Of a stretch of 64,000 nt of DNA, positions 1 to 64,000 are shown piece after piece; within the stretch, counting starts at the first letter, position 1, and each line of letters starts with the position of its first letter. The position numbers and the translations under genes are program-made. This DNA comes from Procambarus clarkii. Its lineage: Eukaryota > Arthropoda > Malacostraca > Decapoda > Cambaridae. Location: NCBI RefSeq assembly GCF_040958095.1, contig NC_091214.1, positions 7,115,600 through 7,179,599 of the forward strand, written 5' to 3'. Below the pieces are notes generated by a model. The model had not been told where the DNA came from. It was given only the letters and a program-made list of their open reading frames with translations, and searched no databases.

Positions 1-1127
1 TGTGTTTTGCACCCTGTATTATGTTTAGGATCCTCATTTTTGCCGTATCTGAGTACCTGGAATTTATCACCGTTAAACATCATGTTATTTTCTGCTGCCC
101 AATCGAAAACTTTGTTAATATCTGTTTGTAGTTTATCAATGTCTTCGGCAGAGGTAATTTTCATGCTGATTTTTGTATCATCTGCAAAGGATGACACGAA
201 GCTGTGACTTGTGTTTTGTCTATATCTGATATGAGAATAAGGAACAACAGTGGTGCAAGGACTGTACCTTGAGGTACAGAGCTTTTAACTGCGCTCGGAC
301 TCGATTTTACTTGATTGACTGTTACTCTTTGTGTTCTGTTCGACAGGAAATTGAGTATTCAGCGTCCTACTTTACCAATTATACCCATTGACCCCATTTT
401 GTGTGCAATCACTCCATGGTCACATTTGTCGAATGCCTTTGCAAAATTGGTGTATACGACATCCGCGTCATGTTTTTCCTCAGTGATTTTGATATAGTGG
501 CCAAGTAGCTGTGAGAGGCATGATCTTCCAGCTCTAAATCCATGTTGGCTTATATTGTGGAGGTCATTGGTTTCCATGAATCTAGTGACTTGACTCCTGA
601 TCACTCTTTCAAATACTTTTATTATGAGAGACGTTAGTGCAACTGGTCTATAATTCTTTGTGCCAGTGCTTTGCTACCACCCCTTGTGTAGACGGGCAAT
701 GTCTGCTGCTTTAAGCGCATCTGGTATCTCCCCTGTGTCCAAGCTCTTCCTCCACACTATACTGAGTGCCTGTGCTACTGGCACTTTGCATTTCTTTATA
801 AATATTGAATTCCATGAGTCTGGACCTAGGGCTGAGTGCATGGGCATATTGTCAATTTCTCTTTCAAAATCTGCCTCGCTCGTGTTGATATCAGTTACAT
901 TTACTGGTGTTTGAGTATCATTCATAAAAAAATTGGCCGTATCTTCCAGTAATCCGAATGATTACTGTTTTATCTTTCACTATGTGATGGCCATTCAGGA
1001 TGGTGTTGTGGTATTGAGAATAATGTTGCTTAATACCTCCGTCTTGCAAATGAAGTGTAAACTTAACGTACTCGTGATATCTCCAGTGTAGTTTATATAT
1101 GTCAACGCTCAGTCTCCAGTGCTGCAT
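1..1127 (-). mobile_element. LINE-B remnant, unit 1 (partial)
   Basis: Minus-strand reverse-transcriptase fragments in several broken frames. They include a 'QHGFRAGRSCLSQLL' RT segment followed by an 'AKAFDKCDHGV' segment at 359-604, and an upstream segment with 'ALGPDSWNS' at 674-925. The FADD catalytic part sits at the left window edge. This is a decayed non-LTR retrotransposon ORF2. Confidence 0.8.
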
Positions 1128-1199
1128 TTGTATTGATAGTCAGTGCATCAGTACACCTAGTACATTATTACTGCGTTAATACACCTCAGACATGTCATT

Positions 1200-2296
1200 T
1201 CAAATAATGAGAAAAGCTTTACGAGTGTTGTTATAATAAATGACCGGACGCATTTCACTGCAAGGTTTACAATTCTTGTCAATAATGACTCGTATCACCT
1301 TCTTGTATGCCTGAGTGAATGGGTTTTTATAATGCACTACGAATTTATATGGTATACTACGTTCCTGGGCTTTGCTTAGAATATTTTTAAATAGGTTATA
1401 TTTTGAATCCACATCGAAATCCAGTTTTACGTCACCTGTCGCTGGGTTCACGTCTAGCCCACACCACATCCCCAAGACATTCCAACCATTTTGACCCCAA
1501 AAAATCCATAGGCTATTGTAATCAGCTTTTCGAAAATCAGGCACTTTAACAGAATTTTCTCCTATAGATCTATTCCATTCAATGCTAAATCTGATTTCTT
1601 TATGATCACTGTTCACTAGCTCACTCCCTATTTCCATCTCCTTAATTTGTGTTTCCCTGTTAGTTAACACTAAATCTAAAATATTATTTCCCCGCGTTGG
1701 TTCCTAAATATGTTGCATAAGAAAGCAATCGTCAATTAATTCTAGGAAGTCTTCTGCTTCATTATTCCCTGTTTTGTTCACCCAGTTTATTCCACTAAAA
1801 TTAAAGTCATCCATGACATAAATACTGTTAGATCTAGATACTCTAGATATTTCATCCATAGAAGCTTTGCTTCCATTCTGTCTAAATTTGGTGGCCTATA
1901 TATAACTCCTATTATAATAATATTTGCTTTTTCGTTTAATTCTATCCAAATAGTTTCTGTGTGTGGCTCAGATTTGATTCCCTCTTTGAGACTACATATC
2001 AAATTGTCCCTAACATATATGGCTACTCCCCCTCCTCGTCTAATATATCTATCTGTGTGAAATAGTTTAAATCCATTTATTTGATATTCAGCTAATAGTT
2101 CTCTATTTTCTACATTCATCCACGTTTCGGTAAGTGCAATAATATATATTTCTTCTGTACAGATAAGAGCATTTAACTCGTTTATTTTGTTTCTTAGACT
2201 TCTACTGTGAGTGTAATATACCCTAAGTGAATTGTTATTTTGAGGCTCCTTCTCTTTCTGATCATTTTGCCAATGTGTTTTTCCATAAACATATAT
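1200..2296 (-). mobile_element. LINE-A 5' half, inverted, unit 1
   Basis: Minus-strand endonuclease and linker region of LINE-A, matching the N-terminal part of the better copy at 23594-26310. Peptides include 'YIRRGGGVAIYVRDNL', 'VIYRPPNLDRMEAK' and 'SDHKEIRFSIEWNR'. It lies directly upstream of a plus-strand LINE-A 3' end. That head-to-head arrangement is what 5' inversion during insertion (twin priming) produces. Confidence 0.8.
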
Positions 2297-2813
2297 TGAT
2301 GATAGAGTTACAAGATACGAGCTAGATGGTGATAAGACTGCGAAGTCGAATTGCGAAAGGGATCTGGGAGTTATGATAAGTAAGAATTTAAAACAAAAGG
2401 TTCAATGCATGAATGTTCGTAATAAGGCAAATAGGACACTGGAATTTATTAATCGAAGCGTTAGTAACAAAACACCTGGTGTGGTTCTTCAGCTATATCT
2501 TGCTCTGGTTAGGCCCCATTAAGATTATGTAGTTCAGTTTTGGTCGCCGTACTATAGAATGGATATAAATTCACTTGAACGTTTCCAGCATAGGATGACC
2601 AAGTTAATTCCCCAAATTAGAAATCTTTCATATGAAGATAGATTAACAAAGCTTAAATGCATTCACTGGAAAGGCGAAGAGTTAAGGGTGACATGATAGA
2701 GGTTTACAAGTGGATGAATGGACATAACAAAGGAGATATTAATAGGATATTAAATAGGAGCTGCCTCGTATGGGCCAATAGGCCTTCTGCAGTTACCTTT
2801 GTTCTTATGTTCT
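2297..2813 (+). mobile_element. LINE-A 3' end, unit 1
   Basis: Encodes the C-terminal RT tail ('NRSVSNKTPGVVLQLYLAL', 'SYEDRLTKLK') and ends in the LINE-A 3' signature 'GGGCCAATAGGCCTTCTGC' followed by TTCTTATG-type tail bases. About 190 bp present in units 2 and 3 are missing here. Confidence 0.8.
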
Positions 2814-3268
2814 GTCATGTGGTGATAATTTTAATACCCTATTATTATCCCCTTTCTTGTGTCCATTCATCCACTTGTAAACCTCTATTATATCACCCCT
2901 AACTCTTCGCCTTTCCAGTGAATGCAATTTAAGCTTTGTTAATCTTTCTTCATATGAAAGATTTCTAATTTGGGGAATTAACTTAGTCATCCTACGCTGG
3001 AAACGTTCAAGTGAATTTATATCCATTCTATAGTACGGCGACCAAAACTGAACTGCATAATCTAAATGGGGCCTAACCAGAGCAAGATATAGCTGAAGAA
3101 CCACACCAGGTGTCTTGTTATTAACGCTTCGATTAATAAATCCTAGTGTCCTATTTGCCTTATTACGAATATTCATGCTTTGATCCTTTTGTTTTAAATT
3201 CTTACTAATCATAACTCCCAGATCCCTTTCGCAATCTCAGCACCATCTAGCTCGTATCTTGTAACTCT
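2814..3268 (-). mobile_element. LINE-A 3' fragment, opposite strand, unit 1
   Basis: Minus-strand RT C-terminus ('YEERLTKLKLHSLERRRV', 'RDLGVMISKNLKQK') placed tail-to-tail against the plus-strand LINE-A end at 2297-2813. The two form a long imperfect inverted repeat of LINE-A 3' sequence. Confidence 0.78.
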
Positions 3269-3296
3269 CGTATTCTTGTAACGTGTTCTCTTACAG

Positions 3297-3407
3297 GAGC
3301 GAATAGAAGGTGTTGCTACTGATACTGACATGGTGCTAGGCAGTGATGATGAGGAAGAACCTGGGGAAGAGCAAGGTGCACCTTGCGCAAGGTGTAAAAA
3401 GAGATAA
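3297..3407 (+). other. Exon-like acidic ORF behind a splice-acceptor-like site, unit 1
   Basis: A pyrimidine-rich stretch ending 'TTCTCTTACAG' precedes a 37-codon open frame that starts 'ERIEGVATDTDMVLGSDDEE' and ends in a stop after 'CKKR'. It belongs neither to the LINE-A fragment before it nor to the one after it, except perhaps for the last few codons. The acidic SDDEE run resembles N-terminal tails of many nuclear or transposase proteins, but I do not recognise the source. It may be a captured 3' exon. Confidence 0.4.
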
Positions 3408-3644
3408 GTAGAGCAAGAAGAAACTATGAAGTTCGTATAGCAGGCCAAGCAAAGGCAAATCCTAAAGGTTTTTTGTCAGTTATATCGAAAAAAGGATATG
3501 GAAAGGATAGGTGCACCTTGCGCAAGGTGTAAAAAGAGATAAGTAGAGCAAGAAGAAACTATGAAGTTCGTATAGCAGGCCAAGCAAAGGCAAATCCTAA
3601 AGGTTTTTTGTCAGTTATATCGAAAAAAGGATATGGAAAGGATA
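3375..3644 (+). repeat. 135-bp tandem duplication private to unit 1
   Basis: The block beginning 'GGTGCACCTTGCGCAAGG' at 3375 is repeated from 3510. Units 2 and 3 have it once. It spans the end of the exon-like ORF and the start of the next LINE-A fragment. Confidence 0.9.
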
Positions 3645-5375
3645 GGTCTATTAAAAACCGAGATAGGTCCGATAACGGATAATGACGAAGAGATGAGTAG
3701 TATTTTTAATATATATTTAATCTCTGTATTTATTAAAAAGAACTTAACTCTATGCCTTTAGCCGAACAAGTCTATGTGGGTGGGGACGAGGACTGGTTGA
3801 TTAGTTTAACAGTTACCAGGGATGATATTATTAAACAAATTTGAAAAACACAAACCAAGCAAATCCCCTGGACCGGATAAAGTGTTTACCAGGGTGCTAA
3901 AAGAATGCAAAGAGGAGCTTCGCGATTCATTGTCTACTATATTTAATAAATCATTAGAGTCAGGCAGATTGCAAGAGTCGTAGAAGATTGCTAATGTAGT
4001 GCCAATTTTTAAGAATGGAGATAGATCACTTGCGTCAAACTATCGGCCAATTAGCCTAACGTCTATTGTGGGAAAGTTACTTGAATCGATATTTGCAACC
4101 ATTCGTTTTCACCTTGAAAAAACAAATTAATAAACGAGTCACAATATGGTTTAACAAATGGCCGTTCATGTGTAACAAAATTGTTATCTTTTTATTCTAG
4201 CATAGTTGAGGCAGTTGATAGTGGTAAGGTTTGCGATGTTGTGTACCTTGACTTTAGTAAAGTTTTGATACAATGCCACATGAAATACTGATTAAAAAGA
4301 TAGAGGCTCATGGTATTGGGGGTGCTATATTAAGAGGGAATAGTGTATGGCTATACCAAAGGAAACAGAGTCAGTGTGCATGGTGTTAAGTCAGAGTGGG
4401 ATAATGTTGTAAGTGGAACGCCTCAAGGCTCTGTATTGGGACCTCTGTTGTTTATAATATTTATATAAATGATTTAGATTCAGGTTTAAGTTGCAACATT
4501 TGCAAATTTGCCGATGATACAAAATTCGGTAGGGAAATTAACACGGAAGACGACTCACTATCACTTCAAGCTGATCTAAATAGGGTTTTGAAATGGTCAA
4601 AAGATTGGCAGATGCAGTTTAATGCTGATAAATGTAAAGTTTTGAGTCTAGGTAATGATGATAGAGTAACAAGATACGAGCAAGATGGTGCTGAAATTGC
4701 GAAGTCGGATTGCGAAAGGGATCTGGGAGTTATGATCAGTAAGAATTTAAAACCAAAGGATCAATGCACGAATGTTCCAACCAAATAAATGCATGAATGT
4801 TCATAATAAGGCAAATAGGATACTGGAATTTATTTATCGAAGCGTTAGTAACAAGACACCTGGTGTGGTTCTTCAGCTATATCTTGCTCTGGTTAGGCCC
4901 CGTTTAGATTATGTAGTTCAGTTTTGGTCGCCGTACTCTAGAATGGATATAAATTCACTTGAACGTGGCCAGCGTACGCTGACAAAATTAATTCCCCAAA
5001 TTAGAAATCTTTCATGTGAAGAAAGATTAACAAAGCTTAAATTGCATTCACTGGAAAGGCGAAGAGTTAGGGGTGACATGATAGAAGTTTTCAAGTGAAT
5101 GAATGGATAATAATAAGGTACACGAAACAATGCGTGTAAATTGGATAAGCTTAGATTTAGAAAAGACTTGGGTAAATTCTGGTTCGGTAATAGGGTTGTT
5201 AATTTGTGGAACCAACTACTGGGAAACGTAGTGGAGGTGGGGTCCCTCGATTGTTTCAATCGCTGGTTAGACATGTATATGAGTGGGATTGGGTGGATAT
5301 AAATAGGAGCTGCCCAGTATGGGCCAATAGGCCTTCTGCAGTTACCTTTGTTCCTATGTTCTTATCCTGCAAAAA
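3391..5375 (+). mobile_element. LINE-A middle to 3' end, unit 1
   Basis: Decayed plus-strand ORF2 from the 'RNYEVRIAGQAKA' linker through RT ('KSPGPDKVFTRVLKECKEEL', 'DVVYLDFSK', 'KFADDTKFG') to the C-terminal tail and 3' signature at about 5325-5370. Several frameshifts and stops break it into frames such as 4588-4788 and 4772-5098. Confidence 0.82.
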
Positions 5376-5464
5376 AAAGATGTTGTTGTTTTAGATTTAG
5401 CTACTCAGAACGAAGTGTCCATGTAGTACGGGCTATGGTGAGCCCGAAAAAATAGGGATCGACA

Positions 5465-5935
5465 TAGCTTATATTACATTCTTTAGAAAGGTGAAGAATT
5501 AAGGGTGACAGGATAGAGGTGTACAATTGGATGAATGTCCATAACAAAAGGGATAGTAATAGGGTAATGAAAGTATCAACACAAGACAGAACGGAACACA
5601 ATGGTATAAATTTGATAAGTTTCGATTTATGAAAGACCAGAGTAAATACTTGTTCGGTAACAGGGTTCGCGTAACATAATAGAAGTAGTATTAATTGATT
5701 GTTTGAAGCGGAGGTTAAACATATATTTGAATGAGATTGGGTAGATATAAATAGTAGCTACCTCTTGGGTGGATATAAATATCAGCTACCTAGTTCTTAG
5801 GTGGATATAAATAGTAGCTACCTCTTGGGTGGATATAAATAGTTGCTACCTTTTGGGTGGATATATATAGCAGCTACCTCGTATGGGCCAATAGGCCTTC
5901 TGCAATTACCTTCATCCTTATGTTCTCATCAGCTT
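5465..5935 (+). mobile_element. Older LINE-A-type 3' end, unit 1
   Basis: A more diverged 3' fragment with remnants of the same C-terminal tail (around 5480-5640). It runs into a 28-bp tandem stretch and a variant 3' signature 'GGGCCAATAGGCCTTCTGC' near 5885. It is older than the adjacent LINE-A copies. Confidence 0.7.
5738..5880 (+). repeat. 28-bp tandem repeat in LINE 3' end, unit 1
   Basis: Five near-copies of a 28-30 bp motif 'GGGTGGATATAAATAGTAGC'. The motif is the sequence normally found once just before the LINE-A 3' signature, so the LINE 3' end has expanded internally. Confidence 0.85.
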
Positions 5936-6088
5936 ACCTCTCTTTTTTTTACTTTCTCATCTCTCCTTCACCCATCCCACCCGTGTCCCCTCCCCCCTTT
6001 TTTTCATGTTCTTACCTTTCACCTCTTGTTACCTGCTCTTCACCTCACTCTTGTATTACATATGCCCGTGCCTCTTATGTCCTCTTCA

Positions 6089-6260
6089 CTAGCGACTTCA
6101 TAACGGTCCAGGACGGGCAGAAACTTCGTCGTCTCATCTTATGGTGTGTAGTTTGGTCAAAATTTCTTCAGCCACGTTATTGTGAATCATCATCTGCACG
6201 AGATATTGAACAATTCCTGAACTTACGGGAACATAATCGCTTTCATATTAACTTGAAGAT
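6089..6260 (+). other. Leader of zinc-finger gene, copy 1
   Basis: A long pyrimidine-rich tract (about 5935-6085) ends in 'TCCTCTTCACTAG', which looks like a splice acceptor. It is followed by 'CGACTTCATAACGGTCCAGG' and about 150 bases leading to the ATG at 6261. I recall the 'GGTCCAGGACGG' part as a widespread decapod repeat, so it may be a dispersed element rather than a true 5' UTR. Equivalent leaders are at 16010-16180 and 32165-32348. The last begins at the end of the I-group LINE insertion. Confidence 0.45.
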
Positions 6261-6872
6261 ATGGAAACCAATGTAATGATTCGTACTGTTGATAAGCCTC
6301 ACGAATGTCTCGAGTGCTCAAGAAAATTCAGGTACCTTAGCAATTTGAAACAACACTTGTTAGTACATTCTGATGATAGGCCTTACGAGTGTTCTGAGTG
6401 TGCAAAAAAATTTAAGGGCCCTGGAACTTTGAGAAAACACCTTTTAGTACATACTGATGATAGGCCTTACGAGTGTTCTGAGTGTGCAAAAAAGTTCAAG
6501 TCACCTGCAAGTTTGAAACAACACTTGTTAGTACATTCAGATGATAAACCTCACGAGTGTCCTGAGTGTGCGAAAAAGTTCAAACACCGTCACAATATGA
6601 AAAAACACATGTTACTACATTTGAAGGATGAACTTCATAAGTGTAAAGATTGTGGCAAAAGTTACAGTCTTCGTGAAAATAAGAAACGTGTAAGAGTGCA
6701 TACAGGTGATACATCTCACAGGTGTGAAGAGTGTGAGAAAAGATGTAGTCAATTTTCAAACATGAAGAGGTGTTGGTGCACTTTAATGATAAAGCTAATC
6801 AAGGCCAAACCGAGCAACAAGAAGCAGAAAGTGAAAAAGGCATCAATTCCACGACATGTTAGTGAAGTTTGA
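6261..6872 (+). CDS. C2H2 zinc-finger protein, copy 1
   Basis: A 203-codon ORF that probably encodes a nuclear DNA- or RNA-binding protein; targets are unknown. Four good C2H2 fingers follow each other at 28-residue spacing: Cys16/19-His32/36, Cys44/47-His60/64, Cys72/75-His88/92 and Cys100/103-His116/120. Linkers are of the 'HSDDRPYEC' type. A fifth finger (Cys128/131) lacks its first zinc histidine and is one residue short. A sixth (Cys156/159) has no histidine pair. A basic tail ('KKQKVKKASIPRH') could be a nuclear signal. The ATG opens the frame just before finger 1, and an AATAAA follows at 6977. Copy 1 differs from the others at several sites (a KDE linker, 'EKRCSQ', 'PSNKKQK'). It may be a functional small gene or a decaying retrocopy. 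Confidence 0.75.
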   Translation: METNVMIRTVDKPHECLECSRKFRYLSNLKQHLLVHSDDRPYECSECAKKFKGPGTLRKHLLVHTDDRPYECSECAKKFKSPASLKQHLLVHSDDKPHECPECAKKFKHRHNMKKHMLLHLKDELHKCKDCGKSYSLRENKKRVRVHTGDTSHRCEECEKRCSQFSNMKRCWCTLMIKLIKAKPSNKKQKVKKASIPRHVSEV

Positions 6873-6976
6873 TGATGAAGTGTTTCCTCGAAACAATAAG
6901 AAGCGGAAAGTGTAAAATAGTGGATGCTCAGTGAATGATTTGGGATCATCTTATGTGTAAAAAAAATATTACCTAA

Positions 6977-6982
6977 AATAAA
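6977..6982 (+). promoter_or_regulatory. Poly(A) signal, zinc-finger copy 1
   Basis: AATAAA about 105 bases after the stop codon. Confidence 0.6.
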
Positions 6983-7087
6983 AGTTTCAGATCAATAAGT
7001 ATTTTTATATCTGCATTTTTATTTTTTATTACTGTTTCTTTTCACTACAACTTTGAATTGGGTGTACCTTAATTTATATACTATATC

Positions 7088-7110
7088 CAGTAAGTCTTCA
7101 AGACTTACTG
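7088..7110. repeat. Short palindrome downstream of zinc-finger gene (also 17008-17030 in unit 2)
   Basis: CAGTAAGTCTT and its reverse complement are separated by one base, inside an AT-rich stretch with further CAGTAA/TTACTG motifs to about 7195. It looks like the remnant of a small inverted-repeat element. The rest of the 6985-7293 interval shows no gene. Confidence 0.6.
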
Positions 7111-7293
7111 TAGTAAGTAAGACTCCAGTAAGTCTAAAAAACTTATTTTAAAATTATATAAAAAAAAATTACTGGATAAAAAGACTCCAGTAATATAAAG
7201 AACTGCTACATGTAAGCAGGTAATATAACGAATGAAGAAAAGGCGATGAGGTAGCTTAGTGACAGGGTGTATGGGGGAATGGCAATTCTTTTA

Positions 7294-7435
7294 ACCATGT
7301 AGCTTAGTCGATTAAGGCAGCGTCTGGGATTCTCTCGGACGTAGGTTCGAATCCCCGTCACGGCCCTTGTTCATTTGATGCATCACGCTATTGTGATTTC
7401 TGTGTTAGAATTTTTGAAATCTAACATATTTATTT
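7294..7435 (+). mobile_element. tRNA-derived SINE, unit 1/2 boundary
   Basis: The head (7294-7364) is tRNA-like, with box A-like TAGCTTAGTCG and box B-like GGTTCGAATCC. Its 3' acceptor strand 'TCACGGC' no longer pairs well with the 5' 'ACCATGT', so it is not a working tRNA gene. It continues with 'GATGCATCACGCTATTGTG', which I recall as the body of a common decapod SINE. Confidence 0.7.
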
Positions 7436-9396
7436 ATTTATATATACACAAGAAGGTACATTGGGCTTAGGAGAGTACATAACATTGATGATTCTTGTAA
7501 AGCCTTGTACGCATTGAGTTTCGGGCAGGTCCTAAATCTAGCAGCTTAACTTGATACCTGGTTGATGGGGTTCTGGAGGTTCTTCTACTCCCCAAGCCCA
7601 GCCGGGGCCAGACTTGACTTGTGAGCGGCCCGCAGGCCCACTGCCCGGTTGGTCCAGCACTCCTTGAAGGAAACAATCTAGTTTCCTCTTGAAGAGGTAG
7701 GACGTTGAACAACCGTGGACCTCTGATGTTCATACAGTGTTCTCTGATTGTGCCCATGGCACCTCTGCTCTTCACTGGTTCTCTTCTGCATTTTCTTCCA
7801 TGTCGTTCATTCCAGTACGTTGCTATTTTACTGTGCAGATTTGGGACCTGTCCCTCCACTATTTTCCATGTGTATATTATTTGGTATCTCTCTCGTCTCC
7901 TTTCTAGTGAGTAAATTTGGAGAGCGTTGAGACGATAATTTAGGTGCTTAATCTCGTCTATGCGTGCCGTATATGTTCTCTGTATTCCCTCAATTTCAGC
8001 AATTTCTCCTGCTCTGAAGGGGGAAGTGAGTACTGAGCAGTGCTCAAGACGGGACAACACAAGTGATTTGAAGTACAACCATTTGTACTTCAAATTTGAG
8101 TACAACCATTGTGATGGGATCTCTGGTCTTGAAGGTTCTCGTAATCCATTCTATCATTTTTCTGGCTGACGCAATACTTGCTTGGTTATGCTCCCTAAAC
8201 GTTAGGTCGTCGGACATCATTATTCCCAAATCCTTGACATGCTGTTTTCCTACTATGAGCAGATTCGATTGTGTTTTGCACCCTGTATTATGTTTAGGAT
8301 CCTCATTTTTGCCGTATCTGAGTACCTGGAATTTATCACCGTTAAACATCATGTTATTTTCTGCTGCCCAATCGAAAACTTTGTTAATATCTGTTTGTAG
8401 TTTATCAATGTCTTCGGCAGAGGTAATTTTCATGCTGATTTTTGTATCATCTGCAAAGGATGACACGAAGCTGTGACTTGTGTTTTGTCTATATCTGATA
8501 TGAGAATAAGGAACAACAGTGGTGCAAGGACTGTACCTTGAGGTACAGAGCTTTTAACTGCGCTCGGACTCGATTTTACTTGATTGACTGTTACTCTTTG
8601 TGTTCTGTTCGACAGGAAATTGAGTATTCAGCGTCCTACTTTACCAATTATACCCATTGACCCCATTTTGTGTGCAATCACTCCATGGTCACATTTGTCG
8701 AATGCCTTTGCAAAATTGGTGTATACGACATCCGCGTCATGTTTTTCCTCAGTGATTTTGATATAGTGGCCAAGTAGCTGTGAGAGGCATGATCTTCCAG
8801 CTCTAAATCCATGTTGGCTTATATTGTGGAGGTCATTGGTTTCCATGAATCTAGTGACTTGACTCCTGATCACTCTTTCAAATACTTTTATTATGAGAGA
8901 CGTTAGTGCAACTGGTCTATAATTCTTTGTGCCAGTGCTTTGCTACCACCCCTTGTGTAGACGGGCAATGTCTGCTGCTTTAAGCGCATCTGGTATCTCC
9001 CCTGTGTCCAAGCTCTTCCTCCACACTATACTGAGTGCCTGTGCTACTGGCACTTTGCATTTCTTTATAAATATTGAATTCCATGAGTCTGGACCTAGGG
9101 CTGAGTGCATGGGCATATTGTCAATTTCTCTTTCAAAATCTGCCTCGCTCGTGTTGATATCAGTTACATTTACTGGTGTTTGAGTATCATTCATAAAAAA
9201 ATTGGCCGTATCTTCCAGTAATCCGAATGATTACTGTTTTATCTTTCACTATGTGATGGCCATTCAGGATGGTGTTGTGGTATTGAGAATAATGTTGCTT
9301 AATACCTCCGTCTTGCAAATGAAGTGTAAACTTAACGTACTCGTGGTATCTCCAGTGTAGTTTATATATGTCAACGCTCAGTCTCCAGTGCTGCAT
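7428..9396 (-). mobile_element. LINE-B, decayed non-LTR retrotransposon, unit 2
   Basis: Read on the minus strand, ORF2 runs from about 9396 to a 3' end with a TAAA-type tail at 7428-7440. Segments in order are an RT entry region (8943-9194, 'GPDSWNS'), the 'HGFRAGRSCLSQLL' region and 'AKAFDKCDHG' (8628-8873), the catalytic 'SFADDTKIS' (8044-8466), and a long C-terminal thumb-like segment with 'YSLERRRERYQIIY' (7467-8105). At least four frame breaks separate these pieces, so it is dead. The 3' untranslated end matches the tail of the LINE at 38881-39861 ('ACCTGCCCGAAAC'). The clade is uncertain; CR1/Jockey-like is my best guess. Confidence 0.8.
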
Positions 9397-9468
9397 TTGT
9401 ATTGATAGTCAGTGCATCAGTACACCTAGTACATTATTACTGCGTTAATACACCTCAGACATGTCATT

Positions 9469-10573
9469 TCAAATAATGAGAAAAGCTTTACGAGTGTTGT
9501 TATAATAAATGACCGGACGCATTTCACTGCAAGGTTTACAATTCTTGTCAATAATGACTCGTATCACCTTCTTGTATGCCTGAGTGAATGGGTTTTTATA
9601 ATGCACTAGATGCACTACGAATTTATATGGTATACTACGTTCCTGGGCTTTGCTTTGAATATTTTTAAATAGGTTATATTTTGAATCCACATCGAAATCC
9701 AGTTTTACGTCACCTGTCGCTGGGTTCACGTCTAGCCCACACCCCATCCCCAAGACATTCCAACCATTTTGACCCCAAAAAATCCATAGGCTATTGAAAT
9801 CAGCTTTTCGAAAATCAGGCACTTTAACAGAATTTTCTCCTATAGATCTATTCCATTCAATGCTAAATCTGATTTCTTTATGATCACTGTTCACTAGCTC
9901 ACTCCATATTTCCATCTCCTTAATTTGTGTTTCCCTGTTAGTTAACACTAAATCTAAAATATTATTTCCCCGCGTTGGTTCCTAAATATGTTGCATAAGA
10001 AAGCAATCGTCAATTAATTCTAGGAAGTCTTCTGCTTCATTACTCCCTGTTTTGTTCATCCAGTTTATTCCACTAAAATTAAAGTCATCCATGACATAAA
10101 TACTGTTAGATCTAGATGCTCTAGATATTTCATCCATAGAAGCTTTGCTTCCATTCTGTCTAAATTTGGTGGCCTATATATAACTCCTATTATAATAATA
10201 TTTGCTTTTTCGTTTAATTCTATCCAAATAGTTTCTGTGTGTGGCTCAGATTTGATTCCCTCTTTGAGACTACATATCAAATTGTCCCTAACATATATGG
10301 CTACTCCCCTTCCTCGTCTAATATATCTATCTGTGTGAAATAGTTTAAATCCATTTATTTGATATTCAGCTAATAGTTCTCTATTTTCTACATTCATCCA
10401 CGTTTCGGTAAGTGCAATAATATCTATTTCTTCTGTACAGATAAGAGCATTTAACTCGTTTATTTTGTTTCTTAGACTTCTACTGTTAGTGTAATATACC
10501 CTAAGTGAATTGTTATTTTGAGGCCCCTTCTCTTTCTGATCATTTTGCCAATGTGTTTTTCCATAAACATATA
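9469..10573 (-). mobile_element. LINE-A 5' half, inverted, unit 2
   Basis: Equivalent of 1200-2296. Units 2-4 have three extra residues (about 9 bases) before 'HYKNPF' that unit 1 lacks. The switch to plus-strand LINE-A occurs at about 10574. Confidence 0.8.
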
Positions 10574-11280
10574 TTGATGATAGAGTTACAAGATACGAGC
10601 TAGATGGTGATAAGACTGCGAAGTCGAATTGCGAAAGGGATCTGGGAGTTATGATAAGTAAGAATTTAAAACAAAAGGTTCAATGCATGAATGTTCGTAA
10701 TAAGGCAAATAGGACACTGGGATTTATTAATCGAAGCGTTAGTAACAAAACACCTGGTGTGGTTCTTCAGCTATATCTTGCTCCAGTTAGGCCCCATTTA
10801 GATTATGCAGTTCAGTTTTGGTCGCCGTACTATAGAATGGATATAAATTCACTTGAACGTTTCCAGCATAGGATGACCAAGTTAATTCCACAAATTAGAA
10901 ATCTTTCATATGAAGATAGATTAACAAAGCTTAAATGCATTCACTGGAAAGGCGAAGAGTTAGGGGGTGACATGATAGAGGTTTACAAGTGGATGAATGG
11001 ACATAACAAAGGAGATATTAAAATTATCAACACAAGACAGAACGCGAAACAATGGATATAAATTGGATAAGTTTAGATTTAGGAAAGACTTGGGTAAATA
11101 CTGGTTCGGTAACGGGGTTTTTGATTTGTAGAACCAATTACCGCGTAACGTGGTGGAGGTGGGGTCCCTCGATTGTTTCAAGTGCGGGTTGGACAAGTAT
11201 ATGAGTGGGATTCGGTGGTTATAAATAGGAGCTGCCTCGTATGGGCCAATAGGCCTTCTGCAGTTACCTTTGTTCTTATG
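10574..11280 (+). mobile_element. LINE-A 3' end, unit 2
   Basis: Plus-strand half of the 5'-inverted LINE-A. It is open from 10651 to 11061 and then degenerate to the 3' end signature. Confidence 0.8.
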
Positions 11281-11738
11281 TTCTGTCTTGTGGGGATAAT
11301 TTTAATACCCTATTAATATCCCCTTTCTTGTGTCCATTCATCCACTTGTAAACCTCTATTATGTCACCCCTTACTCTTTGCCTTTCCAGTGAATGCAATT
11401 TAAGCTTTGTTAATCTTTCTTCATATGAAAGATTTCTAATTTGGGGAATAAACTTAGTCATCCTACGCTGGAAACGTTCAAGTGAATTTATATCCATTCT
11501 ATAGTACGGCGACCAAAACTGAACTGCATAATCTAAATGGGGCCTAACCAGAGCAAGATATAGCTGGTGTCTTGTTACTAACGCTTCGATTAATAAATCC
11601 TAGTGTCCTATTTGCCTTATTACGAATATTCATGCTTTGATCCTTTTGTTTTAAATTCTTACTAATCATAACTCCCAGATCCCTTTCGCAATCCAACTTC
11701 GCAATCTCAGCACCATCTAGCTCGTATCTTGTAACTCT
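11281..11738 (-). mobile_element. LINE-A 3' fragment, opposite strand, unit 2
   Basis: Equivalent of 2814-3268. A short internal deletion is present relative to unit 1 ('CAAGATATAGCTGGTGTC'). Confidence 0.78.
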
Positions 11739-11766
11739 CGTATTCTTGTAACATGTTCTCTTACAG

Positions 11767-11880
11767 GAGCGAATAGAAGAAGGTGTTGCTACTGATACTG
11801 ACATGGTGCTAGGCAGTGATGATGAGGAAGAACCTGAGGAAGAGCAAGGTGCACCTTGCGCAAGGTGTAAAAAGAGATAA
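11767..11880 (+). other. Exon-like acidic ORF, unit 2
   Basis: Same frame as at 3297-3407 with one additional glutamate codon, giving 38 codons. The frame is preserved despite the length change. Confidence 0.4.
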
Positions 11881-13630
11881 GGAGAGCAAGAAGAAACTAT
11901 GAAGTTCGTATAGCAGGCCAAGCAAAGGCAACTCCTAAAAGTTTTTTGTCAGTTATATCGAAAAAAGGATATGGAAAGGATAGGTATATTAAAAACCGAG
12001 ATAGGTACGATAACGGATAATGACGAAGAGATGAGTAGTATTTTTAATATATATTTAATCTCTGTGTTTACTAAAAAGAACTTAACTCTATGCCTTTAGC
12101 CGAACAAGTCTATGTGGGTGGGGAGGAGGACTGGTTGATTAGTTTAACAGTTACCAGGGATGATATTATTAAACAAATAGAAAAACACAAACCAAGCAAA
12201 TCCCCTGGACCGGATAAAGTGTTTACCAGGGTGCTTAAAGAATGCAAAGAGGAGCTTCGCGATTCATTGTCTACTATATTTAATAAATCATTAGAGTCAG
12301 GCAGATTGCAAGAGTCGTAGAAGATTGCTAATGTAGTGCCAATTTTTAAGAATGGAGATAGATCACTTGCGTCAAACTATCGGCCAATTAGCCTAACGTC
12401 TATTGTGGGAAAGTTACTTGAATCGATATTTGCAACCATTCGTTTTCACCTTGAAAAAACAAATTAATAAACGAGTCACAATATGGTTTAACAAATGGCC
12501 GTTCATGTGTAACAAAATTGTTATCTTTTTATTCTAGCATAGTTGAGGCAGTTGATAGTGGTAAGGTTTGCGATGTTGTGTACCTTGACTTTAGTAAAGT
12601 TTTTGATACAATGCCACATGAAATACTGATTAAAAAGATAGAGGCTCATGGTATTGGGGGTGCTATATTAAGAGGGAATAGTGTATGGCTATACCAAAGG
12701 AAACAGAGTCAGTGTGCATGGTGTTAAGTCAGAGTGGGATAATGTTATAAGTGGAACGCCTCAAGGCTCTGTATTGGGACCTCTGTTGTTTATAATATTT
12801 ATATAAATGATTTAGATTCAGGTTTAAGCTGCAACATTTGCAAATTTGCCGATGATACAAAATTCGGTAGGGAAATTAACACGGAAGACGACTCACTATC
12901 ACTTCAAGCTGATCTAAATAGGGTTTTGAAATGGTCAAAAGATTGGCAGATGCAGTTTAATGCTGATAAATGTAAAGTTTTGAGTCTAGGTAATGATGAT
13001 AGAGTTACAAGATACGAGCAAGATGGTGCTGAAATTGCGAAGTCGGATTGCGAAAGGGATCTGGGAGTTATGATCAGTAAGAATTTAAAACCAAAGGATC
13101 AATGCACGAATGTTCCAAACAAATAAATGCATGAATGTTCATAATAAGGCAAATAGGATACTGGAATTTATTTATCGAAGCGTTAGTAACAAGACACCTG
13201 GTGTGGTTCTTCAGCTATATCTTGCTCTGGTTAGGCCCCGTTTAGATTATGTAGTTCAGTTTTGGTCGCCGTACTCTAGAATGGATATAAATTCACTTGA
13301 ACGTGGCCAGCGTACGCTGACAAAATTAATTCCCCAAATTAGAAATCTTTCATGTGAAGAAAGATTAACAAAGCTTAAATTGCATTCACTGGAAAGGCGA
13401 AGAGTTAGGGGTGACATGATAGAAGTTTTCAAGTGAATGAATGGACATAACAAAGGGGATAATAATAAGGTACACGAAACAATGCGTGTAAATTGGATAA
13501 GCTTAGATTTAGAAAAGACTTGGGTAAATTCTGGTTCGGTAATAGGGTTGTTAATTTGTGGAACCAACTACTGGGAAACGTAGTGCAGGTGGGGTCCCTC
13601 GATTGTTTCGAGCGCTGGTTAGACATGTAT
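11865..13630 (+). mobile_element. LINE-A middle to 3' end, unit 2 (interrupted by 260-bp array)
   Basis: Equivalent of the unit 1 copy. Open pieces lie at 12090-12320, 12518-12727, 12926-13126 and 13110-13436. Its last 100 bases resume at 15196 after the inserted array. Confidence 0.82.
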
Positions 13631-15195
13631 AATCGCATTTGTGTTCCTCACGTGTGCCCCAAAGAATGAGGTGATTTGGTAAAATGCTATGCCCAAGATT
13701 ACTATCCGAGTGCCGGCGGTGGGGTGGTTCAAATAGCCTCGGCTATCACCTCATTTTGTCCGGTCGTGATGGTCAAGTGGATTAAGGCGTCTTGTACATA
13801 CCAGTTGCGTTGCTTCTGGGAGTATGGGTTCGAGTCACTTCTGGGGTGTGAGTTTTCAGTTGCATATTGTCCTGGGGACCATTCAGGCTTGTTCGCATTT
13901 GTGTTCCTCACGTGTGCCCCAAAGAATGAGGTGATTTGGTAAAATGCTATGCCCAAGATTACTATCCGAGTGCCGGCGGTGGGGTGGTTCAAATAGCCTC
14001 GGCTATCACCTCATTTTGTCCGGTCGTGATGGTCAAGTGGATTAAGGCGTCTTGTACATACCAGTTGCGTTGCTTCTGGGAGTATGGGTTCGAGTCACTT
14101 CTGGGGTGTGAGTTTTCAGTTGCATATTGTCCTGGGGACCATTCAGGCTTGTTCGCATTTGTGTTCCTCACGTGTGCCCCAAAGAATGAGGTGATTTGGT
14201 AAAATGCTATGCCCAAGATTACTATCCGAGTGCCGGCGGTGGGGTGGTTCAAATAGCCTCGGCTATCACCTCATTTTGTCCGGTCGTGATGGTCAAGTGG
14301 ATTAAGGCGTCTTGTACATACCAGTTGCGTTGCTTCTGGGAGTATGGGTTCGAGTCACTTCTGGGGTGTGAGTTTTCAGTTGCATATTGTCCTGGGGACC
14401 ATTCAGGCTTGTTCGCATTTGTGTTCCTCACGTGTGCCCCAAAGAATGAGGTGATTTGGTAAAATGCTATGCCCAAGATTACTATCTGAGTGCCGGCGGT
14501 GGGGTGGTTCAAATAGCCTCGGCTATCACCTCATTTTGTCCGGTCGTGATGGTCAAGTGGATTAAGGCGTCTTGTACATACCAGTTGCGTTGCTTCTGGG
14601 AGTATGGGTTCGAGTCACTTCTGGGGTGTGAGTTTTCAGTTGCATATTGTCCTGGGGACCATTCAGGCTTGTTCGCATTTGTGTTCCTCACGTGTGCCCC
14701 AAGGAATGAGGTGATTTGGTAAAATGCTATGCCCAAGATTACTATCCGAGTGCCGGCGGTGGGGTGGTTCAAATAGCCTCGGCTATCACCTCATTTTGTC
14801 CGGTCGTGATGGTCAAGTGGATTAAGGCGTCTTGTACATACCAGTTGCGTTGCTTCTGGGAGTATGGGTTCGAGTCACTTCTGGGGTGTGAGTTTTCAGT
14901 TGCATATTGTCCTGGGGACCATTCAGGCTTGTTCGCATTTGTGTTCCTCACGTGTGCCCCAAAGAATGAGGTGATTTGGTAAAATGCTATGCCCAAGATT
15001 ACTATCCGAGTGCCGGCGGTGGGGTGGTTCAAATAGCCTCGGCTATCACCTCATTTTGTCCGGTCGTGATGGTCAAGTGGATTAAGGCGTCTTGTACATA
15101 CCAGTTGCGTTGCTTCTGGGAGTATGGGTTCGAGTCACTTCTGGGGTGTGAGTTTTCAGTTGCATATTGTCCTGGGGACCATTCAGGCTTGTTCG
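13631..15195 (+). repeat. Six tandem copies of a 260-bp tRNA-derived SINE-like unit
   Basis: Six nearly identical 260-bp units fill 1565 bases. Each contains a pol III box A-like TGGTCAAGTGG and, about 60 bases on, a box B-like GGTTCGAGTC. The spacing suggests a tRNA with a long variable arm (leucine or serine type). I recall this sequence as a dispersed decapod SINE, but here it forms a mini-satellite array. It is flanked by CATGTAT on both sides (13624-13630 and 15196-15202), and units 1 and 3 show the empty site. The open frames in both strands are by-products of the repeat. Confidence 0.9.
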
Positions 15196-15295
15196 CATGT
15201 ATATGATTGGGATTGGGTGGATATAAATAGGAGCTACCCAGTATGGGCCAATAGGCCTTCTGCAGTTACCTTTGTTCCTATGTTCTTATCCTGCA
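15196..15295 (+). mobile_element. LINE-A 3' tip, unit 2, downstream of array
   Basis: Carries the GGGCCAATAGGCCTTCTGC signature and continues the fragment cut at 13630. The CATGTAT at 15196-15202 duplicates 13624-13630. Confidence 0.85.
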
Positions 15296-15384
15296 AAAAA
15301 ATAGATGTTGTTGTTTTAGATTTAGCTACTCAGAACGAAGTGTCCATGTAGTACGGGCTATGGTGAGCCCGAAAAAATAGAGAT

Positions 15385-15850
15385 CGACATAGCTTATATT
15401 ACATTCTTTAGAAAGGTGAAGAATTAAGGGTGACAGGATAGAGGTGTACAATTGGATGAATGTCCATAACAAAAGGGATAGTAATAGGGTAATGAAAGTA
15501 TCAACACAAGACAGAACAGAACACAATAGTATAAATTTGATAAGTTTCAATTTATGAAAGACCAGAGTAAATACTTGTTCGGTAACAGGGTTCGTGTAAC
15601 ATAATAGAAGTAGTATTAATTGATTGTCTGAAGCGGAGGTTAAACATATATTTGAATGAGATTGGGTAGATATAAATAGTAGCTACCTCTTGGGTGGATA
15701 TAAATATCAGCTACCTCTTAGGTGGATATAAATAGTAGCTACCTCTTGGGTGGATATAAATAGTTGCTACCTCTTGGGTGGATATATATAGCAGCTACCT
15801 CGTATGTTCCAATAGGCCTTCTGCAATTACCTTCATCCTTATGTTCTCAT
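15385..15850 (+). mobile_element. Older LINE-A-type 3' end, unit 2
   Basis: Equivalent of 5465-5935. The signature here reads 'GTTCCAATAGGCC', a change shared with unit 3. Confidence 0.7.
15662..15800 (+). repeat. 28-bp tandem repeat in LINE 3' end, unit 2
   Basis: Same five-copy array as at 5738-5880, with a slightly shorter third copy. Confidence 0.85.
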
Positions 15851-16180
15851 CAGCTTACCTCATTTTTTTTTACTTTCTCATCTCTCCTTCACCCATCCCA
15901 CCCGTGTCCCCTCCCCCCTTTTTTCTTGTTCTTACCTTTCACCTCTTGTTACCTGCTCTTCACCTCACTCTTGTCTTACATATGCCCGTGCCTCTTATGT
16001 CCTCTTCACTAGCGACTTCATAACGGTCCAGGACGGGCAGAAACTTCGTCGTCTCATCTTATGGTGTGTAGTTTGGTCAAGATTTCTTCAGCCACGTTAT
16101 TGTGAATCATCATCTGCACGAGATATTGAACAATTCCTGAACTTACGGGAACATAATCGCTTTCATATTAACTTGGAGAT

Positions 16181-16792
16181 ATGGAAACCAATGTAATGAT
16201 TCGTACTGTTGATAAGCCTCACGAGTGTCTCGAGTGCTCAAGAAAATTCAGGTACCTTAGCAATTTGAAACAACACTTGTTAGTACATTCTGATGATAGG
16301 CCTTACGAGTGTTCTGAGTGTGCAAAAAAATTTAAGGGCCCTGGAACTTTGAGAAAACACCTTTTAGTACATACTGATGATAGGCCTTACGAGTGTTCTG
16401 AGTGTGCAAAAAAGTTCAAGTCCCCTGCAAGTTTGAAACAACACTTGTTAGTACATTCAGATGATAAACATCACGAGTGTCCTGAATGTGCGAAAAAGTT
16501 CAAACACCGTCACAATATGAAAAAACACATGTTACTACATTTGGGGGATGAACTTCATAAGTGTAAAGATTGTGGCAAAAGTTACAGTCTTCGTGAAAAT
16601 AAGAAACGTGTAAGAGTGCATACAGGTGATACATCTCACAGGTGTGAAGAGTGTGAGAAAAGATTTAGTCAATTTTCAAATATGAAGAGGTGTTGGTGCA
16701 CTTTAATGATAAAGCTAATCAAGGCCAAAGCGAACAACAAGAAGCAGAATGTGAAAAAGGCATCAATTCCACGACATGTTAGTGAAGTTTGA
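16181..16792 (+). CDS. C2H2 zinc-finger protein, copy 2
   Basis: 203 codons, same finger layout as copy 1. It has histidine in the fourth finger linker ('DDKHHEC'), glycine in 'LGDELHKC', and phenylalanine in degenerate finger 6 ('EKRFSQF'). The phenylalanine is the usual finger residue, so copy 2 looks closer to the ancestral state. The intact frame in three copies, with mostly residue-level differences, hints at recent duplication rather than proven selection. Confidence 0.75.
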   Translation: METNVMIRTVDKPHECLECSRKFRYLSNLKQHLLVHSDDRPYECSECAKKFKGPGTLRKHLLVHTDDRPYECSECAKKFKSPASLKQHLLVHSDDKHHECPECAKKFKHRHNMKKHMLLHLGDELHKCKDCGKSYSLRENKKRVRVHTGDTSHRCEECEKRFSQFSNMKRCWCTLMIKLIKAKANNKKQNVKKASIPRHVSEV

Positions 16793-16896
16793 TGATGAAG
16801 TGTTTCCTAGAAACAATAAGAAGCGGAAAGTGTAAAATAGTGGATGCTCAGTGAATGATTTGGGATCATCTTATGTGTAAAAAAAATATTACCTAA

Positions 16897-16902
16897 AATA
16901 AA
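16897..16902 (+). promoter_or_regulatory. Poly(A) signal, zinc-finger copy 2
   Basis: AATAAA at the equivalent position. Confidence 0.6.
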
Positions 16903-17213
16903 AGTTTCAGATCATTAAGTATTTTTATTTCTGCATTTTTATTTTTTATTACTGTTTCTTTTCACTACAACTTTGAATTGGGTGTACCTTAATTTATATA
17001 CTATATCCAGTAAGTCTTTAAGACTTACTGTAGTAAGTAAGACTCCAGTAAGTCTAAAAAACTTATTTTAAAATTATATAAAAAAAAATTACTGGATAAA
17101 AAGACTCCAGTAATATAAAGAACTGCTACAGGTAAGCAGGTAATATAACGAATCAAGAAAAGGCGATGAGGTAGCTTAGTGACAGGGTGTATGGGGGAAT
17201 GGCAGTTCTTTTA

Positions 17214-17347
17214 ACCATGTAGCTTAGTCGATTAAGGCAGCGTCTGGGATTCTCTCGGACGTAGGTTCGAATCCCCGTCACGGCCCTTGTGCATTTGATG
17301 CATCACGCTATTGTGATTTCTGTGTTAGAATTTTTGAAATCTAACAT
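17214..17347 (+). mobile_element. tRNA-derived SINE, unit 2/3 boundary
   Basis: Equivalent of 7294-7435 with both pol III boxes retained. Confidence 0.7.
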
Positions 17348-19336
17348 ATTTATTTATTTATATATACACAAGAAGGTACATTGGGCTTAGGAGAGTACAT
17401 AGCATTGATGATTCTTGTAAAGCCTTGTACGCATTGAGTTTCGGGCAGGTCCTAAATCTAGCAGCTTAACTTGATACCTGGTTGATGGGGTTCTGGGAGT
17501 TCTTCTTCCAGAACCCCAAGCCCAGCCTGGGCCAGACTTGACTTGTGAGCGGCCCGCAGGCCCACAGCCCGGTTGGTCCAGCACTCCTTGAAGGAAACAA
17601 TCTAGTTTCCTCTTGAAGAGGTAGGACGTTGAACAACCGTGGACCTCTGATGTTCATACAGTGTTCTCTGATTGTGCCCATGGCACCTCTGCTCTTCACT
17701 GGTTCTCTTCTGCATTTTCTTCCATGTCGTTACATTCCATGTCGTACATTCCAGTACGTTGCTATTTTACTGTGCAGATTTGGGACCTGTCCCTCCACTA
17801 TTTTCCATGTGTATATTATTTGGTATCTCTCTCGTCTCCTTTCTAGTGAGTAAATTTGGAGAGCGTTGAGACGATAATTTAGGTGCTTAATCTCGTCTAT
17901 GCGTGCCGTATATGTTCTCTGTATTCCCTCAATTTCAGCAATTTCTCCTGCTCTGAAGGGGGAAGTGAGTACTGAGCAGTGCTCAAGACGGGACAACACA
18001 AGTGATTTGAAGTACAACCATTTGTACTTCAAATTTGAGTACAACCATTGTGATGGGATCTCTGGTCTTGAAGGTTCTCGTAATCCATCCTATCATTTTT
18101 CTGGCTGACGCAATACTTGCTTGGTTATGCTCCCTAAACGTTAGGTCGTCGGACATCATTATTCCCAAATCCTTGACATGCTGTTTTCCTACTATGAGCA
18201 GATTCGATTGTGTTTTGCACCCTGTATTATGTTTAGGATCCTCATTTTTGCCGTATCTGAGTACCTGGAATTTATCACCGTTAAACATCATGTTATTTTC
18301 TGCTGCCCAATCGAAAACTTTGTTAATATCTGTTTGTAGTTTATCACTGTCTTCGGCAGAGGTAATTTTCATGCTGATTTTTGTATCATCTGCAAAGGAT
18401 GACACGAAGCTGTGACTTGTGTTTTGTCTATATCTGATATGAGAATAAGGAACAACAGTGGTGCAAGGACTGTACCTTGAGGTACAGAGCTTTTAACTGC
18501 GCTCGGACTCGATTTTACTTGATTGACTGTTACTCTTTGTGTTCTGTTCGACAGGAAATTGAGTATTCAGCGTCCAACTTTACCAATTATACCCATTGAC
18601 CCCATTTTGTGTGCAATCACTCCATGGTCACATTTGTCGAATGCCGTTGCAAAATTGGTGTATACGACATCCGCGTTATGTTTTTCCTCTAATGCCTCAG
18701 TGATTTTGTCATAGTGGCCAAGTAGCTGTGAGAGGCATGATCTTCCAGCTCTAAATCCATGTTGGCTTATATTGTGGAGGTCATTGGTTTCCATGAATCT
18801 AGTGACTTGACTCCTGATCACTCTTTCAAATACTTTTATTATGAGAGACGTTAGTGCAACTGGTCTATAATTCTTTGTGCCAGTGCTTTGCTACCACCCT
18901 TGTGTAGACGGGCAATGTCTGCTGCTTTAAGCGCATCTGGTATCTCCCCTGTGTCCAAGCTCTTCCTCCACACTATACTGAGTGCCTGTGCTACTGGCAC
19001 TTTGCATTTCTTTATAAATATTGAATTCCATGAGTCTGGGGCTGAGTGCATGGGCATATTGTCAATTTCTCTTTCAAAATCTGCCTCGCTCGTGTTGATA
19101 TCAGATACATTTACTGGTGTTTGAGTATCATTCATAAAAAATTGTCCGTATCTTCCAGTAATCCGAATGATTACTGTTTTATCTATCACTATGTGATGGC
19201 GATTCAGGATGGTGTTGTGGTATTGAGAATAATGTTGCTTAATACCTCCGTCTTGCAAATGAAGTGTAAACTTAATGTATTCGTGGTATCTCCAGTGTAG
19301 TATATATATGTCAGTGCTCAGTCTCCAGTGCTTCAT
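17348..19336 (-). mobile_element. LINE-B, unit 3
   Basis: Same element as at 7428-9396. The RT segment at 18567-18821 carries the 9-base insertion shared with unit 4 and absent from units 1 and 2. The upstream segment (18851-19336) is open for 161 codons here, where units 1 and 2 are broken, so decay differs among the copies. Confidence 0.8.
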
Positions 19337-19408
19337 TTGTATTGACAGTTAGTGCATCAGTACACCAAGAACATTATTACTGCGTTAATACACCTCAGAC
19401 ATGTCATT

Positions 19409-20513
19409 TCAAATAATGAGGAAAGCTTTACGAGTGTTGTTATAATAAATGACCGGACGTATTTCACTGCAAGGTTTACAATTCATGTCAATAATGACTC
19501 GTATCACCTTCTTGTATGCCTGAGTGAATGGGTTTTTATAATGCACTAGATGCACTACGAATTTATATGGTATACTACGTTCCTGGGCTTTGCTTAGAAT
19601 ATTTTTAAATAGGTTATATTTTGAATCCACATCGAAATCCCGTTTTACGTCACCTGTCGCTGGGTTCACGTCTAGCCCACACCCCATCCCCAAGACATTC
19701 CAATCATTCTGACCCCAAAAAATCCATAGGCTATTGAAATCAGCTTTTCGAAAATCAGGCACTTTAACAGAATTTTCTCCTATAGATCTATTCCATTCAA
19801 TGCTAAATCTGATTTCTTTATGATCACTGTTCCCTAGCTCACTCCCTATTTCCATCTCCTTAATTTGTGTTTCCCTGTTAGTTAACACTAAATCTAAAAT
19901 ATTATTTCCCCGCGTTGGTTCCTAAATATGTTGCATAAGAAAGCAATCGTCAATTAATTCTAGGAAGTCTTCTGCTTCATTACTCCCTGTTTTGTTCACC
20001 CAGTTTATTCCACTAAAATTAAAGTCATCCATGACATAAATACTGTTAGATCTAGATGCTCTAGATATTTCATCCATAGAAGCTTTGCTTCCATTCTGTC
20101 TAAATTTGGTGGCCTATATATAACTCCTATTATAATAATATTTGCTTTTTCGTTTAATTCTATCCAAATAGTTTCTGTGTGTGGCTCAGATTTAATTCCC
20201 TCTTTGAGACTACATATCAAATTGTCCCTAACATATATGGCTACTCCCCCTCCTCGTCTAATATATCTATCTGTGTGAAATAGTTTAAATCCATTTATTT
20301 GATATTCAGCTAATAGTTCTCTATTTTCTACATTCATCCACGTTTCGGTAAGTGCAATAATATCTATTTCTTCTGTACAGATAAGAGCATTTAACTCGTT
20401 TATTTTGTTTCTTAGACTTCTACTGTTAGTGTAATATACCCTAAGTGAATTGTTATTTTGAGGCCCTTTCTCTTTCTGATCATTTTGCCAATGTGTTTCT
20501 CCATAAACATATA
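19409..20513 (-). mobile_element. LINE-A 5' half, inverted, unit 3
   Basis: Equivalent of 9469-10573 with only scattered substitutions. Confidence 0.8.
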
Positions 20514-21224
20514 TTGATGATAGAGTTACAAGATACGAGCTAGATGGTGATAAGACTGCGAAGTCGAATTGCGAAAGGGATCTGGGAGTTATGATAAGTA
20601 AGAATTTTAAACAAAAGGTTCAATGCATGAATGTTCGTAATAAGGCAAATAGGACACTGGGATTTATTAATCGAAGCGTTAGTAACAAAACACCTGGTGT
20701 GGTTCTTCAGCTATATCTTGCTCCAGTTAGGCCCCATTTAGATTATGCAGTTCAGTTTTGGTCGCCGTACTATAGAATGGATATAAATTCACTTGAACGT
20801 TTCCAGCATAGGATGACCAAGTTAATTCCACAAATTAGAAATCTTTCATATGAAGATAGATTAACAAAGCTTAAATGCATTCACTGGAAAGGCGAAGAGT
20901 TAGGGGGTGACATGATAGAGGTTTACAAGTGGATGAATGGACATAACAAAGAAGATATTAAAATTATCAACACAAGACAGAACGCGAAACAATGGATATA
21001 AATTGGATAAGTTTAGATTTAGGAAAGACTTGGGTAAATACTGGTTCGGTAACGGGGTTTTTGATTTGTAGAACCAATTACCGCGTAACGTGGTGGAGGT
21101 GGGTTCCCTCGATTGTTTCAAGTGCGGGTTGCACAAGTATGTGAGTGGGATTCGGTGGTTATAAATAGGAGCTGCCTCGTTTGGGCCAATAGGCCTTCTG
21201 CAGTTACCTTTGTTCTTATGTTCT
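20514..21224 (+). mobile_element. LINE-A 3' end, unit 3
   Basis: Equivalent of 10574-11280. Confidence 0.8.
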
Positions 21225-21670
21225 GTCTTGTGGTGATAATTTTAATACCCTATTAATATCCCCTTTCTTGTGTCCATTCATCCACTTGTAAACCTCTATT
21301 ATGTCACCCCTAACTCTTCGCCTTTCCAGTGAATGCAATTTAAGCTTTGTTAATCTTTCTTCATATGAAAGATTTCTAATTTGGGGAATTAACTTAGTCA
21401 TCCTACGCTGGAAACGTTCAAGTGAATCCATTCTATAGTACGGCGACCAAAACTGAACTGCATAATCTAAATGGGGCCTAACCAGAGCAAGATATAGCTG
21501 GTGTCTTGTTACTAACGCTTCGATTAATAAATCCTAGTGTCCTATTTGCCTTATTACGAATATTCATGCTTTGATCCTTTTGTTTTAAATTCTTACTAAT
21601 CATAACTCCCAGATCCCTTTCGCAATCCAACTTCGCAATCTCAGCACCATCTAGCTCGTATCCTGTAACT
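21225..21670 (-). mobile_element. LINE-A 3' fragment, opposite strand, unit 3
   Basis: Equivalent of 11281-11738, with the same internal deletion. Confidence 0.78.
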
Positions 21671-21700
21671 CTCGTATTCTTGTAACATGTTCTCTTACAG

Positions 21701-21811
21701 GAGCGAATAGAAGGTGTTGCTACTGATACTGACATGGTGCTAGGCAGTGATGATGAGGAAGAACCTGAGGAAGAGCAAGGTGCACCTTGCGCAAGGTGTA
21801 AAAAGAGATAA
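21701..21811 (+). other. Exon-like acidic ORF, unit 3
   Basis: Same length as unit 1, with proline-glutamate as in unit 2. The frame and the acceptor-like AG are retained. Confidence 0.4.
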
Positions 21812-23527
21812 GGAGAGCAAGAAGAAACTATGAAGTTCGTATAGCAGGCCAAGCAAAGGCAACTCCTAAAGGTTTTTTGTCAGTTATATCGAAAAAAGGA
21901 TATGGAAAGGATAGGTATATTAAAAACCGAGATAGGTCCGATAACGGATAATGACGAAGAGATGAGTAGTATTTTTAATATATATTTAATCTCTGTATTT
22001 ACTAAAAAGAACTTAACTCTATGCCTTTAGCCGAACAAGTCTATGTGGGTGGGGAGGAGGATTGGTTGATTAGTTTAACAGTTACCAGGGATGATATTAT
22101 TAAACAAATAGAAAAACACAAACCAAGCAAATCCCCTGGACCGGATAAAGTGTTTACCAGGGTACTTAAAGAATGCAAAGAGGAGCTTCGCGATCCATTG
22201 TCTACTATATTTAATAAATCATTAGAGTCAGGCAGATTGCCAGAATCGTAGAAGATTGCTAATGTAGTGCCAATTTTTAAGAATGGAGATAGATCACTTG
22301 CGTCAAACTATCGGCCAATTAGCCTAACGTCTATTGTGGGAAAGTTACTTGAATCGATATTTGTAACCATTCGTTTTCACCTTAAGAAGAACATAAGAAC
22401 ATAAGAACAAAGGTAACTGCAGAAGGCCTATTGGCCCATACGAGGCAGCTCCTATCTATAACCCCCAATCCCACTCATATACTTGTCCAACCCCCGCTTG
22501 AAACAATAGAGGGACCCCACCTCCACCACGTTAGACGGTAATTGGTTCCACAAATCAACATCCCTGTTACTGAACCAGTATTTACCCAAGTCTTTCCTAA
22601 ATCTAAACTTATCCAATTTATATCCATTGTTTCGTGTTCTGTCCTGTGTTGATACTTTTAATACCCTATTAATATCCCCCCGGTTATGTCCATTCTTCCA
22701 CTTGTAAACCTCTATCATGTTACCACTAACTCTTCGCCTTTCCAGTGAATGCAATATAAGCTTTGTTAATCTTTCTTCATATGAAAGATTTATAATTTGG
22801 GGAATTAACTTAGTCATCCTACGTTGGACACGGTCAAGTGAATTTATATCCATTCTATAGTATGGCGACCAAAACTGAACTGCATAACCTAAATGGGACC
22901 TAACCAGAGCAAGATATAGCTGAAGAACCACACCACCTTGAAAAAACAAATTAATAAACGAGTCACAATATGGTTTAACAAATGGCCGTTCATGTGTAAC
23001 AAAATTGTTATCTTTTTATTCTAGCATAGTTGAGGCAGTTGATAGTGGTAAGGTTTGCGATGTTGTGTACCTTGACTTTAGTAAAGTTTTTGATACAATG
23101 CCACATGAAATACTGATTAAAAAGATAGAGGCTCATGGTATTGGGGGTGCTATATTAAGAGGGAATAGTGTATGGCTATACCAAAGGAAACAGAGTCAGT
23201 GTGCATGGTGTTAAGTCAGAGTTGGATAATGTTGTAAGTGGAACGCCTCAAGGCTCTGTATTGGGGCCTCTGTTGTTTATAATATTTATATAAATGATTT
23301 AGATTCAGGTTTAAGTTGCAACATTTGCAAATTTGCCGATGATACAAAATTCGGTAGGGAAATTAACACGGAAGACGACTCACTATCACTTCAAGTTGTT
23401 CTAAATAGGGTTTTGAAATGGTCAAAAGATTGGCAGATGCAGTTTAATGCAGATAAATGTAAAGTTTTGAGTCTAGGTAATGATGATAGAGTTACAAGAT
23501 ACGAGCAAGATGGTGCTGAAATTGCGA
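21797..23527 (+). mobile_element. LINE-A middle, unit 3 (with two nested LINE-A insertions)
   Basis: Equivalent of 11865-13040 of unit 2, interrupted at 22384-22933 and again after 23527. Open pieces are 22021-22251 and 23005-23214. Confidence 0.82.
22384..22933 (-). mobile_element. 5'-truncated LINE-A insertion with 6-bp target duplication
   Basis: A 550-bp minus-strand LINE-A 3' end, flanked by CACCTT at 22378-22383 and 22934-22939, is absent from the same site in units 1 and 2. It carries the C-terminal RT peptide open for about 160 codons (22452-22949 includes flank). The tail, read on its own strand, is an 8-bp-type TTCTTATG repeat. Tail repeats of this kind are typical of CR1-clade LINEs. 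Confidence 0.92.
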
Positions 23528-26316
23528 ACATAACAACATAAGAACAAAGGTAACTGCAGAAGGCCTATTGGCCCATACGAGGCAGCTCCTATTCTATAAC
23601 CACCCAATCCCACTCATATACTTGTCCAACCCGTGCTTGAAACAATCGAGGGACCCCACCTCCACAATGTTACGCGGCAATTGGTTCCACAAATCAACAA
23701 CCCTGTTACTAAACCAGTATTTACCCAAGTCTTTCCTAAATCTAAACTTATCCAATTTATATCCATTGTTTCGTGTTCTGTCCTTTGTTGATACTTTTAA
23801 TACCCAATTAATATCCCCCCGGTTATGTCCATTCATCCACTAGTAAACCTCTATCATGTCACCCCTAACTCTTCGCCTTTCCAGTGAATGCAACTTAAGC
23901 TTTGTTAATCTTTCTTCATATGAAAGATTTCTAATTTGGGGAATTAACTTAGTCATCCTACGCTGGACACGTTCAAGTGAATTTATATCCATTCTATAAT
24001 ATGGCGACCAAAACTGAACTGCATAATCTAAATGGGGCCTAACTAGAGCAAGATATAGCTTGAGAACCACACCAGGTGTCTTGTTACTAACGCTGCGATT
24101 AATAAATCCAAGTGTCCGATTTGCCTTATTACGAACATTTATGCATTGATCCTTTTGTTTTAAATTCTTACTAATCATAACTCCCAGATCCCTTTCGCAA
24201 TCCGACTTCGCAATCACAACACCATCTAGCTCGTATCTTGTAACTCTATCATCATTACCTAACCTCAGAACTTTACATTTATCAGCATTAAACTGCATCT
24301 GCCAATCCTTTGACCATTTCAAAACCCTATCTAGATCAACTTGAAGTGATAGTGAGTCCTCCTCCGAATTAATTTCCCTACCGATTTTCGTATCATCGGC
24401 AAATTTGCAAATGTTGCTACTCAAACCTGAATCTAAATCATTTATATATATTATAAACAACAGAGGTCCCAGGACAGAGCCTTGAGGCACTCCACTTACA
24501 ACATTTTCCCACTCTGACTTGATTCCATTTATACTAACTCTCTGTTTCCTTTGGTATAGCCATGCCCTAATCCAGCTTAATATAGCACCCCCAATACCAT
24601 GAGACTCTATTTTTTTAATCAGTCTTTCATGTGGCACTGTATCAAAAGCTTTGCTAAAGTCAAGGTATACAACATCGCAATCCTTACCACTATCAACTGC
24701 CTCAACAATGCTAGAATAAAAAGATAACAAATTTGTTAAACATGAACGGCCATTTATAAAACCATGTTGCGACTCAATTATTAATTTATGTTTTTCAAGA
24801 TGAAGACGAATTTTATTTGCTATTATAGATTCGAGTAACTTTCCCACAATAGACGTTAGGCTAATTGGTCGATAGTTAGACGCAAGTGATCTATCTCCTT
24901 TCTTAAAAACTGGTATCACATTAGCAACTTTCCAAAACTCTGGCACTCTGCCTGACTTTATTGATTTATTAAATATGGTTGACAGTGGGTCACAAAGCTC
25001 CTCTTTGCATTCTTTAAGCACCCTAGCAAACACTTCATCCGGCCTTGGGGATTTGTTTGGTTTGAGTTTTACTATTTGTTTAAGAACATCCTCCCTGGTA
25101 ACTGCTAAACTCGTCAACCTGTCCTCGTCCCCACCCACATAGACTTGTTCGGCTGAAGGCATATTGTTAAGTTCCTCTTTAGTAAATACAGATACAAAAT
25201 ATTTATTAAAAATACTACTCATCTCTTCATCACTATCTGTTATTTGACCTGTCTCAGTTTTTAATGGACCTATCCTTTCCCTAGTCTTAGTACGATATAA
25301 CTGAAAAAACCCTTTAGGATTTGTCTTTGCTTGCCCTGCTATGCGAACTTCATAGTTTCTTTTTGCTTTCCTTATCTCTTTTTTAACATTTCTAACCAGT
25401 TGTACGAATTCCTGTTCTAAAGTGACCTCCCCATTTTTAATCCTTTTGTACCAAGCTCTCTTTTTACCTATAAGGTTCTTCAAATTCTTTGTTATCCACT
25501 TTGGGTCATTAGTATACGATCTATTCAATTTGTATGGTATACTACGTTCCTGTGCTTTGTTTAGAATATTCTTAAATAAGTTATATATTGAATCCACATC
25601 GAAATCCCCATTTAAGTCACCTATCGCTGGGTTCATGTCTCGCTCCAAGACCGGCCCACACCCCATACCCAAGCCTTTCCAATCAATTTGACCCAAAAAA
25701 TTTCTTAGGCTATTAAAATCAGCTTTTCGAAAATCTGGCACTTTAACAGAATTTTCTCCTACTGGTCTATTCCATTCTATGCTAAATCTGATTTCTTTGT
25801 GATCACTGCTCCCTAGCTCACTCCCTATTTCGATGTCATTAATTTGCGTTTCCCTGTTAGTTAACACTAAATCTAAAATATTATTTTCCCGTGTTGTTTC
25901 CTTAATGTGTTGCGTAAGAAAGCAATCGTCAATTAATTCTAGAAAATCTTCTGCTTCACTATTCCCTGTTTTGTTCAACCAGTTTATTCCGCTAAAATTA
26001 AAGTCACCCATGACATAAATACTGTTAGATCTAGATGCTCTAGATATTTCATCCCATAGATGCTTTGCTTCCATTCTGTCTAAATTTGGTGGCCTATATA
26101 TTACTCCTATTATAATATTATTAGCTTTTTCGTTTAATTCAATCCAAATAGTTTCTGTGTGTGGCTCTGTTTTGATTCCCTCTTTGAGACTACATTTCAA
26201 ATTGTCCCTAACATATATGGCTACTCCACCTCCTCGTCTAATATATCTATCTGTGTGAAATAGTTTAAATCCATATATTTGATATTCAGCTAATAGTTCT
26301 CTATTTTCTACAATTA
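23528..26316 (-). mobile_element. LINE-A, best-preserved copy (CR1/Jockey group), 5'-truncated
   Basis: A minus-strand insertion of about 2.8 kb inside an older plus-strand LINE-A fragment. It begins within the endonuclease domain and ends with the GGGCCAATAGGCCTTCTGC signature and a short TTCTTATG-like tail. It supplies the reading frame for recognising the decayed copies elsewhere. Its coding frame is open except for one stop, so it is the youngest LINE-A copy here. Confidence 0.92.
23594..26310 (-). pseudogene. LINE-A ORF2: endonuclease (partial) plus reverse transcriptase
   Basis: About 905 codons in one frame from 26310 down to a stop at 23594-23596, interrupted only by a TAG at 23840-23842 in the C-terminal tail. 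The remaining APE-type endonuclease shows 'VMGDFNFSGINW' and 'SSDHKEI'. The RT shows 'KSPRPDEVFARVL', 'DVVYLDFSKAFDTVPH', '[13 protein letters not shown]' and the catalytic 'KFADDTKIG' near 24395. The tail has 'LKLHSLERRRVRGDMIEVY' and, past the stop, 'WMNGHNRGDIN'. The N-terminal endonuclease motifs are lost by 5' truncation. ORF2 would nick target DNA and copy its RNA in the nucleus. No annotated start remains; the frame is open to the insertion edge. Confidence 0.92.
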
Positions 26317-26371
26317 TTCTTACTGATCATAACTCCCAGAAAGGGATCTGGGAGTTATGATCAGTAAGAAT
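26315..26371. repeat. Snapback inverted repeat at LINE-A 5' junction
   Basis: About 25 bases before the junction (26315-26340) are the reverse complement of the target sequence just beyond it (26347-26371), with a 6-base spacer. The copied sequence belongs to the host fragment, so it was probably made while the 5' end of the insertion was being resolved. Confidence 0.85.
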
Positions 26372-27005
26372 TTAAAACCAAAGGATCAATGCACGAATGT
26401 TCCAAACAAATAAATGCATGAATGTTCGTAATAAGGCAAATAGGATACTGGAATTTATTTATCGAAGCGTTAGTAACAAGACACCTGGTGTGGTTCTTCA
26501 GCTATATCTTGCTCTGGTTAGGCCCCGTTTAGATTATGTAGTTCAGTTTTGGTCGCCATACTCTAGAATGGATATAAATTCATTTGAACGTGGCCTGCGT
26601 ACGCTGACAAAATTAATTCCCCAAATTAGAAATCTTTCATGTGAAGAAAGATTAACAAAGCTTAAATTGCATTCACTGGAAAGGCGAAGAGTTAGGGGTG
26701 ACATGATGGAGGTTTTCAAGTGAATGAATCGACATAACAAAGGGGATAATAATAAGGTACACGAAACAATGCGTGTAAATTGGATAAGCTTAGATTTAGA
26801 AAAGACTTGGGTAAATTCTGGTTCGGTAATAGGGTTGTTATTTTTGTGGAACCAACTACTGGGAAACGTAGTGGAGGTGGGGTCTCTCGATGGTTTCAAG
26901 CGCTGGTTAGACATGTATATGAGTGGGATTGGGTGGATATAAATAGGAGCTACCCAGTATGGGCCAATAGGCCTTCTGCAGTTACCTTTGTTCCTATGTT
27001 CATAT
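26341..27005 (+). mobile_element. LINE-A 3' end, unit 3, downstream of nested insertion
   Basis: Resumes the host fragment at 'AAGGGATCTGGGAG' and runs to the 3' signature near 26960-27000. About 12 bases of the unit 2 sequence between two ATTGCGA motifs are missing at the junction. Confidence 0.82.
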
Positions 27006-27094
27006 CCTGCAAAAAAATAGATGTTGTTGTTTTAGATTTAGCTACTCAGAACGAAGTGTCCATGTAGTTCGGGCTATGGTGAGCCCGAAAAAAT

Positions 27095-27560
27095 AGAGAT
27101 CGATATAGCTTATATTACATTCTTTAGAAAGGTGAAGAATTAAGGGTGACAGAATAGAGGTGTACAATTGGATGAATGTCCATAACAAAAGGGATAGTAA
27201 TAGGGTAATGAAAGTATCAACACAAGACAGAACAGAACACAATGGTATAAATTTGATAACTTTCAATTTATGAAAGACCAGAGTAAATACTTGTTCGGTA
27301 ACAGGGTTCGCGTAACATAATAGAAGTAGTATTAATTGATTGTTTGAAGCGGAGGTTAAACATATATTTGAATGAGATTGGGTAGATATAAATAGTAGCT
27401 ACCTCTTGGGTGGATATAAATATCAGCTACCTCTTAGGTGGATATAAATAGTAGCTACCTCTTGGGTGGATATAAATAGTTGCTACCTCTTGGGTGGATA
27501 TATATAGCAGCTACCTCGTATGTTCCAATAGGCCTTCTGCAATTACCTTCATCCTTATGT
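27095..27560 (+). mobile_element. Older LINE-A-type 3' end, unit 3
   Basis: Equivalent of 15385-15850, followed directly by the zinc-finger leader region. Confidence 0.7.
27378..27518 (+). repeat. 28-bp tandem repeat in LINE 3' end, unit 3
   Basis: Same array as in unit 2, ending where the 3' signature starts. Confidence 0.85.
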
Positions 27561-27724
27561 TCTCATCAGCTTACCTCATTTTTTTTTACTTTCTCATCTC
27601 TCCTTCACCCATCCCACCCGTGTCCCCTCCCCCCTTTTTTCTTGTTCTTACCTTTCACCTCTTGTTACCGGCTCTTCACCTCACTCTTGTCTTACATATG
27701 CCCGTGCCTCTTATGTCCTCTTCG

Positions 27725-28366
27725 GAGCCGAAACCCCCACCAAAACGAATACCAGCTCCCATGCCCACTAAAACCGCGTGGGGTCTACCCATTCAGGAAG
27801 AGGGGGCACACGGCCCTTCACCATCGGCCATGGTGAAGGGTGAGAAGACAGTACAGGACAAAAAGAAAGATGGAGGACACAAGACTCATGTTCAAAGCAG
27901 TCGGCCTCCCATTTCATCCAGCAAGCACACTGGGGTTAATAGGAGTAGCAATTCCAGTGCCAAAGTTACCACCGAGAAGGGTATAAAAGCCACTAGGCCC
28001 TCAACCTGCACAACATTAAATAGTGCTCCCACTGAACTGAACGCTCTCTGGCCAATGCTCAAAACTTTGGTCACTGAGTTAATCGAAAGTCTGCTGTCTT
28101 CACATGGAATCAAGCAAACCACAGAGACTCGGAAGACAATTGAGCACAAGCTCAAAAAATTCGAAGATGTAATATCCACACCGTCAAGACAGCAGGGCAA
28201 GAGGCACCCCCATAAAAAGCAGTCCAGGTCGTCGGAAAGCGACATTGATGAGGCAATTTCAGGACCACTAAGAACCTATACCCCAATTGCAACCTCCATG
28301 GCGTGTTCATCAGACTCCATGGATACCACGGAATTATCAGCATATTCCAAGAACCTAGAATTCTAA
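27725..28366 (+). pseudogene. I-group LINE ORF1, 3' part
   Basis: About 213 codons are open from the insertion edge to a stop at 28364-28366. It is lysine, serine and proline rich, with a helical-looking segment 'LWPMLKTLVTELIESLL' and a basic stretch 'KRHPHKKQSRSSESD'. ORF1 proteins bind LINE RNA. No CCHC knuckle is visible in this part. The start is lost by 5' truncation. It overlaps the beginning of ORF2 in another frame. Confidence 0.75.
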
Positions 28367-31300
28367 AGATCCTGCAATGGAATGCGCAAGGACTGGGCAC
28401 TAAATTGCAACACATGCAATGCATAGCAGCAACCAAAGGCATAGACATCCTGATACTACAGGAGAGCTTGCTTCGAGCCGGATTAGAACCTAAAATCTCA
28501 GGCTATCGAGGCTTCTTCCTTCCATGGATCAATGGGCAATCCAGGGGATGTGCAATCTATGTAAAATGTGACCTGATCTCCAAATCCATAACCAGCCCAC
28601 CCAATTGTGGAGCAGGGACAGAGGTAATGGGAGTCACCATTGAGCTAAGACACGACAAACTTGAAGTGTTCAATGTGTACAGGTCTCCACAAGCCGAAAT
28701 GGATCTCTCTGTGTTATTTGGACACGCGACAACAACAAACACAATCATTTGTGGAGATTTTAATGCCCATCATCGATTGGCACTGGGCTCGAACAAAACA
28801 AATGAAGCCGGCATACACATTACACATCTACTGGACCAGCTTCCAGGAATACAAATCCTAAACAAGAATGAACCTACCCACATCCAAGGAGGCAGATTAG
28901 ACCTGACCTTCGTTTCAGTCTCCCTAAGAGATGCAGCAACATGGTCAGTTGAGCCCACACTCACAAGCGACCACTATGGGGTCCAAATTGATCTTCAGTT
29001 AGACCTACCCACCCCACCTCCGCCTCCATCTGAAGCCTGGAACTTTGCTTTAGCAAACTGGGACCGATTTCAAAACCTCATTTCAGAGTGGCAAAGAAAC
29101 TATGATCTTCCCGAAGACATTAATCAGGCAGAACAAGAATTTGTCAAAGCGATTCAAAGTGCAGCCAACCACTCAATCCCACTGAAAAAACAGTCCACCG
29201 GACACCATAAAGATCATTGGTACTATTGCGAACGTGTCAAAGAACTCAACCATAGACTCAATAGAACAAGAAAGCTATACAAAAAGCAGCCAAGTGCCCG
29301 CAACAGGATCTTACTTTGTGAGGTCAAGGAACATGTACATCGAGAGACCAGACAAATAAAAGAACAAAAGTGGCTAGAATGGTGTTCACACCTGAATGAA
29401 CACACCTCTCTCGGGGAGATGTGGCAGCAAATTCACCGGGCCAAAGGGAATAAAACACCTAAAGCTCCACACCCCAAAGATCCTCAACAGGAAGCCGAAG
29501 TACTGTCAACCAGGTTTGCAGAGAGAGCAGCCAGCAATCAACTTCCACCAGATGTATTAGCAGTACAGACCGAACTAGAGGAAGAAAGGTGGCACAGAAT
29601 CCTTACAGCATGTGAAGAAGTCTCTGACACTAATGCCCCCTTCACACTGGATGAGCTCAATCGGGCTAAGAAAAACTCCAAGGATACATCCCCTGGAGCC
29701 GACAAAATAACCTATAAAATGATTAGAAACCTCGGCCCAGAGGGAGACGCTGCATACCTAAGGTTAATTAATTTAGCCTGGACTTCTCAAACTAGACCTT
29801 CTGCTTGGAATAGAGCAGACATAGTGCCGATCCCAAAACCCAAAGATCCAGCTAATCCCAGGCCCATCTCTCTCCAAAGCTGTACAGCCAAGACGGCTGA
29901 CAGAATGGCACTCAACAGACTGGAGTGGAAAATGCCTAAACTGCACCATGATATGTATGCCTATAGAAGAGGGGTTGGCACAGTGGAATGTATTACAACT
30001 CTGTTAGCCCACTTGAATGACAGACCAGGGATGCTGATATTCCTGGACCTCGAAAAAGCCTTTGAACTGGCTAGCGCCCCAGCTATTCTCTGCTGCCTCA
30101 TTGACAAAGAGGTCAGAGGCAACCTGCTCTCCTGGACCAAAAACTGTCTCATAAACAGAGAAGCAAGAGTAAAACTTCATGGCACAGTCTCTGAGTACAA
30201 AAGACATGAAAATGGTACACCGCAAGGAGGTATTCTTAGCCCTCTTCTCTTCAACTGTTTAATGGAAAGAATAATGAGGTTGAAACTCCCACATCACTGC
30301 AGGCTGCTAAACTACGCGGACGACTTTGTCATCATCATAAAAGGAAGGGATGCGGCGCGCCTTGCACCCAAATGCTTAGACTGCATCAGTAAAGAGGCAA
30401 AACAGATTGGGATCAAACTCAACCCCTCAAAGTCAAAGGCCATGCCCATAAAAATAGCGAAGCCCAACATCCAACTCACAGTACAGGGTCAACCAATAGA
30501 ATGGGTCGACACCTATCAGTATCTAGGAATCATCCTGGACACACATGAATTTCAATGCAGAGGTCACTTACTTGAGAGAGCGAACTGCGGCCCGGACGGC
30601 AATCCTCAGGTCGCTAACCTCCCTTTCTGGAGGAGCCAATCTGCAAGTCCTTCGCACATACTATGTACAGGCAGTCAGATCAGTGATCGATTATGCCGCA
30701 CCTGCACTCACAAATCTATCACACCAACAGTGGAAAAAGCTTGAAGTTGCCCAAAACAATGCTATGAGAGCTGCACTGGGAGCCCCCATGTGGACCAGGC
30801 TTGAAACTCTTAGACTGGAGACGGGTTTGCCCTCTCTACAAGAAAGAATATCACAAAGGACAGCTACAATTATCAGTAAGATAATTATTTCTTCTGATCC
30901 AATCCCAGTACGGCAGGCTTTGGTGGTTGGACTAGGCCAAAACAATGGAAACTCTTGAGTTACAAGAGCAGGAAAAGTCCTAAACAGACTACATTTAAAA
31001 ACCATGATTCTTGATAGAGAGGGTGATCATCCACACCCAAATTACACTCCTTCCGCGCCGTGGGAAGAGCCTACTTTCAAAATAGTAATAGAAAGTCTCC
31101 CAATGAAAAAGGCTGCCTATGATCCGACAATCCTAAGGCGCATAATAGAAGAGCAAATGTATAGCATAGCAGTAGCAGGAGCCACCCACATCTTCACAGA
31201 CGGATCGGTGGACACAGAAAATGAGAGTGCTGGCGCTGCTCTTTGCACGACCAGCGTTCAGGCATATTGGAGACTGGGAGGACTAGTATCATCAACCCAA

Positions 31301-32059
31301 ACTGAGCTGTTTGCCATACAACAGGCATTCGCATATGTGATTGCACAAAACACTCAAAATGCAATCATACACACAGACTCAAAAGCTGCACTTCAAATAC
31401 TAGGACAAAAACAGTGGAAAGATAATGTGGAAATAATTATCACCATTTTGTATCAAGGAGCAGTCGCTAAAGGCAAAGGCCTCAACATAACTTTAAACTG
31501 GATCCCATCCCATATTGGAATCCCATTAAATGAAAAAGCTGATGAAATTGCTAAATTGGCAACTCGTCATCCAGTGATACATAAAACAATTCAACCCAGC
31601 CTAGAGAACATAAAAAACATCATCACCAAAAAACTCTCACATCTCAACAAAGCCTACCTACACCAGAGAATAGCTGAAGGTTCACCATCTGCAACATGGT
31701 ATCTTCAGGCAACCAAATTAGAAAGGTTAAATATCCCAAAAAGAATCCACAGGGAAATAGCAGTTAGGCTATATAGACTACGTCTAGGTTACAGATGCAA
31801 CTGGGAGATTGGTGAACCCCGAGAGAGAGAGTGCATCTTCTGCCAAACTGTCACAGAAAAGCCATTACTTCACTATCTTCTGGAATGTGAAGCAACCAAT
31901 GACCTTAGAAGAGCTTTAAGAGTTCCTGAATCATGCAGTGGCCACCCTGAAGCCATCAACACAGCCACTCTCCTGGTCAACAAAGGTGTCCAGCAGCTGG
32001 ACATCCTCATAAAGACTGTGAAGCAGTATCCTCCCCCACGATTACAGCTTGATGGTTAA
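28303..32059 (+). pseudogene. I-group LINE ORF2: endonuclease, reverse transcriptase, RNase H
   Basis: About 1250 codons, with one frameshift near 30545-30600 and one stop at 30956-30958. The endonuclease motifs are 'LQWNAQGL', 'ILQES', 'CGDFNAHH' and 'TSDHYGV'. RT motifs include 'DTSPGADKITYKMIRNL', 'MLIFLDLEKAFELAS', 'NGTPQGGILSPLLFN' and catalytic 'NYADDFVI' near 30310-30330. RNase H (about 31185-31560) shows 'FTDGSVDTENESAG', 'TELFAIQQA', 'HTDSKAAL' and 'NEKADEIAKLA'. A C2HC knuckle ('CIFCQ'...'HYLLEC') follows near 31830-31890. All catalytic residues I can check are present, so the copy is young and only lightly damaged. Confidence 0.92.
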
Positions 32060-32348
32060 ATGCAACCTCAGAACACTGGGAAAAAAAAAAAATTGTACCA
32101 CTTACGGGCTATTCATGCCCGTGCCACCTCTTGGGTGGCTTAATCTTTATCAATCAATCAATCAATGTCCTCTTCACTAGCGACTTCATAACGGTCCAGG
32201 ACGGGCAGAAACTTCGTCGTCTCATCTTATGGTGTGTAGTTTGGTCAAGATTTCTTCAGCCACGTTATTGTGAATCATCATCTGCACGAGATATTGAACA
32301 ATTCCTGAACTTACGGGAACATAATCGCTTTCATATTAACTTGGAGAT

Positions 32349-32960
32349 ATGGAAACCAATGTAATGATTCGTACTGTTGATAAGCCTCACGAGTGTCTCG
32401 AGTGCTCAAGAAAATTCAGGTACCTTAGCAATTTGAAACAACACTTGTTAGTACATTCTGATGATAGGCCTTACGAGTGTTCTGAGTGTGCAAAAAAATT
32501 TAAGGGCCCTGGAACTTTGAGAAAACACCTTTTAGTACATACTGATGATAGGCCTTACGAGTGTTCTGAGTGTGCAAAAAAGTTCAAGTCCCCTGCAAGT
32601 TTGAAACAACACTTGTTAGTACATTCATATGATAAACATCACGAGTGTCCTGAATGTGCGAAAAAGTTCAAACACCGTCACAATATGAAAAAACACATGT
32701 TACTACATTTGGGGGATGAACTTCATAAGTGTAAAGATTGTGGCAAAAGTTACAGTCTTCGTGAAAATAAGAAACGTGTAAGAGTGCATACAGGTGATAC
32801 ATCTCACAGGTGTGAAGAGTGTGAGAAAAGATTTAGTCAATTTTCAAATATGAAGAGGTGTTGGTGCACTTTAATGATAAAGCTAATCAAGGCCAAAGCG
32901 AACAACAAGAAGCAGAATGTGAAAAAGGCATCAATTCCACGACATGATAGTGAAGTTTGA
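32349..32960 (+). CDS. C2H2 zinc-finger protein, copy 3
   Basis: 203 codons, nearly identical to copy 2. It has an Asp-to-Tyr change in the linker before finger 4 ('HSYDKHHEC') and Val-to-Asp near the C-terminus ('RHDSEV'). Its upstream leader has been separated from the older upstream sequence by the 4.4-kb LINE at 27724-32164, whose end is only 184 bases before the ATG. Expression from the original promoter is therefore doubtful. Confidence 0.72.
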   Translation: METNVMIRTVDKPHECLECSRKFRYLSNLKQHLLVHSDDRPYECSECAKKFKGPGTLRKHLLVHTDDRPYECSECAKKFKSPASLKQHLLVHSYDKHHECPECAKKFKHRHNMKKHMLLHLGDELHKCKDCGKSYSLRENKKRVRVHTGDTSHRCEECEKRFSQFSNMKRCWCTLMIKLIKAKANNKKQNVKKASIPRHDSEV

Positions 32961-33064
32961 TGATGAAGTGTTTCCTAGAAACAATAAGAAGCGGAAAGTG
33001 TAAAATAGTGGATGCTCAGTGAATGATTTGGGATCATCTTATGTGTAAAAAAAATATTACCTAA

Positions 33065-33070
33065 AATAAA
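33065..33070 (+). promoter_or_regulatory. Poly(A) signal, zinc-finger copy 3
   Basis: AATAAA at the equivalent position. Confidence 0.6.
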
Positions 33071-33367
33071 AGTTTCAGATCAATAAGTATTTTTATTTTT
33101 TATTACTGTTTCTTTTCACTACAACTTTGAATTGGGTGTACCTTAATTTATATACTATATCCAGTAAGTCTTTAAGACTTACTGTAGTAAGTAAGACTCC
33201 AGTAAGTCTAAAAAACTTATTTTAAAATTATATAAAAAAAAATTACTGGATAAAAAGACTCCAGTAATATAAAGAACTGCTACAGGTAAGCAGGTAATAT
33301 AACGAATCAAGAAAAGGCGATGAGGTAGCTTAGTGACAGGGTGTATGGTTGAATGGCAATTCTTTTA

Positions 33368-33499
33368 ACCATGTATCTTAGTCGATTAAGGCAGCGTCTG
33401 GGATTCTCTCGGACGTAGGTTCGAATCCCCGTCACGGCCCTTGTGCATTTGATGCATCACGCTATTGTGATTTCTGTGTTAGAATTTTGAAATCTAACA
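33368..33499 (+). mobile_element. tRNA-derived SINE, unit 3/4 boundary
   Basis: Equivalent of 7294-7435. Box A carries a G-to-T change (TATCTTAGTCG), so internal promoter activity is less likely. Confidence 0.68.
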
Positions 33500-35474
33500 T
33501 ATTTATTTATTTATATATACACAAGAAGGTACATTGGGCTTAGGAGAGTACATAGCATTGATGATTCTTGTAAAGCCTTGTACGCATTGAGTTTCGGGCA
33601 GGTCCTAAATCTAGCAGCTTAACTTGATACCTGGTTGATGGGGTTCTGGAGGTTCTTCTACTCCCCAAGCCCAGCCGGGGCCAGACTTGACTTGTGAGCG
33701 GCCCGCAGGCCCACAGCCCGGTTGGTCCAGCACTCCTTGAAGGAAACAATCTAGTTTCCTCTTGAAGAGGTAGGACGTTGAACAACCGTGGACCTCTGAT
33801 GTTCATACAGTGTTCTCTGATTGTGCCCATGGCACCTCTGCTCTTCACTGGTTCTCTTTTGCATTTTCTTCCATGTCGTTCATTCCAGTACGTTGCTATT
33901 TTACTGTGCAGATTTGGAACCTGTCCCTCCACTATTTTCCATGTGTATATTATTTGGTATCTCTCTCGTCTCCTTTCTAGTGAGTAAATTTGGAGAGCGT
34001 TGAGACGATAATTTAGGTGCTTAATCTCGTCTATGCGTGCCGTGTATGTTCTCTGTATTCCCTCAATTTCAGCAATCTCTCCTGCTCTGAAGGGGGAAGT
34101 GAGTACTGAGCAGTGCTCAAGACGGGACAACACAAGTGATTTGAAGTACAACCATTTGTACTTCAAATTTGAGTACAACCATTGTGATGGGATCTCTGGT
34201 CTTGAAGGTTCTCGTAATCCATCCTATCATTTTTCTGGCTGACGCAATACTTGCTTGGTTATGCTCCCTAAACGTTAGGTCGTCGGACATCATTATTCCC
34301 AAATCTTTGACATGCTGTTTTCCTACTATGAGCAGATTCGATTGTGTTTTGCACCCTGTATTATGTTTAGGATCCTCATTTTTGCCGTATCTGAGTACCT
34401 GGAATTTATCACCGTTAAACATCATGTTATTTTCTGCTGCCCAATCGAAAACTTTGTTAATATCTGTTTGTAGTTTATCAATGTCTTCGGCAGAGGTAAT
34501 TTTCATGCTGATTTTTGTATCATCTGCAAAGGATGACACGAAGCTGTGACTTGTGTTTTGTCTATATCTGATATGAGAATAAGGAACAGCAGTGGTGCAA
34601 CGACTGTACCTTGAGGTACAGAGCTTTTAACTGCGCTCGGACTCGATTTTACTTGATTGACTGTTACTCTTTGTGTTCTGTTCGACAGGAAATTGAGTAT
34701 TCAGCGTCCAACTTTACCAATTATACCCATTGACCCCATTTTGTGTGCAATTACTCCATGGTCACATTTGTCGAATGCCGTTGCAAAATTGGTGTATACG
34801 ACATCCGCGTTATGTTTTTCCTCTAATGCCTCAGTGATTTTGTCATAGTGGCCAAGTAGCTGTGAGAGGCATGATCTTCCAGCTCTAAATCCATGTTGGC
34901 TTATATTGTGGAGGTCATTGGTTTCCATGAATCTAGTGACTTGACTCCTGATCACTCTTTCAAATACTTTTATTATGAGAGACGTTAGTGCAACTGGTCT
35001 ATAATTCTTTGTGCCAGTGCTTTGCTACCACCCTTGTGTAGACGGGCAATGTCTGCTGCTTTAAGCGCATCTGGTATCTCCCCTGTGTCCAAGCTCTTCC
35101 TCCACACTATACTGAGTGCCTGTGCTACTGGCACTGCATTTCTTTATAAATATTGAATTCCATGAGTCTGGACCTGGGGCTGAGTGCATGGGCATATTGT
35201 CAATTTCTCTTTCAAAATTTGCCTCGCTCGTGTTGATATCAGATACATTTACTGGTGTTTGAGTATCATTCATAAAAAATTGTCCGTATCTTCCAGTAAT
35301 CCGAATGATTACTGTTTTATCTATCACTATGTGATGGCGATTCAGGATGGTGTTGTGGTATTGAGAATAATGTTGCTTAATACCTCCGTCTTGCAAATGA
35401 AGTGTAAACTTAATGTATTCGTGGTATCTCCAGTGTAGTATATATATGTCAGAGCTCAGTTTCCAGAGCTTCAT
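33500..35474 (-). mobile_element. LINE-B, unit 4
   Basis: Same element again, closest to the unit 3 copy. The C-terminal segment 33540-34178 is open for 212 codons, as in unit 2. The upstream segment (35061-35474) has its own frameshift. Confidence 0.8.
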
Positions 35475-36357
35475 TTGTATTGATAGTTAGTGCATCAGTA
35501 CACCAAGAACATTATTACTGCGTTAATACACCTCAGACATGTCATTTCAAATAATGAGGAAAGCTTTACGAGTGTTGTTATAATAAATGACCGGACGCAT
35601 TTCACTGCAAGGTTTACAATTCTTGTCAATAATGACTCGTATCACCTTCTTGTATGCCTGAGTGAATGGGTTTTTATAATGCACTAGATGCACTACGAAT
35701 TTATATGGTATACTACGTTCCTGGGCTTTGCTTAGAATATTTTTAAATAGGTTATATTTTGAATCCACATCGAAATCCCGTTTTACGTCACCTGTCGCTG
35801 GGTTCACGTCTAGCCCACACCACATCCCCAAGACATTCCAATCATTTTGACCCCAAAAAATTCTTAGGCTATTGAAATCAGCTTTTCGAAAATCAGGCAC
35901 TTTAACAGAATTTTCTCCTATAGGTCTATTCCATTCAATGCTAAATCTGATTTCTTTATGATCACTGTTCCCTAGCTCGCTCCCTATTTCCATCTCCTTA
36001 ATTTGTGTTTCCCTGTTAGTTAACACTAAATCTAAAATATTATTTCCCCGCGTTGGTTCCTAAATATGTTGCATAAGAAAGCAATCGTCAATTAATTCTA
36101 GGAAGTCTTTTGCTTCATTATTCCCTGTTTTGTTCACCCAGTTTATTCCACTAAAATTAAAGTCATCCATGACATAAATACTGTTAGATCTAGATGCTCT
36201 AGATATTTCATCCATAGAAGCTTTGCTTCCATTCTGTCTAAATTTGGTGGCCTATATATAACTCCTATTATAATAATATTTGCTATTTCGTTTAATTCTA
36301 TCCAAATAGTTTCTGTGTGTGACTCAGATTTGATTCCCTCTTTGAGACTACATATCA
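34343..36357. repeat. Duplication unit 4 (truncated)
   Basis: Only LINE-B and the 5' half of the inverted LINE-A piece remain. Homology stops within the LINE-A endonuclease region, where a C-rich minisatellite begins. The array breakpoint therefore lies at about 36357. Confidence 0.88.
35547..36357 (-). mobile_element. LINE-A 5' half, unit 4, truncated by minisatellite
   Basis: Equivalent of 9469-10573. Sequence identity stops at the 'CATATCAA' position, where the 26-bp repeat begins. Confidence 0.8.
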
Positions 36358-38880
36358 ACTGGCCACACCACGCTGCCCACACAACTGGCTCCACCACACT
36401 GTCCCCCACAACTAGCCCCACAACACTGCCCCACACAACTGGCCCCACTACACTGCCCCCACAACTGGCCCCACCACACTGCCCACACAATTTTCCGCAC
36501 CAAGCTGCCCACTCAACTGGCCCCGCCACACTGCCCACACAACTGGCCCGGCCACACTGCCCACACATCTGGCCCCATCACACTGCCCCCACAGCTGGCC
36601 CCAGCACACTGCCCCACACAACTGGCCAACCACACTGCCACCACAGCTGGCCCCACCCTACTTCCCCACACAACTGGCCCCACCACACTGCCCACACAAC
36701 TGGCCCCACCACACTGCCCGCACAACTGGCCCCACCAAACTGCCGACACAACTGGTCCCACCACACTGCCCCGACAACTGGTCCCACCACACTGCCCCCA
36801 CAGGTGACACCCCCACACTGCCCCACACAACTGGCCCCACCACCATGCCCGCAAAACTGGCCCCACGAAACTGCCCACACAACTGGCCCCACCACCATGC
36901 CCGCAAAACTGGCCCCACGAAACTGCCCACACAACTGACCCCACCACACTGCCCATAGAACTGGCCCAATTACACTGCCCCCACAACTGGCCCCACTACA
37001 CTGCCCTCACAACTGGCCCCACCTCGCTACCCACACAACTGGCTCCACCACACTGCCCACACAACTTGCCCCTCCATGCTGCCCACACAACTGGCCCCAC
37101 CACACTGCCCACACAACTGGCCCCACCACACTGCCCACCCAACTGGCCCCACCACACTGCTCACACAACTGGCCCGACACAACACTGCCCACACAACTGG
37201 CCCTTCCACGCTGCGCACACAACTGGCCCCCCACCACACTGCCCACACAACTGGCCCGTCCACACTGCCCACACAACTGGCCCCACTACACTACCCACAC
37301 AACTGGCTCCACCACACTGCTCCACACCACTGGCTCCTCCACACTGCCCACATAACTGGCCCCTCCACACCACTGGCTCCACCACACTGCACACTCAACT
37401 GGCCCCACCTCACTGCCCACACAACTGGCCCCACTACACTGCCCACACAACTGGCCCCATCACACTGCCCATAGAACTGGTCCCACTACACTGCCCACAC
37501 AACTGGCTCTACCACGCTGCCAACACAACTGGCTCCACCACACTGCACACACAATTGGCCCCACAACAATGCCCACACAACTGACCCCACGACGCTGCCC
37601 ACACATCTGGCCCCACCACACGGCCCACACATCTGGCCACACCACGCTGCCCAAACAACTAGCCCCACCACACTGCCACCACACTGCCCACACAACTGGC
37701 CCCACAACACTGCCCACACAACTGGCCCCACCACACTGCCCACACAACTGGCCCCACAACACTGCCCACACAAATGGGCCCACCACACTGCCCACACAAC
37801 TGGCCCACCGCACTGCCCACACAACTGGTCCCACTACACTGCACACAACTGGCTCCTCCACACTGCCCACACAACTGGCCCCACCACACTGCCCACACAA
37901 CTGGTCCCACCACACTGCACACACAACTGGCCCCACCACACTGCCCACACAACTGGTCCCACTACACTGCACACAACTGGCTCCTCCACACTGCCCACAC
38001 AACTGGCCCCACCACACTGCCCACACAACTGGCCCCACCACACTGCCCACACAACTGGCCCCACCACACTGCCCACACAACTGGTCCCACCACACTGCAC
38101 ACACAACTGGCCCCACCACACTGCCCACACAACTGGTCCCACTACACTGCACACAACTGGCTCCTCCACACTGCCAACACAACTGGCCCCACCACACTGC
38201 CCACACAACTGGCCCCACTACACTGCACACAACTGGTCCCACCACACTGCCCACACAACTAGCCCCACCACACTGCCCACACAACTAGCCCCACCACACT
38301 CCCCACACAACTGGTCCCACTACACTGCACACAACTGGCTCCTCCACACTGCCCACACAACTGGCCCCACCACACTTCCCACACAACTGGTCCCACCACA
38401 ATGCCCATAGAACTGGCCCCAGTACACTGCACACAACTGGTCCCACCACACTGCCCACACAACTGGTCCCACTACACTGCACACAACTAGCTCCACCTCA
38501 CTGCCCCCACAGGTGACACCACCACACTGCCCCACACAACTGGCCCCACCACTCTGCCCGCAAAATTGGCCCCACGAAACTGCCCACACAACTGGTCCCA
38601 CCACGCTGCCAACAAGTAGCCCCACAACACTACCCCCACAACTGGTCCCACCACACTGCCCCAAACTACTGGGCACACCACTCTGCCCACACAACTGGCC
38701 CCATCACACTGCCCACACAAATGGCCCGAACATACTGCCCACACAACTGGCCCCACCACATTGCCCCAACAACTGGCCCCACCACACTGCCCTACACCAC
38801 AGGCCCCACCACACTGCCCACACAACTGGCCCAATTACACTGCCCCCACAACTGGCCACACCACACTGCCCTCACAACTA
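36358..38880. repeat. 26-bp C-rich minisatellite, about 95 copies
   Basis: Imperfect tandem copies of a 26-bp unit (core CCACACTGCCCACACAACTG). The plus strand is extremely C-rich and G-poor. Variants include runs with CCATAGAACTGG and higher-order repeats near 37800-38200. Because 26 is not a multiple of three, all frames cycle through the same heptapeptides. The long overlapping ORFs on both strands are therefore meaningless. Confidence 0.95.
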
Positions 38881-39861
38881 ACTAAGAAAGTCTCTAAAAC
38901 AGTTGGTATGCTCTCCAAAATCAGATATTAAGTACCTAACTCTGCTCTCATCTCTCTATATTATGCACTAATCTATCTCTATCTTAATTATGGTATCTGT
39001 GCATGGGGTTCAACCTCTGCAAACCATCTCAAGTCCATCATCACCCAGCAAAAATCTGCTATGAGAATACTAACAAATTCTGCTCTCAGACAACACTCTG
39101 CCCCTTTGTTTAACTCCCTAAACATGCTAAACATAATCTCACTCCACAAATTCCCTTGTGTCAACTACATTTACAAAACCCCTGTTCTTAAATGCAAATC
39201 CTGCTCCGAAATTTTCCCTGGACAGATGTAATAGGACCCATTATCACCACACCAGAAATAAATATCTCTTTGATATCCCCAGAGTCAAACTTAATCTGTG
39301 TAAACACTCTATGCAAATAATGGGATCCAGTCTATGGAACTCACTCCCTATTGAATTGAAAAGCTGTCCAACTTTTGTGTCATTCAAAAAATACTAAAAA
39401 GTACCTAATTTCATCTTCATAGTTTTTTACTTTTAGCTTTAAAATTGCATTGTATCTATTGCTACCCAACCTCCCAATCTTTATGTACCCAATCCGAACA
39501 TCTTTACCATTGTGATCATTGCTGTCTTCTTATATGTGCTATCAATCTGCTGTATGGTGTCTATTAATCTTGTTTAAATTACCAATCAAGCTGTCAATGT
39601 AATCAATCAGAGCTTTAATATACCAATGTACTTTAATATACTTACTAATCTCTCTCATCTCATTTTTTTTCTTGCAATGTATTTGTTATCAATTTTTTAA
39701 TTCTGCTAGAATTTACCTACTTAAAATTATCTGTTAGATTAAGGACCTGCCCGAAACGCTGCGCGTACTAGTGGCTTTACAAGATTGTAATACTATGCTA
39801 TGTATTCTCACAAACCCAATGTACCTTCTTGTATATAAATAAATAAATAAATAAATAAATA
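38881..39861 (+). mobile_element. LINE-D, 3' end of a non-LTR retrotransposon
   Basis: It opens mid-ORF with an RT C-terminal tail ('SLYYALIYLYLNYGICAWGS', 'RILTNSALRQHSAP'). A frame change leads to the terminal piece 39158-39397 ('SLWNSLPIEL'). The 3' UTR has 'GGACCTGCCCGAAACGCTGC' near 39745 and ends in (TAAA)n at 39838-39861. The tail matches LINE-B and the SINEs at 40586 and 46023. At least one frameshift and 5' truncation make it inactive. Confidence 0.8.
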
Positions 39862-40169
39862 AACTACTATTCCTCTCCTCTTCTCTTCAACATTCCTCTT
39901 CCTTTACTCTCCCTACATGACCACATACCACCACATACTGATCCTTCCCACACTCCAACATGACCTTCTCTCAACTGCTGCATTGCCGGATGCCACGCGC
40001 CCAGCACGCGCCACACACTTGGGGAACCCCCCAGATCACTGTACGACTAGACACCTGTGCACCACCTGACCAGGGGGGCCTAATGATCTCACCTGCTCAG
40101 GTGCTGCACGCGGGTCAAGGCGTACTTTACACTACTAACATTGTCTAGAGATTGGGCAGATACCATGCA
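39862..40169. other. No gene seen
   Basis: Pyrimidine-rich start (TCCTCTTC-type), then unremarkable sequence with one short uncharacterised frame (39960-40148). Nothing recognisable. Confidence 0.5.
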
Positions 40170-40585
40170 ATTGAATGTAAAACCAGGTAAAAAATCATTA
40201 GTGCATATGAGAATATACCGATTAAGGTCTATGGCAAGGTGTCGGAAAAAATAGGCTATAATGGAAAAGAAATTGTCCAGGACTTTTATGTAGTGGATTC
40301 ACATAATCCTAGCCTATGTGGTAAGGATCACATGGAAAAAGTGGGAATTTTCTTGGCGGGCCTAGATGAATTGTCGACAGTTAAAACAATTAAAAGTGCC
40401 AAACATATGTTAGATAAATATTAAATGGAGGCAGATAAGTCAATTAATAGCATGGTGGAAAAATTCACCTGAAAAGTGGGCTTCATCTAAATTTTTCAAT
40501 GCAAGAATAGTTCCATTTCATTATAAGCCATTGGTAGAATCAGCCCTGGAAAAGCATGTGGCAGAGGCATCTTAGAGCCAATTTA

Positions 40586-40850
40586 CAGTCTCCATGGTGT
40601 AGTGGTAACACACTCGCCTGGCGTTCCGCGAGCGCTATGTCATGGGTTCGTATTCTGGCCGGGGAGGATTTACTGGGCGCAATTCCTTAACTGTAGCCTC
40701 TGTTTAACGCAACAGTAAAATGTGTACCTGTATGAAAAAACGATTCTTCGCGGCAGGGGATCGTATTCCAGGGACCTGCCCGAAACGCTTCGCGTACTAG
40801 TGGCTGTACAAGAATGTAACAACTCTTGTATATATCTCAAAAAAAAAAAA
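40586..40850 (+). mobile_element. tRNA-derived SINE inside the Ty3/gypsy fossil
   Basis: The head (from about 40589) has box A-like TGGTGTAGTGG and box B-like GGTTCGTATTC. The body is about 100 bases. The 3' module 'GGGACCTGCCCGAAACGCTT' is shared with LINE-D, and the element ends in an A-run at 40838-40850. The insertion post-dates the retroelement it interrupts. No clear target duplication was found. Confidence 0.85.
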
Positions 40851-41969
40851 TACACATAGTGAGTGGGAAGCCCCAATTGTACTAGTGTTGAAGGCAGAGC
40901 GGAAATCCATGAGAATCTGTGCAGATTTCAAAGTACTCGACAATCGCATTCACTGTGAGAAGTACCCTTTACCTAAGCTAGATAGTCTGCAAGGGGGCAA
41001 TCTTTTCTAAGATTGACCTGAAAGATGCGTACTTTCAAATTCCTGTAGAGGAGGAGAGCCAGAAATTGTTAGTGATTAATATACACAAGGATTTATTTAT
41101 GGAGTTACTTTCTTTTGGACTCTCCTCATCTCCAGCAATTTTTCAGATTCATGTCCCAGTTGTTAGTAAACATTGAAGGTGTGGCTAGTTTTTTAGATGA
41201 CATTATTGTATGTGAGGAGAATGAGGAAGTGCATGATGCTAGATTAGAACAAGTTTTGAATCTCCTGCAAAAGCACAATGTAAAGATTAATAAGGGTAAA
41301 ACAACATTGAAGACCAAGGCCATTGAATATCTGGGGTACCATATTTCAGGTAAGGGCTTTACTCCTTCTCACAAAAATGTAGCTGCTATAGTAGATGCCC
41401 CAGCCCCAACATCAGTTGGGGAAGTACAGTCTTTTGTTGGGATGGTTACATATTTTTGTAAATTCGTGAAGAACTTTTCAACAAAATTAGCGCCCTTGTA
41501 TGAATTGTTGAAAAAAAAGGGGCTAGATTTAAGTGGGCAGCAAGAGAGGAGAATGCCTTCAAAAATATTAAGCAAGAATTGATAAATTCTCCAGTGCTCA
41601 CAAATTTTACTGGTAGACTCCTTTTAAAACTGGAGGTAGATGCTTCCCAAGTAGGAGTGGGTTGTGTATTATTAAAGGAAGTAGATGGTCAGGATAAAGT
41701 AGTATATTTTGCTAGCAAAAAATTTTCTCCTGTGGAAAAGAATTATTCTCAGTTAGATAAAGAAGCCTTAGCTTTGGTATATGCTGTAAAAAACTGAGGT
41801 ATTTTCTGCTGGGCAGGAAATTTCTTGCTCGAACAGACCATAAATCCCTGCTAGGATTGTTTGGCAGAGGTAAACAAATTCCAGCTAATGCCATTGCTCG
41901 ATTTAAAAAATGGGCATTACTACTCTCCCAGTTTAAGTATGATTTAGAGTTTAATTAGAAGGGGAGGAA

Positions 41970-42137
41970 TGTTAGGATTAAGTATTACAGATATTAAGTA
42001 TAACATGTTTGGAGCAGATGCTCATTTGTTTATAATCTTGTAAATAGTAAGTTATGTACCTTATACTTGTTATTGTTGGTTGTTGACAATAAACCATGTG
42101 GACGAAGATTGTTTCTCTTCCGCCTCCAAATGTAACA
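41970..42137 (+). repeat. Probable 3' LTR of the Ty3/gypsy fossil
   Basis: 168 bp starting TGTTAGGATTAAG right after a purine tract and ending TGTAACA. It contains AATAAA near 42090. No matching 5' LTR is visible in the window. Confidence 0.6.
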
Positions 42138-43190
42138 AACACACTGGCAGAAGTATCCAACAAATATGCTGGCAGTACTTCCCCAAAGATAGCCAGTATT
42201 ATCATCTTGTAACTCCTCTTGGCCAAATCTCGGGTATGTTGGTCCACACAACACTGCACAAGTACAACAGCCAACACTCTTTACTACTGACTGTGGCCAC
42301 TTGTCCTCATGGGAAACAAGTCAGGAGTTCTGGACTACCAAAGGTGAACTGCCTTCCACAGTGCAATAAGCTCTACACAATCACCTCTGAAGACATAATA
42401 GTCATTAGCCAGACAAAAAGTATACAATGAAAATATAGTATGGCAGCCTATCAGAGGGTAACTGTAAGTATCATCGAATGCACAGTCTATTTGGTGCTGA
42501 TATCGTTCCTTCCCTCACCAGAGGTCTTCATCATCGACCTCACGTAACTGAAGTATGAACAGGATCCTTTTACAGATGGCGCTGAACTTGCCATACCTCC
42601 ATGAACATATGGCGTTGTCATCATCACACCTTGGAGTTTGAGTGCAGGTCCATAGACGACGTTTATATCACCACTCCTCACTCCAGCAATGATGTTGATA
42701 TCGCCACACTCTTGAATTATTAATCAAATCAATCACCGGTAGATTTCTCCCACATATATTTTATGGTCCTTCGAACCGGATAAACCAGAAATAGCATGTG
42801 GTTCATCAAATCTAGAAATTCACTAGTACTTAGACCACAAAAATAATTTATGGTTCATTGAACCTGGGCGGATCCTTAATGATCCTACAATTCTAGATCA
42901 CTGTATATCTACTAAATAAATAAACCAGTGCAATAAATCAATAAATCAAATAATAAATTACATAAATATTGCCAGTCACAGACTGGACAACCATTAGCCT
43001 AGCCTCACAGTGGTTTTGTGGACTTTAACCACCAAATGTGTGGTGTTTTATATCCATAGAGTGTTAATGCATAAATTAAATCCAACCAAACTGTTGCTAC
43101 TTTTCCATGGCGTTTATCCACTAGTTAATGTTTAATTTTGCAAACAGTAACCAATAAAATAAAAAAAAGACTTCCAAAAATCACTAAAGG
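42138..43190. other. No gene seen
   Basis: About 1 kb between the LTR-like end and the piggyBac element. Only short frames occur; there are AT-rich stretches near 42880-42965 and nothing I recognise. Confidence 0.5.
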
Positions 43191-43720
43191 TTAACCACTG
43201 CACTGTGCAGAGTGCCTTGTGGCACTCAGTGATCAGTGGTATGCAAAGCACATCAGGGCACTTGTAAGTATAGCGTATGATTCAAAACTGCCGTGTGGAA
43301 ACTTGAGTACAAAATGGATGCCTGAGGCCTCCAGTGATCATCCGCTATTTTGAAAAAGAAATTCTAGGCATGCCTTACAGCCATGGGGATCCTCAGTTTC
43401 AAGGTAGCAACCATGTCTGATGCATCATCTACAAGCTCCTGATCCAAGGTCAGCTGCTGTGTTGCAAAATGCATCTCAGAGGAGGAAATACGGGACACAT
43501 TGTTTGGTGATGGACCCATTACCGATGATTTATACTACAGTCCAGAGATAGACCTAACACAGGGGTCTGACATGAGTGATGGGGAGAATATGGTGGACGA
43601 TGTCGAGAGTGTTTACAGTACTGTATATGCACCTCACCCAGCCTCCCTCGCTGACCTGGGTCAACACCACTAAAGTTACTATCACTATCTATGTCACCTG
43701 ACGTGAGTCTACTGGGTGAT

Positions 43721-43771
43721 TCAACATGTACATGTTGTATCACCAACATGTGATACAACATGTACAACATG
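43721..43771. repeat. Hairpin 1 inside piggyBac
   Basis: An inverted repeat with about 20-base arms (CATGTTGTATCAC and its complement) and a 6-base loop, in the region before the transposase. Confidence 0.8.
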
Positions 43772-43802
43772 ATGAGTCATTTTCAGGGTTCAGTGACAGT
43801 AT

Positions 43803-43921
43803 CTAGTGACACCATAGCCACATGTACTTGGTTTGTCAACACTTCTTGTATTTGAGCCCAGATACAAGCTCAATACAAGAAGTATTGACAAACCAAGTAC
43901 AAGTGGCTATGGTGTCACTAG
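43803..43921. repeat. Hairpin 2 inside piggyBac, 55-base arms
   Basis: CTAGTGACACCATAGCC at the left and its complement at the right. The arms differ at only about three positions across 55 bases, with a 10-base loop. It is much better preserved than the transposase around it. Confidence 0.85.
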
Positions 43922-43970
43922 GAAGGGGTTTACTGCCCCAGCAACATGACGAGACAAGTGCCAGCATGTC

Positions 43971-45747
43971 TTGCGGCTTGAGGACAATGACGACAGTGCA
44001 CCCTTGACATCAGGTGTTTGTGGTAAGCCTATACTATGCAGAACATTCGCATCTCCTGGCATACCCATACGCAGCTCTAGTACTAGACGACGGAGCAGTG
44101 TTCTTGGCTGTGGTGTTGGTGCTAAAACTCAAAACACTGGTGAACTTGTGTTGCAGAATTGTGAGAATTTTGTCCCACAAATTCCAGCAATTGATGATAA
44201 CGATGTTGGTGTTACACCCTTATTCCCCTATACTGATAATGATATGCATGAAAATTATTATTTTATGGCATATTTCTATCAGGAAATCATTGACCATCTC
44301 ATTGCAGAAATGAAAGCAGACACTCAGGTTCTCAATGACTGGAATTTTACCTGCCTCTCGATTGACCCGTTGGAAAGACACGACTAATGAGGAAATGTGT
44401 GTTTTTAATATTATAGATGATGATGAAGCATTCAGATAAGCACGTGACCCAGGGTTATTGGAACAAAGACAGTCTTGTTCCAAACACCTTTGTTCAACAG
44501 GTACATGTCACATGATAGATTCCTGCTGCTTCTCAGCTGACATCACTTTGAGAACAATGCTAATAAAGACAGATACGACAGACTGTGGAAAGTGTGGAAG
44601 GTATTAAATGATTTGAGAGGAAAGTTCTGTGACTATTTTGTACCAACACAGAATGTCGTGACAGATGAATCGCTAGTCCTCTTCAAGGGACGATTGGCGT
44701 TCAAGCAGTACATTCCTTCAAAGCGGCACAGGTTTGGATTAAAGTTCTTTGTGCTATGTGACTGCAAAACTGGTATTGTCATTGACATGATATTGTATTC
44801 AGGTACAGACATTGACATGCCAGGTCAAGATCTACACACGGGTTCTCAGGCAGTGTCGTGAAAACACCCATGGAACCATTGCTGAACAAGAGGCATATCC
44901 TGTTCTTGGACAACTACTACACCAGCCCATGCTGACCAGATTCCTCCTTGTCCACAACACTGACATATGTGGCACTGTCATGGCCCACAGGAGAAAAATG
45001 CCAGTGATTGATTGACATTGGTATCATAGTGGGTGAATGCCAGCTGCGAAAGTGTGATCAAATGTTATCAGTGAGCTGGAAGAAAAGACGCGAGGTAAGA
45101 TATTAACAACTATTCACACTGGTGCCATGTTGGACAGTGGCAAAGTCAACTTTGCAACAAGGTTGGCAATGAATAAACCTGATTGTGTCATTGACTACAA
45201 TGTAGATATGCAGTTAGTAGATAAATGTGACATGATGATTGGTGCCGTCGAGTGCATGCAAAAATGTGAGGAGTGGCCTAAGAATTTTTTTTACACCACA
45301 TTGACGTTGTAGTACTGAACTGTTTCAACGTGTATCTCGTGAAATCTGGCAAGAGACCACCAATCTGTACATTCAGTTTTGCTCTAGTGCCACAACTACT
45401 GGTGAAGTATGGGGGTGGAGGGCAATGTTGTGATGCATGGGGTGCCGGCATCAATGCCTCATGCAGTTTCTGACAGACTCAGGGGTAAAGAAATTTCGGC
45501 TGTACACAAGCTTGGTTATATGCCAAGCACAAGCCCATGGGAAAAGGGTAAACGTGCCTGTGTTATTTGCAAGAACACGCAATGTAGGGAAAAGAAGAGA
45601 AGATTCATCTGCACTTGGTGCATTGAGTACAAAGTTGCCTTATGCTCCATTGACTGCTTCACTGATTATCACACATGCTCAGTTCTAAGTGTGTTAATTG
45701 TGATGTATATAGTCTGGGATACTGTACAGTGTGTAAATAAGTTATAA
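43971..45747 (+). pseudogene. piggyBac-like transposase (DDE_Tnp_1_7), broken
   Basis: The frame shifts and stops repeatedly. The acidic N-terminal part and 'HENYYFMAYFYQEIIDHLI' are at 43971-44387. A degraded stretch to 44590 follows, where 'RFLLLL' is readable. Then comes 'VVTDESLVLFKGRLAFKQY', holding the first catalytic aspartate (44592-44861). A frameshift region follows where 'LDNYYTSP' (second Asp) can be read near 44910. 'VDKCDMMIGAVE' with the third Asp is at about 45210-45250. A C-terminal cysteine-rich domain ('CVICKNTQCREKKRRFICTWC') lies in 45409-45747. At least two frameshifts and three stops make it non-functional. Confidence 0.87.
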
Positions 45748-46022
45748 ATGTACATAATTGAACATGAAATATAGAAAATATAAACAATGTTTGTAGACAC
45801 ATTTGTGATACATGTAATAGTTTCTTTGAACAGTGTGTATGTTCTACTGCCGGAACATTCTAAAGGTGTTCAATATACATAGGTTTAGCCAGGAAAAAAA
45901 CAAAGAAATGTATTTGTAGTTGTGTGGAAAAAATGAGCAAAAAATATTTGTGGCAACTCGCGCTTGTTGAAGCTGGCGTGTGAATGCCAGCCATGCCAAT
46001 GTGAATGTGATGATCTGTTCAC

Positions 46023-46288
46023 AGTCTCCGTGGTGTAGTGGTAAGACACTCGCCTGGTGTTCCGCGAGCGCTATGTCATGGGTTCGTATCCTGGCCGGGG
46101 AGGATTTACTGGGCGCAATTCCTTAACTGTAGCCTCTGTTTACCGCAACAGTAAAATGTGTACTTGGATGAAAAAACGATTCTTCGCGGCAGGGGATCGT
46201 ATTCCAGGGACCTGCCCGAAACGCTACGCGTACTAGTGGCTGTACAAGAATGTAACAACTCTTGTATATATCTAAAAAAAAAAAAAAA
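46023..46288 (+). mobile_element. tRNA-derived SINE inside piggyBac
   Basis: Second copy of the SINE at 40586-40850, differing at a few sites. It ends in a longer A-run (46274-46288) and carries the same LINE-like 3' module. It lies downstream of the transposase remnant. Confidence 0.85.
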
Positions 46289-46517
46289 TGCCTCCGGGAG
46301 TCTACGTCATGGGCGACCACCAAGCCATGACATCACATGCCATTTTGTGGACACCACTGTGGCCAAAGTAAGTACAGTTCTGCAATACTTTCAACATATA
46401 TGTGATAAGGGAAGGGTATTTAACACCTTGGGAACGACAAAACATTTTTTACAAAGAATTTATTTTTGGTGCACAACAGACATGTCATATTTTAATGCAG
46501 AGCAGTGAAGTGGTTAA

Positions 46518-47436
46518 TGAGAGGTTACCAACACCAATTGTGTATATAATTTCTCATGAGTAGAGAATTATTCAATATTTAAACTAAAAACCCAGTTTAA
46601 ATATATTGCACTTTTTTTCTACTACGCAATATATATATTCTAGTAGCTGCAAGCCAACCCACATTAGAGTAGGATATTAATATTGACTAGTGTTGAACTA
46701 AATATTGATCAACCAAGTCCATTTGTGTTACCACTGACATCCTTGCACCATTAATTAAGTGTGCTAATCCTTATATAGGGTAGGACCAATATCAGCATTA
46801 GTTGTGTTGTGCATCAATAATTATATACTTTTTTATAAATTTACCTATTATATAAACCGTTGAGTGTTAATAAGTGTCTCTGTACCAACCAATGGTGATA
46901 AGGAAGAGCTAGCCTGAGGAATTCCCACAGTAACACTGATTACCTCTCAAAGTATTTCTGTTTGATTATATATATATTACTAATAATTTCCAAACCTCCA
47001 AGGAGGTATGATTCTAGCCTAGTGATAGGAAATATGTCCCTAAGCTACTATCATTAGCATTTGCTCAAGATTATAATTTCAATATCTTCTTTCTTTATTA
47101 TGCACCTCATACCCATTCCGTGGGTGGTGGTGTAAAGGATTACAGAGGCACATAATCGGTTCAGGAACTGAACCCTCTAGTTCGTTTAGCTAAGCAAATA
47201 ACAATCTTTTGACGCTAATTACAAAACTATTAATGTTATATATACATGTACACATACTCATGCATACATGTACATATACATACGTATACATATATACACA
47301 CACATACATATTTAATCACCCACACAAATACACACATCAATAATTTTTTGTGTCACAAATGATTCAACAAGAGGCTCACAACAGTCACTATACAAGTCAC
47401 TTTACATCTATGAGGAGTCACACAGTTACTAGTCTT
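46518..47436. other. No gene seen; AT-rich and short tandem DNA
   Basis: AT-rich sequence with a purine/pyrimidine-alternating run of ATAC/ACAT motifs at about 47238-47315. No ORF or RNA gene recognised. Confidence 0.5.
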
Positions 47437-48042
47437 GCTCCACACCCACCCAACTGGGCGGCAGCTTTACAGTCATGTGCTCTACACCCACCCAACTGGG
47501 CGGCAGCTTTACAGTCACGTGCTCTACACCCACCCAACTGGGCGGCAGCTTTACAGTCATGTGCTCCACACCCACCCAAATGGGCGGCAGCTTTACAGTC
47601 GTGTGCTCCACACCCACCCAACTGGGCGGCAGCTTTGCAGTCATGTGCTCCACACCCACCCAACTGGGCGGCAGCTTTACAGTCATGTACTCCACACCCA
47701 CCCAACTGGGCGGCAGCTTTGCAGTCGTGTGCTCCACACCCACCCAAATGGGCGGCAGCTTTACAGTCATGTACTCCACACCCACCCAACTGGGCGGCAG
47801 CTTTACAGTCATGTATTCCACACCCACCCAACTGGGCGGCAGCTCTACAGTCGTGTGCTCCACACCCACCCAACTGGGCGGCAGCTTTGCAGTCATGTGC
47901 TCCACACCCACCCAACTGGGCGGCAGCTTTACAGTCATGTACTCCACACCCACCCAACTGGGCGGCAGCTTTACAGTCATGTGCTCCACACCCACCCAAC
48001 TGGGCGGCAGCTTTACAGTCATGTACTCCACACCCACGCAAC
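47437..48042 (+). repeat. 42-bp minisatellite, left part
   Basis: About 14 copies of a 42-bp unit containing CCACCCAACTGGGCGGCAGC. Since 42 is a multiple of three, most frames stay open and read as 14-residue repeats, but nothing else suggests a protein. The array is interrupted at 48042 by the foldback element and continues at 61757. Confidence 0.95.
48037..48042 (+). repeat. Target site duplication, left copy (CGCAAC)
   Basis: The array consensus here is CCCAAC. The variant CGCAAC appears in the array only on the two edges of the 13.7-kb element. Confidence 0.9.
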
Positions 48043-48061
48043 AGTAGTAGGGATGGCTCCA

Positions 48062-48232
48062 CACAGACGATATTTTTTTTCAGGTCAAATATCGTCTGTG
48101 CGGGCCATGGTTTTCAGGTTCCAAAGGGAAAATATCGTCTGTGCGGGCCAGGGTTTTCAGATTCCAATATCGTCGGTGTGAGCCAGGGTTTTGAGGTTCC
48201 AATATCTCGCGTGTGAGCCAGGGTTTTCAGGT
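48062..48232 (+). repeat. Subterminal repeats of the foldback element (mirror at 61567-61737)
   Basis: Four copies of a 37-44 bp motif with ATATCGTCTGTG and GCCAGGGTTTTCAGG, plus one inverted ACAGACGATATTT next to the tip that forms a small hairpin. Their position suggests binding sites for the mobilising protein, but this is inference. Confidence 0.8.
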
Positions 48233-48844
48233 AAATTTTGTGTCACAGATTTTAGAAGTATGGAATTCTTATGAGAAAATAATTTCCGAGACTTAGAAGT
48301 TTGTTAAGGCCTTATGGGACAAATTCAAGTAACGTATGTAGCTCTTTAGGGTTTCCATGAGAACTCTACGGACATATTTTACATGTTTTCAACTTACAAA
48401 ATCGTCTATGTAAGCCTTAGTTATTCATATAAATTTAGAAAGTTATCTGTATAAGTCATGGTTTTCAAGTCTCGTACATCACACCCCCCTCCCTCCCTCC
48501 CCCCCTTACCTCGCAATCTGTCGCGTCACCTTTATTTACTTTACGCCCGGCCAGCCAGACATCTTATCTTATCTTCTCCATAATAATATCTCAACCGTCC
48601 CTCCTCTCTCTCTCTCTCTCCTTTCATTCAGTTCAGTTCAGTTCAGTTCAACTATTTTCCAACATCGTATGTTTGCTCCTTTTCATTAAGCAAGTCAGTT
48701 TTACACAAATAAATCATGTTAGTAAGCATGTTCTAGCTCACGTTCCCCCACCTTAGTCCCCTGTCGTATAATGAATACTATCATTCCAATCCCTCTAAAA
48801 TTTTAAATAATCATATTTCAAATGTAGTTCAATACAGTAATTTA

Positions 48845-49440
48845 GTTACCAAGCTCCAGCGCTTGTCCTCCGCCTTAGCTCTCTCTCGTATCTTCGTTAG
48901 TATCAGTCCAATTTCCCTGAAATTTTTACCCTCTGTATTTCGGGCACCGTAAATAAGATCAAAACAGTTACCAAGCTCCAGCGCTTGTCCTCCGCCTTAG
49001 CTCTCTCTCGTATCTTCGTTAGTATCAGTCCAATTTCCCTGAAATTTCTACTCTCTGTATTTCAGGCACCGTAAATAAGATCAAAACAGTTACCAAGCTC
49101 CAGCGCTTGTCCTCCGCCTTAGTTCTCTTTCGTATCTTTGTAAATAAACCATCAATTTCCCTTAAATTTTTACCCTCTGTATTTCAGACACCGTAAATAA
49201 AATCAAGTCAGTTATCGAGCTCCAGCTCTCGTCCCCGCCTTAATTCTCTTTCGTATCTTTGTAAATAACCCATCAATTTCCCTAAAATTAAAAGCAGACA
49301 TACTTCAAAGTTAGTAAATAAGATCAAGTCAGTTACTGAGCTCCAGCTCTCGTCCCCCACCCTCTTCCACCCTCAAGTCTTTGTAAATAAACCATCAATT
49401 TCCCCGAAATTTTTACCCTCTGTATTTCAGACATAGTAAA
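48845..49440 (+). repeat. 122-bp tandem repeats in left arm (mirror about 60360-60965)
   Basis: Units begin GTTACCAAGCTCCAGCGCTT. The first three are spaced 122 bases (48845, 48967, 49089). Two further units are more diverged. Confidence 0.85.
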
Positions 49441-49879
49441 TATGATGAAAACAATTATAAAACTCTAGCTCTTGTCCTCTGTCCAAGTTCACTCCTGTAA
49501 ATTCATTACTATCAATCCAAATCCCCCTGAGATTTAAACACCCAACTACATTTTCAGACATAGTAAATAAAAACCAGTTCAGTTATCAAGTTTCAACTCT
49601 TGTGCCCCAGCTTAGTTCATTTGTGCAAGTTCTTTATTTTCCAACTAAATCACCCTGAGATTTAAGATCACCTTATTTCTAACGTAGTAAAATTAATCTG
49701 GACATTAGCAAAGCTCCATTTCCTCAGCCTTAGATCATCAGACATAAATATATTCGATCAAGTCCCTCTCCAGCCTATCTGTTTATCAGAGTAATTACTT
49801 TACCCTTCTCATCCCCAACGTATCAATCCCCAACGTATCAAAACCTTCAATAATCATACTGTATTTGCATATTTTCTCT

Positions 49880-51185
49880 ATATTCAGCTGTGTTCTTCAC
49901 ATTTTGTCCATGTTTTCTGTGTTCACTCCATGTTCTTCAAATGTTCACAGTCCCATTCAGTTCATATTTTCACAAGTATCTCCATTTTTTATGTAATATT
50001 TCTCTTAGTCTCATTATGTTCTCTACAAATTCTAGTCATATTTTCTATGTTTTCATATTCATCACATGTTCTCTTTACAACTTTTATACTCAATATTCAT
50101 GCTAACTTCCATATTTTGTGTTCTTTGTCAATATTCATGTTCCTCTACAAGTTCATGTTCCTCACAAGATCACTTCGTTTTTCACCTTCACTTACATGTT
50201 TTCTACATTCTTTTGTCATATTCTCCATGTTCTTCACAAGTCCATTGTTCATTCTTTGTAATCCCTATTCTCCTTATCATGTTTTCATGTTCTCTGTAAG
50301 TTCATATTCCCAGCATGTTCACTGTATTCATCAACTTTTCTTACATGTGTTCTTTGCCATGTTCCCCATATGTTCTCTGGGTTTTTCCCCTTACATGTTA
50401 TTTAACGTTCCTTAACTAAAAAAATCTTTCGCCAATCAACTAAAAACATAGTCACTTTCGTCATTTCTCAACTAAACCTATTATCCAGTCAACTAAAAAT
50501 AGTCAGAAATAGCTTCGTTCAACACTGTTCTTAACTAAAACAACCTTTCTCTTAGCTAAAAATTGTCAAAGGAAACTTTTTCAGCACTTTCTTAACAGGC
50601 GCTATGTTTCATCAAGAAAAATTGTCAAAGGAAACTTTCCAAAACTGTTCATAACTAGCTTTTATCCATCGTCAATCAACTAAAAATAATAACTTTCATC
50701 ATTTCTTAACTAAACATATTCCCCATTCATCAGAAAATAACCGTGTTCATCATGTTTCAGTGTCATTTCTTAACTAAAATTATCTGCCAATCATCAGAAA
50801 AAGTCATGTTCATCATGTTTTGGCTTTTGCTCAACTAAAAGTATTCATCGGTCAACTGAAAATAGTTACTTCATCATGTTTCCTTGTCATTTCTTAACTG
50901 AAATATCACTTCTCTCATCTGAAAATAGTCGGGATTAACCTCATTCAACACCGTTCTTAACTAAAACAGCCTTTCGCTTAGCTAAAAATTGTCAAAGGAA
51001 TCTTTTCAGCACTGTTCATAACTAACTTTATCCATCGTCAAGTAAGAAAATATAGTCAAAGATATCTATCATCGTCGTTCTTAACTGACATTTATACTTT
51101 GTGGAGCACTAAAATAGTCAAATGTAACTTTTTCAACACTTTCGTAACTAAAATTATATGTCGCTAAGTAAGAAAAATAGTCAAA
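49880..51185 (+). repeat. ATGTTC-rich and TTCTTAACTAAAA repeat domains (mirror about 58620-59930)
   Basis: Irregular short repeats: ATGTTC/TTCATGTT to about 50410, then CATTTCTTAACTAAAA with GTCAACTAAAAATAGTC motifs. Frames open here (for example 49930-50415) are low-complexity and have no similarity I recognise. Confidence 0.75.
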
Positions 51186-51189
51186 GGTG

Positions 51190-52520
51190 CTCTCCGTTAC
51201 ACCAAAGTTACTCTTCGAGAAATCAAAGACACTCTTCAATACATCAAGGACTTACTCAAAGACACCAAAGTTACACTCTAAGACATCCTTCGAGACATCA
51301 AAGACTTCCTTAAGACTTCAATGGGACTCTTCCATTCATCAAAGACATTCTCTAAGCCCTCAAAGTTATTCTCAGCACAATCAAAAGTTATTCCAAGACA
51401 ACAAAAGTTATTCTCAGAACAATCAAAAGTTATTCCAAGACAACAAAAGTCATTCTCAGAGCTATCAAAATTATTCTCGGAGTCATCAAAAGGTATTCTC
51501 TAACTCACTTTTGGTCATTAAAGTTAATTTCTATGTTATAAAAGTTTGTCTCAGAGACATCTAAAGTTAATCTTAGAGTTATCAAATGTAATCTCTAACT
51601 CTTTTTTGTTCATCAAAGTTGATCTCAGAGTTAACAAAGGTAATCTCTAACTCACTCTCGTTCATCAAAGTTGTTTCAAAGACAACAAAAGTTATTCAAA
51701 GAGCTAACAAAAGTTATTCTCAGAGTCACCTTCGTTCTTCAGAGAAACTTTCCAAAACATCTTTATTCATCAAAGTTATTCTCAGAGGCATAAAAGTCAT
51801 TCTCAGAGCTATCAAACTTGTTCTCAAAGTCATCAAACTTATTCACAGAGTCATCAAAGTTAATCTAAGACATCATTTTTCAAAGATATTCTCTCTAAAC
51901 CATCAATGTTCTTCTCTAAGACATAAAAGTTATTCTCAGAGTCACCTTCGTTCGTCAGAGAAACTTTCAAAACATCTTTGTTCATCAAACTTGTTTTCAA
52001 AGTCATCAAAAGTTAATCTAAGACATCTGCTTTCATCAAAGTTATTTTCAGAGACATCTAAAGTTATTCTCAGAGCTATCAAACTTGTTCTCAGAGTCAT
52101 CAAATGTTATTCTCGAAGTCATCAAAGATATTTTCAGAGACATCTAAAGTTAATTTCTGTTATAAAAGTTATTCTCAGAGACATCTAAAGTTAATCTTGG
52201 TCATCAAAGTTGTTCTCTAAACATCAATGTTGTTCTCCAAGACATCAAAGATGTTCTCAAAATCATAAAAGTTATTCCCAGAGCTATCAAAGTTAATCTC
52301 AGAGTTATCCAAAGATATTCTCATGTCCACAAAAGTTATTCCAAGAGACGTCAAAGTTAATCTCAGACATCTTCGTTCATAAAAGTTATTCTCAGAGACA
52401 TCAAAGTGATCTCTAATTCACCTTCGTTCACCCAAAGTTGTTCTCTAAGACACCTTCGTTCATCAAAGAAACTCTCCTTCTTCCATCATGTTATTCTTTA
52501 AGACATCTTCAGGCATAAAA
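51190..52520 (+). repeat. CATCAAAGTTATTCTCAGAG repeat domain (mirror about 57290-58615)
   Basis: Dozens of imperfect 20-30 bp repeats. The apparent proteins of 125 and 189 codons are translations of this repeat. Confidence 0.85.
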
Positions 52521-52639
52521 TTTCTCCCCAAATGTAACTAGTTCAGCTTTTCATATCAAACTTACACTTCTGTTAAATATATTTTCTTAGACATTTTACC
52601 TTTTAAACTGTTCTCTGAACTACACTGTTCAAACCTACG

Positions 52640-53530
52640 TAACCTATCCTCTCCACCCAATGTTACTTAGTTAACGTAACGTTCCTAAACCTAACTTTAC
52701 CTATCCTAACATAACTTACCTTACCTTACCTATCTTACCTAACTTTACCTATGTTACCTAACTTAACCTTCATAACCTAACTTTACCTATCCTAACATAA
52801 CTTACCTTACCTTCCCTATCTTACCTAACTTTACCTATCCTAACATAACTTACCTTACCTACCTTACCTAACTTAACCTGCTTAACCATACCTTACCTTA
52901 CCTTCACTATCTTACCTAACTTTACCTATCTTACCTAACTTTACCTATATTACCTTACCATACCTTACCTATCTTACTGACTTTACCTATCTTACCTAAC
53001 TTAACCTGCATAACCTAACTTTACCTATGTTACCTTACCTACCTTTCCTAACTTAACCTGCTTAACCTATCTTACCTAACTTTACCTATATTACCTTACC
53101 ATACCTTACCTATCTTACTGACTTTACCTATCTTACCTAACTTAACCTGCATAACCTAACTTTACCTATGTTACCTTACCTACCCTACCTATCTTACCTA
53201 ACCTAACCTAACTTTACCTATGTTACCTAACTTAACCTTCATAACCTAACTTTACCTATCCTAACATAACTAACCTTACCTAACTTAACCTGCTTAACCT
53301 TACCTTACCTTACCTTACCTATCTTACCTAACTTAACCTGCATAACCTAACTTTACCTATGTTACCTTACCTTACCTACCTTTCCTAACTTTACCTATCT
53401 TACCTAACTTACCTACATTACCTAACTTAACTTAACCTGCTTAACCTAACTTACCTTACCGTACCTAACTTATATATCTTATCTTACCTATCCTAACGTA
53501 ACCTAACTTGCTTTACCTAACTTAATCTTA
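52640..53530 (+). repeat. Degenerate TTACC/AACCT pentamer domain, left arm
   Basis: About 0.9 kb of pentamer-like DNA (CTTACCTAACTTTACC-type words). It recalls the arthropod telomere repeat TTAGG/CCTAA but is irregular in phase and dominated by other words. Confidence 0.85.
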
Positions 53531-54017
53531 CATTCCCAAACTGATGTATCCTAACTTATCTAGTCAAACCAGACATGATCTAACTTAAGTATTCCTTCTT
53601 GTCTTTGTGTTTCGTCAATCATTGTCTCATTCATTTACTCATTTCATTAGTTAATTTCTCAAATGGACGTTTTGCATTTCAAGTGTTATTTGTTTAAGAT
53701 TGGATATTTATGCATTTCAAAGAATTATAATTTCTCAAATGGACGTTTTTGCATTTCAAGTGCTATTTGTTAGAGATTGGATATTTAAGCATTTCAAAGA
53801 ATTTTTGTTATATATGGGCATTTACTCATTTCAAGGGATAATTTCTCAAATGGACGTTTTTGCATTTCAAGTGTTATTTTGTTTAAGATTGGGTATTTAA
53901 CCATTTCAAAGGATTTTTGTTATATATGGGAACTTACTCGTTTCAAGGGCTAATTTCTCAAATGGTCATTTTTGCAGATCAAGGGTTATTTGTTAAAGTT
54001 CATCAAGTTGCCCATAA

Positions 54018-54275
54018 GTTGTATTAGTAGGTTCTATCTTATGTTCTTATTCCCCAACCCCTTAACCTAACCTCTTGTAATCTTAGTGTATTAGTAGGTT
54101 CTATCTTATGTTCTTATTCCCCAACCCCTTAACCTAACCTCTTGTAATCTTAGTGTATTAGTAGGTTCTATCTTATGTTCTTATTCCCCAACCCCTTAAC
54201 CTAACCTCTTGTAATCTTAGTGTATTTAGTAGGTTCTATCTTATGTTCTTATTCCCCGACCCTTTAACCTAACCT
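54018..54275 (+). repeat. 66-bp tandem repeats, left (four; mirror 54860-55165 has five)
   Basis: Unit contains TAGTAGGTTCTATCTTATG and CCCCTTAACCTAACC. It lies at the inner end of each arm. Confidence 0.9.
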
Positions 54276-54342
54276 TTCAGATGTAGTTTTGTTTCTCCTT
54301 TTTGTATATTTTTACCCAAACCTTCTTTCCTTCTTTACTTTG

Positions 54343-54793
54343 TTTTCACATATAAGTTCATTCTTTATCTTAGTAATAATAAAATTACAATAGTAAAGAA
54401 TCAGATCTACTATGACTTGAAATTGAGAAACAAGAGCTCAAGGGAGTGAGAGCATGAAAGAAGAGCAAGGAGTAAGAGAGAGGGGGCGGAAGAAAATGGG
54501 ACCAAAGAAGAGAGAATGAGAGAGAGAGTGTGGGCATGGGGGAACTAAGACTTGAATTTGAGAAAAAAGAAAACTAAGTGAATGAGAGTGAGGGTGTGAG
54601 AATGGGAGCACTAAGACTTGAATTGAGAAAAAGAAAAACTAAGTGAATGAGAATGAGGGCGTGAGAATGGGAGCAATAAGACTTGAATTTGAGAAACAAG
54701 AGAGCATTTGAGCAAATGAGGGAGAGAGAGGGGGAGGAAGAGAGAGAATAAGGGAGAGAGATAGAAAAGGAGGGTTAGAAGGAGTAGGAGAAT
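54343..54793. other. Foldback spacer, 451 bp
   Basis: The only unpaired part of the element. It is purine-rich on the plus strand, with GAGAGAG runs and a repeated block of about 75 bases 'ACTAAGACTTGAATT'. No ORF of interest. Confidence 0.9.
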
Positions 54794-57700
54794 CAAAGTA
54801 AAGAAGGAAAGAAGGTTTGGGTAAAAATATACAAAAAGGAGAAACAAAACTACATCTGAAAGGTTAGGTTAAAGGGTCGGGGAATAAGAACATAAGATAG
54901 AACCTACTAAATACACTAAGATTACAAGAGGTTAGGTTAAGGGGTTGGGGAATAAGAACATAAGATAGAACCTACTAAATACACTAAGATTACAAGAGGT
55001 TAGGTTAAGGGGTTGGGGAATAAGAACATAAGATAGAACCTACTAAATACACTAAGATTACAAGAGGTTAGGTTAAGGGGTTGGGGAATAAGAACATAAG
55101 ATAGAACCTACTAAATACACTAAGATTACAAGAGGTTAGGTTAAGGGGTTGGGGAATAAGAACATAAGATAACAAACATAATAAATACAACTTATGGGCA
55201 ACTTGATGAACTTTAACAAATAACCCTTGATCTGCAAAAATGACCATTTGAGAAATTAGCCCTTGAAACGAGTAAGTTCCCATATATAACAAAAAATCCT
55301 TTGAAATGGTTAAATACCCAATCTTAAACAAATAACACTTGAAATGCAAAACGTCCATTTGAGAAATTAACTATGAAATGAGTAAATGAATATGAGACAA
55401 TGATTGACGAAACACAAAGACAAGAAGGAATACTTAAGTTAGATCATATCTGGTTTGACTAGATAAGTTAGGATACATCAGTTTGGGAATGTAAGATTAA
55501 GTTAGGTAAAGCAAGTTAGGTTACGTTAGGATAGGTAAGATAAGATATATAAGTTAGGTACGGTAAGGTAAGTTAGGTTAAGCAGGTTAAGTTAAGTTAG
55601 GTAATGTAGGTAAGTTAGGTAAGATAGGTAAAGTTAGGAAAGGTAGGTAAGGTAAGGTAACATAGGTAAAGTTAGGTTATGCAGGTTAAGTTAGGTAAGA
55701 TAGGTAAGGTAAGGTAAGGTAAGGTTAAGCAGGTTAAGTTAGGTAAGGTAGGTAAGGTAAGTTATGTTAGGATAGGTAAAGTTAGGTTATGAAGGTTAAG
55801 TTAGGTAACATAGGTAAAGTTAGGTTAGGTTAGGTAAGATAGGTAGGGTAGGTAAGGTAACATAGGTAAAGTTAGGTTATGCAGGTTAAGTTAGGTAAGA
55901 TAGGTAAAGTCAGTAAGATAGGTAAGGTATGGTAAGGTAATATAGGTAAAGTTAGGTAAGATAGGTTAAGCAGGTTAAGTTAGGAAAGGTAGGTAAGGTA
56001 ACATAGGTAAAGTTAGGTTATGCAGGTTAAGTTAGGTAAGATAGGTAAAGTCAGTAAGATAGGTAAGGTATGGTAAGGTAATATAGGTAAAGTTAGGTAA
56101 GATAGGTAAAGTTAGGTAAGATAGTGAAGGTAAGGTAAGGTATGGTTAAGCAGGTTAAGTTAGGTAAGGTAGGTAAGGTAAGTTATGTTAGGATAGGTAA
56201 AGTTAGGTAAGATAGGGAAGGTAAGGTAAGTTATGTTAGGATAGGTAAAGTTAGGTTATGAAGGTTAAGTTAGGTAACATAGGTAAAGTTAGGTAAGATA
56301 GGTAAGGTAAGGTAAGTTATGTTAGGATAAGCAGGTTAAGTTAAGTTAGGTAATGTAGGTAAGTTAGGTAAGATAGGTAAAGTTAGGAAAGGTAGGTAAG
56401 GTAAGGTAACATAGGTAAAGTTAGGTTATGCAGGTTAAGTTAGGTAAGATAGGTAAGGTAAGGTAAGGTAAGGTTAAGCAGGTTAAGTTAGGTAAGGTAG
56501 GTAAGGTAAGTTATGTTAGGATAGGTAAAGTTAGGTTATGAAGGTTAAGTTAGGTAACATAGGTAAAGTTAGGTTAGGTTAGGTAAGATAGGTAGGGTAG
56601 GTAAGGTAACATAGGTAAAGTTAGGTTATGCAGGTTAAGTTAGGTAAGATAGGTAAAGTCAGTAAGATAGGTAAGGTATGGTAAGGTAATATAGGTAAAG
56701 TTAGGTAAGATAGGTTAAGCAGGTTAAGTTAGGAAAGGTAGGTAAGGTAACATAGGTAAAGTTAGGTTATGCAGGTTAAGTTAGGTAAGATAGGTAAAGT
56801 CAGTAAGATAGGTAAGGTATGGTAAGGTAATATAGGTAAAGTTAGGTAAGATAGGTAAAGTTAGGTAAGATAGTGAAGGTAAGGTAAGGTATGGTTAAGC
56901 AGGTTAAGTTAGGTAAGGTAGGTAAGGTAAGTTATGTTAGGATAGGTAAAGTTAGGTAAGATAGGGAAGGTAAGGTAAGTTATGTTAGGATAGGTAAAGT
57001 TAGGTTATGAAGGTTAAGTTAGGTAACATAGGTAAAGTTAGGTAAGATAGGTAAGGTAAGGTAAGTTATGTTAGGATAGGTAAAGTTAGGTTTAGGAACG
57101 TTACGTTAACTAAGTAACATTGGGTGGAGAGGATAGGTTACGTAGGTTTGAACAGTGTAGTTCAGAGAACAGTTTAAAAGGTAAAATGTCTAAGAAAATA
57201 TATTTAACAGAAGTGTAAGTTTGATATGAAAAGCTGAACTAGTTACATTTGGGGAGAAATTTTATGCCTGAAGATGTCTTAAAGAATAACATGATGGAAG
57301 AAGGAGAGTTTCTTTGATGAACGAAGGTGTCTTAGAGAACAACTTTGGGTGAACGAAGGTGAATTAGAGATCACTTTGATGTCTCTGAGAATAACTTTTA
57401 TGAACGAAGATGTCTGAGATTAACTTTGACGTCTCTTGGAATAACTTTTGTGGACATGAGAATATCTTTGGATAACTCTGAGATTAACTTTGATAGCTCT
57501 GGGAATAACTTTTATGATTTTGAGAACATCTTTGATGTCTTGGAGAACAACATTGATGTTTAGAGAACAACTTTGATGACCAAGATTAACTTTAGATGTC
57601 TCTGAGAATAACTTTTATAACATAGAAATTAACTTTAGATGTCTCTGAAAATATCTTTGATGACTTCGAGAATAACATTTGATGACTCTGAGAACAAGTT

Positions 57701-60700
57701 TGATAGCTCTGAGAATAACTTTAGATGTCTCTGAAAATAACTTTGATGAAAGCAGATGTCTTAGATTAACTTTTGATGACTTTGAAAACAAGTTTGATGA
57801 ACAAAGATGTTTTGAAAGTTTCTCTGACGAACGAAGGTGACTCTGAGAATAACTTTTATGTCTTAGAGAAGAACATTGATGGTTTAGAGAGAATATCTTT
57901 GAAAAATGATGTCTTAGATTAACTTTGATGACTCTGTGAATAAGTTTGATGACTTTGAGAACAAGTTTGATAGCTCTGAGAATGACTTTTATGCCTCTGA
58001 GAATAACTTTGATGAATAAAGATGTTTTGGAAAGTTTCTCTGAAGAACGAAGGTGACTCTGAGAATAACTTTTATGTCTTAGAGAAGAACATTGATGGTT
58101 TAGAGAGAATATCTTTGAAAAATGATGTCTTAGATTAACTTTGATGAACGAGAGTGAGTTAGAGATTACCTTTGTTAACTCTGAGATCAACTTTGATGAA
58201 CAAAAAAGAGTTAGAGATTACATTTGATAACTCTAAGATTAACTTTAGATGTCTCTGAGACAAACTTTTATAACATAGAAATTAACTTTAATGACCAAAA
58301 GTGAGTTAGAGAATACCTTTTGATGACTCCGAGAATAATTTTGATAGCTCTGAGAATGACTTTTGTTGTCTTGGAATAACTTTTGATTGTTCTGAGAATA
58401 ACTTTTGTTGTCTTGGAATAACTTTTGATTGTGCTGAGAATAACTTTGAGGGCTTAGAGAATGTCTTTGATGAATGGAAGAGTCCCATTGAAGTCTTAAG
58501 GAAGTCTTTGATGTCTCGAAGGATGTCTTAGAGTGTAACTTTGGTGTCTTTGAGTAAGTCCTTGATGTATTGAAGAGTGTCTTTGATTTCTCGAAGAGTA
58601 ACTTTGGTGTAACGGAGAGCACCTTTGACTATTTTTCTTACTTAGCGACATATAATTTTAGTTACGAAAGTGTTGAAAAAGTTACATTTGACTATTTTAG
58701 TGCTCCACAAAGTATAAATGTCAGTTAAGAACGACGATGATAGATATCTTTGACTATATTTTCTTACTTGACGATGGATAAAGTTAGTTATGAACAGTGC
58801 TGAAAAGATTCCTTTGACAATTTTTAGCTAAGCGAAAGGCTGTTTTAGTTAAGAACGGTGTTGAATGAGGTTAATCCCGACTATTTTCAGATGAGAGAAG
58901 TGATATTTCAGTTAAGAAATGACAAGGAAACATGATGAAGTAACTATTTTCAGTTGACCGATGAATACTTTTAGTTGAGCAAAAGCCAAAACATGATGAA
59001 CATGACTTTTTCTGATGATTGGCAGATAATTTTAGTTAAGAAATGACAATGAAACATGATGAACACGGTTATTTTCTGATGAATGGGGAATATGTTTAGT
59101 TAAGAAATGATGAAAGTTATTATTTTTAGTTGATTGACGATGGATAAAAGCTAGTTATGAACAGTTTTGGAAAGTTTCCTTTGACAATTTTTCTTGATGA
59201 AACATAGCGCCTGTTAAGAAAGTGCTGAAAAAGTTTCCTTTGACAATTTTTAGCTAAGAGAAAGGTTGTTTTAGTTAAGAACAGTGTTGAACGAAGCTAT
59301 TTCTGACTATTTTTAGTTGACTGGATAATAGGTTTAGTTGAGAAATGACGAAAGTGACTATGTTTTTAGTTGATTGGCGAAAGATTTTTTTAGTTAAGGA
59401 ACGTTAAATAACATGTAAGGGGAAAAACCCAGAGAACATATGGGGAACATGGCAAAGAACACATGTAAGAAAAGTTGATGAATACAGTGAACATGCTGGG
59501 AATATGAACTTACAGAGAACATGAAAACATGATAAGGAGAATAGGGATTACAAAGAATGAACAATGGACTTGTGAAGAACATGGAGAATATGACAAAAGA
59601 ATGTAGAAAACATGTAAGTGAAGGTGAAAAACGAAGTGATCTTGTGAGGAACATGAACTTGTAGAGGAACATGAATATTGACAAAGAACACAAAATATGG
59701 AAGTTAGCATGAATATTGAGTATAAAAGTTGTAAAGAGAACATGTGATGAATATGAAAACATAGAAAATATGACTAGAATTTGTAGAGAACATAATGAGA
59801 CTAAGAGAAATATTACATAAAAAATGGAGATACTTGTGAAAATATGAACTGAATGGGACTGTGAACATTTGAAGAACATGGAGTGAACACAGAAAACATG
59901 GACAAAATGTGAAGAACACAGCTGAATATAGAGAAAATATGCAAATACAGTATGATTATTGAAGGTTTTGATACGTTGGGGATTGATACGTTGGGGATGA
60001 GAAGGGTAAAGTAATTACTCTGATAAACAGATAGGCTGGAGAGGGACTTGATCGAATATATTTATGTCTGATGATCTAAGGCTGAGGAAATGGAGCTTTG
60101 CTAATGTCCAGATTAATTTTACTACGTTAGAAATAAGGTGATCTTAAATCTCAGGGTGATTTAGTTGGAAAATAAAGAACTTGCACAAATGAACTAAGCT
60201 GGGGCACAAGAGTTGAAACTTGATAACTGAACTGGTTTTTATTTACTATGTCTGAAAATGTAGTTGGGTGTTTAAATCTCAGGGGGATTTGGATTGATAG
60301 TAATGAATTTACAGGAGTGAACTTGGACAGAGGACAAGAGCTAGAGTTTTATAATTGTTTTCATCATATTTACTATGTCTGAAATACAGAGGGTAAAAAT
60401 TTCGGGGAAATTGATGGTTTATTTACAAAGACTTGAGGGTGGAAGAGGGTGGGGGACGAGAGCTGGAGCTCAGTAACTGACTTGATCTTATTTACTAACT
60501 TTGAAGTATGTCTGCTTTTAATTTTAGGGAAATTGATGGGTTATTTACAAAGATACGAAAGAGAATTAAGGCGGGGACGAGAGCTGGAGCTCGATAACTG
60601 ACTTGATTTTATTTACGGTGTCTGAAATACAGAGGGTAAAAATTTAAGGGAAATTGATGGTTTATTTACAAAGATACGAAAGAGAACTAAGGCGGAGGAC

Positions 60701-61756
60701 AAGCGCTGGAGCTTGGTAACTGTTTTGATCTTATTTACGGTGCCTGAAATACAGAGGGTAGAAATTTCAGGGAAATTGGACTGATACTAACGAAGATACG
60801 AGAGAGAGCTAAGGCGGAGGACAAGCGCTGGAGCTTGGTAACTGTTTTGATCTTATTTACGGTGCCCGAAATACAGAGGGTAAAAATTTCAGGGAAATTG
60901 GACTGATACTAACGAAGATACGAGAGAGAGCTAAGGCGGAGGACAAGCGCTGGAGCTTGGTAACTAAATTACTGTATTGAACTACATTTGAAATATGATT
61001 ATTTAAAATTTTAGAGGGATTGGAATGATAGTATTCATTATACGACAGGGGACTAAGGTGGGGGAACGTGAGCTAGAACATGCTTACTAACATGATTTAT
61101 TTGTGTAAAACTGACTTGCTTAATGAAAAGGAGCAAACATACGATGTTGGAAAATAGTTGAACTGAACTGAATGAAAGGAGAGAGAGAGAGAGAGGAGGG
61201 ACGGTTGAGATATTATTATGGAGAAGATAAGATAAGATGTCTGGCTGGCCGGGCGTAAAGTAAATAAAGGTGACGCGACAGATTGCGAGGTAAGGGGGGG
61301 AGGGAGGGAGGGGGGTGTGATGTACGAGACTTGAAAACCATGACTTATACAGATAACTTTCTAAATTTATATGAATAACTAAGGCTTACATAGACGATTT
61401 TGTAAGTTGAAAACATGTAAAATATGTCCGTAGAGTTCTCATGGAAACCCTAAAGAGCTACATACGTTACTTGAATTTGTCCCATAAGGCCTTAACAAAC
61501 TTCTAAGTCTCGGAAATTATTTTCTCATAAGAATTCCATACTTCTAAAATCTGTGACACAAAATTTACCTGAAAACCCTGGCTCACACGCGAGATATTGG
61601 AACCTCAAAACCCTGGCTCACACCGACGATATTGGAATCTGAAAACCCTGGCCCGCACAGACGATATTTTCCCTTTGGAACCTGAAAACCATGGCCCGCA
61701 CAGACGATATTTGACCTGAAAAAAAATATCGTCTGTGTGGAGCCATCCCTACTACT
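54794..61756 (-). repeat. Right inverted arm, 7.0 kb
   Basis: Same domains in mirrored order. The length differs from the left arm mostly by repeat number: a 749-bp duplication in the pentamer domain, one extra 66-bp unit and two fewer CAAATGG-type units. Long stretches show only rare single-base differences; the 161-codon frame at 59394-59879 reads the same as its mirror at 49930-50415. Confidence 0.95.
55460..57115 (-). repeat. Degenerate GGTAA/TTAGG pentamer domain, right arm, with 749-bp duplication
   Basis: The mirror of the left pentamer domain, but twice as long. The block at 55580-56328 is repeated at 56329-57077, starting AAGCAGGTTAAG each time. Confidence 0.88.
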
Positions 61757-61762
61757 CGCAAC
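61757..61762 (+). repeat. Target site duplication, right copy (CGCAAC)
   Basis: Matches 48037-48042 exactly and is followed by TGGGCGGCAGC, which continues the array. Confidence 0.9.
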
Positions 61763-62186
61763 TGGGCGGCAGCTTTACAGTCGTGTGCTCCACACCCACC
61801 CAACTGGGCGGCAGCTTTACAGTCGTGTGCTCTACACCCACCCAACTGGGCAGCAGCTTTACAGTCACGTGCTCTACACCCACCCAACTGGGCGGCAGCT
61901 TTACAGTCATGTGCTCCACACCCACCCAACTGGGCGGCAGCTTTACAGTCGTGTGCTCCACACCCACCCAACTGGGCGGCAGCTTTACAGTCATGTGCTC
62001 CACACCCACCCAACTGGGCGGCAGCTTTACAGTCATGTGCTCCACACCCACCCAACTGGGCGGCAGCTTTGCAGTCATGTGCTCCACACCCACCCAACTG
62101 GGCGGCAGCTTTGCAGTCATGTGCTCCACACCCACCCAACTGGGCGGCAGCTTTACAGTCGTGTGCTCCACACCCACCCAACTGGG
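61757..62186 (+). repeat. 42-bp minisatellite, right part
   Basis: About ten copies in the same orientation and phase as 47437-48042. The array ends where a TGTAAC-beginning LTR starts. Confidence 0.95.
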
Positions 62187-63501
62187 TGTAACGGGGGTTG
62201 GGGGAAATAGCTCAATCTTGTCCATTATTCCACCCCCCAGTTAACTAACGAGGCCGGGGGAAACAGCTCTCTCTAGTCCGTTATCCCGTCCCCAGTTAGC
62301 TAACTATTCTAGAGCACTCCCAGAGTACCTAAGGCAACCTCTCTTGTTCAACACCTTGTAACCTAGGTATTCGACTACCTAGGTGCTAAGACTACAAGGC
62401 GCCGTCACTTGATCAGTTACCCGAAACTCTAGAGAGAACTCTAGAATACAGAATCATTGCCACAAACGTATAAGAGAAAACGAAAGGAAAGAAATGAATA
62501 GTGAAGTAATTAGTGAGGGTTTGGGGTGAGAGGTAGGGAGGTGGGAGGAGCGAGGAGGGTCATTAGTTGAAAGTGAGAGTTCAGAGAGGGGTGGAGGGAG
62601 AGGTGTAGATAGGTAGAAGTAGAAGAGTAGCTAGTAGAAGTAGAAAGTAGATAGTAGAAGACAAAATGCTGCCACCATCCATTCATGATCATTACATACA
62701 AGACAAGGAATGGAACTTGTCTGTATCACAATATTCACCAAAGATGTTATCAAGAGATCATTATTAGTATGGTCCCATCTTTATCGTGTACTCATTCTAA
62801 ACCATGAAACCAGTAACCACAGAGGCTTTCTCACCTCATCTCAAAGCTCTAGGGAACAAAGTTAAACACCCTTTAAATAATAAATTCATAATTATATTTC
62901 ACCTGAAGTATCATAATTTAGCAATTCAATTAAAATGTTCCAGTTTAATATGCAAAGTGAGTCATCATCCAAGAATTCGAGAACCCTACAACTTGACTGC
63001 CCCTGATCATCACACAACATATGTAAACACGACCAAGTCACCTTAGTGCTCAACTCACCAAGTGTCTCTGCCTATAGCTGGATAGAGGGGGGGGGGGTCT
63101 GTAGTTGACAGAGACTCCCGCCCTGCCGGCCGACAGCCTCCCTGCTAGGGCCGTCTCCTCTGCTCTGCTGACTGCTGTTCTGTCTGTTAATGCTTAATGC
63201 TCGATAGCTCTCCGAGTTTATATTGGGGAACCTAGTAGCTAACTCCGCCCACAAGTAGATAGCCTCCGGCACTCTACCAAGCCACTCCTTAAACGTCGGC
63301 ATGTTTGAAGGCTACCCGGCTCCAATTATAAGCTTAGCGGAAGCAAGGTGAAATTCTCATGATCTGACCTCAGGTCACTTGAGGTCATTAACGCTTTGAG
63401 GTGTGATTTTCCGGTGGACAAACTGGCGCCTTCTCTAATCCCTGTCTCTGACTCATGTACTCTATGTATTAAACTAAACCAAACACTTTTACAGTGTTAC
63501 A
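62187..63501 (-). repeat. Probable 3' LTR of the minus-strand element
   Basis: The termini TGTAAC and GTTACA form a 6-bp inverted repeat. It abuts the 42-bp minisatellite at its outer end. A second LTR is not in the window. Confidence 0.6.
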
Positions 63502-64000
63502 TCTCCCCTTCTCCCCGAAATAAAGTTTTTGCAACACTGCTAAAGCAAGCTAGCTGTGTGCAACAACTTTATTAACGAAAAAAAAATACATCCTAGCTAA
63601 ACAAATATACATCATCCTACTCTAAAAAATGAAATATGTAGACAGACGTCCATTGTCTCTGGCTGGGCGACGTCACTGCTTGGTCTTGTAGATAATCCTG
63701 TACCACATTTCTTCAACACAACTGCCTCCGTCGGCTCTCCGTCGTTAACGCACAACAACCCTTGGTCAACCCGAAAGCCGTTACTACTTGAACTGCGCAC
63801 AGGACCGTGGAATTCGGTTGTCCCAGCTGATCTGTAATTGGCCCTACGTCAGTCACCATGAGAGACGTATATTGGGGTTCTTCACAGCTATAGGGACTAC
63901 AAGTTTCGAGACCTTCATATAGTTGCCAACAGTAGAAATCCCATCCTACTCTTCTTCCTCCCTGTTGCTCCAGCACGCCTCCTTCAGAGAGCCACTTCTG
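62187..64000 (-). mobile_element. LTR retrotransposon fossil, minus strand, runs off the window
   Basis: Read on the minus strand, a purine tract (63502-63516) directly precedes a 1,315-bp LTR that begins TGTAACACTG and ends GTTACA. The LTR contains a TATA-like ATATAAAC near 63216-63224. The family is not determined, because the coding region lies beyond the right edge. The internal piece at 63517-64000 holds an unassigned minus-strand frame (63713-63976). Age and state cannot be judged from one LTR. Confidence 0.6.

Follow-up and report, generated by a model that had tools for sequence, protein, structure and literature searches.

What kind of element consists almost entirely of its own terminal inverted repeats, and how do its two halves stay alike? 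The question is raised by a foldback element, here called W, which lies in the window, i.e. the whole stretch of 64,000 nucleotides of Procambarus clarkii DNA that was analysed.

Results

Architecture and insertion site of the foldback element

W is 13,714 bp long (48043..61756 of the window, no strand assigned; genome place C65:7163642-7177355) and is unusual in that terminal repeats occupy all of it. The left arm comprises 6,303 bp (48043..54345, + strand) and the right arm 6,966 bp (54791..61756, - strand), in good agreement with the 6,300 and 6,963 bp of the original prediction. The spacer is short as predicted, with a loop of 445 bp rather than 451 bp when bounded by the innermost inverted match (54346..54790, no strand assigned). 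The tips also read as described before, the left one being AGTAGTAGGG, the (AGT)2 end motif (48043..48052, +), and the right one CCCTACTACT (61747..61756, -). Close to the left tip lies a subterminal hairpin with a 14-bp stem and an 11-nt loop (48062..48100, +; mirror 61699-61737). Folded as DNA, the 68-nt tip of W yields -18.4 kcal/mol (z -7.5), and hairpins form in all four tip variants folded. The arms are unequal in length because a tandem duplication of about 749 bp is present in the right arm alone (55731..57078, -; 599-bp match between 55731-56329 and 56480-57078). Alignment of the two arms across their outer 5.5 kb shows 98.5% identity, with 32 mismatches and 52 gap positions that lie mostly at tandem arrays.

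W has inserted into a 42-bp minisatellite (left part 47436..48042, right part 61757 to 62186, +). The predicted 6-bp flanking duplication is present as CGCAAC on either side (48037..48042 and 61757..61762, both +). Among the remaining array units counted, 18 have CCCAAC and 2 have CCCAAA, so that the duplicated target is a one-base variant. When the flanks of W are joined the array is restored, and 23 of 23 unit spacings equal 42 bp. Near-perfect large palindromes are a recognised artefact shape, and W has this shape, so that chimeric inverted reads from assembly or library construction have to be considered as its source. This is extremely improbable given the intact phase of the array across W, the different 6-bp duplications at 15 places (see below) and the fact that substitutions, joined in W by the 749-bp duplication, distinguish the two arms.

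W belongs to a family of copies in the host genome

We searched the 4.03 Gb host assembly, scoring the best 40 places per DNA search. The search with the outer arm, which the original prediction had proposed as a check, returned many copies that end at the same base and carry different 6-bp duplications (outer 189 bp as query, best 40 of 1,569 candidate places scored). Seventeen copies were read at both ends, namely 16 pairs including W, and C12. The end motif AGTAGTAGGG is found in W and 12 others of these, AGTAGGGGGG in C38a, C38b and C14, and AGTAGTGGGG in C8a. An exact 6-bp duplication flanks 15 of the 17, i.e. 14 of the 16 pairs (W included), compared to 1 of 240 in a mismatched-pair control, and also C12 (GATAGC). 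The duplication of C38a becomes exact after a 3-bp shift, and C38b, read at both ends, has no target-site duplication. Tip pairs are spaced 12.0-14.8 kb apart in 29 of 31 cases and about 8 kb in the other two.

With a deep-arm query all of the best 40 of 1,848 candidates match at 99-100% identity, and 32 of these 40 scored places form 16 head-to-head pairs. Within 13 kb of the 40 scored deep-arm places there is no scored place for integrase, capsid or cargo. The loop of W is matched, in either orientation, in all 13 other non-coding copies with two ends. A loop conserved among copies means that W was not born of its own fold-back event, and a fresh event as the origin of each copy is rejected.

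W is non-coding

The prediction that W holds no visible gene is borne out by its longest frames and by Rfam, where no family reaches the gathering score in W. The longest two frames in the arms, of 206 and 198 amino acids, were compared with 18 other copies. Indel runs that are not multiples of 3 amount to 56 of 64 in the 206-residue frame and 119 of 154 in the 198-residue frame, while substitutions at the three codon positions number 84/133/70 and 149/145/184, respectively, with no third-position excess in the former and a slight one in the latter. On these two patterns coding potential is rejected for both frames. Lacking PolB, integrase and capsid proteins, W is not an autonomous Maverick.

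A resident Maverick/Polinton is the likely helper

A coding relative, hoped for in the original prediction, is present in the same genome with the same end motif. This Maverick/Polinton has (AGT)2//(ACT)2 ends, a 6-bp duplication, an rve integrase with a chromodomain, DNA_pol_B_2 and capsid-type genes. Two elements measured are 13.1 and 13.2 kb long; one helper copy (C12:24893752-24906933, 13,182 bp) has identical tips (176/176 bp), the duplication CATAAT and matches to rve (6.8e-9), Chromo (1.1e-6) and DNA_pol_B_2 (1.6e-8). The integrase was scored at 150 places, 149 of them without stops, and is 95-100% identical among them, which makes recent activity likely. A 467-residue protein, a candidate double jelly-roll capsid protein that is called capsid-type from gene order only as it has no convincing Pfam match, is free of stops at 88 of 91 scored places. 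The integrase lies 3.3-4.8 kb from 80 of these 91 on the same strand and from none on the other; a scored PolB place is near 23 of the 91 on the same strand and near none on the other (91 of 95 rows counted, four second fragments being left out). Seven stretches of viral contigs matched the pattern of the capsid-type protein, none of them a relative. A protease-like protein gives a sub-threshold Pfam match to Peptidase_C48 (14.3 bits, cut-off 20.7) and no PDB match by sequence. Annotated relatives of two family proteins exist in Procambarus clarkii, with identities of 55% and 98%, which agrees with the decapod host presumed in the original prediction.

Within W, positions 48247-48413 of the window match the tip region of an autonomous Maverick at 91% identity over 172 bp. 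A single helper tip was read; apart from AGTAGTAGG and the layout of the hairpin, its outer ~170 bp are unlike those of W, and the helper is thus a relative and not necessarily of the exact lineage of W.

Other elements have the same ends. C38b is a capsid-gene palindrome with tips as in the W family and arms that are 100% identical; it has the form expected of a fold-back copy of the coding element. Its terminal repeat is common to 10 compared copies over about 580-690 bp at 87-95%, and in W corresponds to the outer ~670 bp (48043..48713, +; mirror 61086..61756, -; 87%). A third class, beside helpers and foldbacks, has cores with IAP and other genes that are under selection as a set; these cores contain no polymerase, integrase or capsid genes. 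One cargo protein has no PDB match by sequence, and three related ones used as a profile against PDB give one weak match of doubtful meaning (E 0.0045). These three may be macro-domain-like, a guess to which the tools gave no support.

Arms are mostly alike within copies and diverged between copies

In 11 of 13 aligned non-coding copies the arms differ by at most 6 substitutions per 6 kb, and in a fourteenth they are not nearly identical. While tips differ by 2.0-12.1% between copies, the arms of one copy are 0-0.9% apart in 14 of 17. In 15 of 17 copies the left tip is closer to the right tip of the same copy than to any other, and in a tree left and right tips are identical or sisters in 14 of 17. 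The arms have diverged in the other three (outer 590 bp: C32a 2.4%, C3 5.8%, C12 15.6%).

These data bear on the possibility that all insertions are young, each copied from a master with already identical arms. The near identity of the integrase would fit, yet the divergence between copies, set against that between own arms, would call for many masters that each need identical arms, so that homogenisation is required again. Moreover, left and right arms do not form separate clades, the tree showing the opposite in 14 of 17 copies. We consider this explanation improbable.

A somewhat better case can be made for the same Maverick relative with arms homogenised after insertion by ordinary gene conversion within the chromosomal palindrome. 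Differences between the arms of C32a, C3 and C32b are patchy and look like conversion or recombination tracts rather than one clean copying step, and in most short-loop copies the arms match more closely than in the two copies whose core measures 6 kb (C3 12 and C32b 36 substitutions per kb between arms). However, the helper tips are identical as well although they are 13 kb apart, and C32a and C12, both non-coding with diverged arms, have not been homogenised despite short loops of 679 and 739 bp. Gene conversion is thus a tentative explanation, which we hold to be possible but rather unlikely.

Discussion

Based on its ends, its 6-bp duplication and its coding relative, W is placed with the Mavericks/Polintons. 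Of the two readings originally offered, the giant non-autonomous passenger stands and the new class does not. Tips with (AGT)2, the layout of the subterminal hairpin and a terminal repeat of about 0.6 kb are common to W, its sister copies and the coding elements. We consider it quite likely that W is a full-length, non-coding and non-autonomous member of this group that is mobilised in trans, has its arms copied through a hairpin and is held within a size window. The resident Maverick integrase would insert the foldbacks in trans and the protein-primed polymerase of the helper would copy them. During strand-displacement replication the displaced strand could fold into one hairpin with a stem of ~6 kb and a loop of ~0.4 kb, in which either arm may be copied from the other; the arms would thereby stay alike in new copies, with the loop being inherited. 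The foldbacks measure ~12-14 kb and match the helper in this, which may reflect a window of sizes that can be replicated or packaged.

A further, more speculative possibility is a multi-component integrating virus made up of the ~13-kb PolB/integrase/capsid element, an equally long cargo element with the same ends and, moved and packaged as a hairpin satellite, an almost purely self-complementary element kept at unit length. If so, the foldback would be a size-selected genome filler or an interfering satellite, its hairpin form replacing ordinary terminal repeats. To our knowledge neither has been described for any Maverick, and no foldback Maverick/Polinton element of this kind was found in the literature searched, most subscription journals lying outside its coverage.

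Non-autonomous DNA transposons usually shrink, whereas this gene-less passenger retains the length of its presumed helper and both halves stay alike. Two aspects of Maverick biology hence become addressable by sequence data, namely packaging, through a size window acting on gene-less DNA, and end repair by means of a single strand annealed to itself. With the cargo class, labour is also divided, in a virus-like manner, among integrated elements with common ends.

Comparison with known systems

Protein-primed linear viruses produce defective palindromic (copy-back, snap-back) genomes, in which the same end lies on either side of a short turn whose position varies between independent events. C38b has this form. 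W differs in that it has no viral gene and its turn is conserved between copies, and is thus an inherited form. Satellite viruses and virophage-like passengers are gene-poor and helper-dependent. W, known from sequence alone, is likewise gene-poor, seemingly helper-dependent and matched in length to its helper; unlike in those systems, there are two passenger classes here, one of them non-coding.

Long arms that contain tandem repeats and enclose a short loop would also be seen in a classical Foldback-type element (of the FB, Galileo or Tetris kind) whose transposase is of the P, hAT or MULE type. Foldback and Galileo elements are characterised by a 7-9 bp target-site duplication and a P/hAT/MULE transposase, whereas here the duplications are 6 bp and the helper is of the integrase type. 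Together with the (AGT)2 tips and the terminal repeat shared with integrase-bearing Mavericks, this renders a classical Foldback origin very improbable.

For vertebrate Mavericks, the available text of PMC8097293 gives an (AGT)2//(ACT)2 end motif, a 6-bp duplication, sizes of 12.7-24.6 kb and terminal repeats of 46-1,447 bp. W agrees with these in end motif, duplication and size, and its relatives in this genome have genes for PolB, an rve integrase and capsid-type proteins, as vertebrate Mavericks do, but W itself has no genes and its terminal repeats reach 6.3 and 7.0 kb. Very long inverted repeats are shared by W with Galileo (PMC3573991), which also has internal repeats, and Tetris (PMC4079207), as far as the available text of both sources describes them. 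Unlike these, W combines a 6-bp duplication with Maverick ends, and its likely helper is an integrase/PolB element.

Structure and insertion site of W

The foldback element W (window 48043-61756; 13,714 bp) consists of inverted arm matches at 48043-54345 and 54791-61756 around a 445-bp loop. A ~749-bp stretch is duplicated in tandem within the right arm and accounts for its greater length. Its tips are AGTAGTAGGG and CCCTACTACT, with CGCAAC on each side. The target is a 42-bp minisatellite, whose other units counted at this point read CCCAAC (18) or CCCAAA (2). Since the variant CGCAAC is duplicated and joining the flanks restores the 42-bp phase (23 of 23 spacings), W is an insertion. Just inward of the tip lies a hairpin (window 48062-48100) that is kept in four folded tip variants despite changed stem letters; the integrase may act on it, or replication may start there.

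Elsewhere in the window, near-identical frames recur between 1 and 36000 at a spacing of ~8-16 kb, among them a 204-aa frame (1787, 10065 and 20005) and a 206-aa frame that is C2H2 zinc-finger-like as named from its letters (6252, 16172 and 32340). Judged by letters alone, this region reads as a segmental repeat that includes fragments of retroelements and of zinc-finger genes. One repeat contains a block with long frames of 830 and 366 aa (27476-32059), which we take to resemble a non-LTR retrotransposon with endonuclease, RT and RNase H motifs. A 260-bp unit is present six times with 99% matches at 13633-15198, and a 26-bp minisatellite of 2.5 kb at 36356-38879 is GC-rich, strongly strand-skewed and open in several frames.

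W belongs to a large family

We searched the 4.03-Gb host assembly with the outer 189 bp of W and scored the best 40 of 1,569 candidates. Thirty-two of these places lie head to head, giving 16 pairs with a span of 12.3-14.8 kb in 15 cases and 8.5 kb in one; the others are one inner tip of the short pair and seven single places. Both ends were examined for 17 copies, i.e. the 16 pairs including W and the foldback on C12 (C12:30844364-30856780). The original test, for several copies that end at the same base with different 6-bp duplications, has a positive outcome: exact duplications flank 14 of the 16 pairs and the C12 foldback (GATAGC), thus 15 of 17, and all 15 hexamers differ from one another. 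In 240 control comparisons, each between the left flank of one copy and the right flank of another, there was one match. Copy C38a has a duplication (CTTGCA) only when its left tip is credited with one extra AGT, and none is present at the flanks of C38b. The six single places besides C12 all have inverted arms in the 10 kb read inwards, starting at the tip or, for C74, at base 31 of the query. With a deep-arm query (window 49900-50100) the best 40 of 1,848 candidates, all at 99-100% identity, include 32 places in 16 head-to-head pairs, 14 of them new and the other two being W and C25. Given the many scored places from both queries the family is therefore large, and its copy counts are lower bounds.

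Two foldbacks on C8, ~267 kb apart, have an identical 20-bp flank in opposite orientation; they are probably a single insertion later copied by inverted duplication. The tips of the C12 foldback are ~15% apart yet have one common duplication, a pattern that recombination between two subfamilies prior to insertion would leave.

The coding relative is a Maverick

The presumed helper, a coding relative of W, was reached through C38b (C38:23393139-23401614), an 8.5-kb palindromic capsid-type gene block. Its arms are 100% identical, its turn measures 82 nt, and a second terminal repeat stands in tandem at its right end. The block encodes a protease-like protein of 176 aa and proteins of 467 and 144 aa. 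In shape, C38b corresponds to a copy made by fold-back of the coding element. Its flanks are two different tandem arrays.

The 467-aa protein matches 91 scored genome places at 99-100% identity, two of them from C38b. At one such place on C12 there is a tip with AGTAGTAGGG, followed by the same hairpin and short-repeat plan in diverged letters and, further in, by 172 bp at 91% identity to the W arm. The tips of this helper (C12:24893752-24906933) are paired at 13,182 bp, its 176-bp ends are identical and CATAAT flanks both sides. Short inner pieces contain an rve integrase core (6.8e-9) and a chromodomain that goes with it (1.1e-6), and one partial match to DNA_pol_B_2 covers positions 11-220 of the 468 in the profile (1.6e-8). 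A scored integrase lies 3.3-4.8 kb from 80 of the 91 capsid places on the same strand and from 0 on the other. For PolB the number is 23 of 91 on the same strand, counting best PolB places only, with several PolB lineages competing and four second fragments left out.

According to PMC8097293, vertebrate Mavericks measure 12.7-24.6 kb and have 6-bp duplications, an (AGT)2//(ACT)2 motif and terminal repeats that range from 46 to 1,447 bp; their genes for integrase, minor capsid, PW, major capsid and protease form a module. Here the protease-like gene is followed by those for the 467-aa and 144-aa proteins, by further frames and by the integrase, an order that agrees with this module as far as read, and we therefore take the 467-aa protein to be a putative major capsid protein. 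By its AGTAGTAGGG tip, integrase and PolB the helper is a Maverick. The original test was also to reveal any coding relative, and one has been found. Further PF03175 PolB places in the assembly have long open frames (~1,250 aa and others) with a different match profile, which points to at least two Maverick families here.

Element classes and length

Three element classes have one kind of end: non-coding foldbacks (14 of the 17 two-ended copies, W included), cargo elements and the helper. The cargo elements C3 (12.8 kb, duplication TCAGCC) and C32b (12.5 kb, CACGTG) have ~3.4-kb arms around a core of 6 kb, where an IAP-type gene occupies two frames, both with BIR and one with RING. For the 425-aa cargo protein one relative was found, in Procambarus clarkii (98%). 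The cores also encode three related proteins that can be aligned with one another, the other two being 25 and 29% identical to the first. The frames of C3 and C32b differ by 18 synonymous and 18 non-synonymous changes (pN/pS 0.26, Fisher p 7e-5), a ratio that holds for the gene set, differences per single gene being too few and one frame comprising the last 310 codons only. The 425-aa gene has 99 scored places, 93 without stops, and is present in 5 of 31 tip pairs. All 99 are more than 13 kb away from any of the 91 scored places of the capsid gene; one (C8:40308395) has a scored integrase at 10.6 kb and a scored PolB at 13.9 kb.

Whatever the content, 29 of the 31 tip pairs are 12.0-14.8 kb long and two are about 8 kb. 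These pairs (17 from the W outer-tip search and 14 from the search that paired the helper tip) represent the best-scoring 40 tips of each search; in the helper-tip search only pairs 5-20 kb apart were counted, and elements that have lost an end are missed. Two pairs bear the capsid gene (13.1 and 13.2 kb), and nine from the helper-tip search are without content assignment. A packaging or replication window would give such lengths, subject to this choice of sample.

Homogenised arms and possible mechanism

When 13 non-coding copies were aligned arm to arm, 11 had no more than 6 substitutions over the outer 6 kb, counted without gaps (the largest gap, of 1,130 bases, is in C8a). The W arms have 19 substitutions in the outer 5 kb and array differences further in, and those of C32a 190 in 6 kb. 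The C12 foldback, a fourteenth non-coding copy outside this alignment, has arms 74-95% alike in pieces. Over the outer 590 bp, copies diverge by 2.0-12.1% (mean 6.9%, 136 comparisons); within a copy, left and right ends diverge by 0-0.9% for 14 of the 17. In 15 of the 17 copies the left tip is most similar to the right tip of that copy, and in 14 of the 17 both tips are identical or tree sisters, the C12 right tip including 4 flanking bases in comparison and tree. Because the ends of a copy agree, copies differ, and the W loop has matches, in either orientation, in the 13 other non-coding copies, the arms have been made alike repeatedly while the loop was inherited.

The main rival explanation is that in-place conversion in the chromosome keeps the arms alike. 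Arm differences are patchy in C32a, C3 and C32b, which fits such conversion and also fits the correction of arms on a self-annealed single strand.

These elements have inserted at many places with flanking duplications, have ends in common with a coding Maverick and carry homogenised arms. The foldback would have been moved in trans and copied by protein-primed replication, and its arms would have been corrected on a single strand annealed to itself. The machinery of W is ordinary and its form unusual: terminal repeats have taken over a non-autonomous Maverick relative. In protein-primed linear genomes such as that of adenovirus the ends anneal as a panhandle and one end is repaired from the other. 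In W such a panhandle would span the entire element.
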